The notes under the pieces: generated by a model
Databases searched by the model: none
Told to the model about the DNA's origin: nothing
The model's input: the letters and a program-made list of their open reading frames with translations, nothing else
Shown here: positions 1 to 52,857 of the stretch, piece by piece
Layout: the number at the start of each line of letters is the position of its first letter
Numbering within the stretch: the first letter of the stretch is position 1
Made by a program: the position numbers and the translations under genes
Source of the DNA: Planctomyces sp. SH-PL62
GTDB lineage: Bacteria; Planctomycetota; Planctomycetia; Planctomycetales; Planctomycetaceae
Direction of reading: 5' to 3'
Assembly: GCA_945905295.1 (NCBI GenBank)
Contig: CAMDPX010000018.1
Span: 1 to 52,857 of the forward strand
DNA length: 52,857 bases

Positions 1-54
1 TCAGCCCCCCGGTTGTGTGGCAAACACCGGGGGGCTGACGCCGCCCCGCTCGCC
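1..54. repeat. Truncated GGCGAG-family palindromic repeat at window edge
   Basis: The right arm at 26-54 is complete; only 13 bases of the left arm are present because the window begins inside the element. The arm matches the copies at 16140, 19679, 28260 and 49992 almost base for base. It ends four bases from the stop codon (59-61) of the minus-strand aldo/keto reductase, so it is the 3' flank of that gene. Confidence 0.9.
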
Positions 55-58
55 TGCT

Positions 59-1057
59 TTATGGTCGTCCCGTGACCGGATACGCCACGTCCTGGAAGCC
101 TTTGCCGCTGTGTTCGCCCGGCGGAATGACGCTGTCGATGAAGGCTTCATCTTCAGGCGTGATCGTCACATTGATCGCTCCGAAGTTGTCATCGAACTGC
201 TCCATCGTGCGCGGGCCGAGAATCGCGGAAGTCAGAATCGGATTCGCGATGCACCAGGCGAGCGCGAACTGAGTCATCGGGACTCCGCGTTTCTGGCAAT
301 GCGCGGCGATCTGTTGCGAGACCTCGAAGCTGGAGTCGCGGAGTTCGGCTTCCTTCATCCGCTTATCGCCGCGAGCGGCCCGGCTCCCTTCGGGGAACGA
401 CTCACCCGGCTTGTACTTGCCGGACAACACGCCGCGAGCCAGCGGGCTGTAGCTGACCACGCCGATTTGGTGCTCTTGGCAGAGCGGCAACAGTTCCACC
501 TCGATGTCGCGGTTCACGATGTTGTAGAGCGGTTGCACACAGCAGAACTTGTTGAGACCGAGCTTGTCGCTGGTCCACAGCGATTCGCAGAGCCGCCAAG
601 CTCGGAAGTTCGAGCAGGCGATGCTCAAGACTTTGCCTTGTCGAACCATGTCGTCAAGCGCTCGCAGCGTCTCGTCGATGGACGTGTCGTAATCCGGAGC
701 GTGGTAGTAATAGAGATCAATCCGCTCGCACTTCAGCCGCCGCAAGCTGGCTTCGAGCGCTCGCATCATGTGATAGCGACTCCCTCCTTTGTCGTTGGGC
801 CCGGTCCCCATCACTTGCCGCCCCTTCGTTGCCAGGACGACTTGGTCCCACTTGCCGACGAGCGCCTTGCCGACGATCTCTTCCGACTTCCCGCCGGCGT
901 ACATATCGGCGGTGTCGATGAAGTTGATCCCTTGGTCGATCGCTTTGTGAATGATGCGGATGGAGGTCTCTTCGTCGGTCGCTCCACCGAACATCATCGT
1001 GCCGAGACAGAGCGGAGAAACGCGAACGCCGGTGGTGCCGAGCAGGCGGTAATTCAT
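59..1057 (-). CDS. Aldo/keto reductase
   Basis: A 332-residue NAD(P)H-dependent oxidoreductase of the aldo/keto reductase superfamily, cytosolic with no signal peptide. It begins MNYRLLGTTGVRVSPL, the usual first strand. The catalytic tetrad can be placed: Asp and Tyr in DTADMYAGGKSEE, Lys in VLATKG, and His in the YYYHAPD strand end (many relatives have LHRPD or QIHRPD here). The C-terminal cofactor-phosphate region GPRTMEQFDDNF is typical. Length is normal for the family. A good Shine-Dalgarno (AAAGGA) lies 7-8 bases before the ATG. Substrate cannot be told from sequence; the closest general group is the YajO/YhdN-like general stress or sugar-aldehyde reductases. A palindromic repeat follows the stop codon directly. 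YchF lies upstream on the same strand 131 bases away, so co-transcription is possible but not shown. Confidence 0.93.
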   Translation of the reverse strand: MNYRLLGTTGVRVSPLCLGTMMFGGATDEETSIRIIHKAIDQGINFIDTADMYAGGKSEEIVGKALVGKWDQVVLATKGRQVMGTGPNDKGGSRYHMMRALEASLRRLKCERIDLYYYHAPDYDTSIDETLRALDDMVRQGKVLSIACSNFRAWRLCESLWTSDKLGLNKFCCVQPLYNIVNRDIEVELLPLCQEHQIGVVSYSPLARGVLSGKYKPGESFPEGSRAARGDKRMKEAELRDSSFEVSQQIAAHCQKRGVPMTQFALAWCIANPILTSAILGPRTMEQFDDNFGAINVTITPEDEAFIDSVIPPGEHSGKGFQDVAYPVTGRP

Positions 1058-1188
1058 GGTTGGTCCTTTTCGTATTTCATTGGCAGGTGGTCAACTTCCA
1101 GCAGACGGCAATGTGACGCGAGTGGCTATCAACTGACAACTGACTGCGTCGGTCACGCCGACGAGTTGATGGATTGCGGCCACGGTAT

Positions 1189-2280
1189 CTACGCGCTGAA
1201 GAGAAAATGACAGATGTCGCCGTCTTGCATGACGTAGGCTTTGCCTTCGACTCGGAGCTTGCCGGCTTGGCGGATGTCCTTTTCGCTCTTGTAGGTTTCG
1301 AGGTCACCCAGCGTGTAGACCTCGGCGCGGATAAAGCCTTTTTCAAAATCCGAGTGAATGACTCCGGCCCCTTGCGGAGCGGTGGCTCCGATGGGAATCG
1401 TCCAGGCGCGGACCTCGATCTCTCCGGCGGTGAAGTAGCTTTGCAGGCCGAGCACTCGATACGCCTCGCGAGCCAGCACGGCCAACGCAGGCTCCGCCAG
1501 TCCCGACGAAGTCAGCATTTCGGCGCGGTCCGCTTCGTCCAGTTCGGCGATCTCCGCTTCGAGCTTCGCGCAGACCGGAACGACCGACGCACCGATTTTC
1601 GCCGCGAAGTCGCGGACTTGCTGCACCAGCGGACCTTGGCCTTCCAAATCGTTCTCGTCCACGTTGGCGACGTACAGAATTTTCTTCGCGGTCATCAGTC
1701 CGAAACTGGAGACCGCCTTCTTCTCGAGTTCATCGAATTCCAATTTGCGGAGCGGTTGATCCGCCAGCAGATGAGCCAGACATTTCTTGGAGACTTCGAC
1801 TCGCAGCTTCGCCTCTTTGTCGCCACCGCGAGCCAGCTTCTCCGCTTTGGGCAGAGCGTTCTCCAGCGTCTGGATGTCGGCCAGCATCAACTCGATTTCG
1901 ATGGTCTCGATGTCCGACACCGGATCGACCTTGCCCGTGACGTGGATCACATCCGGGTCGTCAAAACAGCGGACGACCTGCAAGATCGCATCGACCTCGC
2001 GAATGTGGCTGAGGAACTTGTTGCCCAGCCCCTGCCCTTCGCTGGCCCCCTTCACGATCCCGGCGATGTCCACCAGTTTGATCGCCGCCGGCACCAGCTT
2101 CTTCGGAACGATGTACTGACTGATCCGCCGCAACCGATCGTCCGGCACGCTGACGACTCCCTCGTTCGGTTCGATCGTGCAGAACGGATAGTTCGCGCTT
2201 TGAGCGGCTCTGGAGCTAGTGAGTGCGTTAAACAAAGTGCTCTTGCCCACATTGGGCAACCCGACGATTCCAGCTTCCAT
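1189..2280 (-). CDS. ychF: Redox-regulated P-loop ATPase YchF (OLA1/Obg family)
   Basis: A 363-residue member of the universally conserved YchF/OLA1 family, an Obg-type P-loop protein that prefers ATP and binds ribosomes. [20 protein letters not shown] is the conserved start and G1 loop. [20 protein letters not shown] is the G3/switch segment. The usual NKxD base-recognition motif is replaced by NVDEND, as known for this subfamily. The C-terminal TGS domain ends with [14 protein letters not shown]. The frame is open for 24 more codons upstream, but every homologue I know starts at [15 protein letters not shown], so the ATG at 2278-2280 is chosen. The Shine-Dalgarno is weak (AAAGG about 15 bases upstream). 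The stop TAG lies at 1189-1191. Confidence 0.96.
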
Positions 2281-2459
2281 TGTGCCGCGACTACCTTTCA
2301 GAAGAATCTTGTTTCGAGCTGACCCGACAAAAAAACGCCGATCGCCAAACACTCAGCGACTCGACGGTTTTGATCGCGGAGCTAAATACCAGACCGCTCC
2401 CGCAAAGTCACGCGGCGCAGCATGCGATTGGCGAGCCAGTGTTGGACGTCCACGCCGAT

Positions 2460-3848
2460 TTACGGGGTTCCTGGCAACGTCCAGAAATGGAGTTCGCCCA
2501 GCGAGTCGCCGCAGATGAGCGTGCGACCGTCGTGGCTGATGCGCGATGTGACGGGGATCGCTTCAGAAACTTCGAACGACTTCGTGGTTTGACCATCGGC
2601 AGTCCACAGTCGAACGACTCGATCACGTCCGGCCGTCAGCAGGTTGCCGTTCCCGTCGAAGGACACGCCGAGCACTCCGTTTCGCAGCCGGCCGTAAACG
2701 CCTTCGGGACGCTTCGGGGGATGAGCGTTCGGCTTCGAGATCGCGGGCCAGCCATCGACGACATCCCACCAGATCAACAGCCCGTCTTCGCCCGCAGTCG
2801 CCAGCACGCGGCTGTCGTTGCGCCAGTGCAGTGACGGAATCGACGCTTTGTGCTCGGCGAGCGTCAGCAGGATGCCACCGGTCTTTGGTTCCCACAGATG
2901 CAATCCGCCCGAACGATCCGCCGTCGCCAGCCTGTTGCCATCGGGACTGAAGCCGATCGCGGTGATCCAATCGGTGTGCCGAGTCAGCTTGTATTTCAAC
3001 AGGCCGTCGCTCGTGCCATAGACCTTGACGATCTTGCCCGATCCACCGATCGCCACCAACTGCTGATCAGGACTGAGATCGGCCGCGAGGACCGCATCGA
3101 GTTCATCGCCAATCTCCGCCAGTCGCTTTCCCGAACGCACATCGAACAAGACCGCTTTGCCCGACTGCACTGGTTTGCCGCCTGCCACCAGCAAGACGGC
3201 TCCGTCGCGGCTGAAGCGAATGACGTGCGGGACTCCTTCGGGGAACGGCAAGACTCCGAGTTCCTTCTTTGTTTGGATGTCGATCAACCGCACATGCTCT
3301 TGCCCGGCCACCGCAACCAGCGGAGCCCACGGACTCGCATCCATCGCGACGATCGGCAGCTTATGGTTGACCGGCGGTAGCGTCACGGTCGGCAACTTCC
3401 CCGGCATCGGCGGCGGCCCATCCGGCTTGACCATCGCACTGGCCGTCGGCTTGAACGTCAGATCGCGAATGGCCGCCAGCGACTTGCTGGTCGCCGATTC
3501 GCGCAGTCCATCATTGATCCAGGCCAGGATCAACTTCACCTGCGCCTCCGGCAACGGCGGCTGATTCGGCGGCATCCGCGCTTCGGCGTCTGTGTTCGTG
3601 ATCGCCTGATAAAGCAGACTCGCACTCGCCCGACCCGCGACGACCGCCTTGCCTCCGCTGCCCCCTTTGATTGCCCCCTCGAAACTTTGCAGATTCAAGC
3701 CCGCCTTCTGCTGATCGTCCCCATGACACTTCGCGCAGTGCTGCCGAAAGATCGGCTTGATGTGGTCGTTGTAATTGACCGGGGTCTTCTCGTCGGCAAA
3801 GGCCGGTGAGGCTAAGCAGGAGATCGCGATCGCGATGATTGGTTTCAT
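2460..3848 (-). CDS. Planctomycete cytochrome c / WD40 beta-propeller protein
   Basis: A secreted 462-residue protein. Residues 1-18 are a signal peptide (cut near AFA-DE). Residues 23-125 are a planctomycete-type cytochrome c domain (PSCyt1/C-type), with heme motif CAKCH at 38-42 and the late Met/RMPP loop. Residues about 165-460 form a WD40-like propeller, with blades such as [18 protein letters not shown] and [18 protein letters not shown]. The fusion is characteristic of Planctomycetota and is thought to act outside the cytoplasmic membrane; its electron partner is unknown. It is the last gene of a minus-strand run behind the retropepsin-like gene, only 17 bases apart, and has its own GAAGGA ribosome site. 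No substrate can be inferred. Confidence 0.9.
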
Positions 3849-3865
3849 GGTTCCTTCGTCGCACC

Positions 3866-4228
3866 TTACTCAAGAGTCAGCCGTAACGATCGATAGTCAA
3901 CAACAAGCCGATGCCCCAACATCATCGTGACACCCAGCAGCGCCGTCTCGACGTCACTGGCCACGACTTCAATTTCACGAAGCTGCCCAAACCACATGAT
4001 CCAAGCCGTGAAGGCTGGCAGTTCCAATTCCTGGCCGTCACCCAAAACCACGCTGGTCAACGTGGAACGTGAAAGCCCAAGCCGCTCGACCTCGCGGCGC
4101 GGCAAGACCAAATCACCGGTAAACGCCGTATCGACCCATGCACTGAGTGGTGAATCGGAGGAATCCGCCGTCGAGCGAATCCCCATGTTCACGAGTGCTC
4201 GACCGCGCGAATCAACGATTCCTTTCAT
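3866..4228 (-). CDS. Retropepsin-like clan AA aspartic protease
   Basis: A 120-residue protein with one retropepsin-type half: [14 protein letters not shown] carries the D-T-x-x-T-G flap-side motif in which Asp is the catalytic residue, and [16 protein letters not shown] matches the hydrophobic-hydrophobic-Gly element near the C terminus. Such small bacterial enzymes would need to dimerise to make an active site. The start at 4226-4228 is preceded by GGGGAGGAT and overlaps the stop of the upstream 84-aa gene by four bases (ATGA), so the two are translationally coupled. A longer frame to 4300 overlaps that gene heavily and lacks a good ribosome site. Physiological substrate is unknown. Confidence 0.8.
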
Positions 4229-4479
4229 CGTTCGATCCTCCCCAGGTGCAGAGCAGTTCGATGTCCGATTCGCAGCGTGTACGACAGGCAGCCGGGGCAA
4301 GCTCGTTTGGCATTTTGAACCGCTTCACTGAAGGTGCTGCCGAGGTAATACGTCCGAGAGACCGGCTCGATCGTCACGAATTCATCGCGATGCTCAGCTT
4401 CGAGGGACTTACGCAACTCCGATTCATAAAACTGTTTCGCGAAACTGACGACGTCCGCGTCGGAAAGTTGTTCTGTCAT
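4225..4479 (-). CDS. Small conserved partner of the retropepsin-like protease
   Basis: An 84-residue soluble protein with no named domain that I recognise. The C-terminal half (FVTIEPVSRTYYLGSTFSEA, then a run ending in the SYTLRIGHRTALHLG region) resembles a small family that in my recollection often sits directly before clan AA aspartic proteases. The pattern suggests a strand-helix-strand fold. The gene has a strong GAGGAGAT ribosome site and overlaps the protease start by four bases. It lies 11 bases after the DUF1549/1553 cytochrome gene, so it should be on the same transcript. Whether it is an inhibitor, adaptor or substrate of the protease is not known. Confidence 0.75.
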   Translation of the reverse strand: MTEQLSDADVVSFAKQFYESELRKSLEAEHRDEFVTIEPVSRTYYLGSTFSEAVQNAKRACPGCLSYTLRIGHRTALHLGRIER

Positions 4480-4490
4480 GACAGATCTCC

Positions 4491-6698
4491 TCAGTGATTG
4501 AATCCAAACTCAGTCGATTGTAGCAGGCTGCCGAAGATGTCCTCGTAGACTTTGCGATCCTTCACGTTGTCGCCGATGAGCTCGCGCATCGCGGTCCGTT
4601 CTTCCGACGTCGGTTTGCGGCTGAGCGTGCGAACGAAAAGTTCCTCGACGATCTCGTCCGGCGACTTTCCGGCGGCCACCAACTTCGGAACGACTTGCCC
4701 GCCGCCGACTCGGCCGTCGATCGTGTCGCCGACCAACAGATGCAGCGCTTGCGACAAGTTCGATTCGGTGCGGGTCTCGCAGACGCAGATCGAACCGCGG
4801 CGCGAGCGGCCGAAGGTCGCGAAGAACGGATCGCCGGCGTTCGGGCCTTCGGTGTCTCCCGGCGTGCGTGGGTAATACTGAATCGCTTTCGTCCCGCGCG
4901 GGAAGTACGAGAAGCCGCGCTCGCTGCTCGTCGCGACGACGATCGCATCAAGTAACACATCGGCTCGCAATCGACGCAGGCGGCTGCGTGAGAACTGCCG
5001 CGTGTCGCCTGCGTTTGTTTCGTTCGGCTGACTGGCAAGCTGGTAAACACGCGACGTGCAGATGTCGCGCACGAGCGCTCGCAGATTGAACTTCGAGTCG
5101 GCAAAGCGTTTCGCCAGCGCGTCGAGCAGCGGCTTGTTCGTCGGCGGGTTGCTGATCCGCATGTCATCGACCGGCTCGACGAGACCCCGTCCGAAGAAGT
5201 GCGCCCAGATGCGGTTCGAGAAGTTGCGGGCGAAGTGCGGGTTGTCGGGTGCGGCCAGCCATTCGGCGAGAGCCTTCCGTTTGTCCCCCATCTCTGGAAC
5301 GGCCGCCTCGCCGCCGAGCACGGTGGCCGGGACCGGGCGGTCGTCAACGAGATGTTTCGCCGGCTGCATCGAGCGGTCGTTGAAGATGTACATCTCCCGT
5401 GGCTCGGCCCCCAGCTTGCGCTTCATGCCGGTGAAGAAGCTGACGAAGCCGTAGTAGTCATTCATCGTCCAACGATCGAACGGATGGTTGTGGCACTCGG
5501 CACATTGAATCTGGATCCCCATCGTGAGCTGCGAGAAGTTGGCCGCGAATTCCTTGGGCGTGAACCGCGTGTTGTGGACCAGCATCGTGTAGAGATTCGC
5601 CGGGCCGTTCGTGAGGTTGCTCCCCGTCGCGGTGACTTGTTCGGCGACGAACTCGTTGAAGGGCCGGTTCGATTTGATCTGCTCGTGAATCCATTGGTAA
5701 TAAGCCTCCGCCGCTTTCACGTCGGTCCCCGTTGGCGCGTAACCGCCGCCCATCAGCCGCACCGACTCGGCCCAGAGTGCGGTCCAGACCTGCGCGAACT
5801 CGTCGCTCGCGATGAGCTGATCGACGAGCACCTCTCGCTTCTTCGGATTCGCGTCGCTCATGAAGGAGCGGTACTGCTCGACCGTCGGCGGCACTCCGGC
5901 CAGATCGAGATACACGCGCCGCACGAAGGTCTCGTCGTCGCACAATGCCGACGGCAGCAAGTGCAACTTCTGGAGCCGGTCGTAAACCAACTCGTCGATG
6001 TAGTTGTTCGCCGGCGGGTTGCTCCACTGAATGGCCGAGTCCTTCGGCAACACGATCACTTCCGAGCCAATCGTGAACCGATTGAACCGCGCGAACACAA
6101 ACGTGTCGCCCCGCTTGCCGGGAGTCACAACTCCGTCCGCGTTGACAGTCGCGGTGTCCGGGTTGTTGGTGTTGAACAACGCCAGCTTGGTCACGTCGCG
6201 CGTCGTCCCGTCGGAATAGCGAGCCGTCACAACCGTCGGTTTGGCCACTGCTCCGACGTCGAACAACAAGCGATCCGGTTCGAGCTTGATCTCAACCGGC
6301 TCCGGCACATTCATCGGATCATCGGGTGCCCCCGCCTCAACCCACTTCAGCAACGTCTGGTAATACGGACTCTCCACATCGAACCGCTTCCCGCCCGTAT
6401 GCGGCACCTGCCCGCTCGCCTTCTTGAGCATCAAGCTTTCGCCCGGCGCGGCGACGTTGACTCGCCGGCCGATCAATTCCTGAGTCAGCCGAAAGTAGTC
6501 CCCCTTCGCGTCGTATCCGAACAGCGACAACATGAAGCCGTCTTTCCCGCGCGCCGAACCGTGGCACGTCCCCGAGTTGCAGCCCGCTCGAAAGAAGACC
6601 GGCATCACGTCACGCCGAAAGCTTGGTGCTTCGGCGAAGAGGTCTGTTGATGCAGTAACAAGAAACGCGATCAAGAGAATGATGGTGTTGCGATTCAT
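4491..6698 (-). CDS. DUF1549/DUF1553 planctomycete cytochrome c protein
   Basis: A secreted 735-residue protein. Domains in order: signal peptide 1-22 (cut near LFA-EA); cytochrome c-like domain about 25-120 with an unusual CX4CH heme motif (CNSGTCH, residues 40-46); a Big2/Ig-like domain about 150-220 (ARYSDGTTRDVTKL); DUF1549 starting near YIDELVYDRLQKL and containing a second CxxCH, CAECHNHP; DUF1553 starting near KRKALAEWLAAPDNPHFARN. The family is massively expanded in Planctomycetota and usually paired with DUF1501 proteins; one lies at 10957-12321. The biochemical role is unproven; polysaccharide or sulfated substrate oxidation at the surface has been proposed. The 764-residue longer frame is rejected because its first 29 residues precede the signal peptide and overlap the hairpin at 6755-6837. 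Confidence 0.93.
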   Translation of the reverse strand: MNRNTIILLIAFLVTASTDLFAEAPSFRRDVMPVFFRAGCNSGTCHGSARGKDGFMLSLFGYDAKGDYFRLTQELIGRRVNVAAPGESLMLKKASGQVPHTGGKRFDVESPYYQTLLKWVEAGAPDDPMNVPEPVEIKLEPDRLLFDVGAVAKPTVVTARYSDGTTRDVTKLALFNTNNPDTATVNADGVVTPGKRGDTFVFARFNRFTIGSEVIVLPKDSAIQWSNPPANNYIDELVYDRLQKLHLLPSALCDDETFVRRVYLDLAGVPPTVEQYRSFMSDANPKKREVLVDQLIASDEFAQVWTALWAESVRLMGGGYAPTGTDVKAAEAYYQWIHEQIKSNRPFNEFVAEQVTATGSNLTNGPANLYTMLVHNTRFTPKEFAANFSQLTMGIQIQCAECHNHPFDRWTMNDYYGFVSFFTGMKRKLGAEPREMYIFNDRSMQPAKHLVDDRPVPATVLGGEAAVPEMGDKRKALAEWLAAPDNPHFARNFSNRIWAHFFGRGLVEPVDDMRISNPPTNKPLLDALAKRFADSKFNLRALVRDICTSRVYQLASQPNETNAGDTRQFSRSRLRRLRADVLLDAIVVATSSERGFSYFPRGTKAIQYYPRTPGDTEGPNAGDPFFATFGRSRRGSICVCETRTESNLSQALHLLVGDTIDGRVGGGQVVPKLVAAGKSPDEIVEELFVRTLSRKPTSEERTAMRELIGDNVKDRKVYEDIFGSLLQSTEFGFNH

Positions 6699-6754
6699 GG
6701 TCGGTTCACTGGCGAGGGGTCTGTGTTTCATTCTGGGTTGAGAATCTGCGGTTC

Positions 6755-6837
6755 CATTCGTCGTCTCCTTCCATTCGTCGGGCACTTTCCTTTTTCTTCT
6801 CCAAAGGAGCCCGACGAATGGAAGGAGACGACGAATG
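6755..6837. repeat. 29-bp-arm palindrome between two minus-strand genes
   Basis: Arms at 6755-6783 and 6809-6837 are perfect reverse complements of 29 bases, with a 25-base loop containing a pyrimidine run. Each arm holds a direct repeat of CATTCGTCG. It starts four bases after the stop of the PPC-domain gene and 57 bases before the start of the cytochrome gene. It may act as terminator or mRNA stabiliser, but no U-run follows it. Confidence 0.85.
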
Positions 6838-6840
6838 AAA

Positions 6841-9450
6841 TCAGGGATCGATTCGGAGCACGCCTCGCCCCATGCGTTGTTTGATTTCTTGTCCGTTTTC
6901 TTTCAGCGTCACTTCGCAACTGAGTTCTCGATACGGCCCCAGTAACGTGTCCGGAGCCACTTCGATGTCGAACGCCAGTTCTGCCTGTTGAGCCGCAAGC
7001 GTCGGTGATTTCCCAAAAACGCGCACCCCTTTAGGCAGACCGAGCAGTTCGGCCGTTGCAACTCCCTCAAACGGACGACGATGCTCGACCTTCCAAACGA
7101 TGCGCCCCTTTTGACCTCGCCGCGCGGCGGTCGGTTGCGACTTCAAATCGATGTGCGGATCGGCGACGTCGAACTTGATGAACGGAGTCGAGACGCGGAC
7201 ACGACCGACTCCGGTGTACCACCCGGAGTCGATGCCGTCCGTCGTCGTGGCCACGAGCGCCAATTGAGTCGGTCCCAACGGCGCCCCGCCGCTGGCCGTC
7301 AATGAGTAGATCGCTTCGTTCTTGTCGGCTGGAATCGTGATGGCCGGACCACTCGACACCCCGCCGGGGAGCCATTCCGCTTGAAAGTCGATCGCTCCCG
7401 TGAATCCGCCGTGACGTTGCACTCGGACATCGAGATCGAGCGAGCCGTTGCGGATCAACGGAATGCGCGGCGGAGTGACTTCGATCGTAAACGGCGAACG
7501 TTCCGTAACGGCCAGCACGTAACGATCGACCGACACCGGATGCCACGCGCGCCCGCCGGAGTGGCTGAGGAAGGGGAACGATTCTTGACTTGCTGAGGGG
7601 AGGAGGAGAGGAGGGGAGGAGGGGGGGAGGGAAGACAGATCACGATTCGTAGTCTTCTGCGTTTCACTCCTCCCCTCCTCTCCTCCTCCACTCCTCCCCT
7701 TGGCAGGTCGTGCTTCCACCGTAATCAAGCGAGACTGCGGCTGCACATCGTCCGATGCCACGAACTGCACCGGCACGGTTGTTTGGCCGGGGAGGATCGG
7801 CGGCACGATCATCTGCACGCCGTCGGGCAACCCGGTCGCGAAGAGTTCGAGCGGGCCGCGATAGCGATTGCCGAGTCCTTCTTTCAAATTGAACGTGACG
7901 GTCCAACGATTGCCGCGCGGGACGGTGGGGGTTGTCAGACGCGGGCACTGCATGGAGTCGATCACGCGAGCGAACAAATACGTGTTGATCGAATCGTGAG
8001 CCGGTTGGATCTCGACGCGATAGACCGACAGCGGATCGCCCAATCCGCGCATGTCGGTGACTCCGAGTAGGTATTCGGCGTCTTCTTTTGGCTCCCAAAC
8101 GAAGCTCGGATCGAGTTGCTCTTTGCGTTGAATGCTGCCGCTCGCGGAATAGAAGCGGCTGTTGCCGATCGGCGTGTCATCCCCTTCGATTTCAATCGCC
8201 TGACTGTCCGCGCGACGAATCCAAACCTTCGGGTCCAGCGGCGAGCCGACGCTGCGTGCGAAGACCTCGACGGTGTAACGGTCCCCTTTCTTGACAGTCA
8301 GCCGATAGACGTCCTCTTCAAACGGTTTCGCGATGATGCCGTTCAACGCGGCGGGTAAGGCGGCCGAGGTTTCGCGGTCATCGTTTTCGATGACGTTCGG
8401 CAGTAACGAAACTCGCAACGGCAGCGGTGATGGGGGTTGGTCGCGAGCATATGGCGAGCCGGAGGGCGTTAGCCCCCGGACTTGTTGTTCGTTGCTTGTC
8501 CGGGGGCTAACGCCCTCCGGCTCGCCTGGAGAGGTGGGGAAGAAATCGAAGTCACCAACGGTCGATGGCAACGTTACGGTCTCAACGAGTTCCCCCGCCG
8601 GATCACCGAGCAGCCGAAGTTTCAGAGGCTGCCCTGCCGGACCGCCAGGCGGGAACGCCACGAGCGGTCGCACGAACGTGCCGATGTGCGCGAGGTAATT
8701 CACCTGCGAATCGAGCGGCACACTCTGCTGGATGCGGACGATGTAATCGCCGTCGCGCGGTGCGAGCGTGGCGACGATCGGGTCTTGCACATGCAACATG
8801 CTGTCGTCGTTGCGTGCGAGTAGCTTGCCCTGCTCATCCAGGATCTGCACGCTGAGGTCGTTCTCGGCTTCGCCATACGCGATCTCGGTCAACCAGACCG
8901 AATCGACTTCGACCGAAATCCGTTCGCCCGCTTTGCGCGTGACTCGGAAGCAATCGGCATCCCCCTGAACCTGCCCGGCGATCGTCACGTTGCTCGACGG
9001 AATCGTTTCCGCCTGACTCGGCAGATCGTTCTTGCCGCGCGACGGCTCGGCTTCGATGACGACCGGAAACGGAGTGACTCGAAACGTGCTGACGGTCGTC
9101 AGCTCGCGAGCGGTTCGCAGCCGAAAAGCGTGGACTCCGACCGGGCAATCGGCCGCAATGCGAAACTTGCAGGTCACTTCTTGCTCGATGCGTGCCCCGT
9201 GATGCAGCGAACGTTGCGGAATCGACTTCGCCGCCGAGATCTCCACCGCCTCAATGCCGCCGCGATAGAAGATCGCCTCACGCACGTCGTTCAATTCGAC
9301 GCCCTGAATCTTGACCTCAACCGTGGTTCCCCGTTGTCCGCCGCGCGGCATGACTCGTTCGATATGTCGCTGCACGGGGCCGGCAAAAAGCGGAGTGTGA
9401 ATGAGGAGCAGTACGACAAGCAAAACGGTTCGCATGGCAGGGGGCATCAT
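6841..9450 (-). CDS. Secreted PPC-domain planctomycete surface protein
   Basis: An 869-residue exported protein. A signal peptide (MRTVLLVVLLLIHTPLFAGP) starts at Met6; both ATGs at 9450 and 9435 are possible. Residues about 25-130 form an Ig-like IPT/TIG-type domain (RVMPRGGQRGTTVEVKIQG). Pre-peptidase C-terminal (PPC) type beta domains follow (DADCFRVTRKAGERISVEVD, then DVYRLTVKKGDRYTVEVF), then several more Ig-like sheets. Two stretches interrupt the fold and coincide with repeat DNA: residues about 308-332 (GGCGAG-family palindrome, GEPEGVSPRT...) and about 584-619 (purine/pyrimidine palindrome, rich in Gly, Ser and Pro). Both keep the frame. DUF4058 lies nine bases upstream and the DUF1549/1553 cytochrome downstream past a hairpin. 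This suggests an envelope role; no enzyme motif is seen. Confidence 0.85.
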   Translation of the reverse strand: MMPPAMRTVLLVVLLLIHTPLFAGPVQRHIERVMPRGGQRGTTVEVKIQGVELNDVREAIFYRGGIEAVEISAAKSIPQRSLHHGARIEQEVTCKFRIAADCPVGVHAFRLRTARELTTVSTFRVTPFPVVIEAEPSRGKNDLPSQAETIPSSNVTIAGQVQGDADCFRVTRKAGERISVEVDSVWLTEIAYGEAENDLSVQILDEQGKLLARNDDSMLHVQDPIVATLAPRDGDYIVRIQQSVPLDSQVNYLAHIGTFVRPLVAFPPGGPAGQPLKLRLLGDPAGELVETVTLPSTVGDFDFFPTSPGEPEGVSPRTSNEQQVRGLTPSGSPYARDQPPSPLPLRVSLLPNVIENDDRETSAALPAALNGIIAKPFEEDVYRLTVKKGDRYTVEVFARSVGSPLDPKVWIRRADSQAIEIEGDDTPIGNSRFYSASGSIQRKEQLDPSFVWEPKEDAEYLLGVTDMRGLGDPLSVYRVEIQPAHDSINTYLFARVIDSMQCPRLTTPTVPRGNRWTVTFNLKEGLGNRYRGPLELFATGLPDGVQMIVPPILPGQTTVPVQFVASDDVQPQSRLITVEARPAKGRSGGGEEGRSETQKTTNRDLSSLPPSSPPLLLPSASQESFPFLSHSGGRAWHPVSVDRYVLAVTERSPFTIEVTPPRIPLIRNGSLDLDVRVQRHGGFTGAIDFQAEWLPGGVSSGPAITIPADKNEAIYSLTASGGAPLGPTQLALVATTTDGIDSGWYTGVGRVRVSTPFIKFDVADPHIDLKSQPTAARRGQKGRIVWKVEHRRPFEGVATAELLGLPKGVRVFGKSPTLAAQQAELAFDIEVAPDTLLGPYRELSCEVTLKENGQEIKQRMGRGVLRIDP
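7595..7699. repeat. Purine/pyrimidine inverted repeat inside a gene
   Basis: The plus strand has an almost pure G/A tract at 7595-7632 and the complementary C/T tract at 7667-7699, separated by a mixed 34-base loop. Together they form an inverted repeat with imperfect arms of about 33 bases. The tract is read in frame in the PPC-domain protein as a Gly/Ser/Pro-rich linker. Such asymmetric tracts can form triplex (H-DNA) or slip during replication. Confidence 0.85.
8453..8526. repeat. GGCGAG-family palindrome (variant b) inside PPC gene
   Basis: Arms at 8453-8481 and 8498-8526 are 29-base reverse complements with a 16-base loop. The arm is foot GGCGAG plus a small hairpin (stem CCGG-A-GGGC with GCCCCCGG, loop GTTA). 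It is the same variant as at 23702. On the minus strand it is translated in frame as GEPEGVSPRT...VRGLTPSGSP, residues about 308-332 of the host protein. Confidence 0.92.
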
Positions 9451-9459
9451 GGTCTCAGG

Positions 9460-10260
9460 TTATTCGGGCTTGGACTCGGCATTGGTCGTCAGCGAAGCCA
9501 GACGTTCCGCCACCCAGGCGGCATCATCGGCGGACAGTGGCGGTCGGACAGACGCGCGGTAGTTGAGGGCATAGTCATAGCCCGCTCGGTCATAAGTGGT
9601 CGTGAAGACCTCTTGCAGATCCAGCAAGACATCGGGGTCAGGCTCAGCCAGCGGGATTGGGATCGATGGCAGCGGATCGCGCAAAGACCAACCGTAAACA
9701 TCGACGTAGGATCGCGCGTTGGCGTGTGACACGAAGGCGAAGTAGTCACCCGGCTGCAACGGATTGGCGGTGGGCAGACGTTGGCCGCCTCGCAACAAAT
9801 CCAACTCGACCAAATTGGCTGTCGAGGATTGCATGTTCGCCCGCTTGCCAAGGTATTCCGCCACCCCGTCCCCCCGGGCCTTGTTCGATGGCGACAGCAA
9901 TTCGATGACCGTGACGACTTCACGAAACTCTTTGGTTCGAATCGTCAGATACGCCCGCCGACGTTTCGGCATCGGCAGCCGATTCCGAACTGGTGCCACC
10001 GTCGCGACCGCTCTCCCGGCATACTCGCGCCAGCCGTGCCCCGCGTCGGACACAAAGACATCGGGGGCAATGATCTTCACGACTTCGTCTTCGTCGTCGT
10101 CCGGCTGAGTTAGATAGACGTAACGCTCGACGTTGACGAGATACTGCGGTCGCACGCGCGGCACGAGCAGTTCGCGGAAGTGATTGATAAAGGCACTGTG
10201 AAAGTCGTCCCACAACTGCGATTCCAGAAACGGGTCAAGTCCAGGAAATGGGGATGGCAT
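9460..10260 (-). CDS. DUF4058 family protein
   Basis: A 266-residue cytosolic protein of the DUF4058 family, common in Cyanobacteria and Planctomycetota. The signature start MPSPFPGLDPFLE fixes the ATG at 10258-10260; the 11 extra upstream codons are not conserved. Further family features are DDFHSAFINHFRE, the APDV segment after an acidic run, and VIELLSPSNKARG, a strand-turn that recalls restriction-like nuclease folds. I do not claim activity. Function is unknown. It precedes the PPC-domain gene by nine bases, so the two are probably co-transcribed. Confidence 0.88.
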   Translation of the reverse strand: MPSPFPGLDPFLESQLWDDFHSAFINHFRELLVPRVRPQYLVNVERYVYLTQPDDDEDEVVKIIAPDVFVSDAGHGWREYAGRAVATVAPVRNRLPMPKRRRAYLTIRTKEFREVVTVIELLSPSNKARGDGVAEYLGKRANMQSSTANLVELDLLRGGQRLPTANPLQPGDYFAFVSHANARSYVDVYGWSLRDPLPSIPIPLAEPDPDVLLDLQEVFTTTYDRAGYDYALNYRASVRPPLSADDAAWVAERLASLTTNAESKPE

Positions 10261-10322
10261 GTTGGCACCTCGGTTCGGGTTCGTGTCGCACACGCGGCTC
10301 GCCGGTGGTTAGGCAGAGTTTG

Positions 10323-10859
10323 TTAAGCGTTGTCATGGAATGCGTCTTCAGCTTCGAGTCCACGAATGAATGACTCAAAGTTGTTGGCCACGAACGTGAT
10401 CTTGTAGTCAATCTCTTGGTCAACATGGACGACTTGCGGCTCTCCGTGTGGGCCACACTTTCGATAGTCCAAACAGACCATGTCATGCCCGGCAGAGGGG
10501 CAATCGGCGAAGTAAACACCGATCGGTGGATATCCCCACTCTTCAATCAAGTTTTCAAAATTACCCTCAAAACAAAGCGAGTTAGGCTTCTTGTTGCCGA
10601 TGGCGAATATTCCCGTAATCGCAATATGGTCGTCGGACCACGAAGTACGCTCGCTAGTCCGGTGAAACGTCTTCTTGGGTAGGCCGCCATTCTGGTGTTT
10701 CATCAGTTCAACGTACGCCTTCGGAAGCGTGTATCCGAGCTCACGCTCAACAGACTCAACCAATTCATCCGTCAGTGGAACGTCGATGTACTCTCTTTTT
10801 GCATACACACTCGGTTCCCAAAAATCCGAGATATCGAAGTTGCCAAAGACGGTTGCCAT
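10323..10859 (-). CDS. SMI1/KNR4 (SUKH) family protein, orphan immunity-like
   Basis: A 178-residue soluble protein. The SUKH core is visible: LVESVERELGYTLPKAYVEL followed by MKHQNGGLP, the characteristic helix and glycine turn, then ITGIFAIG and a strand-rich half with GVYFADCPSAGHDMVCLDY, which is typical of SUKH members with an SxGHD turn. In polymorphic toxin systems such proteins neutralise nuclease or other toxins; many also stand alone. No toxin, Rhs or HINT domain lies nearby. The coding sequence is visibly richer in A+T than its neighbours, with different codon use, which suggests recent acquisition. The start at 10857-10859 (MATVFGNF) is preferred over the longer frame by alignment; its ribosome site is weak. 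Confidence 0.78.
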   Translation of the reverse strand: MATVFGNFDISDFWEPSVYAKREYIDVPLTDELVESVERELGYTLPKAYVELMKHQNGGLPKKTFHRTSERTSWSDDHIAITGIFAIGNKKPNSLCFEGNFENLIEEWGYPPIGVYFADCPSAGHDMVCLDYRKCGPHGEPQVVHVDQEIDYKITFVANNFESFIRGLEAEDAFHDNA

Positions 10860-10935
10860 CTCGTTGCTTCCGGTAGGAAAGTCCCATTGTGATGTAACGC
10901 CAGTTTCTATGACTAAATGCAACCACGAAAAAGAA

Positions 10936-10960
10936 CGACAGGCGAGCCGCCCGTCGCTAC
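10936..10960 (-). repeat. Single REP-like unit overlapping a stop codon
   Basis: On the minus strand the tetranucleotide GTAG (10960-10957) is followed at once by a nine-base hairpin (stem halves CGACGGGCG and CGCCTGTCG, loop GCT, one G-T pair). The TAG of this foot is the stop codon of the DUF1501 gene. It is the same layout as the doublets at 32167, 32699, 41558, 43422 and 44360, but occurs as a single unit. Confidence 0.7.
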
Positions 10961-12321
10961 GACTGAACCAACCCCTTCACGAGCTTGCCACCGTTGACGA
11001 TCTCGATGGGGCGAGTGCCGAAGGCCAGTAATTCGTCATCAGCGTTGATGCCCAATTGGTGATAGACGGTGTGGAGAAAATCTTCGAGCGGCACGGGGTC
11101 GCGAGCCGGTTCGCTGGCGGTGGCGTCGGAGGCTCCGTAGATCAGGCCGCGTTGGATGCCGCCGCCGGCCAGGATCATCGAGTATGACCGGGCCCAGTGA
11201 TCGCGGCCGTTGTCGTTGTTGACCTTCGGCGTGCGGCCGAACTCGGACGTGATCATGACCAGCGTGCTGTCGAGCAGGCCGCGCTGATCGAGGTCCGTCA
11301 GCAAACCGGCGATCGCGTGATCGAGCGGCGGAGCCTTGTCCTCGAAGTCGGCTTTGATGTTCGCGTGGCTGTCCCAGCCGCCGTAGTCGATCGTGACGAA
11401 CCGCACCCCTGCCTCGACCAGCCGCCGCGACAACAGCAGCCGCTCGTTCACCGCGGCCGGGGCGTTGCGGGCCTTCAGCCGATAGCCGGTGCCGTACAGC
11501 TTGCGAATGTGCTCCGGCTCGTCGTTCAGCGAGAACGCGGCTTGAGCTTTCGGCGACGTCAGCAACGTCTGCGCTTGAGCGAAGAACTCGTCCTGCGTGT
11601 TGAGCTGATCGACATCGCCGTCGAGTTTACGGAGTCGCTGCTCAACGATCTGCCGCGCGACACGTCGGCGTTCGAGTTGCTCCATCGTCAGACCGGCGGG
11701 CAACGAAAAATCTTTCACGCGGAACGGGCCGGAGTCTCCTGGATCGGCTCCGAGCTGAAACGCTCCGAACTTGCTGCTGAGGTATCCCGTTCCGCCCGCG
11801 AAGCCGTTTTGATTCGGCACGGCGACGTAAGCCGGCATGTTCTCGCGCGGGCCGAAGTGTTGAGAGACGACCGCTCCCATCTGCGGATAGTCGATGACCG
11901 TCGTCGGCAAGTAACCGGTGAAGAGGTGATACGTCGCCAGCCCATGATCCGGGATGCGGCACTGACAGGATCGCACGACCGTGAACTTGTCGGCGACCTG
12001 AGCCATGCGGCCGAAGTGCTCGCTGAAGATTTCGCCGGTCTTGGTCTTCGTGACGTTGAACGGCCCACGATACTCAGCCGGCGCTTCCGGTTTTGGATCG
12101 AATGACTCCTGGGAGGCAAAGCCACCGCCAAGATTCAGATGAATAATGCTCTTCGCGGGGCCATCTTTCTTCGTCGCCGACCGGGCCTCACCCCGCAACA
12201 AGTCGCTGAGCGACAGACCCAACGCTCCGCAGAATCCCACTCGCAATGCCTGCCGCCGAGTCATACCCGCGAGTTGTCGATACTCGGAGCAACCCGCTCG
12301 ATCCTGCTGTCGTCGATTCAT
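10957..12321 (-). CDS. DUF1501 family protein (Tat-exported)
   Basis: A 454-residue member of the DUF1501 family, which has an alkaline-phosphatase/sulfatase-like fold and in planctomycetes usually partners DUF1549/1553 cytochromes. The N terminus shows a twin-arginine leader (MTRRQALRVGF, hydrophobic GALGLSLSDLL). Family landmarks: IIHLNLGGGFASQESFDPKP, HFGRMAQVADKFTVVRSC, VTIDYGGWDSHANI, and MITSEFGRTPKVNNDNGRDH, whose His/Asp/Asn residues look metal-binding. The chosen start at 12319-12321 (MNRRQQDRAG) removes a 40-residue extension that has no export signal. The stop codon is the TAG of a REP-like foot at 10936-10960. Substrate unknown. Confidence 0.92.
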   Translation of the reverse strand: MNRRQQDRAGCSEYRQLAGMTRRQALRVGFCGALGLSLSDLLRGEARSATKKDGPAKSIIHLNLGGGFASQESFDPKPEAPAEYRGPFNVTKTKTGEIFSEHFGRMAQVADKFTVVRSCQCRIPDHGLATYHLFTGYLPTTVIDYPQMGAVVSQHFGPRENMPAYVAVPNQNGFAGGTGYLSSKFGAFQLGADPGDSGPFRVKDFSLPAGLTMEQLERRRVARQIVEQRLRKLDGDVDQLNTQDEFFAQAQTLLTSPKAQAAFSLNDEPEHIRKLYGTGYRLKARNAPAAVNERLLLSRRLVEAGVRFVTIDYGGWDSHANIKADFEDKAPPLDHAIAGLLTDLDQRGLLDSTLVMITSEFGRTPKVNNDNGRDHWARSYSMILAGGGIQRGLIYGASDATASEPARDPVPLEDFLHTVYHQLGINADDELLAFGTRPIEIVNGGKLVKGLVQS

Positions 12322-12522
12322 GATTTCGGTACTCCGATCGGTTGTCGCCACTCGCGGCTCGCCGGTGGTATTTGGCGTTCGGCTTCCAAGTTGTGGCGTC
12401 CGCAGATTGTAGGATTCGGCCGCGCCAATTACTGCGGCCAATGAATTGGGCTTGTTCGTCCACGACTCGAGGTTGTGAGTCGCCGCATGTCCGGAGTCAT
12501 TCCGATCGAATCCGAACCGCGG

Positions 12523-14889
12523 TCAGTCAATGACCTCACCGGCGACGAGTTCGGCGCGCCAGCGTTGCCCTTGCGCACTCAGGAGTCCCTTTTCGGCCAG
12601 TTGTGAGAAGGCCTGCTGGCAGCGCGTTTTCCAGACACTTGCCGGAGGTTGTATCGTGGGCCGATCGGCTGTGGCTTGAGCCAGGAGACCTGCGGCGCGG
12701 GCTGTCCATTCGGCGAGTTCGGTATTGTCGAGATCCTGTTGATGAAGGGATTCGATGGTCTGATAGGCCGAGAGAAGTGGCTCGATCACGCTGGAAGAAT
12801 CCTGTTGCATCAAGGCCGATCGTCCAGTCAGCACTTGCAACTGTGCCCGCAACAGTTCGAGTTTTCGGTTCGCACCGCCCGACGACATCGTCCGCAGCAG
12901 AAGTTCGGCGGACTGCAATTGTTCTTTGGCGGGCTGCGGTTCGTTGCGACAGAGGTGAATCTCGGCCAACAGGGTGCTCAGCCGGATGCTCTGAATCTTC
13001 CACTTGGCGTCGGGCTTGGTGATGAATTGCTGAGCCAACTTTTGGGCGTTGCCAGCGTGTTGCAGCGCCTCGTCGAGCTGTCCCGCTTGGAAGCAGCAGT
13101 TGCTCAATTGAGAGTCGGCATTCCAAGCGTCGGCCACCCAACGCTTGTTGGACGGATCGAACTGAGCCAATCGTTGGCGAATGTCGCGAGCGTCCGAGAA
13201 TGACTGCTTGGCGGCGATCAACTTCTGCTGTGCCATCTGCGCCGTGCCAAGACTGTCATGGCTGCGTCCAATTTCCGACAGCCAGTGCAAGTTTAATCCA
13301 TGAGTCGCGACCAGCTTCTGGCGAACGCTCAGTCCCTCGCGGTAGTGCGACTCCGCGTCGGCGAAACGTCCGAGATTCGCCCTCACATCACCGATGCGTG
13401 CGAGCGCGACGCCCAGATCGCGAACAAACCGTGCATCGTCCGAATGCCGCTCAACCAAGGTTCGACGGTAGCGGATCGAGACTTCAAACGCGGCCAGTGC
13501 ATCGGGCAGGTTGGAGAGATTGTCTTCCTGCAGGTCGCCAATCCGCTCCCAGATTTGTCCCGCGTCGCGGAGCAGTTGGGGATCATCGGGCGCGGCTTTC
13601 AACAGCTCACGGCTGATCTCGGCAGCCTCCTTCGCCGCAGTCAGCGCGTCTTTGGATTGATCTTCCTCGTAGAGGTCCGCGTATTGTTCCAAGGCCATCG
13701 AAAGTTCGCGGCGAATCTTGGCGTCAGGGCGACTCGATGATTTGTCCAGCCGGCGCAGGATCGCGAGCGCTTCATTGTTGGCGTCCACGGCCTTCGCATC
13801 GTCGCCCTGAGACTCCAGGATGTGGCTACGATTGAGCCACATCACCGCGCGGTCGAACTCGACCGCCCGGTCCACGCGATCCGCCGGCAGCTTGAGGAAA
13901 TAGGTCTCCGCGCTTTGTGAAACCTGCGCCAGTAGCGGCAACTGTCCCAGCGGCTTCAGTTTCTCACTCAGCGAATACAGCATTTCGTTGATGAGATCGT
14001 TGGCCGTCTCGTTGGCATGGTTGGCCGCATCCCGTTCGCGATCTGCCTCCCATTGCTTTACGGTCGCCCAGCCCGCGGCCAGCATCGTGATGCACAGCAG
14101 GCTGCCCACCACGCTCAATGCTCGGCGCAAGCGGGCCAGCTTGAAGCGATTGTCCTCGCGGATCAGTTGCCCGGCGGAAACGTCCAATAACCCCGCAATG
14201 ATCTTGTGCTGCGCGAGAGTCAGACGTTCCCGATACGCACGCCACTGACGACGGTCCTCGACCGGAGAATTCGTCGTTCGAGATTGCAGAGCGGCTCGAT
14301 ACGCCGCCGCCGTCGTGTAGCCTTCCTCGTCGAGACCCTCGGGACGGGCATCGGCACAGATCGGTTCCGCCGGGACATCCCAATCGACCGAGCCGTCCTG
14401 TTCCACTTTTCCCCAGCGCAACGCCGAGGGCAGAGACTCGCGCGGATGTGGTGCTTCGCGATCCGTCGTCAGATTCGGCTGGCCATCAATGATCAACGCG
14501 AGGATACGATCCCCTTTGCCCAGCCGCTTGAACTCTTCGATCTCTTGATTCACATACTTCGAGGCGACTGCCCGTGGCGAACAGATCACGATCAAGTATT
14601 CCGAGCGTTCGAGAGCTCGGCGGATCGTCCCAGAGAGATCCGCGTTCGCCGACAACTCGGCTTCGTCGCGAAAGATCGGGAACAACGTGTCGGGAATCCG
14701 TCGTCCGTGTTCGCCCAGCTTTCCAATCAACTTTTTCGGCACTTCATAGCTTTCCAGCGTCTCGTGCAGCCAGGAGGCCCAGCGTCGGCCCTCTTGTTGG
14801 TTGTCCGCATGGCGATAGCTAAGAAATGCTTGATAGCGTCGTTCTTTCATCGCGCCGGCAGTGGCCTGAGTCGGGGCCGCATCAGACAT
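12523..14889 (-). CDS. TIR domain - transmembrane - TPR protein
   Basis: A 788-residue protein. Residues about 14-150 form a bacterial TIR domain: YQAFLSYRHADN (box 1), LFPIFRDEAELSANADLSGT, and YLIVICSPRAVASKYVNQEI, whose Glu is the expected position of the NADase catalytic residue. A region rich in basic residues follows, then one membrane helix near residue 275 (VVGSLLCITMLAAGWA). The rest, about 300-788, is a tetratricopeptide-like array (for example ALAAFEVSIRYRR, DAESHYREGLSVRQKLV). The TIR half should be cytosolic and the repeats periplasmic. The ATG at 14887-14889 has a strong GGGGAGAGG site; 31 upstream codons are rejected. It is divergent from the Bat operon across 225 bases. TIR proteins of this shape could signal or deplete NAD; no defence partner is nearby. 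Confidence 0.88.
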   Translation of the reverse strand: MSDAAPTQATAGAMKERRYQAFLSYRHADNQQEGRRWASWLHETLESYEVPKKLIGKLGEHGRRIPDTLFPIFRDEAELSANADLSGTIRRALERSEYLIVICSPRAVASKYVNQEIEEFKRLGKGDRILALIIDGQPNLTTDREAPHPRESLPSALRWGKVEQDGSVDWDVPAEPICADARPEGLDEEGYTTAAAYRAALQSRTTNSPVEDRRQWRAYRERLTLAQHKIIAGLLDVSAGQLIREDNRFKLARLRRALSVVGSLLCITMLAAGWATVKQWEADRERDAANHANETANDLINEMLYSLSEKLKPLGQLPLLAQVSQSAETYFLKLPADRVDRAVEFDRAVMWLNRSHILESQGDDAKAVDANNEALAILRRLDKSSSRPDAKIRRELSMALEQYADLYEEDQSKDALTAAKEAAEISRELLKAAPDDPQLLRDAGQIWERIGDLQEDNLSNLPDALAAFEVSIRYRRTLVERHSDDARFVRDLGVALARIGDVRANLGRFADAESHYREGLSVRQKLVATHGLNLHWLSEIGRSHDSLGTAQMAQQKLIAAKQSFSDARDIRQRLAQFDPSNKRWVADAWNADSQLSNCCFQAGQLDEALQHAGNAQKLAQQFITKPDAKWKIQSIRLSTLLAEIHLCRNEPQPAKEQLQSAELLLRTMSSGGANRKLELLRAQLQVLTGRSALMQQDSSSVIEPLLSAYQTIESLHQQDLDNTELAEWTARAAGLLAQATADRPTIQPPASVWKTRCQQAFSQLAEKGLLSAQGQRWRAELVAGEVID

Positions 14890-15114
14890 GGCATCCTCTC
14901 CCCAATTCTGTTGTTCCGAATGGCAAGCTTTATGGCTAGAGATTCTCTGTTGGCGATTCGCCAGTTTGCTGGAAGGTAACATTCGTTAGCAGACCTCGGT
15001 AACCGAGCGAATGCGGCGGTCTTTGGCAGCCTCGCTGGTTGTCGACAATTTGGCTTGATAAAAGCCACTCGCTCCGCCCGACTCGTCCCACCGTCAATCC
15101 TCCTGCCGGACATC

Positions 15115-16233
15115 ATGGCCTCGAACGATTACGCGATTGCTGTGGCCCTGACCGCTGCGTTGTTGACGGCGTTGGCCGAGTATTGGCATCACCGCCGCAG
15201 CCAGTCCGTGGCGCGGTTGGCGTTTGGACCGGCGGGGCAGCCGCGGACGTGGACTCGTGCTGTGCCGGCCTTGCGAGTCGTCAGCATGTCGCTGGCCTGT
15301 TGGGGATTGATCGTGCTGGCCACGCTGGAGCCGCAGTTGTTGGGGGATGCGGGAGCCAGTGCCGCGGACAAAATCGACCCGGCGGATGTGCAGCGAGTCG
15401 TGCTGGTGTTGGATGTCTCCCCCAGCATGAACATCGTCGATGCCGGAGCCGATCAGAAGTTGCGGCGGCGCGATCGAGTGTTGGAAGTGGTCGAAGGAAT
15501 CTTGTCCCGTATCGCGTTGAGTCGCACGCGATTCAGCGTCGTCGTGTTCTTTACGTCGGCACGAGCGGTCGTGGTTGATGCGACTGACATCAATGTCGTG
15601 CGCAACATTCTCGACAGTATGCCGCTGGTCTGGTCGTTTGAGCCGGGTGAGACGCGGTTGCTCGACGGGGTGCGAGTGGCTGGCGAGTTGGCTCGCGATT
15701 GGCCGCCGAAGAGCACGACGATGTTTCTCTGCACGGACGGCGACACAGTCGATTTCAGCCAAGTCCCCAAGCTGCCCCGTTCGATTCGCGATGTGGAGAT
15801 TCTGGCCGTTGGCGATCCAATCGTCGGCACGTTGGTCGGCAATCACGACTCGCGGCAAGAGGCGGGCATCCTGCGTCGGCTGGCCGCGGAACTGAGTGGA
15901 ACGTACCACAACGTCAACACGCGGCACGTCCCCAGCAAGGCGTTGGCCGAGTTGGCTCGTCTGCCCCCTCCGCCAGCGAGCGTGGGTTGGCAGATCAAAG
16001 ATTTAGCACGCATCGCGGTCACGATTGGAGCGGTACTGCTGACGTTGATTCCGATCTCGCTGCAATACTTCGGCAGTGCGTGGAACGCCGAGCGCGAACT
16101 GCCCGCGTCAAACCGAGCGAGTAATGACATTGACTCTCAGGCGAGCGGAGCGGCCTCAGCCCCCCGGTTTTCAGCCCCGCTCGCACACACCGGGGGGCTG
16201 ACGCCTCCCCGCTCGCCAGGAGCACGCGCATGA
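15115..16233 (+). CDS. VWA domain membrane protein, first gene of Bat-type operon
   Basis: A 372-residue inner-membrane protein. Two N-terminal helices (AIAVALTAALLTALAEY and the helix before LEPQLLG) precede a von Willebrand A domain, about 95-290, with a MIDAS of the form DVSPS (in VLVLDVSPSMN), TRLLDG and CTDGDT. A third helix lies near residue 300-325 (TIGAVLLTLIPISLQYF). The last 30 residues (ASGAASAPRF...TGGLTPPRSP) are encoded entirely by the palindrome at 16140-16217 and are probably not part of the ancestral protein. The start MASNDYAIAV is chosen over an upstream ATG at 15055. The stop overlaps the next ATG by four bases. VWA proteins of Bat/MoxR operons are thought to act in envelope stress or complex assembly. 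Confidence 0.88.
   Translation: MASNDYAIAVALTAALLTALAEYWHHRRSQSVARLAFGPAGQPRTWTRAVPALRVVSMSLACWGLIVLATLEPQLLGDAGASAADKIDPADVQRVVLVLDVSPSMNIVDAGADQKLRRRDRVLEVVEGILSRIALSRTRFSVVVFFTSARAVVVDATDINVVRNILDSMPLVWSFEPGETRLLDGVRVAGELARDWPPKSTTMFLCTDGDTVDFSQVPKLPRSIRDVEILAVGDPIVGTLVGNHDSRQEAGILRRLAAELSGTYHNVNTRHVPSKALAELARLPPPPASVGWQIKDLARIAVTIGAVLLTLIPISLQYFGSAWNAERELPASNRASNDIDSQASGAASAPRFSAPLAHTGGLTPPRSPGARA
16140..16217. repeat. GGCGAG-family palindrome forming a gene's C terminus
   Basis: Arms at 16140-16168 and 16189-16217 are 29 bases with two mismatches, loop 20 bases. It lies inside the last codons of the VWA gene, read in a different phase from the other coding copies (ASGAASAPRF). AGGAG directly after its right arm is the ribosome site of the next gene. 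Confidence 0.92.
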
Positions 16234-16976
16234 AGAAATGGCTGATCCTCGTCTGGTTGCTGATCCCCGTCGCGCTGGTGAGCTATCACTTCGGCCCCGG
16301 ACAGGCCGCGTTCGCGTATCGACAGGCGCAGACGCATTTGGCCAACGCGCAAAAGTTGGAACAGGACGGGCATTTCGAAGAGGCGATTGATCGTTACGGC
16401 GAGACGCTCGCCGCGCTGCCGGAGTCCGATGCGCCGCCGCCGGATTTGTCCGTGCGACGCGATCAATTGCGGATGGCTCAAATCCGCGCACGCTTTCAAC
16501 TGGGCCGCTTGGCCGAAACGCTCGACAGTCTCAACGTGCTGATTGAAGAGATCGAACGAGATCACGGAACACACTCACCGCTGGCCGATGACGCGCGCGA
16601 TCTGTTGGGCCGAGTGCATTACCAAGCGATGGTCGCACTGCGGTTGGAGTCGGCGGAAGAAGCGGTCTGGAAGAAACACTGGGAACTCGCACGACAGAAC
16701 TTTCGGTTTCTCGCCGAGCACACCACCGGCCGCCGCAACTCACTCGATCGCCGCAATCTCGAAGTCGTGATCAAGTCGTTCAATCTTCCGCAGATCGCAT
16801 TCGCCGCTCCGGCCGGCGGAGCCACGACGACGGCCGGTTTGGCGAAGACGAAAACGCCCCCGACCAACGCCGCCGCAGGCGGCGGCCCACCCACCAAAAC
16901 TGACGCTCGACCCCGACCGGAAGCCCCGCCGAACAAACGACCGCCGCCACCTGATGAATTCGATTTAGGTTCCTAA
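16230..16976 (+). CDS. TPR-like membrane-anchored protein of the Bat operon
   Basis: A 248-residue protein with an N-terminal anchor or signal (WLILVWLLIPVALVSYHF) and a TPR-like helical region, about 30-190 (THLANAQKLEQDGHFEEAID, ARFQLGRLAETLDSLNVLIE). Its tail is rich in Pro, Ala, Gly and Lys (about 195-248) and probably disordered, ending DEFDLGS. It is translationally coupled to the VWA gene by an ATGA overlap, with AGGAG supplied next to the repeat. Small TPR proteins are regular members of bat gene clusters (BatC/BatE-like), but this one has no close signature, so the assignment is by context. Confidence 0.82.
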   Translation: MKKWLILVWLLIPVALVSYHFGPGQAAFAYRQAQTHLANAQKLEQDGHFEEAIDRYGETLAALPESDAPPPDLSVRRDQLRMAQIRARFQLGRLAETLDSLNVLIEEIERDHGTHSPLADDARDLLGRVHYQAMVALRLESAEEAVWKKHWELARQNFRFLAEHTTGRRNSLDRRNLEVVIKSFNLPQIAFAAPAGGATTTAGLAKTKTPPTNAAAGGGPPTKTDARPRPEAPPNKRPPPPDEFDLGS

Positions 16977-16987
16977 CGATGATTGAA

Positions 16988-17055
16988 CACTTCGCGTCCT
17001 TTGCGACCTTCTGTTGAATTTGTTTTGAACAGAAGGTCGCAGAGGACGCGAAGTG
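16988..17055. repeat. 28-bp-arm palindrome between Bat-operon genes
   Basis: Arms 16988-17015 and 17028-17055 are reverse complements with one mismatch and a 12-base loop. It lies just after the TPR gene stop. It is followed at 17069-17116 by an A+T-rich block of short direct repeats (AAATCTC-like), which runs almost up to the next start codon. Confidence 0.88.
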
Positions 17056-17125
17056 GAAGTGGAGCTCTCAAATTCCAAATCTCAAATTTGAAATCTCAAA
17101 TCTCAAATCTCAAATTCGCGACGGC

Positions 17126-20100
17126 GTGTGTGCCTGTCTGCGAATCACGTTCGTCGGGGTTCTGGCCGCGCTCAGTCTGACTTCGGTGTCGGCAGCCAAT
17201 CAAAAGGAAAAAGACAAAGCGCAGGCCGCTTCTGAAACCGGTTTGCGAAAAGACGTCGAGACCTTCGCCAAGATCAAGTTCACGCGGCAGGCGGAAGAGG
17301 CATTTCGCGCGGTGACGGCCGCTCCCGACGCGGCGGCGGATGAGTCCACGTTGCTGTTGTCCTGGGTGCAGTCGGGCAACTGGGACGAGGTCAAAACATT
17401 TCTGAAACAGTTCGAGCCGGAAGGTGGGCGGCGGTTGCACTCGAAGATCTGCTCGGACCTGGCCTTTGCCAATCCGAAGTCAACGATCCTGCCGCAGGAT
17501 GTCATCGCGCTGGCCGATGCTTCGCCGGTCGAATTGGATGACAAGCAGATCGGTCCCTTGAGCGGTCTGTTGAAGCTGGCCGTGAAGGATTCGGAATCGC
17601 GGGCCGAGTTGCTCGCCCAATTGCATCGCGGAACCAATCGGTTGGGCGGAGCCGACGCGGATCGACGTCGCATCGCCGCGCGGTTGCTGGCGGGGGCGGA
17701 CCTGCAAGTCGAAGCGAAAACCTTTGGCGTGCCGGAGCGTGACCTTCGCCCCGGCGCGGTTGAGCCACCACAACCAGAAGTCCCTGTGGTTCCGATGAAA
17801 CGTTCTTGGGACCAACTGCTCGCGATGCTGCGCGATCCGAAGTTGGAAGCAGCTCCTCGCGCCGCCGTGCTGGATGAACTGCATGAGCTGTTGCTCGTCG
17901 CCGAGCCACAGGCCGTTGCGAAGCAGTTGCAAGCCGTGGCCGCCGATCGCGAGCACACCGATGAGACGCGGTTGATCTTCGGCATGATCGGCCAAAAGAC
18001 GGCCGCTGCGGGACGTGAGGTCGATTACACCGCGCGAGCCGTTCATCTGGAGTTGCAACATCGAGCGATCACGGCGCTCATCACAACTACTAAGCTGGAT
18101 GACGAACCGTGGCGAACGCTCTCCAATCTTTGCGCCAACAATTGGCTCGTCGAGGCCAACAATAGTCTCAAGGTCTTTCCGCTGTGGCTCAGGTCGCCCG
18201 CCAGTCGCGACAAGCATCCGCATGTGCCGCTGGAGACCGTGATTCAGCACGCGCCGACCGGAGCCTGGCTGGCGGCTCTGCAATCGTCGTTGAACTCGAT
18301 GGTCCGCGTGACACTGACTCGCGTCATTCTGTCGTCGGACAACATCAACCGAGCCTTGCCCTACGTGCAGGAACTGGTCCGCACCGACGGCCCGACCGCC
18401 GCTAAGTTGGCGAACTCTTATCTGGAGACTTGGGCGTTGCGGCACGATCCCAACCTGTCTCAAGAAGTGATGAGACAGTACCGCGTCGACAACCAGGTCA
18501 TCGTGCTCACGCGGGCGCAGCAAGAGGCGAGCTTGCAACAACTCGGCGCGCTGCTGGCGTCGCTGGATGAACCGACGCGCAAGCTGCTCGACGAAACGCA
18601 GTTGGTCCGCGCATTCGATTTCTGTCACAGCCGGGCCGAGATTTACACCCAGGCGCATCTCGTCGAGGTCTTCGGCACGCTCGAACAAATTTCTCCCAGC
18701 CTGATGCTCTCGCTCACCGATCGAATGCGGAACAAATTGGCGTCGCAATGGCGAGACCTCGCCGTGCAGCGCGATGCCGCGACGAAACGGACGGCCTCTG
18801 ATGTGTTCGAGCTCGTCAACCGCGGTTACGACGAGGCGGCACGCACGGCCGAGCAATGGCTGGCATTGCACCCGGACGATTGGCGAATGAATTGTACGGT
18901 CGGCTCATTGCTGTCCGACCGGGCCGAGTTCCTGTACTTCCAAAATGTCGCGACCGGCGACGACGGTGATCGGTTCACGAGTTACCTCAAGCACAGCCGG
19001 CAGGCGTTGAATCGCTTTCAAACCGGAGCGGCCGCCTATGCGGCGCTCGTCCCCAAACTCAAACGCAACGAGTTCGATCTGCTGCCGTACAAATCCTGGT
19101 TCTACGGATTGCTCGGCATCACGCACGACGGTGGCGTCAACCTGCGCAAAGGGGTGACTCGCGAGGAGATTGACAAGATTCGCACCGCGTTGCTGGACCT
19201 GCCCGGCGGAGCGAACGCGGCACACATTCAATTGTTCTCAACGATGGTTGCCGACAACATCACCGCCAATCGCATCGCACCGGAGATGAAGTACCGCTAT
19301 CTCAGCAGCGCAGTCCACATCACCGGACGCCAGCCGACCATCTATCCGGCGGAAGAGAAAATCAAATACTACGACTCGCTGTTGCGCGAGATCCGCCTGC
19401 AAACGCGGCTCGATGGCAGCGATCGGATTCACACTCGGGGCGTCTTCGGTGTGTTCGTCAGCCTGGTTCACACGACAGACGTGGCGCGTGAAAGCGGCGG
19501 CTTCGGCAAGTACCTGATGAACGAAGTGCCGCGCACGGTGTCGGGCAAGACGATCATCGAAAAGCCGCTGTACCGCGACCGGTTTGAAGAGGCGCTACGA
19601 ACCGCGCTCGCCGACTACTTCGAGGTTCACTCGATCACGTTTGCCGATCCAGCGAGCGGCGCTCGCGGCCTTGAAGCAGGCGAGCGGGGCGGCGTCAGCC
19701 CCCCGGTCAATTCGCCACCGAACCGGGGGGCTGACGCCACCCCGCTCGCCAGTCCTGTTGGCTGGCAAGAGACGCCACTGGCCTACTTGCTGCTGCAGGC
19801 GAATGACCAAACAGTCGATCGTGTCCCCATGCTGGAGATCGAACTCGATTTCTTTGACCGCGAGGGCAAAGTCGTCATTCCAGTGCCGTCGAACCCGATT
19901 CAGATCGAAGTACATGACCCCAAAGCGGCGGCTCCGATTCCACGCCCGGCAACGAACGTCTCACTGACGCAAATCGTCGATAGCCGCGAACTGGCCGAAA
20001 AGCGCCTGAAGATCGACGTCGTCGCGACCGCCCACGGCCTGGTGCCGGAACTCGAACAGTTGTTGCAGTTGTCCGCCTATTCGATCAGTTTGCAAAAGGT

Positions 20101-20707
20101 GTCTGACAAGGACGACTTGATCGTGCGCGAATTGCACAGCGGAACGGACGGGCTGTATCCGATTTCGGAACGAAGTTGGACGATCGAACTCGACCCAACG
20201 TCCCTGTTGCGCGGCGCGTCATCACGCATCGAATTTGAATTTCCGTCGGCCACGTCGGCTGTCACTCAAGTTGCCTATCGGCGTTATCAGGATCTGGACC
20301 CGGTCGAAGCAGGGGCGAAAGTCACGCTCGTCGAAGGTGCGGACGTCGCGATGGTCGCCGAGAGCGATTACCGAATCTGGATCGGCGGAGCGATCGGCCT
20401 GCTCGTGGTTGGACTGCTGACGTTCCTGGCTCTGCGACGGAAACCCAGCGACTCGTCCGCCGCGCCGCCGCTGTTCACGTTTCCGCGCGAGGTCACACCG
20501 TTCTCGGTCATCGCCCTGCTGCATCGCATCCAGTCGAGCCGCGCTGTGCCGCTCAACGACGAACAACGCCTCACTCTGACCTCCGACATCCATACGCTCG
20601 AGCAACACACGTTCGCTCGCAACGGCACGACCGCTCCAACTCATGACTTGAATGCGCTCGCGCGCCGCTGGCTCAGTATCACAGAATCATGTTTCACAAA
20701 ATCATAA
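17126..20707 (+). CDS. Large unknown membrane-anchored protein of the Bat operon
   Basis: A 1193-residue protein that I cannot assign. A GTG start gives a signal peptide (LRITFVGVLAALSLTSVSA). The body is mostly alpha-helical and repetitive in feel (HEAT/TPR-like stretches such as AAVLDELHELLLVAEPQAVA), with no catalytic motif. A beta-rich section about 895-1085 precedes one membrane helix at about 1090-1112 (WIGGAIGLLVVGLLTFLALR). A short cytosolic tail follows with a helical segment (TPFSVIALLHRIQSSR...LNDEQRLTLTSDIHTLEQ) like those at the ends of DUF4381-type or BatD-like proteins. Residues about 851-875 (GERGGVSPPV...NRGADATPLA) are encoded by an in-frame palindrome of 72 bases. BatD-like function is a guess from position before moxR. 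Confidence 0.82.
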   Translation: MCACLRITFVGVLAALSLTSVSAANQKEKDKAQAASETGLRKDVETFAKIKFTRQAEEAFRAVTAAPDAAADESTLLLSWVQSGNWDEVKTFLKQFEPEGGRRLHSKICSDLAFANPKSTILPQDVIALADASPVELDDKQIGPLSGLLKLAVKDSESRAELLAQLHRGTNRLGGADADRRRIAARLLAGADLQVEAKTFGVPERDLRPGAVEPPQPEVPVVPMKRSWDQLLAMLRDPKLEAAPRAAVLDELHELLLVAEPQAVAKQLQAVAADREHTDETRLIFGMIGQKTAAAGREVDYTARAVHLELQHRAITALITTTKLDDEPWRTLSNLCANNWLVEANNSLKVFPLWLRSPASRDKHPHVPLETVIQHAPTGAWLAALQSSLNSMVRVTLTRVILSSDNINRALPYVQELVRTDGPTAAKLANSYLETWALRHDPNLSQEVMRQYRVDNQVIVLTRAQQEASLQQLGALLASLDEPTRKLLDETQLVRAFDFCHSRAEIYTQAHLVEVFGTLEQISPSLMLSLTDRMRNKLASQWRDLAVQRDAATKRTASDVFELVNRGYDEAARTAEQWLALHPDDWRMNCTVGSLLSDRAEFLYFQNVATGDDGDRFTSYLKHSRQALNRFQTGAAAYAALVPKLKRNEFDLLPYKSWFYGLLGITHDGGVNLRKGVTREEIDKIRTALLDLPGGANAAHIQLFSTMVADNITANRIAPEMKYRYLSSAVHITGRQPTIYPAEEKIKYYDSLLREIRLQTRLDGSDRIHTRGVFGVFVSLVHTTDVARESGGFGKYLMNEVPRTVSGKTIIEKPLYRDRFEEALRTALADYFEVHSITFADPASGARGLEAGERGGVSPPVNSPPNRGADATPLASPVGWQETPLAYLLLQANDQTVDRVPMLEIELDFFDREGKVVIPVPSNPIQIEVHDPKAAAPIPRPATNVSLTQIVDSRELAEKRLKIDVVATAHGLVPELEQLLQLSAYSISLQKVSDKDDLIVRELHSGTDGLYPISERSWTIELDPTSLLRGASSRIEFEFPSATSAVTQVAYRRYQDLDPVEAGAKVTLVEGADVAMVAESDYRIWIGGAIGLLVVGLLTFLALRRKPSDSSAAPPLFTFPREVTPFSVIALLHRIQSSRAVPLNDEQRLTLTSDIHTLEQHTFARNGTTAPTHDLNALARRWLSITESCFTKS
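19679..19750. repeat. GGCGAG-family palindrome, in-frame insertion of 24 codons
   Basis: Arms 19679-19707 and 19722-19750 are 29-base near-perfect reverse complements with a 14-base loop. Total length is 72 bases, an exact multiple of three. It is read in the plus-strand gene as GERGGVSPPV then NRGADATPLA, the same phase as the copy in cheW. Confidence 0.95.
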
Positions 20708-20743
20708 TTCTGCGGTTCATGATTCTGCGTCCCATGATTTTGT
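20695..20743. repeat. Nested palindrome before moxR
   Basis: An 11-base arm pair (20695-20705 with 20733-20743, CACAAAATCAT type) encloses further CATGATTCTG-like repeats, extending the symmetry to about 20689-20745. It overlaps the last codons of the 1193-residue gene and ends 17 bases before the moxR ATG. Confidence 0.7.
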
Positions 20744-20760
20744 GATGAAGGCTTTGCTTT

Positions 20761-21732
<972 letters not shown>

Positions 21733-21737
21733 GTCGG

Positions 21738-21889
21738 GAATGACGAATGACGAAATGCCCAATGACGAAAGAATGACGAAGCTCGAATGACGAAATAGTC
21801 TTCGTTCGTCGGTCACGATTTCAGTTGGCGATTCGTCATTTGGATTTCATTCGTCATTGGGTATTTCGTCATTCGTCATTCGTCATTCC
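21738..21889. repeat. AATGACGA-rich inverted repeat between moxR and DUF58 gene
   Basis: The left arm, about 21738-21781, and right arm, about 21842-21889, are built from tandem AATGACGA units and are reverse complements over at least 33 bases, with one extra unit on the right. The arms flank a mixed 60-base centre. It fills nearly the whole 162-base gap. Confidence 0.85.
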
Positions 21890-21894
21890 AAACC

Positions 21895-22746
21895 ATGCCC
21901 TACCAGCTCCCACTCTCCGCCACATCGCGACGCCAGTTCGAGTTTGAGGTCAAGCACTTGGCCGACAGTTTGAACTTCGGCGGCGATCCGTCGCGATTCT
22001 TGGGTTCGGGGTTGGAGTACGCTCAATCGCGCCCCTATGAACCGGGCGATCCGGTTAAGGCAATCGACTGGCGCGTGACCGCTCGCACGGGCAAGCCGTT
22101 CATCAAGGAGTACGAAGCGACTCGGCAAGTCCCGATCTATTTGCTGGTCGATACGTCCGCGTCGATGTGCGTCAGCTCGCAACCGCGCAGCAAATATGAA
22201 TGGGCCGTGCGACTGGCTGCGGGACTGGCTCGTGCCGCTCAAGAGCGGATGAGTCCGGTCGGCCTGCTGGCGGCCGGCGAACGGGACTTGCGGATCACTC
22301 CGACGTTATCGACCAGCAGCGCGATGCAGTGGGCTCATCAACTTCGGCTGTATGACTTCCACGAGCGGACTAGTTTGTCGTTACGGTTGCGAACGCTGGC
22401 CGCGGCTCTGAAGAACAGGACGATGGTGGTCGTGCTCAGCGATCTACACGAACCGGACGCCTTTCCCGCTCTGGAGTTGCTGGCCACGTCGCACGAGGTG
22501 ATCGTGCTGTGGCTGGAAGATCCGGCGGAAGCAAACACTCCACCGCGTGGCATCTTTCGTGCTCGCGAGGCGGAGACCGGACAGCGCTTGATCATCACCC
22601 GGCGCACGCGGTTGAAAACTCACGAACGCATCCGTCATGCGCTGGTGGACGGCGGGATTGAGTTCCTGCATCTGCCGATCGAAGAACCGGTCCTGCCGCG
22701 CGTGCGGCATTTCTTGAAGTACCGCAAATCGTTGGGACACGCCTGA
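21895..22746 (+). CDS. DUF58 domain protein
   Basis: A 283-residue cytosolic member of the DUF58 family, which carries a VWA-like fold and travels with MoxR ATPases. Diagnostic segments: YEPGDPVKAIDWRVTARTGK, KEYEATRQVPIYLLVDTSAS (a VWA MIDAS, D-T-S-A-S) and VVVLSDLHEPDAF. The start MPYQLPLSATSRRQFEFEV is near the usual family start, directly after the hairpin. It probably acts as the MoxR partner in the assembly or activation pathway of the operon's membrane VWA proteins. Confidence 0.93.
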   Translation: MPYQLPLSATSRRQFEFEVKHLADSLNFGGDPSRFLGSGLEYAQSRPYEPGDPVKAIDWRVTARTGKPFIKEYEATRQVPIYLLVDTSASMCVSSQPRSKYEWAVRLAAGLARAAQERMSPVGLLAAGERDLRITPTLSTSSAMQWAHQLRLYDFHERTSLSLRLRTLAAALKNRTMVVVLSDLHEPDAFPALELLATSHEVIVLWLEDPAEANTPPRGIFRAREAETGQRLIITRRTRLKTHERIRHALVDGGIEFLHLPIEEPVLPRVRHFLKYRKSLGHA

Positions 22747-22753
22747 CAGGAAA

Positions 22754-22867
22754 GGAATTGGAAATTGAGGATTGGAAATTTGAGATTGGAAATTGAAGAG
22801 AGCCACGAGGCAGCGGCCGTATCCCCATTTTTCAATTTCCAATTTCCAATCCTCAATTTCCAATTCC
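22754..22867. repeat. GGAATTGGAAATTG-type inverted repeat
   Basis: The left arm at 22754-22798 and right arm at 22832-22867 are A+T-rich reverse complements made of GGAAATTG-like units, with a G+C-rich centre. It occupies most of the gap between the DUF58 gene and the next gene. A related element lies at 49151-49274. Confidence 0.85.
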
Positions 22868-22890
22868 CCCGAATCGCACGCCACTAATCC

Positions 22891-23721
22891 ATGACCAACC
22901 ACAATCTCAACCGCCGACATTCAATGGGCCCACTCATCGCCGCCGGGTTGGCGTTGCTGTTGATTGGGATCAGTTTCTGGTTTTGGTCCAGCGATCGCAT
23001 CACGATCGGCGTCGAGGGTCGCCAAGTCGTGAAGATTCCGGGACCGCGCGTGTCGGCGATTCCTTACACGCACGGCGACGCGCTGGCGGTGCGCATCGCC
23101 GATGCGGTGCCGATCAAAGGGGGCTTCCAATACGACCTGCGCTACATGGCCTATGGGCCGGGGCGACACGATCTGCGCGGTTACCTGTTAGACGAACGCC
23201 AACAGCCGGTTTCGGGTTTGCCCGAGATGCCGGTGACCGTCACGGCCTTGCTGCCCAAAGAGGAGAGCGGCAAGCTGCTGGAGACTCCGCCGACGCCGAT
23301 TGATCTGCGCACGAATTACCGGTTGGGCATGGGGCTGCTGTGGTGTCTGTGGGGACTGCTGTTGGTGCCGCTGTTCTTCTACGGACGTCAGCGCCGTTCG
23401 CGAGTCGTGGTGTTGCCGTCACCATCGATTCCCGAACGTCTGCGGTCTCTGTTGGAACATGCGGCGCACTCTGAACTGACTGTCGAGCAACAGACCGACA
23501 TCGAGAAATTGTTGCTGGCCTTCTGGGCCGAGCGATTGCAATTACCGAATGAACGACTGATCGAGACGCTCGATGAGCTGCGTAAACATCCCACCGCCGG
23601 CGCGCACGTCAGCCGAGTCGAGAAGTGGCTGCACAGCCGAGACGCTCGCGGGAATGGCAGCGTTGCTCGCGAATTGTTGGCAAGCCTCGATTGGAATTCT
23701 GGGCGAACCGGGCGGCGTTAG
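22891..23721 (+). CDS. Two-helix membrane protein of the Bat operon (DUF4381-like position)
   Basis: A 276-residue protein. An N-terminal helix (MGPLIAAGLALLLIGISFWF) is followed by a periplasmic beta domain, about 35-135 (SDRITIGVEGRQVV, DLRYMAYGPGRHDLRGYLLD). A second helix, about 150-172 (MGLLWCLWGLLLVPLFFYG), leads to a cytosolic helical tail (RLRSLLEHAAHSELTVEQQT...KLLLAFWAERLQ). The tail resembles that of DUF4381 proteins in MoxR operons. The last residues (TGRR) and the stop TAG lie within the left arm of the palindrome at 23702, so the C terminus has been set by the repeat. Confidence 0.82.
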   Translation: MTNHNLNRRHSMGPLIAAGLALLLIGISFWFWSSDRITIGVEGRQVVKIPGPRVSAIPYTHGDALAVRIADAVPIKGGFQYDLRYMAYGPGRHDLRGYLLDERQQPVSGLPEMPVTVTALLPKEESGKLLETPPTPIDLRTNYRLGMGLLWCLWGLLLVPLFFYGRQRRSRVVVLPSPSIPERLRSLLEHAAHSELTVEQQTDIEKLLLAFWAERLQLPNERLIETLDELRKHPTAGAHVSRVEKWLHSRDARGNGSVARELLASLDWNSGRTGRR

Positions 23722-23776
23722 CCCCCGGACAAATTGATTCGCGAGCCGTCCGGGGGCTAACGCCCTCCGGCTCGCC
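23702..23776. repeat. GGCGAG-family palindrome (variant b) supplying a stop codon
   Basis: Arms 23702-23730 and 23748-23776, 29 bases, three or so mismatches, loop 17 bases. The right arm is identical to that of the 8453 copy. The upstream gene is read into the left arm and stops at its TAG (23719-23721). Confidence 0.92.
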
Positions 23777-23791
23777 AGTTAGGATTTCACC

Positions 23792-24733
23792 ATGATCTTC
23801 TCTCGCCCCGAACTCTTACCGCTGCTCTGCGTGCCAGTGCTGCTCGCGTTCTGGCAATGGTTCGCGCGTGGTCAGCCACTCGCGCTGCCGATGGATTTCA
23901 CGCAGATCCGGCGTCGCCCGGTGCTGGATGTGTTCATTCGCGGGTTGGGCTTCTTGCCGGCTGGGTTGCTGGCCTGCGCGATTGTGTTGTGGGCCGGGCC
24001 GTTGATTGAGGGGCCGCCGACGTATCCCGCGCAGGTTACGAACATCCAAATCGCGTTGGACACATCGGGCAGCATGAACGAACCGTTCGGCGATCGGACC
24101 AAACCCGACGGCAAGCAGTTCACACGCTTTGATGCTGCGATGGAAGCGATCACGGAATTCACCACCAGCCGGCGTGGCGATGCGTTCGGCTTTTCGATCT
24201 TCACGAGCAAGGTGATTCATTGGGTGCCGCTGACAAAAGATTTGGACGCGATCCGGATGGCGACGCCGTTCGTGCGGCCCGGCATGTTTCCTCTGCGCTG
24301 GTGGGACGGGACCAAAGTCGGCAACGCGATGCTGTCGTGTGCCGAGTTGCTCGAACAACGTCACGAGGGCGATCGGATGTTGATCGTGCTGAGCGACGGT
24401 GAGAGCGATGACCTGCTCGGCGATTTAGCAACGCAAGTCGGTCAGACGCTGAAGTCGAAGAAGATCATCGTGCATTCGATCTCCGTGCGCACGCAGGCTC
24501 CGTTGGAGGGAATGAAGCGTGTCAGCGAGATCACCGGCGGGAAAATGTTCGAGTCCGGTGACTCAGCGGGCCTGCGCGAAGTGTTTCGACAAATCGACCA
24601 ATTGCAGCGAGCCAAACTCGTGTCCGCTCAGACGCAGTGGCTGGAGTACCTGCGCCCGATCGCGCTGGTGGGGTTGGCGTTGCTTGTTCTCCTGCAATTC
24701 GCCGCCTTCGGCCTGCGCTTCACGCCGTGGTAA
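23792..24733 (+). CDS. VWA domain membrane protein (BatA-like)
   Basis: A 313-residue inner-membrane protein of BatA type. The N terminus begins with the membrane segment of that family (FSRPELLPLLCVPVLLAFW), a second helix follows (GLGFLPAGLLACAIVLW), then a VWA domain about 85-265 with intact MIDAS (ALDTSGSMN; D-x-S-x-S), TKVGNAML and VLSDGESDD, and a C-terminal helix (PIALVGLALLVLLQFAAF). The FRQIDQLQRAK motif at the end of the VWA domain is typical of BatA/BatB. It is the last gene of the operon; the palindrome at 24743-24828 lies nine bases after its stop. Confidence 0.93.
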   Translation: MIFSRPELLPLLCVPVLLAFWQWFARGQPLALPMDFTQIRRRPVLDVFIRGLGFLPAGLLACAIVLWAGPLIEGPPTYPAQVTNIQIALDTSGSMNEPFGDRTKPDGKQFTRFDAAMEAITEFTTSRRGDAFGFSIFTSKVIHWVPLTKDLDAIRMATPFVRPGMFPLRWWDGTKVGNAMLSCAELLEQRHEGDRMLIVLSDGESDDLLGDLATQVGQTLKSKKIIVHSISVRTQAPLEGMKRVSEITGGKMFESGDSAGLREVFRQIDQLQRAKLVSAQTQWLEYLRPIALVGLALLVLLQFAAFGLRFTPW

Positions 24734-24742
24734 CTTCACGAA

Positions 24743-24828
24743 GGGGTCGGGAGTCTTTTTCATGCCGCAGCCGAGAGTTTTCGATTGCGTGACTCGCGTC
24801 ATGCGGCATGAAAAAGACTCCCGACCCC
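24743..24828. repeat. GGGGTCGGGAGTC-family palindrome at a convergent junction
   Basis: Perfect 26-base arms at 24743-24768 and 24803-24828, loop 34 bases. It sits between two convergent genes and carries T5 and A5 runs inside the arms, so it could work as a bidirectional terminator. Related copies lie at 48426 (decayed) and 52770 (edge). Confidence 0.92.
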
Positions 24829-24839
24829 GTTGCGATCAC

Positions 24840-27800
24840 TTACCGAGCCGTTTTGGTCGGCATCGGAGACTTCACCGCGGACGTCTTGGTCACGCCCTTC
24901 ACGGTGAAGATGGGGGCTGTGCCGCGCTGAGCCGGGCGGACGCGCTGACTCATTTCGGGCGTGCGCTCGGTGGCCTGTTTCTCAGTGGCACTGCGATTGT
25001 TCGGAGCCTCGGTCTTGGACGCGGCCTTGTCGGCGCTCATCGGCGTTTCGGATTTCGCTGAGTCCGCATCCTCCATCGGCATCGGATCGTTGCCGTCACG
25101 CAGACGCTTGGTGAATTCCTTCCAGAACGCATCGACGCTCGGTGCATCAGAACCCTTCGACGATTCCGACGAGTCTTCCTCGCGTTGTTCGGCCCGATCA
25201 GCCTGTGACGAATGATCGGAATCGAATCTCACCAGGGCGTCTCGGATCGAGCCTTGATCGAACGAGGGAAATCCTGAGTTCGAGGCAATGGTGGGCGTGC
25301 CGAGTCGTGCGAGATTGTTGGCGGTGTTCTGCGCGACTTGCGCCGCCATCGCCAAAATACTCGCCGAACCATTGAATCCATCGCTGCCGGCCGGGCCTGA
25401 GGACATCGCGATGAACGTCGCCACTGGCGGAATCGCGACGGCGGTGTCGGTACTTTTGCCGGAACCCGTTGCGGAATTCTCAGGGACCGGTCCACCACCA
25501 TCCCCACGCTCAACGATGCCCCCACCGCCGGTCGCATAGACCAGGGGATGGTACCAAGGCAGCGCGTTGAACAAGTTGGCCTGACCGATCGCCGAAAAGT
25601 CCTTCAAGCTGTAGGCGGTCACGCCGCTTTCCGAGATCGCATACAGCACGTTGTCGATGCGCACCGTGCGGAAGACGGCTTGTTCGGCGTGAATCTCCCC
25701 CAGCACTTCAATCCCGTTGGCATCGACGTGCAGCACTTCCAGCAGTTGTTCAAAGTGGTAGCTGCCAGTCTCCTTGTCGTAACCGCTGCCGTTGACCGGC
25801 AGCACCAGCAGGCCATCCTCGGCCGAGTACAGCAAAGCGTGATGATCGTACTGCGCGTCCGATGAACTCCATTGCGAAGACTCGTCTAAAAACTGCCGAA
25901 CGATCTGCGTGAGATTCGCGCCGTCGGCGACATCAAACAGCGAGACGTGCAAGCGCGAGTTCCACGTTCCCTCCTCGCGCTCCTGACCGATGCCCAGCAA
26001 CAAACCGTCGCCGACCGATTGCAGATAATTCGAGAAGCCGGGAATGACGAGCTCCCCTTGCACCGTCGGATTCGTTGGATCGCTCAAGTCGATCGCGAAC
26101 AGCGGATCGGTCTGCAAGAAGGTGACGAGATAAGCCGTATCGCCGATGAATCGCGCCGCATAAAGCTGCTCGCCCGGAGCCAGTCCGGTCACGCTGCCGA
26201 CTTCATCGAGCGTGTCCCCTTCCGTATCGAGCACATACACGCCGTTGTCGTTCTGCGTCACATAATGACCGTTGGCCCAGGCCCAGGCTTCGTTCGTAAA
26301 ATCAGAAGAATCACTCGGAACCCAATGTTGAGCCCAAGTGTGCGTCGCGACGTGCAGATAGCCTCCTTGCTCATCCATCGCGAATTGGTTGATCAACGTG
26401 CCGGGAACCACACCGCAGGCTTGCCACGTCACGTTCGTGCCATCGACAGAAAAGCGGTCAATGCGTGTGTCGCTCGAATAACCCGATTGATCGTAGTTGT
26501 ACTCAGTCGTCGCCACGTACAGCGCATCGTGGGTCATGTAGATCGTGCTGCCGTACGAGGTCATCAAGCTCGCGCTGCTCGCCACGCCGGAACCGGTGGA
26601 GACGTTCGCCGCGTCGATCGACACGACCGTCAACAGGGATAGTTGATTGTCGGACTGCGGACGAACGATGTTGTCCGCGCTGGTCAGCGGACCGAGATCC
26701 TTTGTGCTTCCGTCGGCAACGATGCTGAAAGCGTGCGGCAGCGACAAGCTCGTGAGCTGATCCCCCACGCGAGCCACATAGTCGTCGAACGATTCATAGG
26801 TTCGATTCGCGATGATGGTCGAGTTCCACCCACCCCAGCGAACCGGCATGGCGGCGATTTTGCTGACGACATCCGGCGAATCACTGCTGTTCTCACTGGG
26901 TGCGGTATCGTTGACCGCTGTGACGTCCTCCACGGGGTCCGTGATCACGACGGGCGTTTCGTCCGGAATCACGGGAGTATCCGTGTAGAGCGGCTCCGGC
27001 AGATTGAACGAATTCTCCAGAACGACATAGACCGTGCCATTCACCGCTCGCGCATCGCGGAAGCTGCCGTCGAGGGTTGTCTGATCGACGATGCTGGGAG
27101 CGGTCCGATCGGACACATCGAAGACGGTCACGGTCGTCTGTGGATTCCAGCGCTCCGGAGCGAATGAACCAGCAAAGTCAGCGACACGCATCAGCGCGAT
27201 CGGCCCGCCATGCCAACCGCCGCCAAAGCCGGACTGCGTGATGACGGTCAGCCGGTCGCCTGACAAGAACTCGCCAACGACGTTGCCCGACAATGCTTGT
27301 TCCGAAGCGACGCTCAACTGATCGGCGGTGTCGAAAATCGTCAGCCCGGCACCGCGAGCCACATAAATGAACCGCCCATCCGTTTCGACGAAGTCCGCTT
27401 CATCGACTCCGGAAACCTGCGTGTTGGTGTCGGAGGTCACGCGATTGCTGACCGCAGCCTCGGCCATTGCAGGGGGAGCGCCCATCGCGATCGCATCGTC
27501 GACTGCAAGGTAGTCGATCCCACGCCACCAGTTGTTGTACTCGTACTGCGGAATTGTCTGACCAAACAACCCGCCCCACTGTTGCTTCGCAAGGTTGAGC
27601 AGATAGTCGTGCAGGTCGGCTTCGCTGAAGTACGGCGACGGGACGGCCGGTTGGCCATCGGCCGCGCCCAGCGAATAAAACATGAACTGTATTGGCTCGC
27701 CATCACCACACTCATTCAAGTTGACGGTCGATTGATCGCCGGTGTCTGGCAGCGTTCCATCATCGGTGGGGCAATCTGTGCCCGAACCGTCATCACCCGT

Positions 27801-27998
27801 CGAGTCATCCAGATTGGTTGAGTCTGCGTTGTCCGTGGAATCATCCACCGTCATGGCCGTCATCACGCTCGACAGCAGACAGCGCGGCTCCAGAACCTCC
27901 GCCATGCCCAGCAAGCCGAGCGAGTCATGCCGATAAGACCGAGCGAGCGCCGGCCGGCGCGAATGTCGCATTTGACGCAACCAGTCGAGTTGAACCAT
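24840..27998 (-). CDS. Secreted beta-propeller (PF09826-type) protein with LEPR leader
   Basis: A 1052-residue extracellular protein. The N terminus has the planctomycete surface leader with EVLEPRCLLSS near residue 50 instead of a classical signal peptide. An acidic Asp/Thr-rich spacer follows. The main part, about 190-870, matches the secreted C-terminal beta-propeller family: GVDEADFVETDGRFIYVARG, FLSGDRLTVI, ITQNDNGVYVLD-like blades and YAARFIGDTAYLVTFLQTDP, LFAIDLSDPTNP. The last 150 residues are rich in Ser, Asp, Lys and Glu and end basic. The start at 27996-27998 (MVQLDWLRQM) has AAAGGA in front of it; the 122-residue upstream extension would cover a palindrome and is rejected. Role unknown, presumably cell-surface. 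Confidence 0.87.
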   Translation of the reverse strand: MVQLDWLRQMRHSRRPALARSYRHDSLGLLGMAEVLEPRCLLSSVMTAMTVDDSTDNADSTNLDDSTGDDGSGTDCPTDDGTLPDTGDQSTVNLNECGDGEPIQFMFYSLGAADGQPAVPSPYFSEADLHDYLLNLAKQQWGGLFGQTIPQYEYNNWWRGIDYLAVDDAIAMGAPPAMAEAAVSNRVTSDTNTQVSGVDEADFVETDGRFIYVARGAGLTIFDTADQLSVASEQALSGNVVGEFLSGDRLTVITQSGFGGGWHGGPIALMRVADFAGSFAPERWNPQTTVTVFDVSDRTAPSIVDQTTLDGSFRDARAVNGTVYVVLENSFNLPEPLYTDTPVIPDETPVVITDPVEDVTAVNDTAPSENSSDSPDVVSKIAAMPVRWGGWNSTIIANRTYESFDDYVARVGDQLTSLSLPHAFSIVADGSTKDLGPLTSADNIVRPQSDNQLSLLTVVSIDAANVSTGSGVASSASLMTSYGSTIYMTHDALYVATTEYNYDQSGYSSDTRIDRFSVDGTNVTWQACGVVPGTLINQFAMDEQGGYLHVATHTWAQHWVPSDSSDFTNEAWAWANGHYVTQNDNGVYVLDTEGDTLDEVGSVTGLAPGEQLYAARFIGDTAYLVTFLQTDPLFAIDLSDPTNPTVQGELVIPGFSNYLQSVGDGLLLGIGQEREEGTWNSRLHVSLFDVADGANLTQIVRQFLDESSQWSSSDAQYDHHALLYSAEDGLLVLPVNGSGYDKETGSYHFEQLLEVLHVDANGIEVLGEIHAEQAVFRTVRIDNVLYAISESGVTAYSLKDFSAIGQANLFNALPWYHPLVYATGGGGIVERGDGGGPVPENSATGSGKSTDTAVAIPPVATFIAMSSGPAGSDGFNGSASILAMAAQVAQNTANNLARLGTPTIASNSGFPSFDQGSIRDALVRFDSDHSSQADRAEQREEDSSESSKGSDAPSVDAFWKEFTKRLRDGNDPMPMEDADSAKSETPMSADKAASKTEAPNNRSATEKQATERTPEMSQRVRPAQRGTAPIFTVKGVTKTSAVKSPMPTKTAR

Positions 27999-28380
27999 GA
28001 CGATCCTTTTTCCAAATCCGAATACACGATTGCCGCCCGATTGGCCCCCATCCTCGGCAAGGTCGGAGAACCTAACTATGTGTCTTTTGAGCAGCAACGC
28101 CAGAAGAAGCCGAGCGGCCAATTTCGCCGAACTGCTCCACTGTTTTTCGGCCATTGCAGGAGGACCGCCTGAGCAGATCGCAAACTTTGCGAGCGACCAA
28201 CGCCAACTCGCCAATCCCGTCAGTCGTCGGCGCAGCACGCCCAAAGCAAAAAACGACTCGGCGAGCGGGGCGGCGTCAGCCCCCCGGTAATTGACGTCGT
28301 TCGCAGAAAAACCGGGGGGCTGACGTCGCCCCGCTCGCCTGGGCCATTCGTAATCCGGCGTCATGAAATCTGTCGCCGGT
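27999..28380. other. 382-base intergenic leader
   Basis: This is the only gene-free stretch above 300 bases. It holds the 5' region of the beta-propeller gene and the palindrome at 28260-28339. The minus-strand frame is open throughout, but the coding look is poor and no promoter is convincing. The palindrome is about 260 bases upstream of the chosen start. I see no RNA gene. Confidence 0.6.
28260..28339. repeat. GGCGAG-family palindrome, intergenic copy
   Basis: Arms 28260-28288 and 28311-28339, 29 bases with one mismatch, loop 22 bases. It lies 41 bases after the stop of the TauE-like gene and upstream of the beta-propeller gene, both on the minus strand. Confidence 0.93.
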
Positions 28381-29259
28381 TTACGCTTTGGCCGGCGGAG
28401 CCGCGGGCTTCGTCCCCGGCGAGATCAGCATCTTCACACCCACCAGAACAATCACCGCCGCGAAGACGCGCGTGAGCGTTTCGTTGCCCAGCGACTTCAC
28501 GTAATCGGCGGCAACAAAACTGACCAAGGTCGCCGAGATCGCGGTCATCGCGAAGACACGCCAATCCACCAGCTTGTTGATGATGTGCCGACTGGTGGCA
28601 GCAATCGCCGTCGGAACAATCACGGCCATCGAAGTTCCGGTCGCCAATGTTTGATCGAAGCCGCTCATGAACATCACGAACGCGGGGACCATGATGATCC
28701 CGCCCCCGACTCCACACAGCGCGGCCAGCAGACCGCTCGCAGTGCCAATTAAGAGCGGGACCACATACCTGGAAACCACCGTTTTCGCTTTAAGACGCTC
28801 AGGGGACGAGGCTGTCAGCTTCACAACAGGCGCGGTGGATTCCTGAGCCGATGCGGTCGCCGGTGCTGGTTGACGGTTCGTTTCGGGAAACGCCAGCATC
28901 TTCACGCCGATCACCAGGATCACGACGGCGAACAGCCGAGTCAGCGTTTCGTTGCCGAGCTTCTTGACATAATCCGCCGCGAAGAAGCTCACCACCGTCG
29001 CGGAGGTTGCCGTCAGCGCGACGACCTCCCAGTCCACGAAGTCATTCCAGACATGCCGCACGGTTGCCGCGATGGCGGTCGGCACAATCACCGCCATCGA
29101 AGTCGCAGTCGCCACTTTTTGACTGACTTTCAAGAGCATCACAAATGCCGGCACCATGATGATCCCGCCGCCCACTCCGCACAGCGCGGCGAGCAGTCCG
29201 CTCGCGACACCGATGCCCAACGGAACAAGAAACGGGAGCAAGGCTTTCATGGCAAGCAT
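28381..29259 (-). CDS. TauE/SafE-like transporter with duplicated halves
   Basis: A 292-residue inner-membrane protein of the TauE/SafE (DUF81) exporter family, proposed to move sulfite, sulfonates or other anions. It is built from two halves, about 7-130 and 164-283, that are far more alike than usual: both contain SGLLAALCGVGGGIIMVPAF, SMAVIVPTAIAAT, AADYVK and LGNETLTR, roughly three quarters identical by eye. They are joined by a 30-residue Ala/Ser/Pro linker. Each half has about four hydrophobic segments and one GxGGG motif. Either the ATG at 29259 or 29250 could start the protein; neither has a good ribosome site. The toxin remnant ends 18 bases upstream on the same strand. Confidence 0.87.
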   Translation of the reverse strand: MLAMKALLPFLVPLGIGVASGLLAALCGVGGGIIMVPAFVMLLKVSQKVATATSMAVIVPTAIAATVRHVWNDFVDWEVVALTATSATVVSFFAADYVKKLGNETLTRLFAVVILVIGVKMLAFPETNRQPAPATASAQESTAPVVKLTASSPERLKAKTVVSRYVVPLLIGTASGLLAALCGVGGGIIMVPAFVMFMSGFDQTLATGTSMAVIVPTAIAATSRHIINKLVDWRVFAMTAISATLVSFVAADYVKSLGNETLTRVFAAVIVLVGVKMLISPGTKPAAPPAKA

Positions 29260-29277
29260 TCGTATTCAAGCGGTGAA

Positions 29278-29606
29278 TCAAAACTGAGGTTGAACATGCT
29301 GTTGCCAGATCGCTCTGACTCGTTCGGCATCTTGCGATGCCGATGTGTCCCAGCCGGTTGAGCAGCAATGATTGCTCGAAACAATCCAGACACGACAGAC
29401 GGAGCGTTGAAGCAAGGCGCAAACCTTCGGACGCCCATTCGATGAGCGGAACGTCGGTCACACAGCGTGGTCGCGCCGAAGTGACAGCGGCGACGACCGC
29501 AGTTTGACCTTCCAACCACAGCACCAAGACCGGCCGCTTCTTCGAGGTCTCTTCCCTGCGTAAACGGGACATCAGCCACCCAAAATTCACCGGGTTGCGG
29601 CGTCAT
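29278..29606 (-). pseudogene. PemK/MazF-like toxin gene with two frameshifts
   Basis: Three frames join into one family-like protein of about 108 residues. Frame 1 from the ATG at 29604-29606 reads MTPQPGEFWVADVPFT. Frame 2 continues TSKKRPVLVLW...VVAAVTSARPR...CLDCFEQSLLLNRL. Frame 3 ends DTSASQDAERVRAIWQQHVQ, then PQF and a stop at 29278-29280. GEFWVADVPFT, KKRPVLVL and the C-terminal LLxxL/helix are the usual PemK/MazF landmarks. Each junction (near 29555 and at 29349-29351) falls at a GGG run and needs the removal of one base. Either the gene is inactivated by two single-G insertions, or these are sequencing errors. The small upstream gene overlaps its start by 20 bases, as in toxin-antitoxin pairs. 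Confidence 0.8.
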
Positions 29607-29805
29607 CGTAGAGACCCTCGTCTTCGGGAACGTAAGCCGAGAGAAACGCCCCATGCAGTCGGGTCGGTTCCGCCGCATCGGCCGGTTGGACAGTCACCAG
29701 CCAACGGCCTGCACCGACACGCTCAGTGAGCGTGTCGGGGAGTCGCAGTCGTTCTCCGGGACGCAATTCGATTTCACATGCCAGCGGGATTGATGTGCTT
29801 ACCAT
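29587..29805 (-). CDS. Small antitoxin-like partner of the PemK-like gene
   Basis: A 72-residue protein with a beta-strand character (CEIELRPGERLRLPDTL, GRWLVTVQPAD) and an acidic C terminus (AFLSAYVPEDEGLYDDA). It overlaps the start of the PemK-like gene by 20 bases, the usual arrangement of an antitoxin translated first. I recall similar EDEGLYDD-ending small proteins before PemK genes in planctomycetes, but cannot check this. No DNA-binding motif is obvious. With a frameshifted toxin this would be an orphan antitoxin. Confidence 0.68.
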   Translation of the reverse strand: MVSTSIPLACEIELRPGERLRLPDTLTERVGAGRWLVTVQPADAAEPTRLHGAFLSAYVPEDEGLYDDAATR

Positions 29806-29874
29806 TCGTTCGCCTCCACAATCGACTTCATCAGCAATCTATCACGCAGACAATAACGCGACGAGCCGCACTTC

Positions 29875-32052
29875 TCACCGAGACAGCCACTGCACCGCCG
29901 CGTTCGCTTTTGCAGCAGCTTCGCCGGTGAAGAGGGTCGGTGTGTTGGCTCCGGCTGCTTTCGAACTGGCGGCGGTGAGCTTCGGCAGTTCTTTCTCGCC
30001 GCTCAGCCAGACTTCGCTGCCGGCGCTCAGAGCCAGCAATCCGGGGACGTCACCGTACTTCACCGCTCCGGGGAGGAACTGCGGATCGTCGAACTCTGTC
30101 AGCGATGCGAAGCGGAAGCCGGCGGTGTCGATCGCGGTGCGATCAATCGCGGGGCCGGCGATCGCTTTCGCGGCGGCGACCCACGGGCCGGCTCCGCCGA
30201 AGCCGACGACATGGACCTTCTGGGCTCCGTGATCGTCGCCGCGCACGAAGCTGACCAGCGTCAGGATGTCGTGGACTCGCTGAGCGAACAGCGGGTGGTT
30301 GTAGCCGTAGGTGAAGCCGGCGAATTGGCGCGGCGTGTTGACCTTACGATTCCGCAGCGGCGTTGGCGTTCCGGCGGGGACGAGTTCTCCGGTGCCGAAC
30401 ACGTCCGGCGACGTCACGCTGAAGCCAGCGTCGAGCAGCGTTTTGATCTCGTACTTCGGCGAGCCGTCGGCATTGAACAGTCCCGACTTGCCGGACTCAT
30501 CGACCCACACGACGACTTGCTTGTTCCACTTCTTCGGGTGGAGGAACACGATCGGCAGTTCTTCCTGTTGCTTCTTCAATCGCAGGACGTCGCCGAAGAA
30601 GAAGAACTCGCCGCGATCTTCTTTCTTGATCTTCTCCCGTTCGATGCTTTTCGAATCGGGCAGTTCGCGGCCGATCAATGCCTTCCAACCGGTGCCGATC
30701 ACGTCGCGGAATTTCGTCAGCGAGTTGCTGTCGGTCGGCGTCAACGCAGCCAGTTGCTTGGCGTCGTCATCGGCCAGAGTCTTCGTCAGCGTGCGCTCGA
30801 AATCATCACCGCTGGGAGGCTTCGGGTGCTGGTCGTCCCAGACGGTCAGTTCGGCGATCGACAGCGGTTGGAAATCTTTTTCAACGATCGGGTCTTTGTC
30901 TCCGAGCTTCAGATGCTTGTTGAACCACGAGTACATCGCGGCTCGGCTGGGCTGGTTGTAGTTGTGGGGGAAGTGCAGATACGCCGTCGCCTTCACGTTG
31001 TCCTTCGCGCCTAGCATCTCGTAGAGCTTGGTCAGCTCCGGCATTCCCTTGGTCATGATCTCCTTGGTCCAGTCGTCAGCCGCCGCCATGCCCAGTGGCT
31101 TGGGCGCGAACAGGCCGGCGAGTTCAATGTTGCCGGTGCCGACTCGAAGCAGCGAGCAATTCTCGCAGGTGCATCCTCCCTGCATTCCGGTCGAGACCAT
31201 CACCGCCGGGAACTGCGCGGTGACGCGCGGATCAATCGCCGCCAGGATGAATGTCTGCGTGCCACCACCACTGGCTCCGGTCACGCCGATGCGATTCGGA
31301 TCGACGTCGCTTTGGCTGAGCATGAAATCGAGAGCCGCGATCGAGTCCAGCGTTTGCAGACCCATAGTACTCTGCAATCGCGCCTCGGCCTGAGCGCTGT
31401 AGAAGCCCCAGGAGTCCGGCTTTTCCATCTCCGGCCGCCGTTCCGAGTAGCGATGCACGAGAGCATGGCTGAGCTGTGTGCTATCCGCATTGCCGATCAT
31501 GTCGTAATGAAACACGACGCAGCCCATCCGCGCGAGCTGCACGCATCGCGCCTGCAACGGATACCGGCCGGAGTTCTCAAATCGTTCGGCCCCGACCACG
31601 ATCTGCTGTCGCACCGCCGCTTCGCCGGCGTCGTAGAACCGACCGTTGTTCCAGTGCCCGTGAGGACACAGGACTCCCGCGAACGGTCCCTTCTTTCCCT
31701 TCGGCTTGAAGAGACTGCCGGTCACGAAGAAGCCGGGAGCACTCTCGAAATAAACTCGCTCGACGGTGAAGTCGTCGCGATCCACCTTGCCGTGAATGAC
31801 CGGCTTGAGCGGTCCTTTGGTCGGCATCGGCCACAAGCCCTGCGAGACCAGCACTTGTTTGCGGACGACATCGGCTCGCTTGGCCCACTCTTCTTTGGTG
31901 GCGGGCACCTCCAGCGGGAAGTAACCGTTGAGGTCTTTCAAATTGCCGAGCCGTTTATCAGCGGGGACGCGACCTTCGGGAAGCACCTTCACATCGGCAA
32001 CGGCGAGCGAACTGACACAGCACACCACGAACGCAAGTAGCAGGCGGGTCAT
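29875..32052 (-). CDS. Exported alpha/beta hydrolase (acetylxylan esterase-like)
   Basis: A 725-residue secreted protein with signal peptide MTRLLLAFVVCCVSSLAVA. It is built of two alpha/beta-hydrolase-like halves. The first, about 90-410, contains GVTGASGGGTQTFILAAIDP, with nucleophile Ser in G-A-S-G-G, then HNYNQPSRAAMYSWFNKH with a candidate catalytic His, matching acetylxylan esterase/cephalosporin-C deacetylase-like planctomycete proteins. CTCENCSLLRV is a conserved Cys pair. The second half, about 490-725, has strands VVVWVDESGK and VHVVGFGGAGPWVAAA with no Ser at the elbow, so it is probably inactive. Substrate unknown, presumably a polysaccharide ester. It stands alone; BlaI lies divergently upstream. 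Confidence 0.87.
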   Translation of the reverse strand: MTRLLLAFVVCCVSSLAVADVKVLPEGRVPADKRLGNLKDLNGYFPLEVPATKEEWAKRADVVRKQVLVSQGLWPMPTKGPLKPVIHGKVDRDDFTVERVYFESAPGFFVTGSLFKPKGKKGPFAGVLCPHGHWNNGRFYDAGEAAVRQQIVVGAERFENSGRYPLQARCVQLARMGCVVFHYDMIGNADSTQLSHALVHRYSERRPEMEKPDSWGFYSAQAEARLQSTMGLQTLDSIAALDFMLSQSDVDPNRIGVTGASGGGTQTFILAAIDPRVTAQFPAVMVSTGMQGGCTCENCSLLRVGTGNIELAGLFAPKPLGMAAADDWTKEIMTKGMPELTKLYEMLGAKDNVKATAYLHFPHNYNQPSRAAMYSWFNKHLKLGDKDPIVEKDFQPLSIAELTVWDDQHPKPPSGDDFERTLTKTLADDDAKQLAALTPTDSNSLTKFRDVIGTGWKALIGRELPDSKSIEREKIKKEDRGEFFFFGDVLRLKKQQEELPIVFLHPKKWNKQVVVWVDESGKSGLFNADGSPKYEIKTLLDAGFSVTSPDVFGTGELVPAGTPTPLRNRKVNTPRQFAGFTYGYNHPLFAQRVHDILTLVSFVRGDDHGAQKVHVVGFGGAGPWVAAAKAIAGPAIDRTAIDTAGFRFASLTEFDDPQFLPGAVKYGDVPGLLALSAGSEVWLSGEKELPKLTAASSKAAGANTPTLFTGEAAAKANAAVQWLSR

Positions 32053-32166
32053 GGCAGGATCTCCTTCAACATCGGTGGGACGCGGTTTGTTCCGCGCAAT
32101 CGCGGAGGAGCGGGATTGGAAGTGACTCGCGCCGAGAACTCAATTCAGTCGCGAAGTTCGCGATCC

Positions 32167-32241
32167 GTAGCCACGCTCGCCAAGAGCGTGGGGCGATGCG
32201 GTCTCAACGTCACGACCCACGCTCTTGGCGAGCGTGGCTAC
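32167..32241. repeat. GTAG-foot REP doublet upstream of blaI-like gene
   Basis: Perfect 26-base arms at 32167-32192 and 32216-32241. Each arm is GTAG followed by a hairpin (CCACGCTC with GAGCGTGG, five-base loop). It lies between the divergent hydrolase and BlaI genes and ends five bases before the first operator-like dyad. Confidence 0.93.
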
Positions 32242-32245
32242 ATCC

Positions 32246-32287
32246 TACGAAACTCTTCGTTGACAACTACGAACACGTTCGTAATAG
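32246..32287 (+). promoter_or_regulatory. Promoter with tandem BlaI-type operators
   Basis: A -35 TTGACA (32260-32265) and -10 TAATAG (32282-32287), 16 bases apart. A near-perfect dyad TACGAACACGTTCGTA (32268-32283) fills the spacer. A weaker copy, TACGAAACTCTTCGTT (32246-32261), precedes it at a 22-base centre spacing, two helical turns. The dyads recall BlaI/MecI operators (TACA/TGTA type). Autorepression by the BlaI-like protein 24 bases downstream is inferred. Confidence 0.72.
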
Positions 32288-32310
32288 TGCCGCGACCTAG
32301 GAGGCTCAAC

Positions 32311-32703
32311 ATGCCCAAACCCGAATTGCCACGACCGACTGAAGCGGAGCTCGCGATCTTGCGAGTGCTCTGGGAGCGCGGGCCCAGCACCGTGCGTGAA
32401 GTGACCGACGTGCTGCAAGAGGCGCGTGGGACCGGATACACGACCGCGCTGAAGCTGCTGCAGATCATGACCGAGAAGGGGCTTGTCCAGCGCGACGAGA
32501 CTTCGCGGGCACATGCCTATGAGGCGGTCGCCTCGGCCGAGACGACGCAGCGGCAACTCGTCACCGATCTTTTGGATCGAGCGTTTGGGGGTTCAGCTCG
32601 GCAGTTGGTGCTGCAAGCGTTGTCGGCCAAGCGCGCCTCACGCGATGAACTGGCGGAGATTCGCAGCTTGTTGGATGAGTTCGAGAAGAAGGCGAAATCG
32701 TAG
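32311..32703 (+). CDS. BlaI/MecI-type winged-helix repressor
   Basis: A 130-residue regulator. The winged helix spans about 5-80 (PTEAELAILRVLWERGPSTV, TTALKLLQIMTEKGLVQRDE), and the C-terminal dimerisation helices carry the conserved LLDRAFGGSARQLVLQAL. In BlaI systems the repressor is cleaved when its M56 partner senses a signal; that partner follows 73 bases downstream. The true start at 32311 has AGGAGG 7 bases upstream; the longer open frame from 32116 only crosses promoter and repeat. The stop TAG is the TAG of a GTAG repeat foot. Because the M56 partner lacks a penicillin-binding domain, beta-lactam sensing is not implied. Confidence 0.94.
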   Translation: MPKPELPRPTEAELAILRVLWERGPSTVREVTDVLQEARGTGYTTALKLLQIMTEKGLVQRDETSRAHAYEAVASAETTQRQLVTDLLDRAFGGSARQLVLQALSAKRASRDELAEIRSLLDEFEKKAKS

Positions 32704-32762
32704 CGCACGCGGCTCGCGTGCGAGTGAGTTGCCATCGACGCACGCGAGCCGCGTGCGCTACG
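32699..32762. repeat. GTAG-foot REP doublet between BlaI and M56 genes
   Basis: Perfect 24-base arms at 32699-32722 and 32739-32762. Each unit is GTAG plus a hairpin (CGCACGCG with CGCGTGCG, three-base loop). It begins inside the last BlaI codon, supplies that gene's stop, and ends 14 bases before the M56 start, so it fills the intercistronic space. Confidence 0.93.
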
Positions 32763-32776
32763 CCCGGAGACCGATC

Positions 32777-35700
32777 ATGTTGAGTCATGCGATCGAAGTT
32801 CTCGGTTGGACGTTGCTGCACTTTGTGTGGCAGGGAGCGGTTGTGGGAGTGCTCGCGGCGGCGATGCTGCTGGCGTTGCGGCGGAGGTCCGCGAACGCTC
32901 GGTATTTGACGGCGGTGTCCGCGCTGAGCCTGATGTTGCTGTTGCCGCTCGGCACGATCGCTTGGCTCGAACGTGTGCCGCTACCGGAAGACATCACGCC
33001 GATCGTCACGACGACACCGGCCATCGAGATGCCGCCCGTTCGCGAAATGGACTTCTCTCCGCGGGACGAGTCTCCGATCAACGTCGAACGCATTGAGTTC
33101 GAGAAATCGCCGCGCGTCGCTGCGGTGACGGTGGCTCCGGTGGTGGAAACGAAACCTACGCGGCTCGAAGAGGTGTCCGAGAAGCGAGAGGCTTTCGATG
33201 TCGAGGCGTTCGCCAAGCCGTTCATCCTGTGGGTCGTGGGGGTGTGGCTGATCGGTGTCGGAGCTCTTTCGCTCCGCTTGTTCGCGAGTTGGCTGAGCGT
33301 GCTGCGCTTGCGTCGGCGAGCGACTCAGCCGGCGAGTGCGAATTGGCAAGTGATGCTCGGCCGGTTGGCTGAGCGGTTGCGAGTCACTCGGCCGGTGCGG
33401 TTGGTTGAGTCGGCATTGGTCGAGGTTCCCGCAGTGATTGGGTGGCTGAGGCCGGTCATCTTGCTTCCGGCGAGTGCGATGACGGGGCTGACGACGGAGC
33501 AGCTCGAAGCGTTGCTGGCTCATGAGCTCGCTCATGTGCGGCGGCATGATTATCTCGTCAACTTGTTGCAGACGGTGGTTGAGACGTTGTTGTTCTATCA
33601 CCCGGCGGTGTGGTGGATCTCGCACCGGATTCGGTTGGAGCGCGAGCACTGCTGCGATGATCTCGCGGCGAGCGTTTGTGGCGATCGCTTGAGCTATGCG
33701 AAGGCGTTGGTGGCGATGGAGGAACTGCGGGCTCCGAAGCTTCGCTTGGTGATGTCGTCCAGCGGCGGAAGTTTGCGGACGCGAGTCGCTCGGTTGCTCG
33801 GCCAAGCGGAACAACAACGTCGGCCGACCGGTTGGTTCGCGGGTCTCTTGTTGCTGGTGGTGCTCACGATGGCCGGAGCGCTCGGCGCGGGTCTCCTGAC
33901 CCCGCCGGAAAAACCGACCGAAGGTCTCCCGCACGACACGCAGCCAACACCCACGAAAACAAACGAAACGGACGAGGAGACCTTCGGTCCAACCCAACGG
34001 CGGGGTCAGGAGACCCGCGCCGAGCAGGAGACCCGCGCCGAGCGCGACGATGAGGCCGATGCCGAGTTGAAAAAGACTCTGATGACCCGCGTTCGAGAAT
34101 CGACGGCGGCGTTGGCGCACGGCCGAATGGAGTTGGCTTTAGAGCAAGAACACTTCCTCAAGCCCAGCGCGGACAAACCGGATGGCGAAGTCGCCACTTC
34201 AACGGCCACTTCGCACTGGATCGGCGAGGAACAAAAATGGCGCGTCGATTACGACGGGCGGATGCTGCGGTCGATCGAGAATCGAATCGTCAACGAGTTT
34301 CTGCCGCTGCAATGGACCGCCGGGTTCGATGGCCAACAACACTACCAGTGGGATCGCGTGGTCAAGCAAATCGAGCTTGGCCGCGAGTTCCCGATGGCGT
34401 TGCAGCACTCGCCGGCTCGGTTGTTCTTCGGCTTCACGGTGGACGATTTACAGATGCTGCTGACGGCTCCGAAAACCAAAACGTCGGCGATCACACATCA
34501 GGGCTTGAAGTGCATCCAAGTGGACGCGGAGCTTGCAATGCAATCCAAGACGCAGCGGTTTGTCTTCATCCTCTGCCCTGAGCATGGCTACCTCCCGTTG
34601 GAGAATCGTTTCTATGCCGAGGGCCAATTCCTCGGCGAGACAAAGTTCTCCGACTTCTATGAACCGCGACCGGGAGTCTGGGCCGCTCGAAAGATCCAGA
34701 TCAAAAGTGCGGACCCCGAAAACCCCAATATGGAGAAGCCGCTCGAACGGATCACCCACACGGTGAAACGCCTGGACTTGGGCGAGGCCGCGAAACTTCA
34801 GGCCGAGGAATTCCGAGCTGATCCTCCGGAAGGCACAAAACGAATTGACGCCACGAAGACGGGAGACCTGCGGTCCAGCGAAGCGGCGGGGTCGGGAGAC
34901 CCGCGCCGAGCGGAGCGCGAGTTGGCCAAACGCAATTCTGTGCGTGGAAAACTTCAGAATCAAATTTCATTGCGCTTGGAAAAGACGCCGCTTCCTCAGG
35001 CCGTCGAGCAGATCGGACGAGAAGCGAAGATCGCAGTTCGGTTGGATTCAAAAGCATTGGAGAATGAAGGGATCGGTGACGACACCCCAGTGTCGATCAG
35101 CGTAGAGGGCATTTCGACAGCCGGTGCAATGCAGCTCCTCTTGCAACCAATTCAGCTTGGGTACTTCATCGAGAATGAGACGTTGGTGGTGACAACCGCC
35201 GCCCGTCTCGCCAAGACACCGGTCGAGGAGCGACTCGATCTCGGAAAGACTCTGGCCGATGAAGCGAAGATGGGCTTGCTGAGGGACGCGATTCAAACCT
35301 TCGTCGAACCAGAGGGATGGGACGTCGCGGGTGGCCCTGGCAGCATTCGATTCAATGCGAGTCGCGAAGAGTTCGTCGTTCATCATGCCCCTTTTATCCA
35401 ACACGACGTGGACCGCTTCTTGACGCACGTCTTGTCGCGTCCAATCTCACCGGAAATGGAGCGGCTGCGAAAGCTGCTCTCACAGCGTTTCACTATCGAG
35501 TTGGGAGAGGTCACGCTGCTGGAGGCCGTTCGCAAGATCGCGATGGCTGCGAACGCCAACGTCCTGCTCGACGCTGACGGATTAGAGACCGCCGGAGTTC
35601 GCTCCGATCGGCGAGTGACCGTGAATCACAAAGACGCGCCGCTGCGTGACATCCTCGATGGCCTGTGCAAACCGTTGAAGCTCCGCTTCCGAATCAGGAA

Positions 35701-38700
35701 TGAGGTCATCCAGATCACCGACGAGGAGACTGCACAGGGAGGCTTCTTCGCGGTGCTTTATCCGGTGAGTTCGCCAGCGGACGACTTGGTCCACCGCATC
35801 CAAGCCATTCGCCCTGACAGTTGGAAATTCGCCGGAGGCGAAGGAACGATCGAACCGCATCGCCCCACGAACTCGTTGATCATCCGCCAGCATGACGACG
35901 TTCATGACGAGATCGAACAATCCTTTGCGAAGCTCGGCCCTGGCGTGGGTGTCGCGACTCCGCCGGAATGGCCGCCGAAGGGCACTGGCAGCGGCACTTT
36001 CGCTCCCGCTGTAAAGCCAGCCGCTCCACTCAAGGGACAAATTCATTGGATCGACAAATCGAAGGAACTGGTCTGGATCAATCTCGGACACGCCGATGGT
36101 GTCGCCCGTCCGATGAGGTTTCAGGTCCGCGAAAAGGAAGATCCAAAGAATGGCAATCAACCGCCGGCCGTCAAAGGCAAGGTCGAAGTCCTCCGCGTGA
36201 TTGACGCACACGCGTCGGAGGCTCGCATCATTCTGGACGATCAAAACAATCCTGTGGCGAAAGGGGATGAGATCGTTCAACTCATTGAAACCACATCAGC
36301 GAAGAATGAGGCAATTGAAGGACAACTCAAACTGCCGCCACCAAAAGGCGAGATCTATGACGCGGCGCGTCTCGACGTGGAACGCATTAAGTCACCTCCA
36401 CTCTATGGTGAACAACGTCTCTCAAAGAAAGACGGCAACTCCGAGCGAGATCCGAAGAAGGTCGATCAGTTCACAGGTCGAGTGCGGCTCAAGACCGAGA
36501 AGCCCTTGCCGGATTTGGAAAAGGTCGTGGTCCCGGCCGGCAAGGTGCTGGATGAGTCGTTGGTGTTCTCGAAGGACGGTGGCTTGGCGAATGTGTTTGT
36601 CTATTTGCCGAAGCCGACGTTCCCGATCGAACCGCCGCCGAACGACAAGCCACCGAAGCCGTTCGTATTGATTGCGGAGGGGGAAAAGTTCTGGCCTCGT
36701 GCTGCGTTCGTGCGCGTCGGGCGGCCGGTCGTGTTTGAGAACCGGCAAACTGAGCAAGTCAACTTTCGCATGGGTCCGGTGAAAAACGTTTCCTTCAACG
36801 TCCTCGTGAAGGTCCAGGACCACATCAAAATTCAGGCGTTCCGATATCCGGAAGCCTTCCCGTTTAAGCTTCAGTCGGACATTCAACTGTGGATGGTGTC
36901 GCATCTGCTGACGCTCGATCATCCGTTCGCCGCCGTGACGGATGAAGAGGGCCGCTTCACCATCGACGGTCTGCCTCCCGGCGATCACGAGTTCCGGGTC
37001 TGGCACGAACGAGTCGGCTACTTGGAGAAAAAGCTCCTCGTCACGATCAAGGCTGGCGAACCAACACGCAACGTCTTGGAATACGAACCCAACCGCTTCG
37101 AACTCAGCGAGCCCGATGTTCTGAACTGGGGCCAAAGGCTCATCGACTCGGTGAGGGACCCGAATCCCCGGCCCAGAGTTGCGCCTCGCGCGCCGGCTGC
37201 CGCTCCGAAAGTCGAAGCGAAACTGGATTCACCAGACGCCGGCGCTGGGCGCGGGGCTCCCGACCCCGCCCCGAAGCCGACCGCAGGTCTCCCGGATTCG
37301 GAGAAGGGTCCAAAAGCCGGCGAGAAAAACAAAACCGAGGGAGACCTTCGGTCGGACCCAGCGGCGGGGTCGGGAGACCCGCGCCCAGCGCAGGAAGACT
37401 CGCGCCGAGCGCAGGAACAGGAACGGGTGAAGCCCGGCATCGAGCGAGGTGTCGTGTTCTTGAAGAGTCAGCAAGCGGAGAGCGGACTGTGGCCCGAGTT
37501 GATTCCGAATATGAATGGCGGTGTTTCGTCGCTGTGTACCTTGGCGTTGCTGCAAGCCGGTGCGAAGCCGGACGAGCCGACCATTCAGAAAGCATTGATC
37601 GCGTTGCGGAAGATCAAGCCGGACAAAACCTACACGGTCGCGTTGCAAACGATGGTCTTCTGCGCCGCGTCGCCGAAAGTGGACGCGGAGTTGATTCGAC
37701 ACAACGTGGCGTGGATCGAGAAGACTCAGATCCCCGTCGGACGGCTACACGGCGGTTGGAGTTACCAAGCCAGTTCGGTCGGAAATGGTGACGGATCGAA
37801 TACTCGTTTCGCCGTGATGGGTTTGCACGCGGCCAAGAAGGCGGGCTTCGACGTGCAGGCCGAAACGTGGCGACAAGTCAGCGACTACTACCTGACGACT
37901 CAAACCAACGAGGGTGGCTGGAGCTACTCAGCACAGGGGCCGCCATCACCGACGATGACTCTGGCGGGGGTAGCCGGCTTGGCGACCGCCAATCGGTACT
38001 TGCCTCAAGATGAGCAAACGAAGACTCGCGAGGCCGCCATTCGCAAGTCGGCCGAGTATCTCGAAAAGGTGATCCCCGAACTGCAACGAGCCTCGTTCGC
38101 GCTTTATGCCCTGCATTGTCTGGAACGAGCGGGACATGTCAGCGGCCAGTCTCAATTCGGCAAGCTCGAATGGAAAGCCGACATGACCAAGCGGCTGCTG
38201 GACACGCAAGGCCCAAGGGGGAATTGGAATGGCACTTCAGGAACCGAAAACGACCTCATCGGAACCAGCTTGGCGCTGCTCACACTGACGGGTCAGCCAG
38301 AGCCAAAATTGGTCGGACGCCGATTCAAGTTCGAGCCGCGCGAGGCCGGCCAGAAGTTCCACGTTCTCAGCAGTGTGAATCAAAACGTTGTGCCTCCAAT
38401 CCTACACACGGAAATCAGTGGCGGCGTGCGAATCGTGCTCGACGATTCGGACGGAACAACTTGGCGGATCGAAGCCGATCGCGCGCTGATCGAATCAGAC
38501 GAACAACAACCTGTGAGTTTCGCGATCAATGCCAGCAACCGCATCTCACGCATCAAGTACATCGGCTCGGTCAAGGCTGAAGGGGGCAACTCGCGAATCC
38601 TCTCCGATCAATTGGAATTAGATCTCACCCAGAACGACTCGATCGCGAGCCAGATCAACTCCGACTCAGCACGCGGCGAGAAGAAACCACTCGAAGCGGG

Positions 38701-40627
38701 AGCGCCTGCCAAAGCAAAAGACGCCGAAGCCGAAGCCGCCAATCGGCGAGTCCGCGGTGAATTGAAGAAGCTGATGGAAGTCGCCTTCACCGACACGCCG
38801 CTCAGTGACGTGATGCTGTTCCTCGGCGATTACCACAACATCTCGATGAAGTTGGACGAATCGTTGAAGGAACAACGGAAATTTCTCGGCGACGTCCCCG
38901 TCACACTCTGCGTGACGGGCGAAGACTTAGATGCGGTGCTGTCGCGGATTCTCCACAACCAGCGACTGAGTTACTTCGTGGACGGCGGAGAACTGCGAAT
39001 CGCCACTCCGGACGAAGTGCGTCGGCTGGGGCATCCCGTTCCGGAAAGTTTCGCGGAGACCTTGGTCAGACTGAAAAAGGCAGATTCCTCGGTGCCGTGG
39101 GAAAGATTTCTTCTGGGACGCGAGTGGCCGGAAAATGAAACTCGCGAGTCCTGGCTCAAACTCATTGAGACGCTTACGAAACTGCTGTCCCACTCGGAAG
39201 TCGTTGTTCAGCGACATGCCGCGTCCGTGTTGGCTCGATTTGATGAGGCGGCGGTTCACGCACGACCGGCGCTGGAAAAGCTCACGAAGTCCGAGGATCG
39301 CTCGGTTCGCCAGGCGGCTTGGCAGACATTGCTCGCGATCGGTCGCCAAGACCTCAGCACTTGGCCATTGTTTCTGGCAGCTTGGAACAACAAGGACGAG
39401 TACGTCCGCGAACAATGGCTCATGACGTTGCTGCAATTCCATCCGCGAGTCTTTGACGAATTGCTGGTGCTCTTCCCAACCTCCTCGGTGGAGTTTCGTC
39501 GGGCGTGTAGTGCCTCCCTGAGACATCGGAGAGAGCGACCGTCTTACGAGCAACTGGCGATCCTCGCGATGTCAGACGAAGACGAAGAAACCCGCTATCT
39601 GTCGCTGCGACACGCGAGGACTGAAGATCCCTCGCAACCATTTCTCTCGTCTTGGCGGCGGCGTCTGAAAGACGAATCGCCGCGCTGCCGAGTCTTGGCC
39701 GCGTCCAATTTGCTGCCGCTCGAATCGGATCGGCTCGATGCGCTGGAAGTCTTGCTCGATGAGATTGGTTCGGCGGACGAATCGCGATGGCCGGCAGCGG
39801 CACAGGTCATCACCGCCTATGCGACGGTTGATTACGGCGGACAATTCCGGGATCGCTTGCTCCGGCGTTCTGTTACCGGCGACGAGCAACAACGTGCCGT
39901 GATTCGCAAAGCACTAAAGTTCGTCCCGGAAAGCCGAAGTCATGCGGCCATCTTGCAAGAGATCGACGCCCAGCTCGAAAACGTCCGTGAAGACAAGCGA
40001 TTCCCGCTCGCTAAACGTCTGGAATTTCTGGATGAATTGGGTCGGGATCGAATGAACCCCAACGGTTCCGAAGAACTCCGAGCCCGCGTCGGTCATCACC
40101 TCGCTCACTACTTCGCCAAGTGGGATCTCATCGCGCACAACGCTCGCGTGCGCGAGTATTCCCTTGCGGCCTTAAAACTCGACGTCGATGCAGACCGCCG
40201 CGCGAGTTTGTTCTCGCTGGTGGGTTCAGCAGCACTGGTGGACCCCGCCGTGCCGACGTTCGCCGAACAACGCCGCAATGCCGCCAAGCTATGGCTTACC
40301 GGATATCGAGAAGTCGTGTCGCTCAAGCTCCCGAAGTCCGCGCCGGAACTTCCGGTCGTCGAAAAACTCGGCGATATCGCGGGCGAGCCTCCCGAACAGC
40401 GAGCCGCTCGTGAACAACAACATGCCACTCAATTGGAAGCTCGGCAACAGGCCGAGTTCATTCGGCGGATGGTCGCGCACCGTCATCAACTGGCACATCT
40501 GCTTGTCGAGACCCACCGACGTGATCCCGCGAACGAACCCGAACTCCGCACGCTCGCCAAAGGAGTGCTCGTTGATAAATCGCTCGTCGAAATGCTGCTG
40601 GCAGAGGGAATCGTTCCGCAACAATAA
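32777..40627 (+). CDS. Giant M56 (BlaR1-like) metallopeptidase mosaic
   Basis: A 2616-residue membrane protein, against about 350-600 for usual BlaR1-type M56 sensors. Residues 1-360: four or so membrane helices and the peptidase site AHELAHVRRHDYLVN (HExxH near 248) with EREHCCDDLAASV. About 425-690: LolA-like beta domain. About 726-811, 894-984 and 1992-2081: three STN/secretin-like alpha-beta domains (TPLPQAVEQIG; VTLLEAVRKIA; TPLSDVMLFLG). About 1081-1171: beta barrel. About 1232-1441: cupredoxin/carboxypeptidase-regulatory-like (DEEGRFTIDGLPPGDHEFRV). About 1552-1850: alpha/alpha-toroid of prenyltransferase/squalene-cyclase type (GVVFLKSQQAESGLW). About 2138-2614: HEAT-like repeats. Three linkers (368-416, 695-711, 1488-1538) come from palindromic repeats. 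The ATG at 32777 follows GGAGA; an upstream extension overlaps BlaI. No beta-lactam-binding domain. Ligand unknown. Confidence 0.85.
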   Translation: MLSHAIEVLGWTLLHFVWQGAVVGVLAAAMLLALRRRSANARYLTAVSALSLMLLLPLGTIAWLERVPLPEDITPIVTTTPAIEMPPVREMDFSPRDESPINVERIEFEKSPRVAAVTVAPVVETKPTRLEEVSEKREAFDVEAFAKPFILWVVGVWLIGVGALSLRLFASWLSVLRLRRRATQPASANWQVMLGRLAERLRVTRPVRLVESALVEVPAVIGWLRPVILLPASAMTGLTTEQLEALLAHELAHVRRHDYLVNLLQTVVETLLFYHPAVWWISHRIRLEREHCCDDLAASVCGDRLSYAKALVAMEELRAPKLRLVMSSSGGSLRTRVARLLGQAEQQRRPTGWFAGLLLLVVLTMAGALGAGLLTPPEKPTEGLPHDTQPTPTKTNETDEETFGPTQRRGQETRAEQETRAERDDEADAELKKTLMTRVRESTAALAHGRMELALEQEHFLKPSADKPDGEVATSTATSHWIGEEQKWRVDYDGRMLRSIENRIVNEFLPLQWTAGFDGQQHYQWDRVVKQIELGREFPMALQHSPARLFFGFTVDDLQMLLTAPKTKTSAITHQGLKCIQVDAELAMQSKTQRFVFILCPEHGYLPLENRFYAEGQFLGETKFSDFYEPRPGVWAARKIQIKSADPENPNMEKPLERITHTVKRLDLGEAAKLQAEEFRADPPEGTKRIDATKTGDLRSSEAAGSGDPRRAERELAKRNSVRGKLQNQISLRLEKTPLPQAVEQIGREAKIAVRLDSKALENEGIGDDTPVSISVEGISTAGAMQLLLQPIQLGYFIENETLVVTTAARLAKTPVEERLDLGKTLADEAKMGLLRDAIQTFVEPEGWDVAGGPGSIRFNASREEFVVHHAPFIQHDVDRFLTHVLSRPISPEMERLRKLLSQRFTIELGEVTLLEAVRKIAMAANANVLLDADGLETAGVRSDRRVTVNHKDAPLRDILDGLCKPLKLRFRIRNEVIQITDEETAQGGFFAVLYPVSSPADDLVHRIQAIRPDSWKFAGGEGTIEPHRPTNSLIIRQHDDVHDEIEQSFAKLGPGVGVATPPEWPPKGTGSGTFAPAVKPAAPLKGQIHWIDKSKELVWINLGHADGVARPMRFQVREKEDPKNGNQPPAVKGKVEVLRVIDAHASEARIILDDQNNPVAKGDEIVQLIETTSAKNEAIEGQLKLPPPKGEIYDAARLDVERIKSPPLYGEQRLSKKDGNSERDPKKVDQFTGRVRLKTEKPLPDLEKVVVPAGKVLDESLVFSKDGGLANVFVYLPKPTFPIEPPPNDKPPKPFVLIAEGEKFWPRAAFVRVGRPVVFENRQTEQVNFRMGPVKNVSFNVLVKVQDHIKIQAFRYPEAFPFKLQSDIQLWMVSHLLTLDHPFAAVTDEEGRFTIDGLPPGDHEFRVWHERVGYLEKKLLVTIKAGEPTRNVLEYEPNRFELSEPDVLNWGQRLIDSVRDPNPRPRVAPRAPAAAPKVEAKLDSPDAGAGRGAPDPAPKPTAGLPDSEKGPKAGEKNKTEGDLRSDPAAGSGDPRPAQEDSRRAQEQERVKPGIERGVVFLKSQQAESGLWPELIPNMNGGVSSLCTLALLQAGAKPDEPTIQKALIALRKIKPDKTYTVALQTMVFCAASPKVDAELIRHNVAWIEKTQIPVGRLHGGWSYQASSVGNGDGSNTRFAVMGLHAAKKAGFDVQAETWRQVSDYYLTTQTNEGGWSYSAQGPPSPTMTLAGVAGLATANRYLPQDEQTKTREAAIRKSAEYLEKVIPELQRASFALYALHCLERAGHVSGQSQFGKLEWKADMTKRLLDTQGPRGNWNGTSGTENDLIGTSLALLTLTGQPEPKLVGRRFKFEPREAGQKFHVLSSVNQNVVPPILHTEISGGVRIVLDDSDGTTWRIEADRALIESDEQQPVSFAINASNRISRIKYIGSVKAEGGNSRILSDQLELDLTQNDSIASQINSDSARGEKKPLEAGAPAKAKDAEAEAANRRVRGELKKLMEVAFTDTPLSDVMLFLGDYHNISMKLDESLKEQRKFLGDVPVTLCVTGEDLDAVLSRILHNQRLSYFVDGGELRIATPDEVRRLGHPVPESFAETLVRLKKADSSVPWERFLLGREWPENETRESWLKLIETLTKLLSHSEVVVQRHAASVLARFDEAAVHARPALEKLTKSEDRSVRQAAWQTLLAIGRQDLSTWPLFLAAWNNKDEYVREQWLMTLLQFHPRVFDELLVLFPTSSVEFRRACSASLRHRRERPSYEQLAILAMSDEDEETRYLSLRHARTEDPSQPFLSSWRRRLKDESPRCRVLAASNLLPLESDRLDALEVLLDEIGSADESRWPAAAQVITAYATVDYGGQFRDRLLRRSVTGDEQQRAVIRKALKFVPESRSHAAILQEIDAQLENVREDKRFPLAKRLEFLDELGRDRMNPNGSEELRARVGHHLAHYFAKWDLIAHNARVREYSLAALKLDVDADRRASLFSLVGSAALVDPAVPTFAEQRRNAAKLWLTGYREVVSLKLPKSAPELPVVEKLGDIAGEPPEQRAAREQQHATQLEARQQAEFIRRMVAHRHQLAHLLVETHRRDPANEPELRTLAKGVLVDKSLVEMLLAEGIVPQQ
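33881..34024. repeat. GGGTCTCC-family palindrome, copy i, in M56 gene
   Basis: Outer arms 33881-33906 and 33999-34024 are perfect over 26 bases; inner arms 33916-33929 and 33976-33989 pair as well (GACCGAAGGTC type). The 144 bases are 48 codons exactly. It is read as GAGLLTPPEKPTEGLP ... ETFGPTQRRGQETRAE just after the last membrane helix. Confidence 0.9.
34862..34910. repeat. GGGTCTCC-family half element in M56 gene
   Basis: This matches the right half of the copies at 33881 and 37242 (GGAGACC...GGCGGGGTCGGGAGACC). Only one arm is present. It is read as GDLRSSEAAGSGDPRRAE between the LolA-like and first STN-like domains. Confidence 0.85.
37242..37391. repeat. GGGTCTCC-family palindrome, copy iii, in M56 gene
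   Basis: Left arm 37242-37292 and right arm 37339-37391 are about 50 bases each with scattered mismatches. The span of 150 bases is 50 codons. It is read as GAGRGAPDPAPKPTAGLP ... GDLRSDPAAGSGDPRPA between the cupredoxin-like and toroid domains. Confidence 0.9.
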
Positions 40628-40714
40628 ACGCGGCCCCTTCACAGATCGCAGGGCGGCGAGTGCGACGACTTTGGCTGGAGACATCCTCAGCGAATCAGAT
40701 TCAGCAATTTGCCC

Positions 40715-40803
40715 CATCCGTGTGTGAGTTCCAATCCGTGTGCGAAGTGCGTTCATCCGATTGGAACGCGCTGCACACACGGATTGGAACTGACACACGG
40801 ATG
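40715..40803. repeat. 28-bp-arm palindrome between convergent M56 and lspA genes
   Basis: Arms 40715-40742 and 40776-40803 are reverse complements with one mismatch, loop 33 bases. It lies between the ends of two convergent genes (88 bases after the M56 stop, 49 bases from the lspA stop), where a bidirectional terminator would be expected. No U-run follows either arm. Confidence 0.88.
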
Positions 40804-40852
40804 AAGGGAGACTGAATCGGCGGCTGCTAAGCGGACATTCCAAGCGGTCACG

Positions 40853-41488
40853 TCAGCAGTGAATTGTCCCAGCCGGCGGTCCAACTGTTGGCTCGTTCGA
40901 GCGATTTGCCAGCTTGGCGGCGTGGTGTTCGGCCCAGAATGAGTATGCCACCAGCATTCCCGTCCCTGTGACCAGAAACACGTCGGCGAAATTGAAGACC
41001 GGCCACGAATAGTCGCCGAACGTGAAGAGCAAAAAATCACGCACGGCTCGATAGGGTTCCCCGGTCTCGGCATTCCTGTAGCCGTACAAGCCTAGCCGGT
41101 CATAAAGATTGCCGAGCGTGCCGCTGAGCACCAAGCAGAGAGCGACCGTCAGCCAATTGCTCTGCCCAGCCGACGTCTTCAGCAAGCAGTAGACGATGAC
41201 CACGACCGCGACAACGCTCAGCGCGGCGAACAGCCACGTCAGACCCTGACCGATTCCCCACAAGGCTCCTTCGTTGAAGCTCGTGAAGAGCCGGAACGTC
41301 GAGAGCTGTCCGAGCCAGCGATAGATGCGTCCTTGCCCGCCGGGGTAGCCCAGCCAGTCGAAGACCACCGCTTTGGAATACAGATCCAAAGCCAAACAGC
41401 CCGTCGTCAGCGGGATGATCAGACACAGCCGCCGAAAAATGCAGGGCATCGGGGCAGTGGAAGCAGTTTGAGATTGCGGCTCGTCCAT
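40853..41488 (-). CDS. lspA: Lipoprotein signal peptidase (signal peptidase II)
   Basis: A 211-residue inner-membrane aspartic protease that cuts prolipoproteins before the lipidated Cys. Four hydrophobic segments are visible. Family blocks: FNEGALWGIGQG (N-x-G-A), SGTLGNLYDRLGLYGYRNA (GNxxDR with the first catalytic Asp) and VFNFADVFLVTGTGML (second catalytic Asp). A longer loop before the last block (NAETGEPYRAVRDFLLFTFG) is typical of planctomycete homologues. The start at 41486-41488 is chosen because GGAGG lies seven bases before it; the alternative ATG at 41500 overlaps that site. A TraR/DksA gene precedes it on the same strand, with a REP doublet between. Confidence 0.96.
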   Translation of the reverse strand: MDEPQSQTASTAPMPCIFRRLCLIIPLTTGCLALDLYSKAVVFDWLGYPGGQGRIYRWLGQLSTFRLFTSFNEGALWGIGQGLTWLFAALSVVAVVVIVYCLLKTSAGQSNWLTVALCLVLSGTLGNLYDRLGLYGYRNAETGEPYRAVRDFLLFTFGDYSWPVFNFADVFLVTGTGMLVAYSFWAEHHAAKLANRSNEPTVGPPAGTIHC

Positions 41489-41557
41489 GAAATCCTCCAA
41501 GCCGGGAAACTATGGCTCCCGCCACGATTAACGCTAGAGGAAGTCGTCCCGCGTGAG

Positions 41558-41622
41558 ACGTAGGACGGACAATCCTGTCCGTCGCCTGGTCTCGGGCACG
41601 GACAGGATTGTCCGTGCTACGT
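41558..41622. repeat. GTAG-foot REP doublet with compensatory change
   Basis: Arms 41558-41582 and 41598-41622. The left unit is GTAG plus stem GACGGACA/TGTCCGTC; the right unit, read inward, is GTAG plus CACGGACA/TGTCCGTG. The one mismatch between arms (G against C) is matched by a change at the partner position within each unit, so each unit stays a perfect hairpin. It lies between lspA and the TraR/DksA gene. Confidence 0.93.
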
Positions 41623-41648
41623 TGTGCTTGCGGTTCCGCTGCGATGGA

Positions 41649-42050
41649 CTACCGTCGCCACTTGCGGGTTCGTTGCTGCTCGGCGCAATGGACGCAGGTG
41701 CGGACGTAGGGGATCGCTTTGAGCCGTTCTTTAATGATGGCCGCCTTCGCGGGCGGCTTCCCTTCCGCGAGGCAATTTTCGCAGAGGCCGTAGGTTCCGG
41801 CGTCGATCTTTTTCAGGGCGAGCGAGATCTCATCCAGAATCTCCTGCTCGTTCTCGACGAACCGGAGCGAAAAATCTTGCTCGTAGTTGTCGGTCCCCAG
41901 TTCGGCAATGTGGGTCGGGCTCTTCGAGTCGCCGTCCCCGTCGGATCGGCGCAAGGCACCGTCGGCCAATTGCTGGACGTCTCCGCGGAGACGTGTCTGG
42001 AGGACCAACAAAAGTGACTTAAACTCGCCCAGCTCAGTCTTTTTCAGCAT
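41649..42050 (-). CDS. TraR/DksA-type C4 zinc finger protein
   Basis: A 133-residue RNA-polymerase-binding regulator of the DksA/TraR family. A helical hairpin (about 8-85) is followed by the C4 zinc finger CENC ... CVHC (Cys 90, 93, 119, 122), with the typical YGLCENC and GKPPAKAAIIKERLKAIPYV stretch. The acidic tip residues that act in true DksA are not clear, so the effect on ppGpp control is uncertain. The start MLKKTELGEF at 42048-42050 is chosen by homology; no clear Shine-Dalgarno is present, and the frame upstream is open only by chance. A promoter-like pair lies at 42199-42226. It precedes lspA, an arrangement I recall from other planctomycetes. Confidence 0.9.
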   Translation of the reverse strand: MLKKTELGEFKSLLLVLQTRLRGDVQQLADGALRRSDGDGDSKSPTHIAELGTDNYEQDFSLRFVENEQEILDEISLALKKIDAGTYGLCENCLAEGKPPAKAAIIKERLKAIPYVRTCVHCAEQQRTRKWRR

Positions 42051-42198
42051 TTGAGGAGACCCATTACGGCTGACCACGCGGGATGTCCGGAAACCGTCAC
42101 CCCGCCTCGCGAGGCTGCCGTCCGAGCACCTTCCTCCCTGAGCAGTATCAGGCCGAAACCCGATCCGGCCATGTCCCTCGGCCGGTAAAAAGCGGCGG

Positions 42199-42226
42199 AT
42201 TATCACTGGTTTTTCGCCGTTATCAA
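42199..42226 (-). promoter_or_regulatory. Sigma70-like promoter for TraR/DksA gene
   Basis: On the minus strand -35 TTGATA (42226-42221) and -10 GATAAT (42204-42199) are 16 bases apart, each one base from consensus. The start point would be near 42192, giving a leader of about 140 bases. It lies in the 278-base gap after the oxidoreductase gene, where no gene is seen. Confidence 0.5.
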
Positions 42227-42328
42227 GCTGATAGCTGATGTCGTGCGAAAAAGTGAGCCAGTTTCCGCCAGGAAGCGAGCGATTCTCCGGATCACTCCGA
42301 AGCTGCAACCCACAATGCGGCAAGCGGC

Positions 42329-43378
42329 TTACGCCGCTCGGCGAGCCGTTGCAGCCGGCATCTGCTCGGAGATCATCTGTTGAGTGGCCAAGACTCCCAG
42401 AATCCGTTCGGCGACGGTCAGAGCTTCCAGAGCTACCGAGCCGGTCACGGTCGGAGTTGAGCCGGTTCGCACACACTCGACGAACTCCGCAATCTCCGCG
42501 GTCAGAGCGTCTTGCGGGGCGGGAATCTCCTGATGGACTTCGATCAGCGAGCCGAAAACTTCCTGCTTGAGCCTCTCGATGTCCGCCCCCGGCTGCCGAG
42601 CTTGCTCGACCGGAGACAGGCCGTGACGCAATTGGACGGATGGCGAGTAAGTCGTCAATTCCCGCGAGCCATAATCCACGTTCAAACATTGCGTCGCTGT
42701 CCAAACCGTGGTGGCACGACGAGTCGTGGGGTGAATCCGGCTGGCCGACAGATCGGCCAGGCAGCCGTTCTCGAAGATCAGCCGAACTTGCACGGCATCT
42801 TCGTGCTCGCCCATCAAACGGATTCCGAACGCTTCGACTCGGCTGACCGGCGAATGGACCAGCGACAGAATCAAATCCAGGTCGTGGATCAGCATGTCGT
42901 GTACGACGCCGATGTCGGTCGACCGAAAGCTGAACGGACTCAGCCGCTCGGACCGGATGTAGCGCGGTGCGTCACACTTCTCGCGCAGTGCTTGGAACGC
43001 GGGATTGAACCGCTCGACATGGCCGACTTGCAGGGTCGCCCCCGTCCTGTCGGCGAGCTGCACGAGTTGCCTGGCTTCGGCCAGGTCGGCGGCCAGCGGT
43101 TTCTCAACCAGAGAATGAATGCCATTTTCGAGGAAGTCGGTCGCGACACGGAAATGGAAACCGGTCGGCACTGCGATGGTCACGGCATCCACGTCGTCAA
43201 TGAGCACGCGATGATCCGCGACCCATTTCGTGTTCGCGGCCAGGGCGACCTTCTCGCCCTGAGCTTGGCTCGGGTCCGCAACGGCGATCAATTCGACACC
43301 GGGAAGCTGGGACACGATCCGCGCGTGATGCCGACCAAGTGCGCCGACTCCGATGACGGCCATTCGTAATTGACTCAT
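42329..43378 (-). CDS. Gfo/Idh/MocA oxidoreductase of the lipid A cluster
   Basis: A 349-residue NAD-dependent sugar dehydrogenase-like protein. The Rossmann fold starts at MAVIGVGALGRHHARI, the EKP motif is in SLVEKPLAADL, and GHVERFNPAF and DMLIHDLDLIL (His/Asp of the active site) follow. It starts 113 bases behind lpxA on the same strand. In bacteria that make lipid A with 2,3-diamino sugars, a family member called GnnA oxidises UDP-GlcNAc and sits next to lpxA; the GHVERFNP motif and the location fit that idea, but no GnnB-like aminotransferase is in the window. The start MSQLRMAVIG (43376-43378) is preferred to a 13-codon longer frame. Confidence 0.9.
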   Translation of the reverse strand: MSQLRMAVIGVGALGRHHARIVSQLPGVELIAVADPSQAQGEKVALAANTKWVADHRVLIDDVDAVTIAVPTGFHFRVATDFLENGIHSLVEKPLAADLAEARQLVQLADRTGATLQVGHVERFNPAFQALREKCDAPRYIRSERLSPFSFRSTDIGVVHDMLIHDLDLILSLVHSPVSRVEAFGIRLMGEHEDAVQVRLIFENGCLADLSASRIHPTTRRATTVWTATQCLNVDYGSRELTTYSPSVQLRHGLSPVEQARQPGADIERLKQEVFGSLIEVHQEIPAPQDALTAEIAEFVECVRTGSTPTVTGSVALEALTVAERILGVLATQQMISEQMPAATARRAA

Positions 43379-43421
43379 GCTTGCCACCCCAAGAATTTCA
43401 TCAAGGCTGCGCCTCAAGCCC

Positions 43422-43487
43422 GTAGCCGATGTCGTGAGACGTCGGTGAATTGGTCAAGAACATCCGAAGTCTCACGACTTCGGCGAC
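43422..43487. repeat. GTAG-foot REP doublet (one foot altered) after lpxA
   Basis: Left unit 43422-43445: GTAG plus CCGATGTC/GACGTCGG, loop GTGA. Right unit 43464-43487, read inward: GTCG plus CCGAAGTC/GACTTCGG. The stems differ at one position, but each still pairs (T-G against A-T). It lies five bases after the lpxA stop. Confidence 0.85.
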
Positions 43488-43491
43488 AGAT

Positions 43492-44343
43492 TTATGCCGC
43501 TTTGCGTTGTTCACGCGTGTTGATCGACGGTGCGTTGCGGAAGACTTCGCGGCCGCGCCCCAACTTGCCGGCATTGGTCAGGTCGATGAAGTTCAGCAGC
43601 GTGTGCAGCTCGATCGAATGAATGTCTTCATTCTGTTGCGAGAAGAACTCACGCACTTCGGAAACGGTCTTGTGTTCGCGGAACAGCAGCTTGTAAGCGT
43701 GCCGGATGATCCCGATCGACGACTCGGACACACCGGCGCGCTTCATGCCGACGTTGTTCACGGTCTTGACCTCAAACTTGTCGCTGCCGGCGGCCATCAT
43801 AAACGGGGGCACGTCCACCGTGCAGCGGCAGCCGCCGCTGATGAACGCCATCGTCCCCACGGACGCGAAGTGATGCACCACCGTGTTGCCGGAAATGATG
43901 GCTCGGTCGTGAACATGGACGTGACCACCCAGCAGCACGCCGTTGACCAGCATCACGTTGTTGCCCAGACAACAATTGTGTGCGACATGTGCGTTTGACA
44001 TCAGCATGTTGTTGTGGCCGATGCGCGTGCCGTGGTCTTCCTTCTCGGCTCCGCGATTGACCGTCACCCCTTCGCGGAAGACGTTGTCGTCGCCGATCTC
44101 CAGCCAGGTCGCGGATTCTTGATAGCTGTAATCCTGCGGCTCGCCCCCGATGACGCAATTCGTGAAGAAGCGGTTCCGTTCGCCGATCGTCGTATGCCCG
44201 ATGACCGTGACGTTGTTGGCCAGGCAGCAGCCGTTGCCGATCTTCACATGCGGACCGATGACACAGAACGGACCGATCTCGATGTCGTCACCGAGTTCGG
44301 CATGAGGGTCCACGCAAGCAAGCGGGTGAATCGTGTTGGCCAT
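43492..44343 (-). CDS. lpxA: UDP-N-acetylglucosamine acyltransferase LpxA
   Basis: A 283-residue cytosolic left-handed beta-helix acyltransferase that starts lipid A synthesis by moving a hydroxyacyl chain from acyl-ACP onto UDP-GlcNAc (or its 3-amino derivative). Hexapeptide repeats fill residues 1-190 (IHPLACVDPHAELGDDIEIG, VGTMAFISGGCRCTVDVPPF). The catalytic His is in MSNAHVAHNC, and GGEPQDYSY and the C-terminal helical bundle are present. Length is slightly above the usual 260. It follows lpxC by 99 bases containing a REP doublet; the Gfo/Idh gene follows. No fabZ or lpxD is in the window. Confidence 0.96.
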   Translation of the reverse strand: MANTIHPLACVDPHAELGDDIEIGPFCVIGPHVKIGNGCCLANNVTVIGHTTIGERNRFFTNCVIGGEPQDYSYQESATWLEIGDDNVFREGVTVNRGAEKEDHGTRIGHNNMLMSNAHVAHNCCLGNNVMLVNGVLLGGHVHVHDRAIISGNTVVHHFASVGTMAFISGGCRCTVDVPPFMMAAGSDKFEVKTVNNVGMKRAGVSESSIGIIRHAYKLLFREHKTVSEVREFFSQQNEDIHSIELHTLLNFIDLTNAGKLGRGREVFRNAPSINTREQRKAA

Positions 44344-44359
44344 GTGACATCCTTGTCGT

Positions 44360-44424
44360 CGTAGCCTGACTCTCCGAGTCGGGCATTGTTTTCTAAAATG
44401 CCCGACTCGGAGAGTCAGGCTACG
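44360..44424. repeat. GTAG-foot REP doublet between lpxC and lpxA
   Basis: Perfect 28-base arms 44360-44387 and 44397-44424 with a nine-base loop. Each unit is GTAG plus a hairpin (CCTGACTC with GAGTCGGG, loop TCC, one T-G pair). It starts 17 bases upstream of the lpxA start codon. Confidence 0.93.
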
Positions 44425-44442
44425 GGCTTCTCGGACAGACTC

Positions 44443-45321
44443 TTAGACGGCTTCTGAACAAGTTGAGCTTTGATGGGTCAGTAGAATGTGGCGGACGAGG
44501 TCGTGATTGTGCCGGTGCCCGGAACGATACGCATTGAAATAACCGCGCAGGTCCGAGCCGATCAGAGCGAAGTCTCCCAGACAATCCAAAATTTTGTGCC
44601 GCACGGGTTCATCAGGAGTTCGCAGTTCGTTGTCGATGACATTGCCGCTCGCGTCGAACACGAGCAAATCTTGGGACGTCATCCGCAGTCCGTACCCGGC
44701 AGCCCGCAGCGCGGCGACTTCGGATTCCAAGACGAACGTGCGTGCGAAGGCGATGTCGCGGACGAATGTTTCAGGAGTGATCTCCGCCGTCAGATTCTGC
44801 GGCGGAATTGGCGAGCGGTCGCCGTAGTCCAGTTGATAAGTGATTGCGAGACCGCAGTGATTCATCGGTCGAGCAGAGACCTCGACGTCGGATTCGCCGG
44901 CGCTCACTTGGACCGGCATCCGTAACGAGATGACTTCGCGCAGAACGTCTTGTTCGACGCAGCCGGCTTCGATCAGCAATCGGCAGATCTCCAAGCACGA
45001 ACCGTCAAAGCCAGGGACTTCCGGGCCATTCAATTCGATCAGACAGTTGTCGATTTGCAGTCCGGCGAGGGCCGCCATGACGTGCTCAATCATTTCAACC
45101 TGCACGCCATCGCGAGCGATCGTCGTGCGCCGTTGACTGGAAGCGACATTCTCGATTCGAGCGGGAATCGGCGACGATCCCGCCACGTCGATTCGCTGAA
45201 ACGCGACCCCGTGATCCGCCGGAGCCGGAAGAAAACGCAGTCGGACGTCGGACCCTGTGAAGAGACCGACGCCCTGCGTTTCGACCGATTGCCGAAGAGT
45301 ACGTTGCGAGCGGAGCAGCAT
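44443..45321 (-). CDS. lpxC: UDP-3-O-acyl-N-acetylglucosamine deacetylase LpxC
   Basis: A 292-residue zinc deacetylase, the committed step of lipid A synthesis. Zinc ligands can be placed: His in MIEHVMAALAGL, His and Asp in PVRHKILDCLGDFAL. The catalytic Glu is in this first motif and the late His in SGHRHNHDLVRHIL. QRTLRQSVETQGVGLFTG is the normal start. Length is normal for a single-domain enzyme; planctomycete LpxC is sometimes fused to FabZ, which is not the case here. It follows the Skp-like gene by 20 bases, so the two should be co-transcribed. Confidence 0.96.
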   Translation of the reverse strand: MLLRSQRTLRQSVETQGVGLFTGSDVRLRFLPAPADHGVAFQRIDVAGSSPIPARIENVASSQRRTTIARDGVQVEMIEHVMAALAGLQIDNCLIELNGPEVPGFDGSCLEICRLLIEAGCVEQDVLREVISLRMPVQVSAGESDVEVSARPMNHCGLAITYQLDYGDRSPIPPQNLTAEITPETFVRDIAFARTFVLESEVAALRAAGYGLRMTSQDLLVFDASGNVIDNELRTPDEPVRHKILDCLGDFALIGSDLRGYFNAYRSGHRHNHDLVRHILLTHQSSTCSEAV

Positions 45322-45341
45322 GTCGCGGACTTTCGCGAGGA

Positions 45342-46043
45342 TCAGTTATCTTTTTTCTGATTGGCGATGCGTGGCGTGCCAGCCGCCGGGCCACCGGTCT
45401 GCTTCAGCGAGCGATCGTACGTCGAGTTCAGGTACTTGATGACGCCATCGGTCAAGTCGTCTTCCGGGCGGTGGTAGACGATGACGCGGTTCATCACCAA
45501 CTGCATCTTGTTCATGTCGTCGCCGTCGAACGTGTCCGAGTTAAACCGCATGACCATCGTGTAGCCAAACCTGTCCGCGAACCGGCCGACGACTTCCATC
45601 GCTTCCAGATAGACGGTCTTGAGCAGTTCGGCCTCTTTGCGGATCAGATCGCGCTGGGAGTTCTTGCGGAACGATTCGAATTCGCCCGCCATTTGCGTCT
45701 GTTTCTTTTCGAGCTGGATGAATTCCTGGCTGCCCGTTTTGAACTGCTTCATCTCTTCGATGATCTTCTGGATTTGGGCAGACTGTTTCTTGGCGCTCTC
45801 TTCGCTGACGGAGAACTCCGCCTTCCAGTCCTCTTTGAGCGCCTCGATCTTCTTGTATTCCTTGAAGACGCGGCCCATGTCGATGAGGGCAATCTTGTGC
45901 GGCGGATCGGCGGCGGGAGCGGCAGCCGCAGCAGCAGAGGTCGCCTTCTTAGTTCCGCCCGTCGCCGGGGTCTGCCCGTAGGCGTTGACGAACACGCTGG
46001 CCAAGCAGGCCAACACAGCAGATGAAATCAGAAGTTTTCTCAC
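45342..46043 (-). CDS. OmpH/Skp-family periplasmic chaperone
   Basis: A 233-residue exported protein. The start is a GTG at 46041-46043, supported by AAAGGAG ten bases before it; residues 1-23 (VRKLLISSAVLACLASVFVN) form the signal peptide, followed by an Ala/Pro-rich spacer. The Skp domain, about 50-190, begins KIALIDMGRVFKEYKKIEAL and is a long coiled coil with the usual EFESFRKNSQRDLIRKEAEL, ending in a strand (YTMVMRFNSD). Skp proteins hold outer-membrane proteins on their way to BAM, and genes of this family often precede lpx genes, as here. The tail (RSLKQTGGPAAGTP) is disordered. Confidence 0.92.
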   Translation of the reverse strand: MRKLLISSAVLACLASVFVNAYGQTPATGGTKKATSAAAAAAPAADPPHKIALIDMGRVFKEYKKIEALKEDWKAEFSVSEESAKKQSAQIQKIIEEMKQFKTGSQEFIQLEKKQTQMAGEFESFRKNSQRDLIRKEAELLKTVYLEAMEVVGRFADRFGYTMVMRFNSDTFDGDDMNKMQLVMNRVIVYHRPEDDLTDGVIKYLNSTYDRSLKQTGGPAAGTPRIANQKKDN

Positions 46044-46134
46044 GGCAAATGCACTCCTTTGCGGGCCGAGACGAATGATCGGGGTTGGTGATCCGAGATA
46101 CGCGGAAGCGGATTCGGTCACAGCTCTCGGTTGC

Positions 46135-46159
46135 GGATCGCGTTAAGCCAACGCGATCC
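46135..46159. terminator. Ten-base-pair hairpin upstream of Skp gene
   Basis: GGATCGCGTT and AACGCGATCC form a perfect ten-base stem with loop AAGCC. It lies about 60 bases after the Rieske gene stop and upstream of the Skp start. It could end Rieske transcription, but there is no U-run, so it may instead be a leader structure. Confidence 0.5.
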
Positions 46160-46218
46160 TGGCCAAGGGCGGCGTATTCTGCACACCTCCGGAATTGCGT
46201 CAATACGAGTCTGCGCGT

Positions 46219-46536
46219 CTACAAGCGGACGAACACGCCGCCTTCTTCGATCTTGACCTCAAACGATGTCTGACAGATGCGCGGATTCAAACAATGAGTT
46301 CCGTCGGCGATTTGAAACTGCCAGCCGTGCCACGGACAGGTGACGATTCCATCCTTGAACTTTCCTTTGGCGAGCGGGCCGCCTTGATGCGCACAAATTC
46401 CGTCGATCGCGTGAAACTCACCGTCGTCATTGAACAGCGCGACGATCCGACCGCCGACCGTGAATTCTTGGCCGCTCCCCGGCGGCACATCGTCCACTCC
46501 CGTGAGTACATACCATTTGGCGGCTTGGTCGGACAT
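46219..46536 (-). CDS. Small Rieske [2Fe-2S] ferredoxin-like protein
   Basis: A 105-residue soluble Rieske protein. The cluster ligands are in ICAHQGGPL (Cys-x-His) and TCPWHGWQF (Cys-x-x-His). Length and the lack of a membrane helix place it with NirD/BphF/CarAc-type ferredoxins that carry electrons to oxygenases or reductases, not with cytochrome bc1 Rieske subunits. The conserved ends WYVLTGVDDVPPG and VKIEEGGVFV are present. No oxygenase or reductase partner lies nearby, so the electron acceptor is unknown. It is the first minus-strand gene of this cluster; the divergent gap to 46794 is filled by the palindrome at 46601-46736. Confidence 0.93.
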   Translation of the reverse strand: MSDQAAKWYVLTGVDDVPPGSGQEFTVGGRIVALFNDDGEFHAIDGICAHQGGPLAKGKFKDGIVTCPWHGWQFQIADGTHCLNPRICQTSFEVKIEEGGVFVRL

Positions 46537-46600
46537 CAGATGATCCTCTGAGTTATCGGAAGCGAATCGCTGCGGCTATTCTTCGCCGCGTGCCAATCAA

Positions 46601-46736
46601 ATGACACAAACCCCACTGAGCTTGCCTCGGTGGACTTCGGGCCTCTGCACTACGCGAAGAATCAAGCGAGTTCACTCGTAGTAGTGCAAAAGCCCGATTC
46701 CACCGAGACAAGCTCGGTGGGGGTTGTGTTGTCATC
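46601..46736. repeat. Long imperfect palindrome at a divergent junction
   Basis: Left arm about 46601-46652, right arm about 46679-46736, about 85 percent complementary. Each arm contains its own hairpin, for example CCACCGAG with CTCGGTGG at 46702-46719. It lies between the divergent Rieske and MfnF-like genes and may carry or separate their promoters. Confidence 0.8.
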
Positions 46737-46793
46737 GCCTGTGAGCAGTATTGCGTGGCAGTGTCCTTCCTGCACTTAATGGTCTCAACCCTC

Positions 46794-47831
46794 ATGCAAG
46801 TCCTTGGTCTCGATATTGGCGGAGCGAACATCAAAGCGGCGACCGACACCGCCGAGGCGATCTCGGTCCCGTTGGAAATCTGGCGTTCGCCCGATCGGCT
46901 AGTCGATACGTTGGTGCCGATCATGGATCGCTTCTCAGCCGCCGAGATCTTAGCGGTTACGATGACCGCCGAGCTGGCCGACTGCTTCGCCACCAAAGCC
47001 GATGGCATCGACCGCGTGCTGAGAACCGTGGAAGTCGTCGCTGGGAAGCGGCCGATTCGCGTGTGGCAAACGTCGGGTGAGTTTGCTTCAACACAAGATG
47101 CGCGAGACGAATCGCGACTGGCGGCCGCGGCCAACTGGCACGCGCTCGCGACGTTCGTGGGCCGGCTGACTCCGCGCGGTTCGGCCATGCTGATCGACAT
47201 CGGCTCGACGACCACCGACCTGATTCCGTTGTTTGACGGGCTGCCAAATCCGACGGGGCGCACCGACATCGAACGATTGCAATCCGGCGAGCTGGTTTAT
47301 TGCGGAGTCCGCCGCACTCCGCTGTGTGCGCTGACAGAATGTGTGCCGCTGGGCGATGCGAGTTGCGCGGTCGCGGCCGAACTGTTCGCGACGATCTTTG
47401 ACGTTTATCTGTCGTTGGGCGACATCCCCGAGAACTCTGCCGACTGTCTGACGGCAAATGGCCGACCGGCCACGATCGCCGCCGCGCATGATCGGCTCGC
47501 GCGGTCGATCGGCGGAGACGTTTCGGAAATCTCGCTCGCCGAGACACACCGCATCGCGGAACACATTGCCGAGAAGCAACTCCGCCGGTTGTGCGACGCC
47601 GCGGAAGTCATCGCTGCGCGGATGCCCGGCCCGTGCGACAACGTGCTCATCTCCGGCAGCGGAGCCTTTCTGGCTCGGCGTGTCGCAGCCCACACGCCGC
47701 GACTACAAAACGCGACGATCACCGCGCTCCCGGAATTGTTCGGCCCAAGCGTCTCCGATGCGGCGTGTGCGTTCGCCGTCGCGAAGCTCGCGGCGGAACG
47801 CGAGCTGAAGTTCTTCGGCGCGTCACGCTGA
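46794..47831 (+). CDS. MfnF-like ASKHA protein (H4MPT-linked C1 family)
   Basis: A 345-residue protein of the hydantoinase/oxoprolinase-like ASKHA superfamily. Two phosphate-binding loops are visible: VLGLDIGGANIKAA at the start and MLIDIGSTTTDLIPLFDG near 145-165. The family was first noted with tetrahydromethanopterin-linked one-carbon genes in methylotrophs and planctomycetes; the archaeal member MfnF joins the furan and tyramine parts of methanofuran. A role in making a methanofuran-like cofactor is therefore likely by family, not proven here. No other C1 gene is in the window. The start MQVLGLDIGG (46794) is preferred; two further in-frame ATGs lie upstream, and none has a strong ribosome site. 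Confidence 0.85.
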   Translation: MQVLGLDIGGANIKAATDTAEAISVPLEIWRSPDRLVDTLVPIMDRFSAAEILAVTMTAELADCFATKADGIDRVLRTVEVVAGKRPIRVWQTSGEFASTQDARDESRLAAAANWHALATFVGRLTPRGSAMLIDIGSTTTDLIPLFDGLPNPTGRTDIERLQSGELVYCGVRRTPLCALTECVPLGDASCAVAAELFATIFDVYLSLGDIPENSADCLTANGRPATIAAAHDRLARSIGGDVSEISLAETHRIAEHIAEKQLRRLCDAAEVIAARMPGPCDNVLISGSGAFLARRVAAHTPRLQNATITALPELFGPSVSDAACAFAVAKLAAERELKFFGASR

Positions 47832-47868
47832 GCGAATGGGATGCCTGCGGAAACGCAGGGTGAAAGAC

Positions 47869-48408
47869 TCACGCTTGCGCGACGCGTGAGCGAGGGGATT
47901 TCGCTGCCGTTCCTCGCTTGCGCGTCGGGTTGGTGTTGCTAAACACCGCTCGCAATAACGCGGATGCTTGTCGCGTAATCCCAGGTTGAGAGCTTTCGCG
48001 CGGTCCCGCGACGTTCAGCACGCGAATCGAATTCGCGGTCAGCCAATCGTGGACCTGTTGCTCAATCGCGTGGTGCAGATCGACCACCAGGCAGGGACGT
48101 TGATAACGCTCGACGAACGTCTTGGTCAGCGCGGATCCGCCGCGCAATGGTCCGCGAGTGAGTATCAATGTGCCGTCCGAATCCTTGACGTTCAGGGCTG
48201 TCCGTTCGGCGTAGTTGGTGGTCGGCGATTCTTGCAGCGGGTACTTCGCGGGGATCGCGCCGTCTTCCGCGCGGCGCCCTTTCGGACACCAACCGCCGCA
48301 GGGGATGCTCAACTCCAAAGCCACATCCAAGGCCGCGCGATCCACGCCTGTCTGTCCGCCAGAGACGACCTTCTCCAGTCGCCATGCTGTGCCCGTCCCT
48401 GCTGCCAT
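47869..48408 (-). CDS. Putative molybdenum-carrier / SLOG-type nucleotide-binding protein
   Basis: A 179-residue cytosolic protein. VVSGGQTGVDRAALDVALEL followed by IPCGGWCPKGRRAEDG is the signature of the putative molybdenum carrier family (related to the LOG/YpsA Rossmann fold, where the Gly-rich start binds nucleotide). NYAERTALNVKDSDGTLIL and LVVDLHHAIEQQVHDWL complete the domain, which ends near residue 150. The last 24 residues (TNPTRKRGTAAKSPRSR) are encoded by an inverted repeat and look foreign; I recall the NPTRKRG tail from other planctomycete proteins. The start at 48406-48408 is chosen because the longer frame begins inside the repeat at 48426. Confidence 0.85.
   Translation of the reverse strand: MAAGTGTAWRLEKVVSGGQTGVDRAALDVALELSIPCGGWCPKGRRAEDGAIPAKYPLQESPTTNYAERTALNVKDSDGTLILTRGPLRGGSALTKTFVERYQRPCLVVDLHHAIEQQVHDWLTANSIRVLNVAGPRESSQPGITRQASALLRAVFSNTNPTRKRGTAAKSPRSRVAQA
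47873..47931. repeat. NPTRKRG-coding inverted repeat at a gene end
   Basis: Left part CGACGCGTGAGCGAGG (47880 on) pairs imperfectly with CCTCGCTTGCGCGTCG (47912-47927). The left unit is itself a hairpin (CTCACGC with GCGTGAG). It forms the last codons of the minus-strand gene and its 3' end. Confidence 0.7.
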
Positions 48409-48425
48409 CCCTGCGCTCCGAAAAA

Positions 48426-48479
48426 GGGGTCGGGAGTCTTTTTCATGCCGCACTGATGTGAGTGAAACCATCCGACCCC
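48426..48479. repeat. Decayed GGGGTCGGGAGTC-family element
   Basis: A full left arm (about 26 bases, identical to that at 24743) is followed by a shortened right arm that keeps only CCGACCCC. It lies between the dCTP deaminase stop and the SLOG-like gene start. The copy shows that half-elements persist after the palindrome is lost. Confidence 0.88.
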
Positions 48480-48492
48480 GTGGCGCCCACGG

Positions 48493-49059
48493 CTACTCGG
48501 CCTCTCGGCCGAACGCCAGCCGCAACTGGGGGTCTTTCTGAGCCTGCCATTCCTTGAACAACATGCTGGGCTGGATGTCGCTGTTGTTTTGGTATTTGTC
48601 GCTGTGGTACTCGGTGATGTCACCCACGATCTGGTGATAGAAGATCTGACAGATCGGCACGCCCGGATAAATTCGGACGGGCTGAATCGCGTACATCTCC
48701 AGCGTCCAATAGCCGCAGAAGCCGACGTCGCCGAAGCCGGCGGTCACATGCACGAACAAGCCCAGTCGGCCGACCGAACTGCGGCCTTCCAGCATCGGCA
48801 CCAGATTGTGCGTCTCGGTCCGCTCCATCGTGCGTGCCAGGTAAAGCTGATTCGGATTCAGGACGAAGCCATCTTCGGGCATCGTGTAGCGACGAAAGCG
48901 ATTTGGCCGCCGCATGTCGAGCACGATCTCTTCGTAGACCAAGAGCTCGTTGTGCAGGCGCAGGTTGTAGCTGTTCGCGTTGAGCAACCGTTCGTCGAAC
49001 GGCTCAATCACGATATTGTCGCCAAGCTGGGCTTTGATCTCGTTGCCGGAGAGGATCAT
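48493..49059 (-). CDS. dcd: dCTP deaminase
   Basis: A 188-residue trimeric enzyme that deaminates dCTP to dUTP in thymidine nucleotide supply. The start MILSGNEIKAQLGDNIVIEP is the family start; the frame open upstream crosses the A+T-rich inverted repeat and is rejected. Family blocks: NANSYNLRL, EGRSSVGRLGLFVHVTAGFG (ribose and phosphate binding), DVGFCGYWTLEM with the catalytic Glu in TLE, and PGVPICQIFYH. The C-terminal YQNNSDIQPSMLFKEW closes over the nucleotide. Whether it also has dUTPase activity, as in bifunctional relatives, cannot be told. It is downstream of the chemosensory genes and a hairpin. Confidence 0.95.
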   Translation of the reverse strand: MILSGNEIKAQLGDNIVIEPFDERLLNANSYNLRLHNELLVYEEIVLDMRRPNRFRRYTMPEDGFVLNPNQLYLARTMERTETHNLVPMLEGRSSVGRLGLFVHVTAGFGDVGFCGYWTLEMYAIQPVRIYPGVPICQIFYHQIVGDITEYHSDKYQNNSDIQPSMLFKEWQAQKDPQLRLAFGREAE

Positions 49060-49150
49060 CGGAAGGCCCGGGGGCTGAGAAGGACGTGATCGCTGACAAC
49101 GGCGGGAAGGTAGAGGGTCGCGCGGTGGGAGGCAAACGAGCGGTTGGGGG

Positions 49151-49274
49151 GGAATTGAAAATTGAAAATTGAAAATTTGAAATTGCAAATTGGGGACGGC
49201 AGGACGGCTTTCACCATCGTGATTTCACCGGCCATTGCCTTCCATTTTTCAATTTCAAATTTTCAATTTTCAAT
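49151..49274. repeat. AATTGAAAATTG-type inverted repeat
   Basis: The left arm at 49151-49191 and right arm at 49246-49274 are tandem TTGAAAA-like units in inverted orientation around a G+C-richer centre. It fills the gap between the 73-residue gene and dcd and resembles the element at 22754. Confidence 0.85.
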
Positions 49275-49495
49275 CAGGTCTTACTGTTCCCAATCGGTCC
49301 AAGCGCCTTGATCTCCTTGATCTCCACGTTGCGGCCGCCGACGCTGTACCGCAATTCGACTTCCTGTTGAAGCTGACCCAGATCGACTCCGTCGGTCAGA
49401 AACACGCACTCTTTGCGAGTGCTGTGGTTCGGGCTATCCGATCCAGCCAGGAAACTGACCAACCACGCGTGAACTTCGGCCCCTTTGCCCTTCAT
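49274..49495 (-). CDS. Small conserved hypothetical protein
   Basis: A 73-residue protein without a recognised domain (MKGKGAEVHAWLVSFLAGSD, then CVFLTDGVDLGQLQQEVELR). Codon use and the even spread of hydrophobic residues look like a real protein, and it is followed directly by a repeat element, like other real genes here. It lies 36 bases after cheW on the same strand, so it may belong to the chemosensory operon. Function unknown. Confidence 0.65.
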   Translation of the reverse strand: MKGKGAEVHAWLVSFLAGSDSPNHSTRKECVFLTDGVDLGQLQQEVELRYSVGGRNVEIKEIKALGPIGNSKT

Positions 49496-49531
49496 GATTT
49501 CAGTCCTTCCAACAACGAGGTTTGTTGACCT

Positions 49532-50548
49532 TCATGCTCCCAGCGACTGCGGCCGCGCGAGCTGTGACAAGTTTGGCACCACCAACACTTCCGAGTCTGA
49601 TTGAAACGTTCCCAAGATCGCAGCCGAGTCGAGCCCTGTCGGCGTCGGACAGGGCTGATGCGGCAAGGGCAGGCGTCTGGCCCTCATCGCCTGCGACGTC
49701 AACAACGCGATGAACTCATGGCCTTGGCGGACGATCATCATTCGCGAGGTCGTCGCCGCGTCGATCACGCCCAAGCTCCGGCTCAACTGAAGAACCGGCA
49801 ACGGCTGTTCGCGCCACATGACAAACCCGGCGACGTGAGACGGAGCCAGCGGAACAGGAATGATCGGCAGCGGTTCCAGAATCTCCACGACCTGTGCGAC
49901 GCTCAAGCCGCACAACAATTCGTGTCCATCGACGCGCGTGTTCGCCAGCGGGAAGAGCACGATCCGCTCCGAGGGAGTCCCACCACTCTTGGCGAGCGGG
50001 GCGGCGTCAGCCCCCCGGTTCATGGAATGCTCAGCACCAATCGAAGTCACCGGGGGGCTGACGCCGCCCCGCTCGCCAGAGCACGTTGGTGTCAGCGGCA
50101 CCGCGTGGCGATGCAATCGTTCTGGCGACAGCACCAAGTTCATTGAGTCGGTCTGTCCTGACTGACGGAACAGCATCACCGATTGGAAGAGTTGCCGTGC
50201 GGGATCATTCAGCAGTTCTGGACATGCCCGGACATGCTCGGCGGGAATCGACAGCACGTGCGAAACCGAGTCCACCAAAAATCCTTGCGGGCCGAGGCTC
50301 GTCTTCACGACCACGGCCTGCTGACGCGATTCCATCTCGGACGAAACGCGATTCAAGCAATCGCCCAGACGGAAGGCCGGTATGTCCTGTTCGCCCGGCG
50401 CAGAAATCCAACCGACCGGATCACCCGGAGAGGACTTGGCTGACCACAGCAGCGACGACGCAGGGCACACGCTGGCCACCGACGACATCTCGAAGCCATA
50501 CGCTTCGTCGCCCAGACGGCAGCGGAGAAGTCCGATTGATTGAGACAT
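49532..50548 (-). CDS. Double CheW-domain coupling protein
   Basis: A 338-residue cytosolic protein with two CheW-like SH3-type domains. The first, about 5-150, includes YGFEMSSVASVCP and QGFLVDSVSHVL; the second, about 190-335, includes GLSVAQVVEILEPLPIIPVP and PLPVLQLSRSL. CheW proteins link receptors to CheA. The linker at about 157-186 (GERGGVSPPV ... NRGADAAPLA) is encoded by the 87-base palindrome at 49992, 29 codons inserted in frame exactly between domains. It lies downstream of the CheA hybrid, likely in one operon for a non-flagellar or alternative chemosensory pathway; no receptor gene is in the window. Confidence 0.9.
   Translation of the reverse strand: MSQSIGLLRCRLGDEAYGFEMSSVASVCPASSLLWSAKSSPGDPVGWISAPGEQDIPAFRLGDCLNRVSSEMESRQQAVVVKTSLGPQGFLVDSVSHVLSIPAEHVRACPELLNDPARQLFQSVMLFRQSGQTDSMNLVLSPERLHRHAVPLTPTCSGERGGVSPPVTSIGAEHSMNRGADAAPLAKSGGTPSERIVLFPLANTRVDGHELLCGLSVAQVVEILEPLPIIPVPLAPSHVAGFVMWREQPLPVLQLSRSLGVIDAATTSRMMIVRQGHEFIALLTSQAMRARRLPLPHQPCPTPTGLDSAAILGTFQSDSEVLVVPNLSQLARPQSLGA
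49992..50078. repeat. GGCGAG-family palindrome inside cheW-like gene
   Basis: Arms 49992-50020 and 50050-50078 are perfect 29-base reverse complements with a 29-base loop, 87 bases in all (29 codons). It is translated on the minus strand as GERGGVSPPV ... NRGADAAPLA, the same phase as the 19679 copy. Confidence 0.95.
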
Positions 50549-50554
50549 GGGAAT

Positions 50555-50758
50555 TCAGACAGAAATGGGATTGGAGAAATCCGTACCGCGACCGTCAGCG
50601 AGCGGTCCGCGCGGGCCGCTCCCTAACGGTCGCGGTACGGCTAATGTCCGAGAGTATTCGCCGCTCAACGCTTGGCGAGTGCCCTGTTCGCTCAGCGCGG
50701 CGACTTCACCGGTGACGAAAAACCACACGGCGGCAAATCTGTTTCGAGCTGGTTTCAT
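50555..50758 (-). CDS. Doubtful small ORF between CheA and CheW genes
   Basis: A 67-residue frame whose ATG overlaps the CheA stop by four bases (ATGA). The first 40 residues (MKPARNRFAAVWFFVTGEVA...) look weakly protein-like; the last third is the palindrome at 50581-50640 read through (PRPLGSGPRGPLADGRGT). No family is recognised and the ribosome site is weak. It may be a real short coupled gene trimmed by a repeat, or chance. Confidence 0.25.
   Translation of the reverse strand: MKPARNRFAAVWFFVTGEVAALSEQGTRQALSGEYSRTLAVPRPLGSGPRGPLADGRGTDFSNPISV
50581..50640. repeat. Compact palindrome upstream of cheW-like gene
   Basis: Outer arms CCGTACCGCGACCGT (50581-50595) and ACGGTCGCGGTACGG (50626-50640) enclose a second symmetric core around GAGCGGTCCGCG and CGGGCCGCTCC. 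Each half can also fold alone (CGCGACCG with CGGTCCGCG). It lies 33 bases before the cheW-like start. Confidence 0.88.
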
Positions 50759-52857
50759 GTCAGCGTCATCTCTCGTTGAACCGCCAGCAGGCGGCGGAGC
50801 AGCGACAGCAGTTCGTCGTCCTGGTACGGCTTGATGACGTAGTCGGTCGCTCCCAGTCGCGATGCTTTCTGGCGGTGTTTGTCGCCGGCTCGCGACGTGA
50901 CCATGACGATCGGTGTCTGGCGATGTTCGGTCTGCGAACGGAGCGACTTCAGCAGTTCGTAGCCATCCATGCGTGGCATCTCGATGTCGAGCAAGAACAG
51001 GTCTGGCTGTCGTTCGGCCTGTTGCAGTTTCTCCAGTGCATCGATCCCATCCTTGGCTTCGAGCACTTGCCAGCCGGAGTTCTTCAGCAAGTTTGTCATC
51101 ACGCGGCGCACGCTGACCGAGTCATCCACGACCATCAGCAGCGGCGTTTCGTCACGATGAATGAGCCGATGCGGCGCGGGGACGATCGAATGCGGCCGAG
51201 TCGCCGAGCCGGCACGTTCGACCAGATCCGCCGCATCGAGAATTGGCACCACCGAGCCGTCTCCCATCAGTGTTGCACCGATCAAACCTTTGACCTTACG
51301 CAGATGCGAGCCGAGCGTTTTCACGACGATGTCACGGCCTGCCAGGATTTTTTCCACGGCGACCGCGACCTTTTGATCTCCCGCCGCGAGCACCAACACC
51401 GGCAGTGTGGACGAGGTCTTGTCGGCCGGCGCTCGCAGCCGCAATTGCTCGGACAGATACACCAGCGGCAGGGATTCTTCGCCCAAGCGGATCACCGGCG
51501 ACGGTCCCAGCTTTTCGATTTGTTTCCGCTCCAGCCGCAGGATTTGCACGACCGACTGCATCGGCAGCGCGAACGTTTCGTGTGAGGCACGGACCAGCAA
51601 CGCGCGTGTGACAGCCAGCGTCATGGGCAGACGGATCGTGAACGTGGTCCCCTGCCCGGCGTGCGACTCGACGCTGACGGTCCCTTTCAGCTTCTGCACT
51701 TTGTCCCCCACGATGTCCATGCCGACGCCGCGTCCGGAGACCTCGCTCACTGTCCGAGCCGTGCTGAATCCCGGCAAGAAGATGAACGCTGCCAACTCGC
51801 CTTCGTTGAGGTTCGCGAGATCACTGGCCGCTGCGAGTCCATGTCGCGCGGCGGTCTCGCGGATCGCATCGAAGTTCAATCCGGCTCCGTCGTCGCTGAC
51901 TTTGAGAATGACCTGCGTTCCCTGAGAGAACGCCTGCACGCGAATCGTGGCCCGCTCCGGCTTGTTCGCCGCGCGTCGCACGTCGGCCGTTTCCAGTCCG
52001 TGATCGACGGCGTTTCGCAGGAGGTGCATCAGCGGGTCGGCCAACTCTTCCAGCACCTGCTTGTCGAGTTCCGTGTCGGCTCCCTGAATGAGCAACTCCA
52101 CGTCCTTGTGTTGTTGTCCGGCGACGACGCGGACCGTGCGATGTAGTTTCGCGGCGAGCGTCGACAGCGGCACCATCCGAATCCGCATCAGCCGGTCCTG
52201 CGTGTCGCGCGACAACCGCCCTTGCCGATTCAGCAACTGATCGAAGTCCCCCATCAGACTCCGCAGTTCATTGCCGACGGTTCCCAAGTCGGTCGTCGAT
52301 TCGGCCAATGCCCGCGACAGCAAATGGAACTCGGAGTAACGGTCGAGTTCGAGCGCATCGAATTCGTCCCCCGCCGAGTTGCCGAATCGTCGCCCGCCCG
52401 GCATGAGCGACGCGCCATCGCCCCACAACGCGCGGCGGCCTCCCAATGCCCCGACGCCGTACTTCGCATCGAGATCGTGCGCGACCCCCTTCATCCGCTT
52501 GACCGCGCGCTGCATCTCTTCGACACACCGCGCGAAGTCCGCCATTCGTTGCTCGAACGCCGAGCGATTGATGATCAGCTCACCGACTTCACGCATCAGC
52601 GAATCGAGCCGTGCCAGCGGCACGCGCAGCGATTCGCCTTGCCGCTTGTGCTCGTTGTTTTCGGCCAGCGATTCGGCCAATTGTGGCGGCGGGATCGAGA
52701 CCGGCTCCGACAACCGATTCCACGCGGCCAGCATCGGCAGGAAGTCATTCACGACCAGTTCGCTGGGAAGGGGTCGGGAGTCTTTTTCAGGTCGGCCCAC
52801 AACCGAATCCGCATCCGCAACAACTGTTTGGCCGACCTGAAAAAGACTCCCGACCCC
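50755..52857 (-). CDS. CheA-receiver hybrid kinase (5' end beyond window)
   Basis: The visible part is about 700 residues. In order: dimerisation/P3 segment (VPLARLDSLMREVGELIINR); ATPase with N box HLLRNAVDHGLE, DDGAGLNFD and GRGVGMDIV; CheW-like regulatory domain (ALLVRASHETFALPMQSVVQ); C-terminal receiver with phospho-acceptor Asp in LFLLDIEMPRMDG and Lys in VIKPY. The Hpt (P1) domain with the phosphorylated His is missing. A GTG at 52800 could start the frame, but the frame is open for 19 more codons to the edge, straight through the palindrome at 52770, so I treat it as partial, with Hpt upstream of the window. It would drive a chemosensory pathway together with the double CheW gene downstream. 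Confidence 0.92.
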   Translation of the reverse strand, partial: GVGSLFQVGQTVVADADSVVGRPEKDSRPLPSELVVNDFLPMLAAWNRLSEPVSIPPPQLAESLAENNEHKRQGESLRVPLARLDSLMREVGELIINRSAFEQRMADFARCVEEMQRAVKRMKGVAHDLDAKYGVGALGGRRALWGDGASLMPGGRRFGNSAGDEFDALELDRYSEFHLLSRALAESTTDLGTVGNELRSLMGDFDQLLNRQGRLSRDTQDRLMRIRMVPLSTLAAKLHRTVRVVAGQQHKDVELLIQGADTELDKQVLEELADPLMHLLRNAVDHGLETADVRRAANKPERATIRVQAFSQGTQVILKVSDDGAGLNFDAIRETAARHGLAAASDLANLNEGELAAFIFLPGFSTARTVSEVSGRGVGMDIVGDKVQKLKGTVSVESHAGQGTTFTIRLPMTLAVTRALLVRASHETFALPMQSVVQILRLERKQIEKLGPSPVIRLGEESLPLVYLSEQLRLRAPADKTSSTLPVLVLAAGDQKVAVAVEKILAGRDIVVKTLGSHLRKVKGLIGATLMGDGSVVPILDAADLVERAGSATRPHSIVPAPHRLIHRDETPLLMVVDDSVSVRRVMTNLLKNSGWQVLEAKDGIDALEKLQQAERQPDLFLLDIEMPRMDGYELLKSLRSQTEHRQTPIVMVTSRAGDKHRQKASRLGATDYVIKPYQDDELLSLLRRLLAVQREMTLT
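52770..52857. repeat. GGGGTCGGGAGTC-family palindrome at window edge, in CheA frame
   Basis: Perfect 28-base arms at 52770-52797 and 52830-52857 with a 32-base loop; the window ends with the last base of the right arm. On the minus strand it is open in the CheA frame (GVGSLFQVG ... GRPEKDSRPLP), so it is probably an in-frame linker between Hpt and dimerisation domains. Confidence 0.92.

Follow-up and report, generated by a model that had tools for sequence, protein, structure and literature searches.

REP doublets with many cores in the genome of Planctomyces sp. SH-PL62, and RAYT genes in this genome and its relatives

REPs and RAYT enzymes

REPs are small repeats, and RAYT enzymes are believed to copy them. 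In work on REPIN populations the replicating unit is said to be the REP doublet, as in the doublets described below. That work concerns Pseudomonas (PMC3116915), whereas the present genome is that of a planctomycete.

The closest described elements are the GTAG REPs (Di Nocera 2013, PMC3733652). Like the units below, they have a GTAG foot, stems mostly of 6-9 bp and short loops, with complementary stem changes and G-T stem pairs, and they form head-to-head homo- and heterodimers of several families per genome. R. baltica, a planctomycete, is listed among the GTAG-REP genomes, and REPtrons are described as sometimes missing. By comparison, twelve core patterns are present in this one genome, the families being set beside the published ones by description.

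The RAYT (TnpA-REP) is a Y1 HUH enzyme whose gene has units of its own REP type at its flanks (PMC2817692, PMC3686654, PMC8266576), an arrangement also seen here. Orthologous RAYTs can have differing REPs (Nunvar 2010, PMC2817692; Nunvar 2013, PMC3686654), and there are abundant REP classes from which the RAYT is absent 'quite often' (Nunvar 2013, PMC3686654). Of the TnpA-REP enzymes, those of group 3 that were tested act on one strand only, and they depend on GTAG, on bases of the loop and on a stem that is matched (Corneloup 2021, PMC8266576). In a survey of TnpA-Y1 classes (PMC6006769) the REP types are specific to the subclass, as here, and atypical class-3 Y1 genes are noted in Planctomycetes. 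Already published are the plan, the heterodimers, the presence of several families in one genome, recognition of the loop, and REPs that lack a RAYT.

Anatomy, copy number and pairing of the units

The window is the whole stretch of DNA analysed, 52,857 nt from Planctomyces sp. SH-PL62 (GCA_945905295.1, contig CAMDPX010000018.1, positions 1-52,857, forward). An earlier note on this DNA had described five doublets on one plan, and all five are present, its coordinates being 0-2 bases off (Table 1). A scan of the window for GTAG...CTAC doublets finds four, in each of which 19-20 of the first 20 bases agree between the arms, and 20 shuffles of the window in two-base blocks yield none. The fifth, at 43422, is absent from the scan because its right-hand foot is GTCG.

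Table 1. REP doublets in the window and their surroundings.
Feature	Coordinates	Strand	Stem	Loop	Arms and units	Setting
REP doublet, family B	32167..32241	.	CCACGCTC	gccaa (five-base)	identical arms	between ORF 29875-32052(-) and blaI-like gene
REP doublet, family A	32700..32761	.	CGCACGCG	gct	identical arms	GTAG foot is the source of the TAG stop (32701-32703) of the blaI-like gene; M56 peptidase gene, next after the doublet, starts at 32777
REP doublet, family F	41560..41620	.	GACGGACA/TGTCCGTC against CACGGACA/TGTCCGTG	atcc	compensated arm difference	
REP doublet, family C	43422..43487	.		gtga	T.G wobble in left unit; GTCG foot in right unit	
REP doublet, family D	44361..44423	.	CCTGACTC/GAGTCGGG	tcc	T.G wobble on the GTAG strand in both units	between lpxA and lpxC

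Nine of the ten units have the GTAG foot, and all ten fold singly, with DNA folding parameters, as 8-bp hairpins with the foot unpaired. Compared with shuffles, the fold is weak for the two units of the 44361 doublet (z -1.97, with 10/200 shuffles equally good), and is better than that for the other eight (z -3.4 to -6.2). The feet are not the CGTC of CGTC REPs. All five doublets lie between predicted genes or ORFs, that at 32700 overlapping a stop codon, and three of them separate genes that share one strand.

The arms of the 41560 doublet had been read as differing by a compensated change, and this is correct: the first stem pair is G-C in one arm and C-G in the other, and both hairpins are fully paired. 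A similar case had been seen at 43422, which is right only in part, because the one differing pair has indeed changed on both sides but the change gives a wobble (A-T in the right unit, T.G in the left).

The units are present in many copies throughout the genome, as the earlier note had expected of REPs. For family D, GTAGCCTGACTCTCCGAGTC occurs in 101 exact copies (reversed control 0); the family A pattern has 54 matches (control 0), the family B pattern, with a 4- or 5-base loop, has 454 (control 1), and the family C pattern has 77 (control 0). A combined B/C search gives 512 matches against 7 for the reversed control. Family F was counted in a 1,039-kb sample only, which holds 11 units. 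In a 400-kb sample outside the window there are 61 units consisting of GTAG and a hairpin, compared with 1, 2 and 1 in three dinucleotide shuffles. In the same sample a hairpin follows 61 of 1014 GTAG feet (6.0%), as against 0.3-0.9% after 12 other tetranucleotides. Some of the twelve core patterns have few units (K 1, E 4, I 4), in a tabulation limited to units that have at most two non-Watson-Crick pairs and whose loops are set by the patterns. With high copy number, outward feet, GT[A/G]G directly 5' of the palindrome and an intergenic position in the window, these are GTAG REPs and REPINs.

In the 1,039-kb sample, 83 of the 92 neighbouring units that lie 35-140 bp apart are head to head, and a partner in range is lacking for 57 of 234 units. 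The stems are identical in 28 of these 83 doublets; in 35 they differ with both hairpins paired, and in 20 they differ with one hairpin mispaired. Among copies close in sequence to the consensus, the number of base differences from it is more often even than odd in B1 (27:5), B2 (32:3), B3 (20:2) and C (28:3), and the stems of B and C thus vary mainly by paired changes. The even-number excess was checked in every family and is seen only in B, C and A, of which A is swamped by chance matches; elsewhere odd numbers prevail (D 7:16, G 5:11, F 5:6, H 8:23, M 8:15).

Wobble pairs have a strand bias relative to the foot. Among the GTAG units of this genome, G.T occurs in 83 of 261 (30 distinct) and A.C in 8 (7 distinct), compared with 133 and 138 for five control feet; around the RAYT loci of relatives the figures are 31 and 6 (controls 43 and 40). 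An excess of G.T over A.C on the GTAG strand is what would be expected if the hairpin of that strand is what gets recognised. It is worth adding that in this genome the bias is driven mainly by families D and M, and that in H it lies partly at an outer, often unpaired base. The foot itself varies little, by 0.7-3.9% per site against 3.4-14.4% in the rest of the unit, in nine of ten consensus scans, the tenth, A, being swamped by chance matches and the 'rest' of the unit including other subfamilies.

RAYT genes here and in related species

The doublets had been tied to RAYTs, with the proposal that Y1-type genes be sought in the genome. Such genes are present, which supports this reading together with the feet and the multicopy hairpins: profile searches find 16 Y1-type genes or fragments. 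Neither of the two observations that the earlier note named as refuting it is thus made. C166 (176 bits) and C42 (92 bits) exceed the NF047646 cut-off of 80, and C166 matches the solved TnpA-REP 4er8 with E 5e-37; C225, a type-4 protein, has 58 bits and falls below the cut-off. Four intact RAYTs are flanked on each side by GTAG units. These units are of three types, one at C166, one at C42 and one at both C225 and C147. Type-4 relics on C286 and C38 were also met during the search for cognate RAYTs.

The earlier note further asked whether each core type has its own flanking RAYT. This is the case for these three other unit types here, and for B and C in relatives, but not for the five window cores in this genome, none of which flanks any of the assembly's 16 Y1 genes or fragments on each side. 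The nearest one-sided occurrences are of B, as a unit at 342 bp from C390 and as a doublet at 522 bp from the C1 fragment. C115 has A and B units on one side, more than 800 bp away, and within a decayed RAYT-like frame on C38 there is an F doublet. PF01797, NF047646, the type-3 protein and the type-3 profile found no cognate RAYT for B or C in this genome, the sole match to the type-3 profile being a RAYT of another class (E 0.02). In this genome the populations of B and C persist although no cognate RAYT gene can be detected. We do not take the missing RAYT for the window cores as an argument against REP membership, because RAYT-less REPs are reported to be frequent.

RAYTs matching the commonest kinds of unit are found only in related species. 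The B (32167) and C (43422) cores are matched there by a divergent RAYT, here called type 3. GTAG or GTGG units are found at 51 of 76 type-3 loci, compared with 3-9 of 76 when any one of six control feet is taken instead, and 49 of these 51 have a G-N2/3-A loop; G.T wobble occurs at 29 of the 51 and A.C at 1. The remaining 25 of 76 loci have no unit in range, including four planctomycete loci with adequate flanks. The type-3 protein tested differs from published RAYT/TnpA-REP proteins in this loop and in falling below the cut-offs of both NF047646 (34.4 bits, cut-off 80) and PF01797 (13.4 bits, cut-off 23), so that cognate genes of this lineage are easily overlooked. H70-x-H72 and Y131 are invariant in 25/25 sequences. 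The type-3 profile found no match by sequence among solved structures, and the fold was therefore searched instead: the structure model is confident (mean pLDDT 93.6) and its best PDB match is 4er8, E 8.7e-8. The predicted fold and the flanks suggest that type 3 is RAYT-like, though not a member of the NF047646 model.

Seven of 101 genomes have a type-3 gene (in one only a fragment), and all seven have at least 30 B/C matches, compared with 15 of the 94 genomes without the gene (Fisher p 1e-5, the 30-match threshold having been set after the counts were seen). Put the other way, 22 genomes reach 30 B/C matches or more, and in 15 of them a single-protein search gives no type-3 match at E<1e-30. 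As for the other window cores, D (44361) shares only its loop type with the RAYT loci of relatives, when loops are tabulated by RAYT type, and A (32700) and F (41560) have no flanked RAYT among the relatives' loci fetched.

Origin and upkeep of the doublets

We consider it very probable that the doublets are GTAG-type REPINs, most likely non-autonomous units spread by RAYT (TnpA-REP) enzymes. Each doublet consists of two head-to-head REP units, in which a GTAG foot leads into an 8-bp hairpin whose loop is short and specific to the family. To judge from the biochemistry published for other RAYTs, the enzyme would cut and join the units as single-stranded hairpins on the GTAG strand, reading the foot and the loop. 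The stem would need only to pair and would thus be free to drift by paired changes, which may account for the many cores in one genome.

That the long palindromes, as cruciforms, are the selected structure and the units merely their halves is a very remote prospect and is largely refuted. The doublets with identical stems would suit it, but unlike arms are found in 55 of 83, and the 35 of these in which both units stay paired indicate that it is the hairpin that is kept, as the earlier note had argued; the partnerless units also count against it. It is also unlikely that the hairpins are kept primarily for a host function in RNA or DNA, as an mRNA 3'-end stabiliser, attenuator, terminator or protein site, with mobility secondary or past. 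Such a function would explain why B and C persist with paired stems where no cognate RAYT was found, it would fit the intergenic position of all five doublets, three of them between same-strand genes, and roles in supercoiling, termination and mRNA stabilisation are named for REPs in the GTAG-REP account (PMC3733652). However, an RNA role predicts no wobble bias relative to the foot, because, whichever way a head-to-head doublet is read, one of its units appears as the GTAG strand and the second as the complement of that strand, whereas the wobbles favour the GTAG strand of each unit. The foot also varies less than the rest of the unit, and known RNAs and terminators were rejected for the doublets, an Rfam search of the window giving no match and no T run following the right ends of the five doublets.

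The lack of a cognate gene for B and C might instead reflect the assembly, which is in 476 contigs and 97.2% complete, a type-3 RAYT gene being present in the missing few per cent. This is rather unlikely. In relatives, several different RAYT lineages match B and C (L211 bears the C pair of stems and L218 the B2 pair), so that the gap would have to hide more genes than one. The same lack recurs in 14 further genomes of the family, of which eight are 95-100% complete. For the REPIN reading we offer a more tentative extension, which we hold possible but somewhat doubtful: a RAYT lineage of the Planctomycetota and some Verrucomicrobiota, missed by annotation models, may read a GTAG foot and a G-N2/3-A loop while ignoring stem sequence, and several of its REP populations may outlive loss of the gene, either through host upkeep of the hairpins or through resident RAYTs (types 1, 2 or 4) acting in trans.

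What stands out is the number of REP kinds in one genome, and that the RAYT for the commonest kinds was found only in related species. This extends what is known of REPs and RAYTs in a planctomycete whose core patterns number about a dozen. These units offer a natural data set on what RAYTs read, with foot and loop fixed, stems free yet paired, and wobble inclined to the GTAG strand. With the populations that lack a RAYT, it can be tested whether REPs persist without their enzyme.

Five doublets and their kin in the genome

When the window was scanned for GTAG...CTAC pairs whose arms match, four of the five doublets were recovered, and 20 shuffles gave none; the fifth, at 43422-43487, has GTCG as the foot of its right arm. 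Folded singly, all ten units form an 8-bp hairpin with the foot unpaired, the two units at 44361 beating shuffles only weakly. The five doublets share one plan, as the earlier note had proposed, and all lie between predicted genes. That note had also described a compensated G-C/C-G exchange between the arms at 41560, which is present, and a similar compensation at 43422; there the arms do differ, but as T.G against A-T.

Repeats and related features of the window
Position	Feature	Setting or remark
32167-32241	doublet, family B	before blaI-like repressor gene (Penicillinase_R)
32700-32761	doublet, family A	after blaI-like repressor gene; M56 peptidase gene follows
41560-41620	doublet, family F	between lspA (Peptidase_A8) and an ORF without Pfam match
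43422-43487	doublet, family C	between GFO/IDH/MocA gene and lpxA
44361-44423	doublet, family D	between lpxA and lpxC
32777-40627	open frame, about 2,600 codons	BlaR1-type M56 peptidase domain at start (first 500 codons scanned)
8453-8526	GGCGAGC palindrome	
19691-19738	GGCGAGC palindrome	
23714-23764	GGCGAGC palindrome	
28260-28339	GGCGAGC palindrome	
49990-50078	GGCGAGC palindrome	
24743-24828	long palindrome, GGGGTCGGGAGTCTTTTTC...	
52770-52857	long palindrome, GGGGTCGGGAGTCTTTTTC...	
21739-21883	A+T-rich inverted repeat	
49154-49274	A+T-rich inverted repeat	

The assembly comprises 8.6 Mb in 476 contigs, the window being contig 18. Whole-genome pattern matches numbered 101 for D, 54 for A, 454 for B and 77 for C, against 0, 0, 1 and 0 for the reversed patterns, so that the units are multicopy. 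In 20 stretches of 20 kb picked without regard to repeats, a finder blind to family detected 61 units, against 1, 2 and 1 in three dinucleotide shuffles. A 1,039-kb sample (the window plus 53 stretches, 13 of these picked around transposase genes) yielded 234 units in 13 core patterns, where B with four- and five-base loops makes two patterns counted as one family and K (1 unit), E (4) and I (4) are sparsely represented.

The window has other palindromes as well. In an abundant family that lacks GTAG, a foot-like GGCGAGC is followed by a hairpin whose loop is GTCA or GTTA; the family's core, GGCGTYAGCCCCC, matches 11 times in the window and 79 times in the 1,039-kb sample. Similar units adjoin a Y1-like gene on C374 (L074) here and another at L121 in a congener. 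The GGGGTCGGGAGTCTTTTTC palindromes, whose kind flanks the Y1 transposase gene of contig C115 (L035) on both sides, are repeats of TIR type, resembling those of the TIRYTs of Di Nocera. The A+T-rich inverted repeats, built of AATGACGAA and TTGAAAATTG words, resemble none of the REP families; the sample holds 19 occurrences of AATGACGAATGACGA.

Paired changes, wobble and strand

Neighbouring units spaced 35-140 bp form 92 pairs, of which 83 stand head to head, 8 in tandem (5 and 3) and one tail to tail. The 83, two of which combine different families, have identical stems in 28 cases, unlike stems with both hairpins paired in 35, and unlike stems with one mispaired in 20, a class inflated by the often unpaired outer base of family H. 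The most frequent unlike pairs show a C/G exchange at a single stem position (B1, C, G, H).

Among copies at most four changes from consensus, even and odd numbers of differences stand at 27:5 in B1, 32:3 in B2, 20:2 in B3 (subfamilies of B) and 28:3 in C; the p-values, 1e-4 to 4e-7, overstate independence, as the copies are related by descent and the four-base class consists mostly of other subfamilies. Family A gave 12:4, with many chance matches, and the even excess is absent in D (7:16), G (5:11), F (5:6), H (8:23) and M (8:15). From these counts and the arm comparison, paired change is plain in B, C and the arms of many doublets, and single changes prevail elsewhere.

The finder used to count wobble pairs made no distinction between G.T and A.C. 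Among 261 GTAG units of this genome, 83 carry G.T (30 distinct sequences) and 8 carry A.C (7 distinct), against 133 and 138 for five pooled control feet and 18 and 16 for GTGG, itself a possible REP foot. GTAG units at RAYT loci of relatives, one gene being fetched twice, gave 31 (21 distinct) against 6 (4 distinct), with controls at 43 and 40. At the 51 loci of the divergent type-3 RAYT that have units, G.T occurs at 29 and A.C at one (71 pairs against 1). In this genome the excess lies mainly in D and M; at relatives' loci, which are not independent where related, wobble is spread over several stem positions. The G.T bias fits recognition of the folded GTAG strand; a possible rival cause is cytosine deamination of that strand while exposed.

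Transposases of this genome and of its relatives

The Y1 genes that the earlier note had suggested searching for exist: PF01797 finds 13 places and NF047646 three more (C42, C374 and a fragment on C1). On both sides, C166 has a long bulged GTAG unit, C42 has family H, and C225 and C147 have GTAGGTTGGGACTCCGTCCCGAC or near copies. Long inverted repeats starting GGGGTCGGG accompany C115, C222 and C288, and short terminal repeats C23 and C56. C15, C390, C90 and C45 encode short proteins with hairpins upstream (both sides at C45; GTAG family E at C390, whose protein scores above the IS200 cut-off). Hairpins of GGCGAGCC type lie at C374; at C67 and the C1 fragment no flanks were recognised. The RAYT-like proteins encoded on C222 and C288 (L036, L037) are 440 and 327 aa long, with GGGGTCGGGT palindromes near their genes; a C-terminal stretch of the L037 protein matches DnaA at 31 bits, far below the cut-off of 344.

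None of the 16 Y1 genes or fragments has A, B, C, D or F units on both sides. Within 1 kb, such units occur on one side of three: B as a single unit at C390 (342 bp away) and as a doublet at the C1 fragment (522 bp), and A/B units at C115 (814-913 bp). As to whether each core has its own RAYT, which the earlier note had suggested checking, none was found here for these five families, and B and C are matched to one in relatives.

RAYTs were sorted by similarity to four seeds, using best-scoring or hand-picked loci rather than a full census. Type 1 has units at 21 of 31 loci, which start GTAG-G and have tgt and tccc among their loops; type 2 at 17 of 21, mostly GTGG-C; type 3 at 8 of 8, where one gene enters twice and G-N-N-A loops prevail; and type 4 at 20 of 24, mostly with tcc loops. 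The tcc loops of D, J, K and M and the ctct loop of I point to type 4, present here as intact genes on C225 and C147 and relics on C286 and C38. A single type-4 enzyme, if it acted on several of the tcc families, would be the core-tolerant enzyme of the earlier note. On C38 (L208, about 1180-1560), a decayed type-4 RAYT-like frame contains a doublet of family F, with one family G unit some 150 bp upstream.

The congeneric genome G083 has a low-scoring Y1 gene with B and C units at its flanks. A search with the protein of this gene found seven near-full-length genes in six of 101 genomes of the family, plus one fragment, other weak matches being of type-4 kind; each of the seven lies between units whose loops are of B/C type. 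Neither this search nor the type-3 profile found a type-3 gene in the window's genome. A pattern-based profile scan of an 84,980-species collection gave 76 type-3 loci, by name mostly Planctomycetota or Verrucomicrobiota, a few just "bacterium" and one Armatimonadetes; the nearest matches with names are planctomycete, with many Pirellulaceae among them. GTAG or GTGG units lie within 300 bp at 51 of them (six single control feet, 3-9 each), and a G-N2/3-A loop occurs at least once at 49 of these 51. The 25 loci lacking units are 15 Verrucomicrobiota, two "bacterium" and one Armatimonadetes by name, three at contig ends, and four planctomycete loci with adequate flanks (L234, L245, L253, L281). 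Each of stem positions 3-7 from the loop shows at least three pair types, wobble included. Pairs of stems known from this genome recur at two of these loci, that of family C at L211 and that of B2 at L218. HUH and Tyr residues are invariant in 25 of 25 aligned sequences, and the confident structure model best matches the TnpA-REP fold 4er8, while the protein scores below the NF047646 and PF01797 cut-offs.

The joint B/C pattern has at least 30 matches in 22 of the 101 genomes, and 512 (control 7) in this one. All seven genomes that have a type-3 gene (in one case a fragment) are this rich, and so are 15 of the 94 others. The gene thus predicts the repeats, yet two thirds of the B/C-rich genomes, this one included, are without it.

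Relation to known REP systems

The observation is right, the reading as REP doublets of the RAYT kind is correct in the main, and the kind is known. Di Nocera 2013 (PMC3733652) describes GTAG REPs with complementary stem changes, homo- and heterodimers, and several families per genome, R. baltica included, with REPtrons missing in some. RAYT-REP co-evolution and REPs without RAYT appear in Nunvar 2010 (PMC2817692) and Nunvar 2013 (PMC3686654), requirements for loop, stem pairing, GTAG and strand in Corneloup 2021 (PMC8266576), and Y1 subclasses in PMC6006769. A search of the open literature, subscription papers and preprints lying outside its scope, listed no title about RAYTs with G-N-N-A loops as a class, which is weak evidence of absence. 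What the analysis adds is the divergent RAYT lineage, the populations that lack a RAYT, and a loop-and-foot pattern that extends over many genomes.
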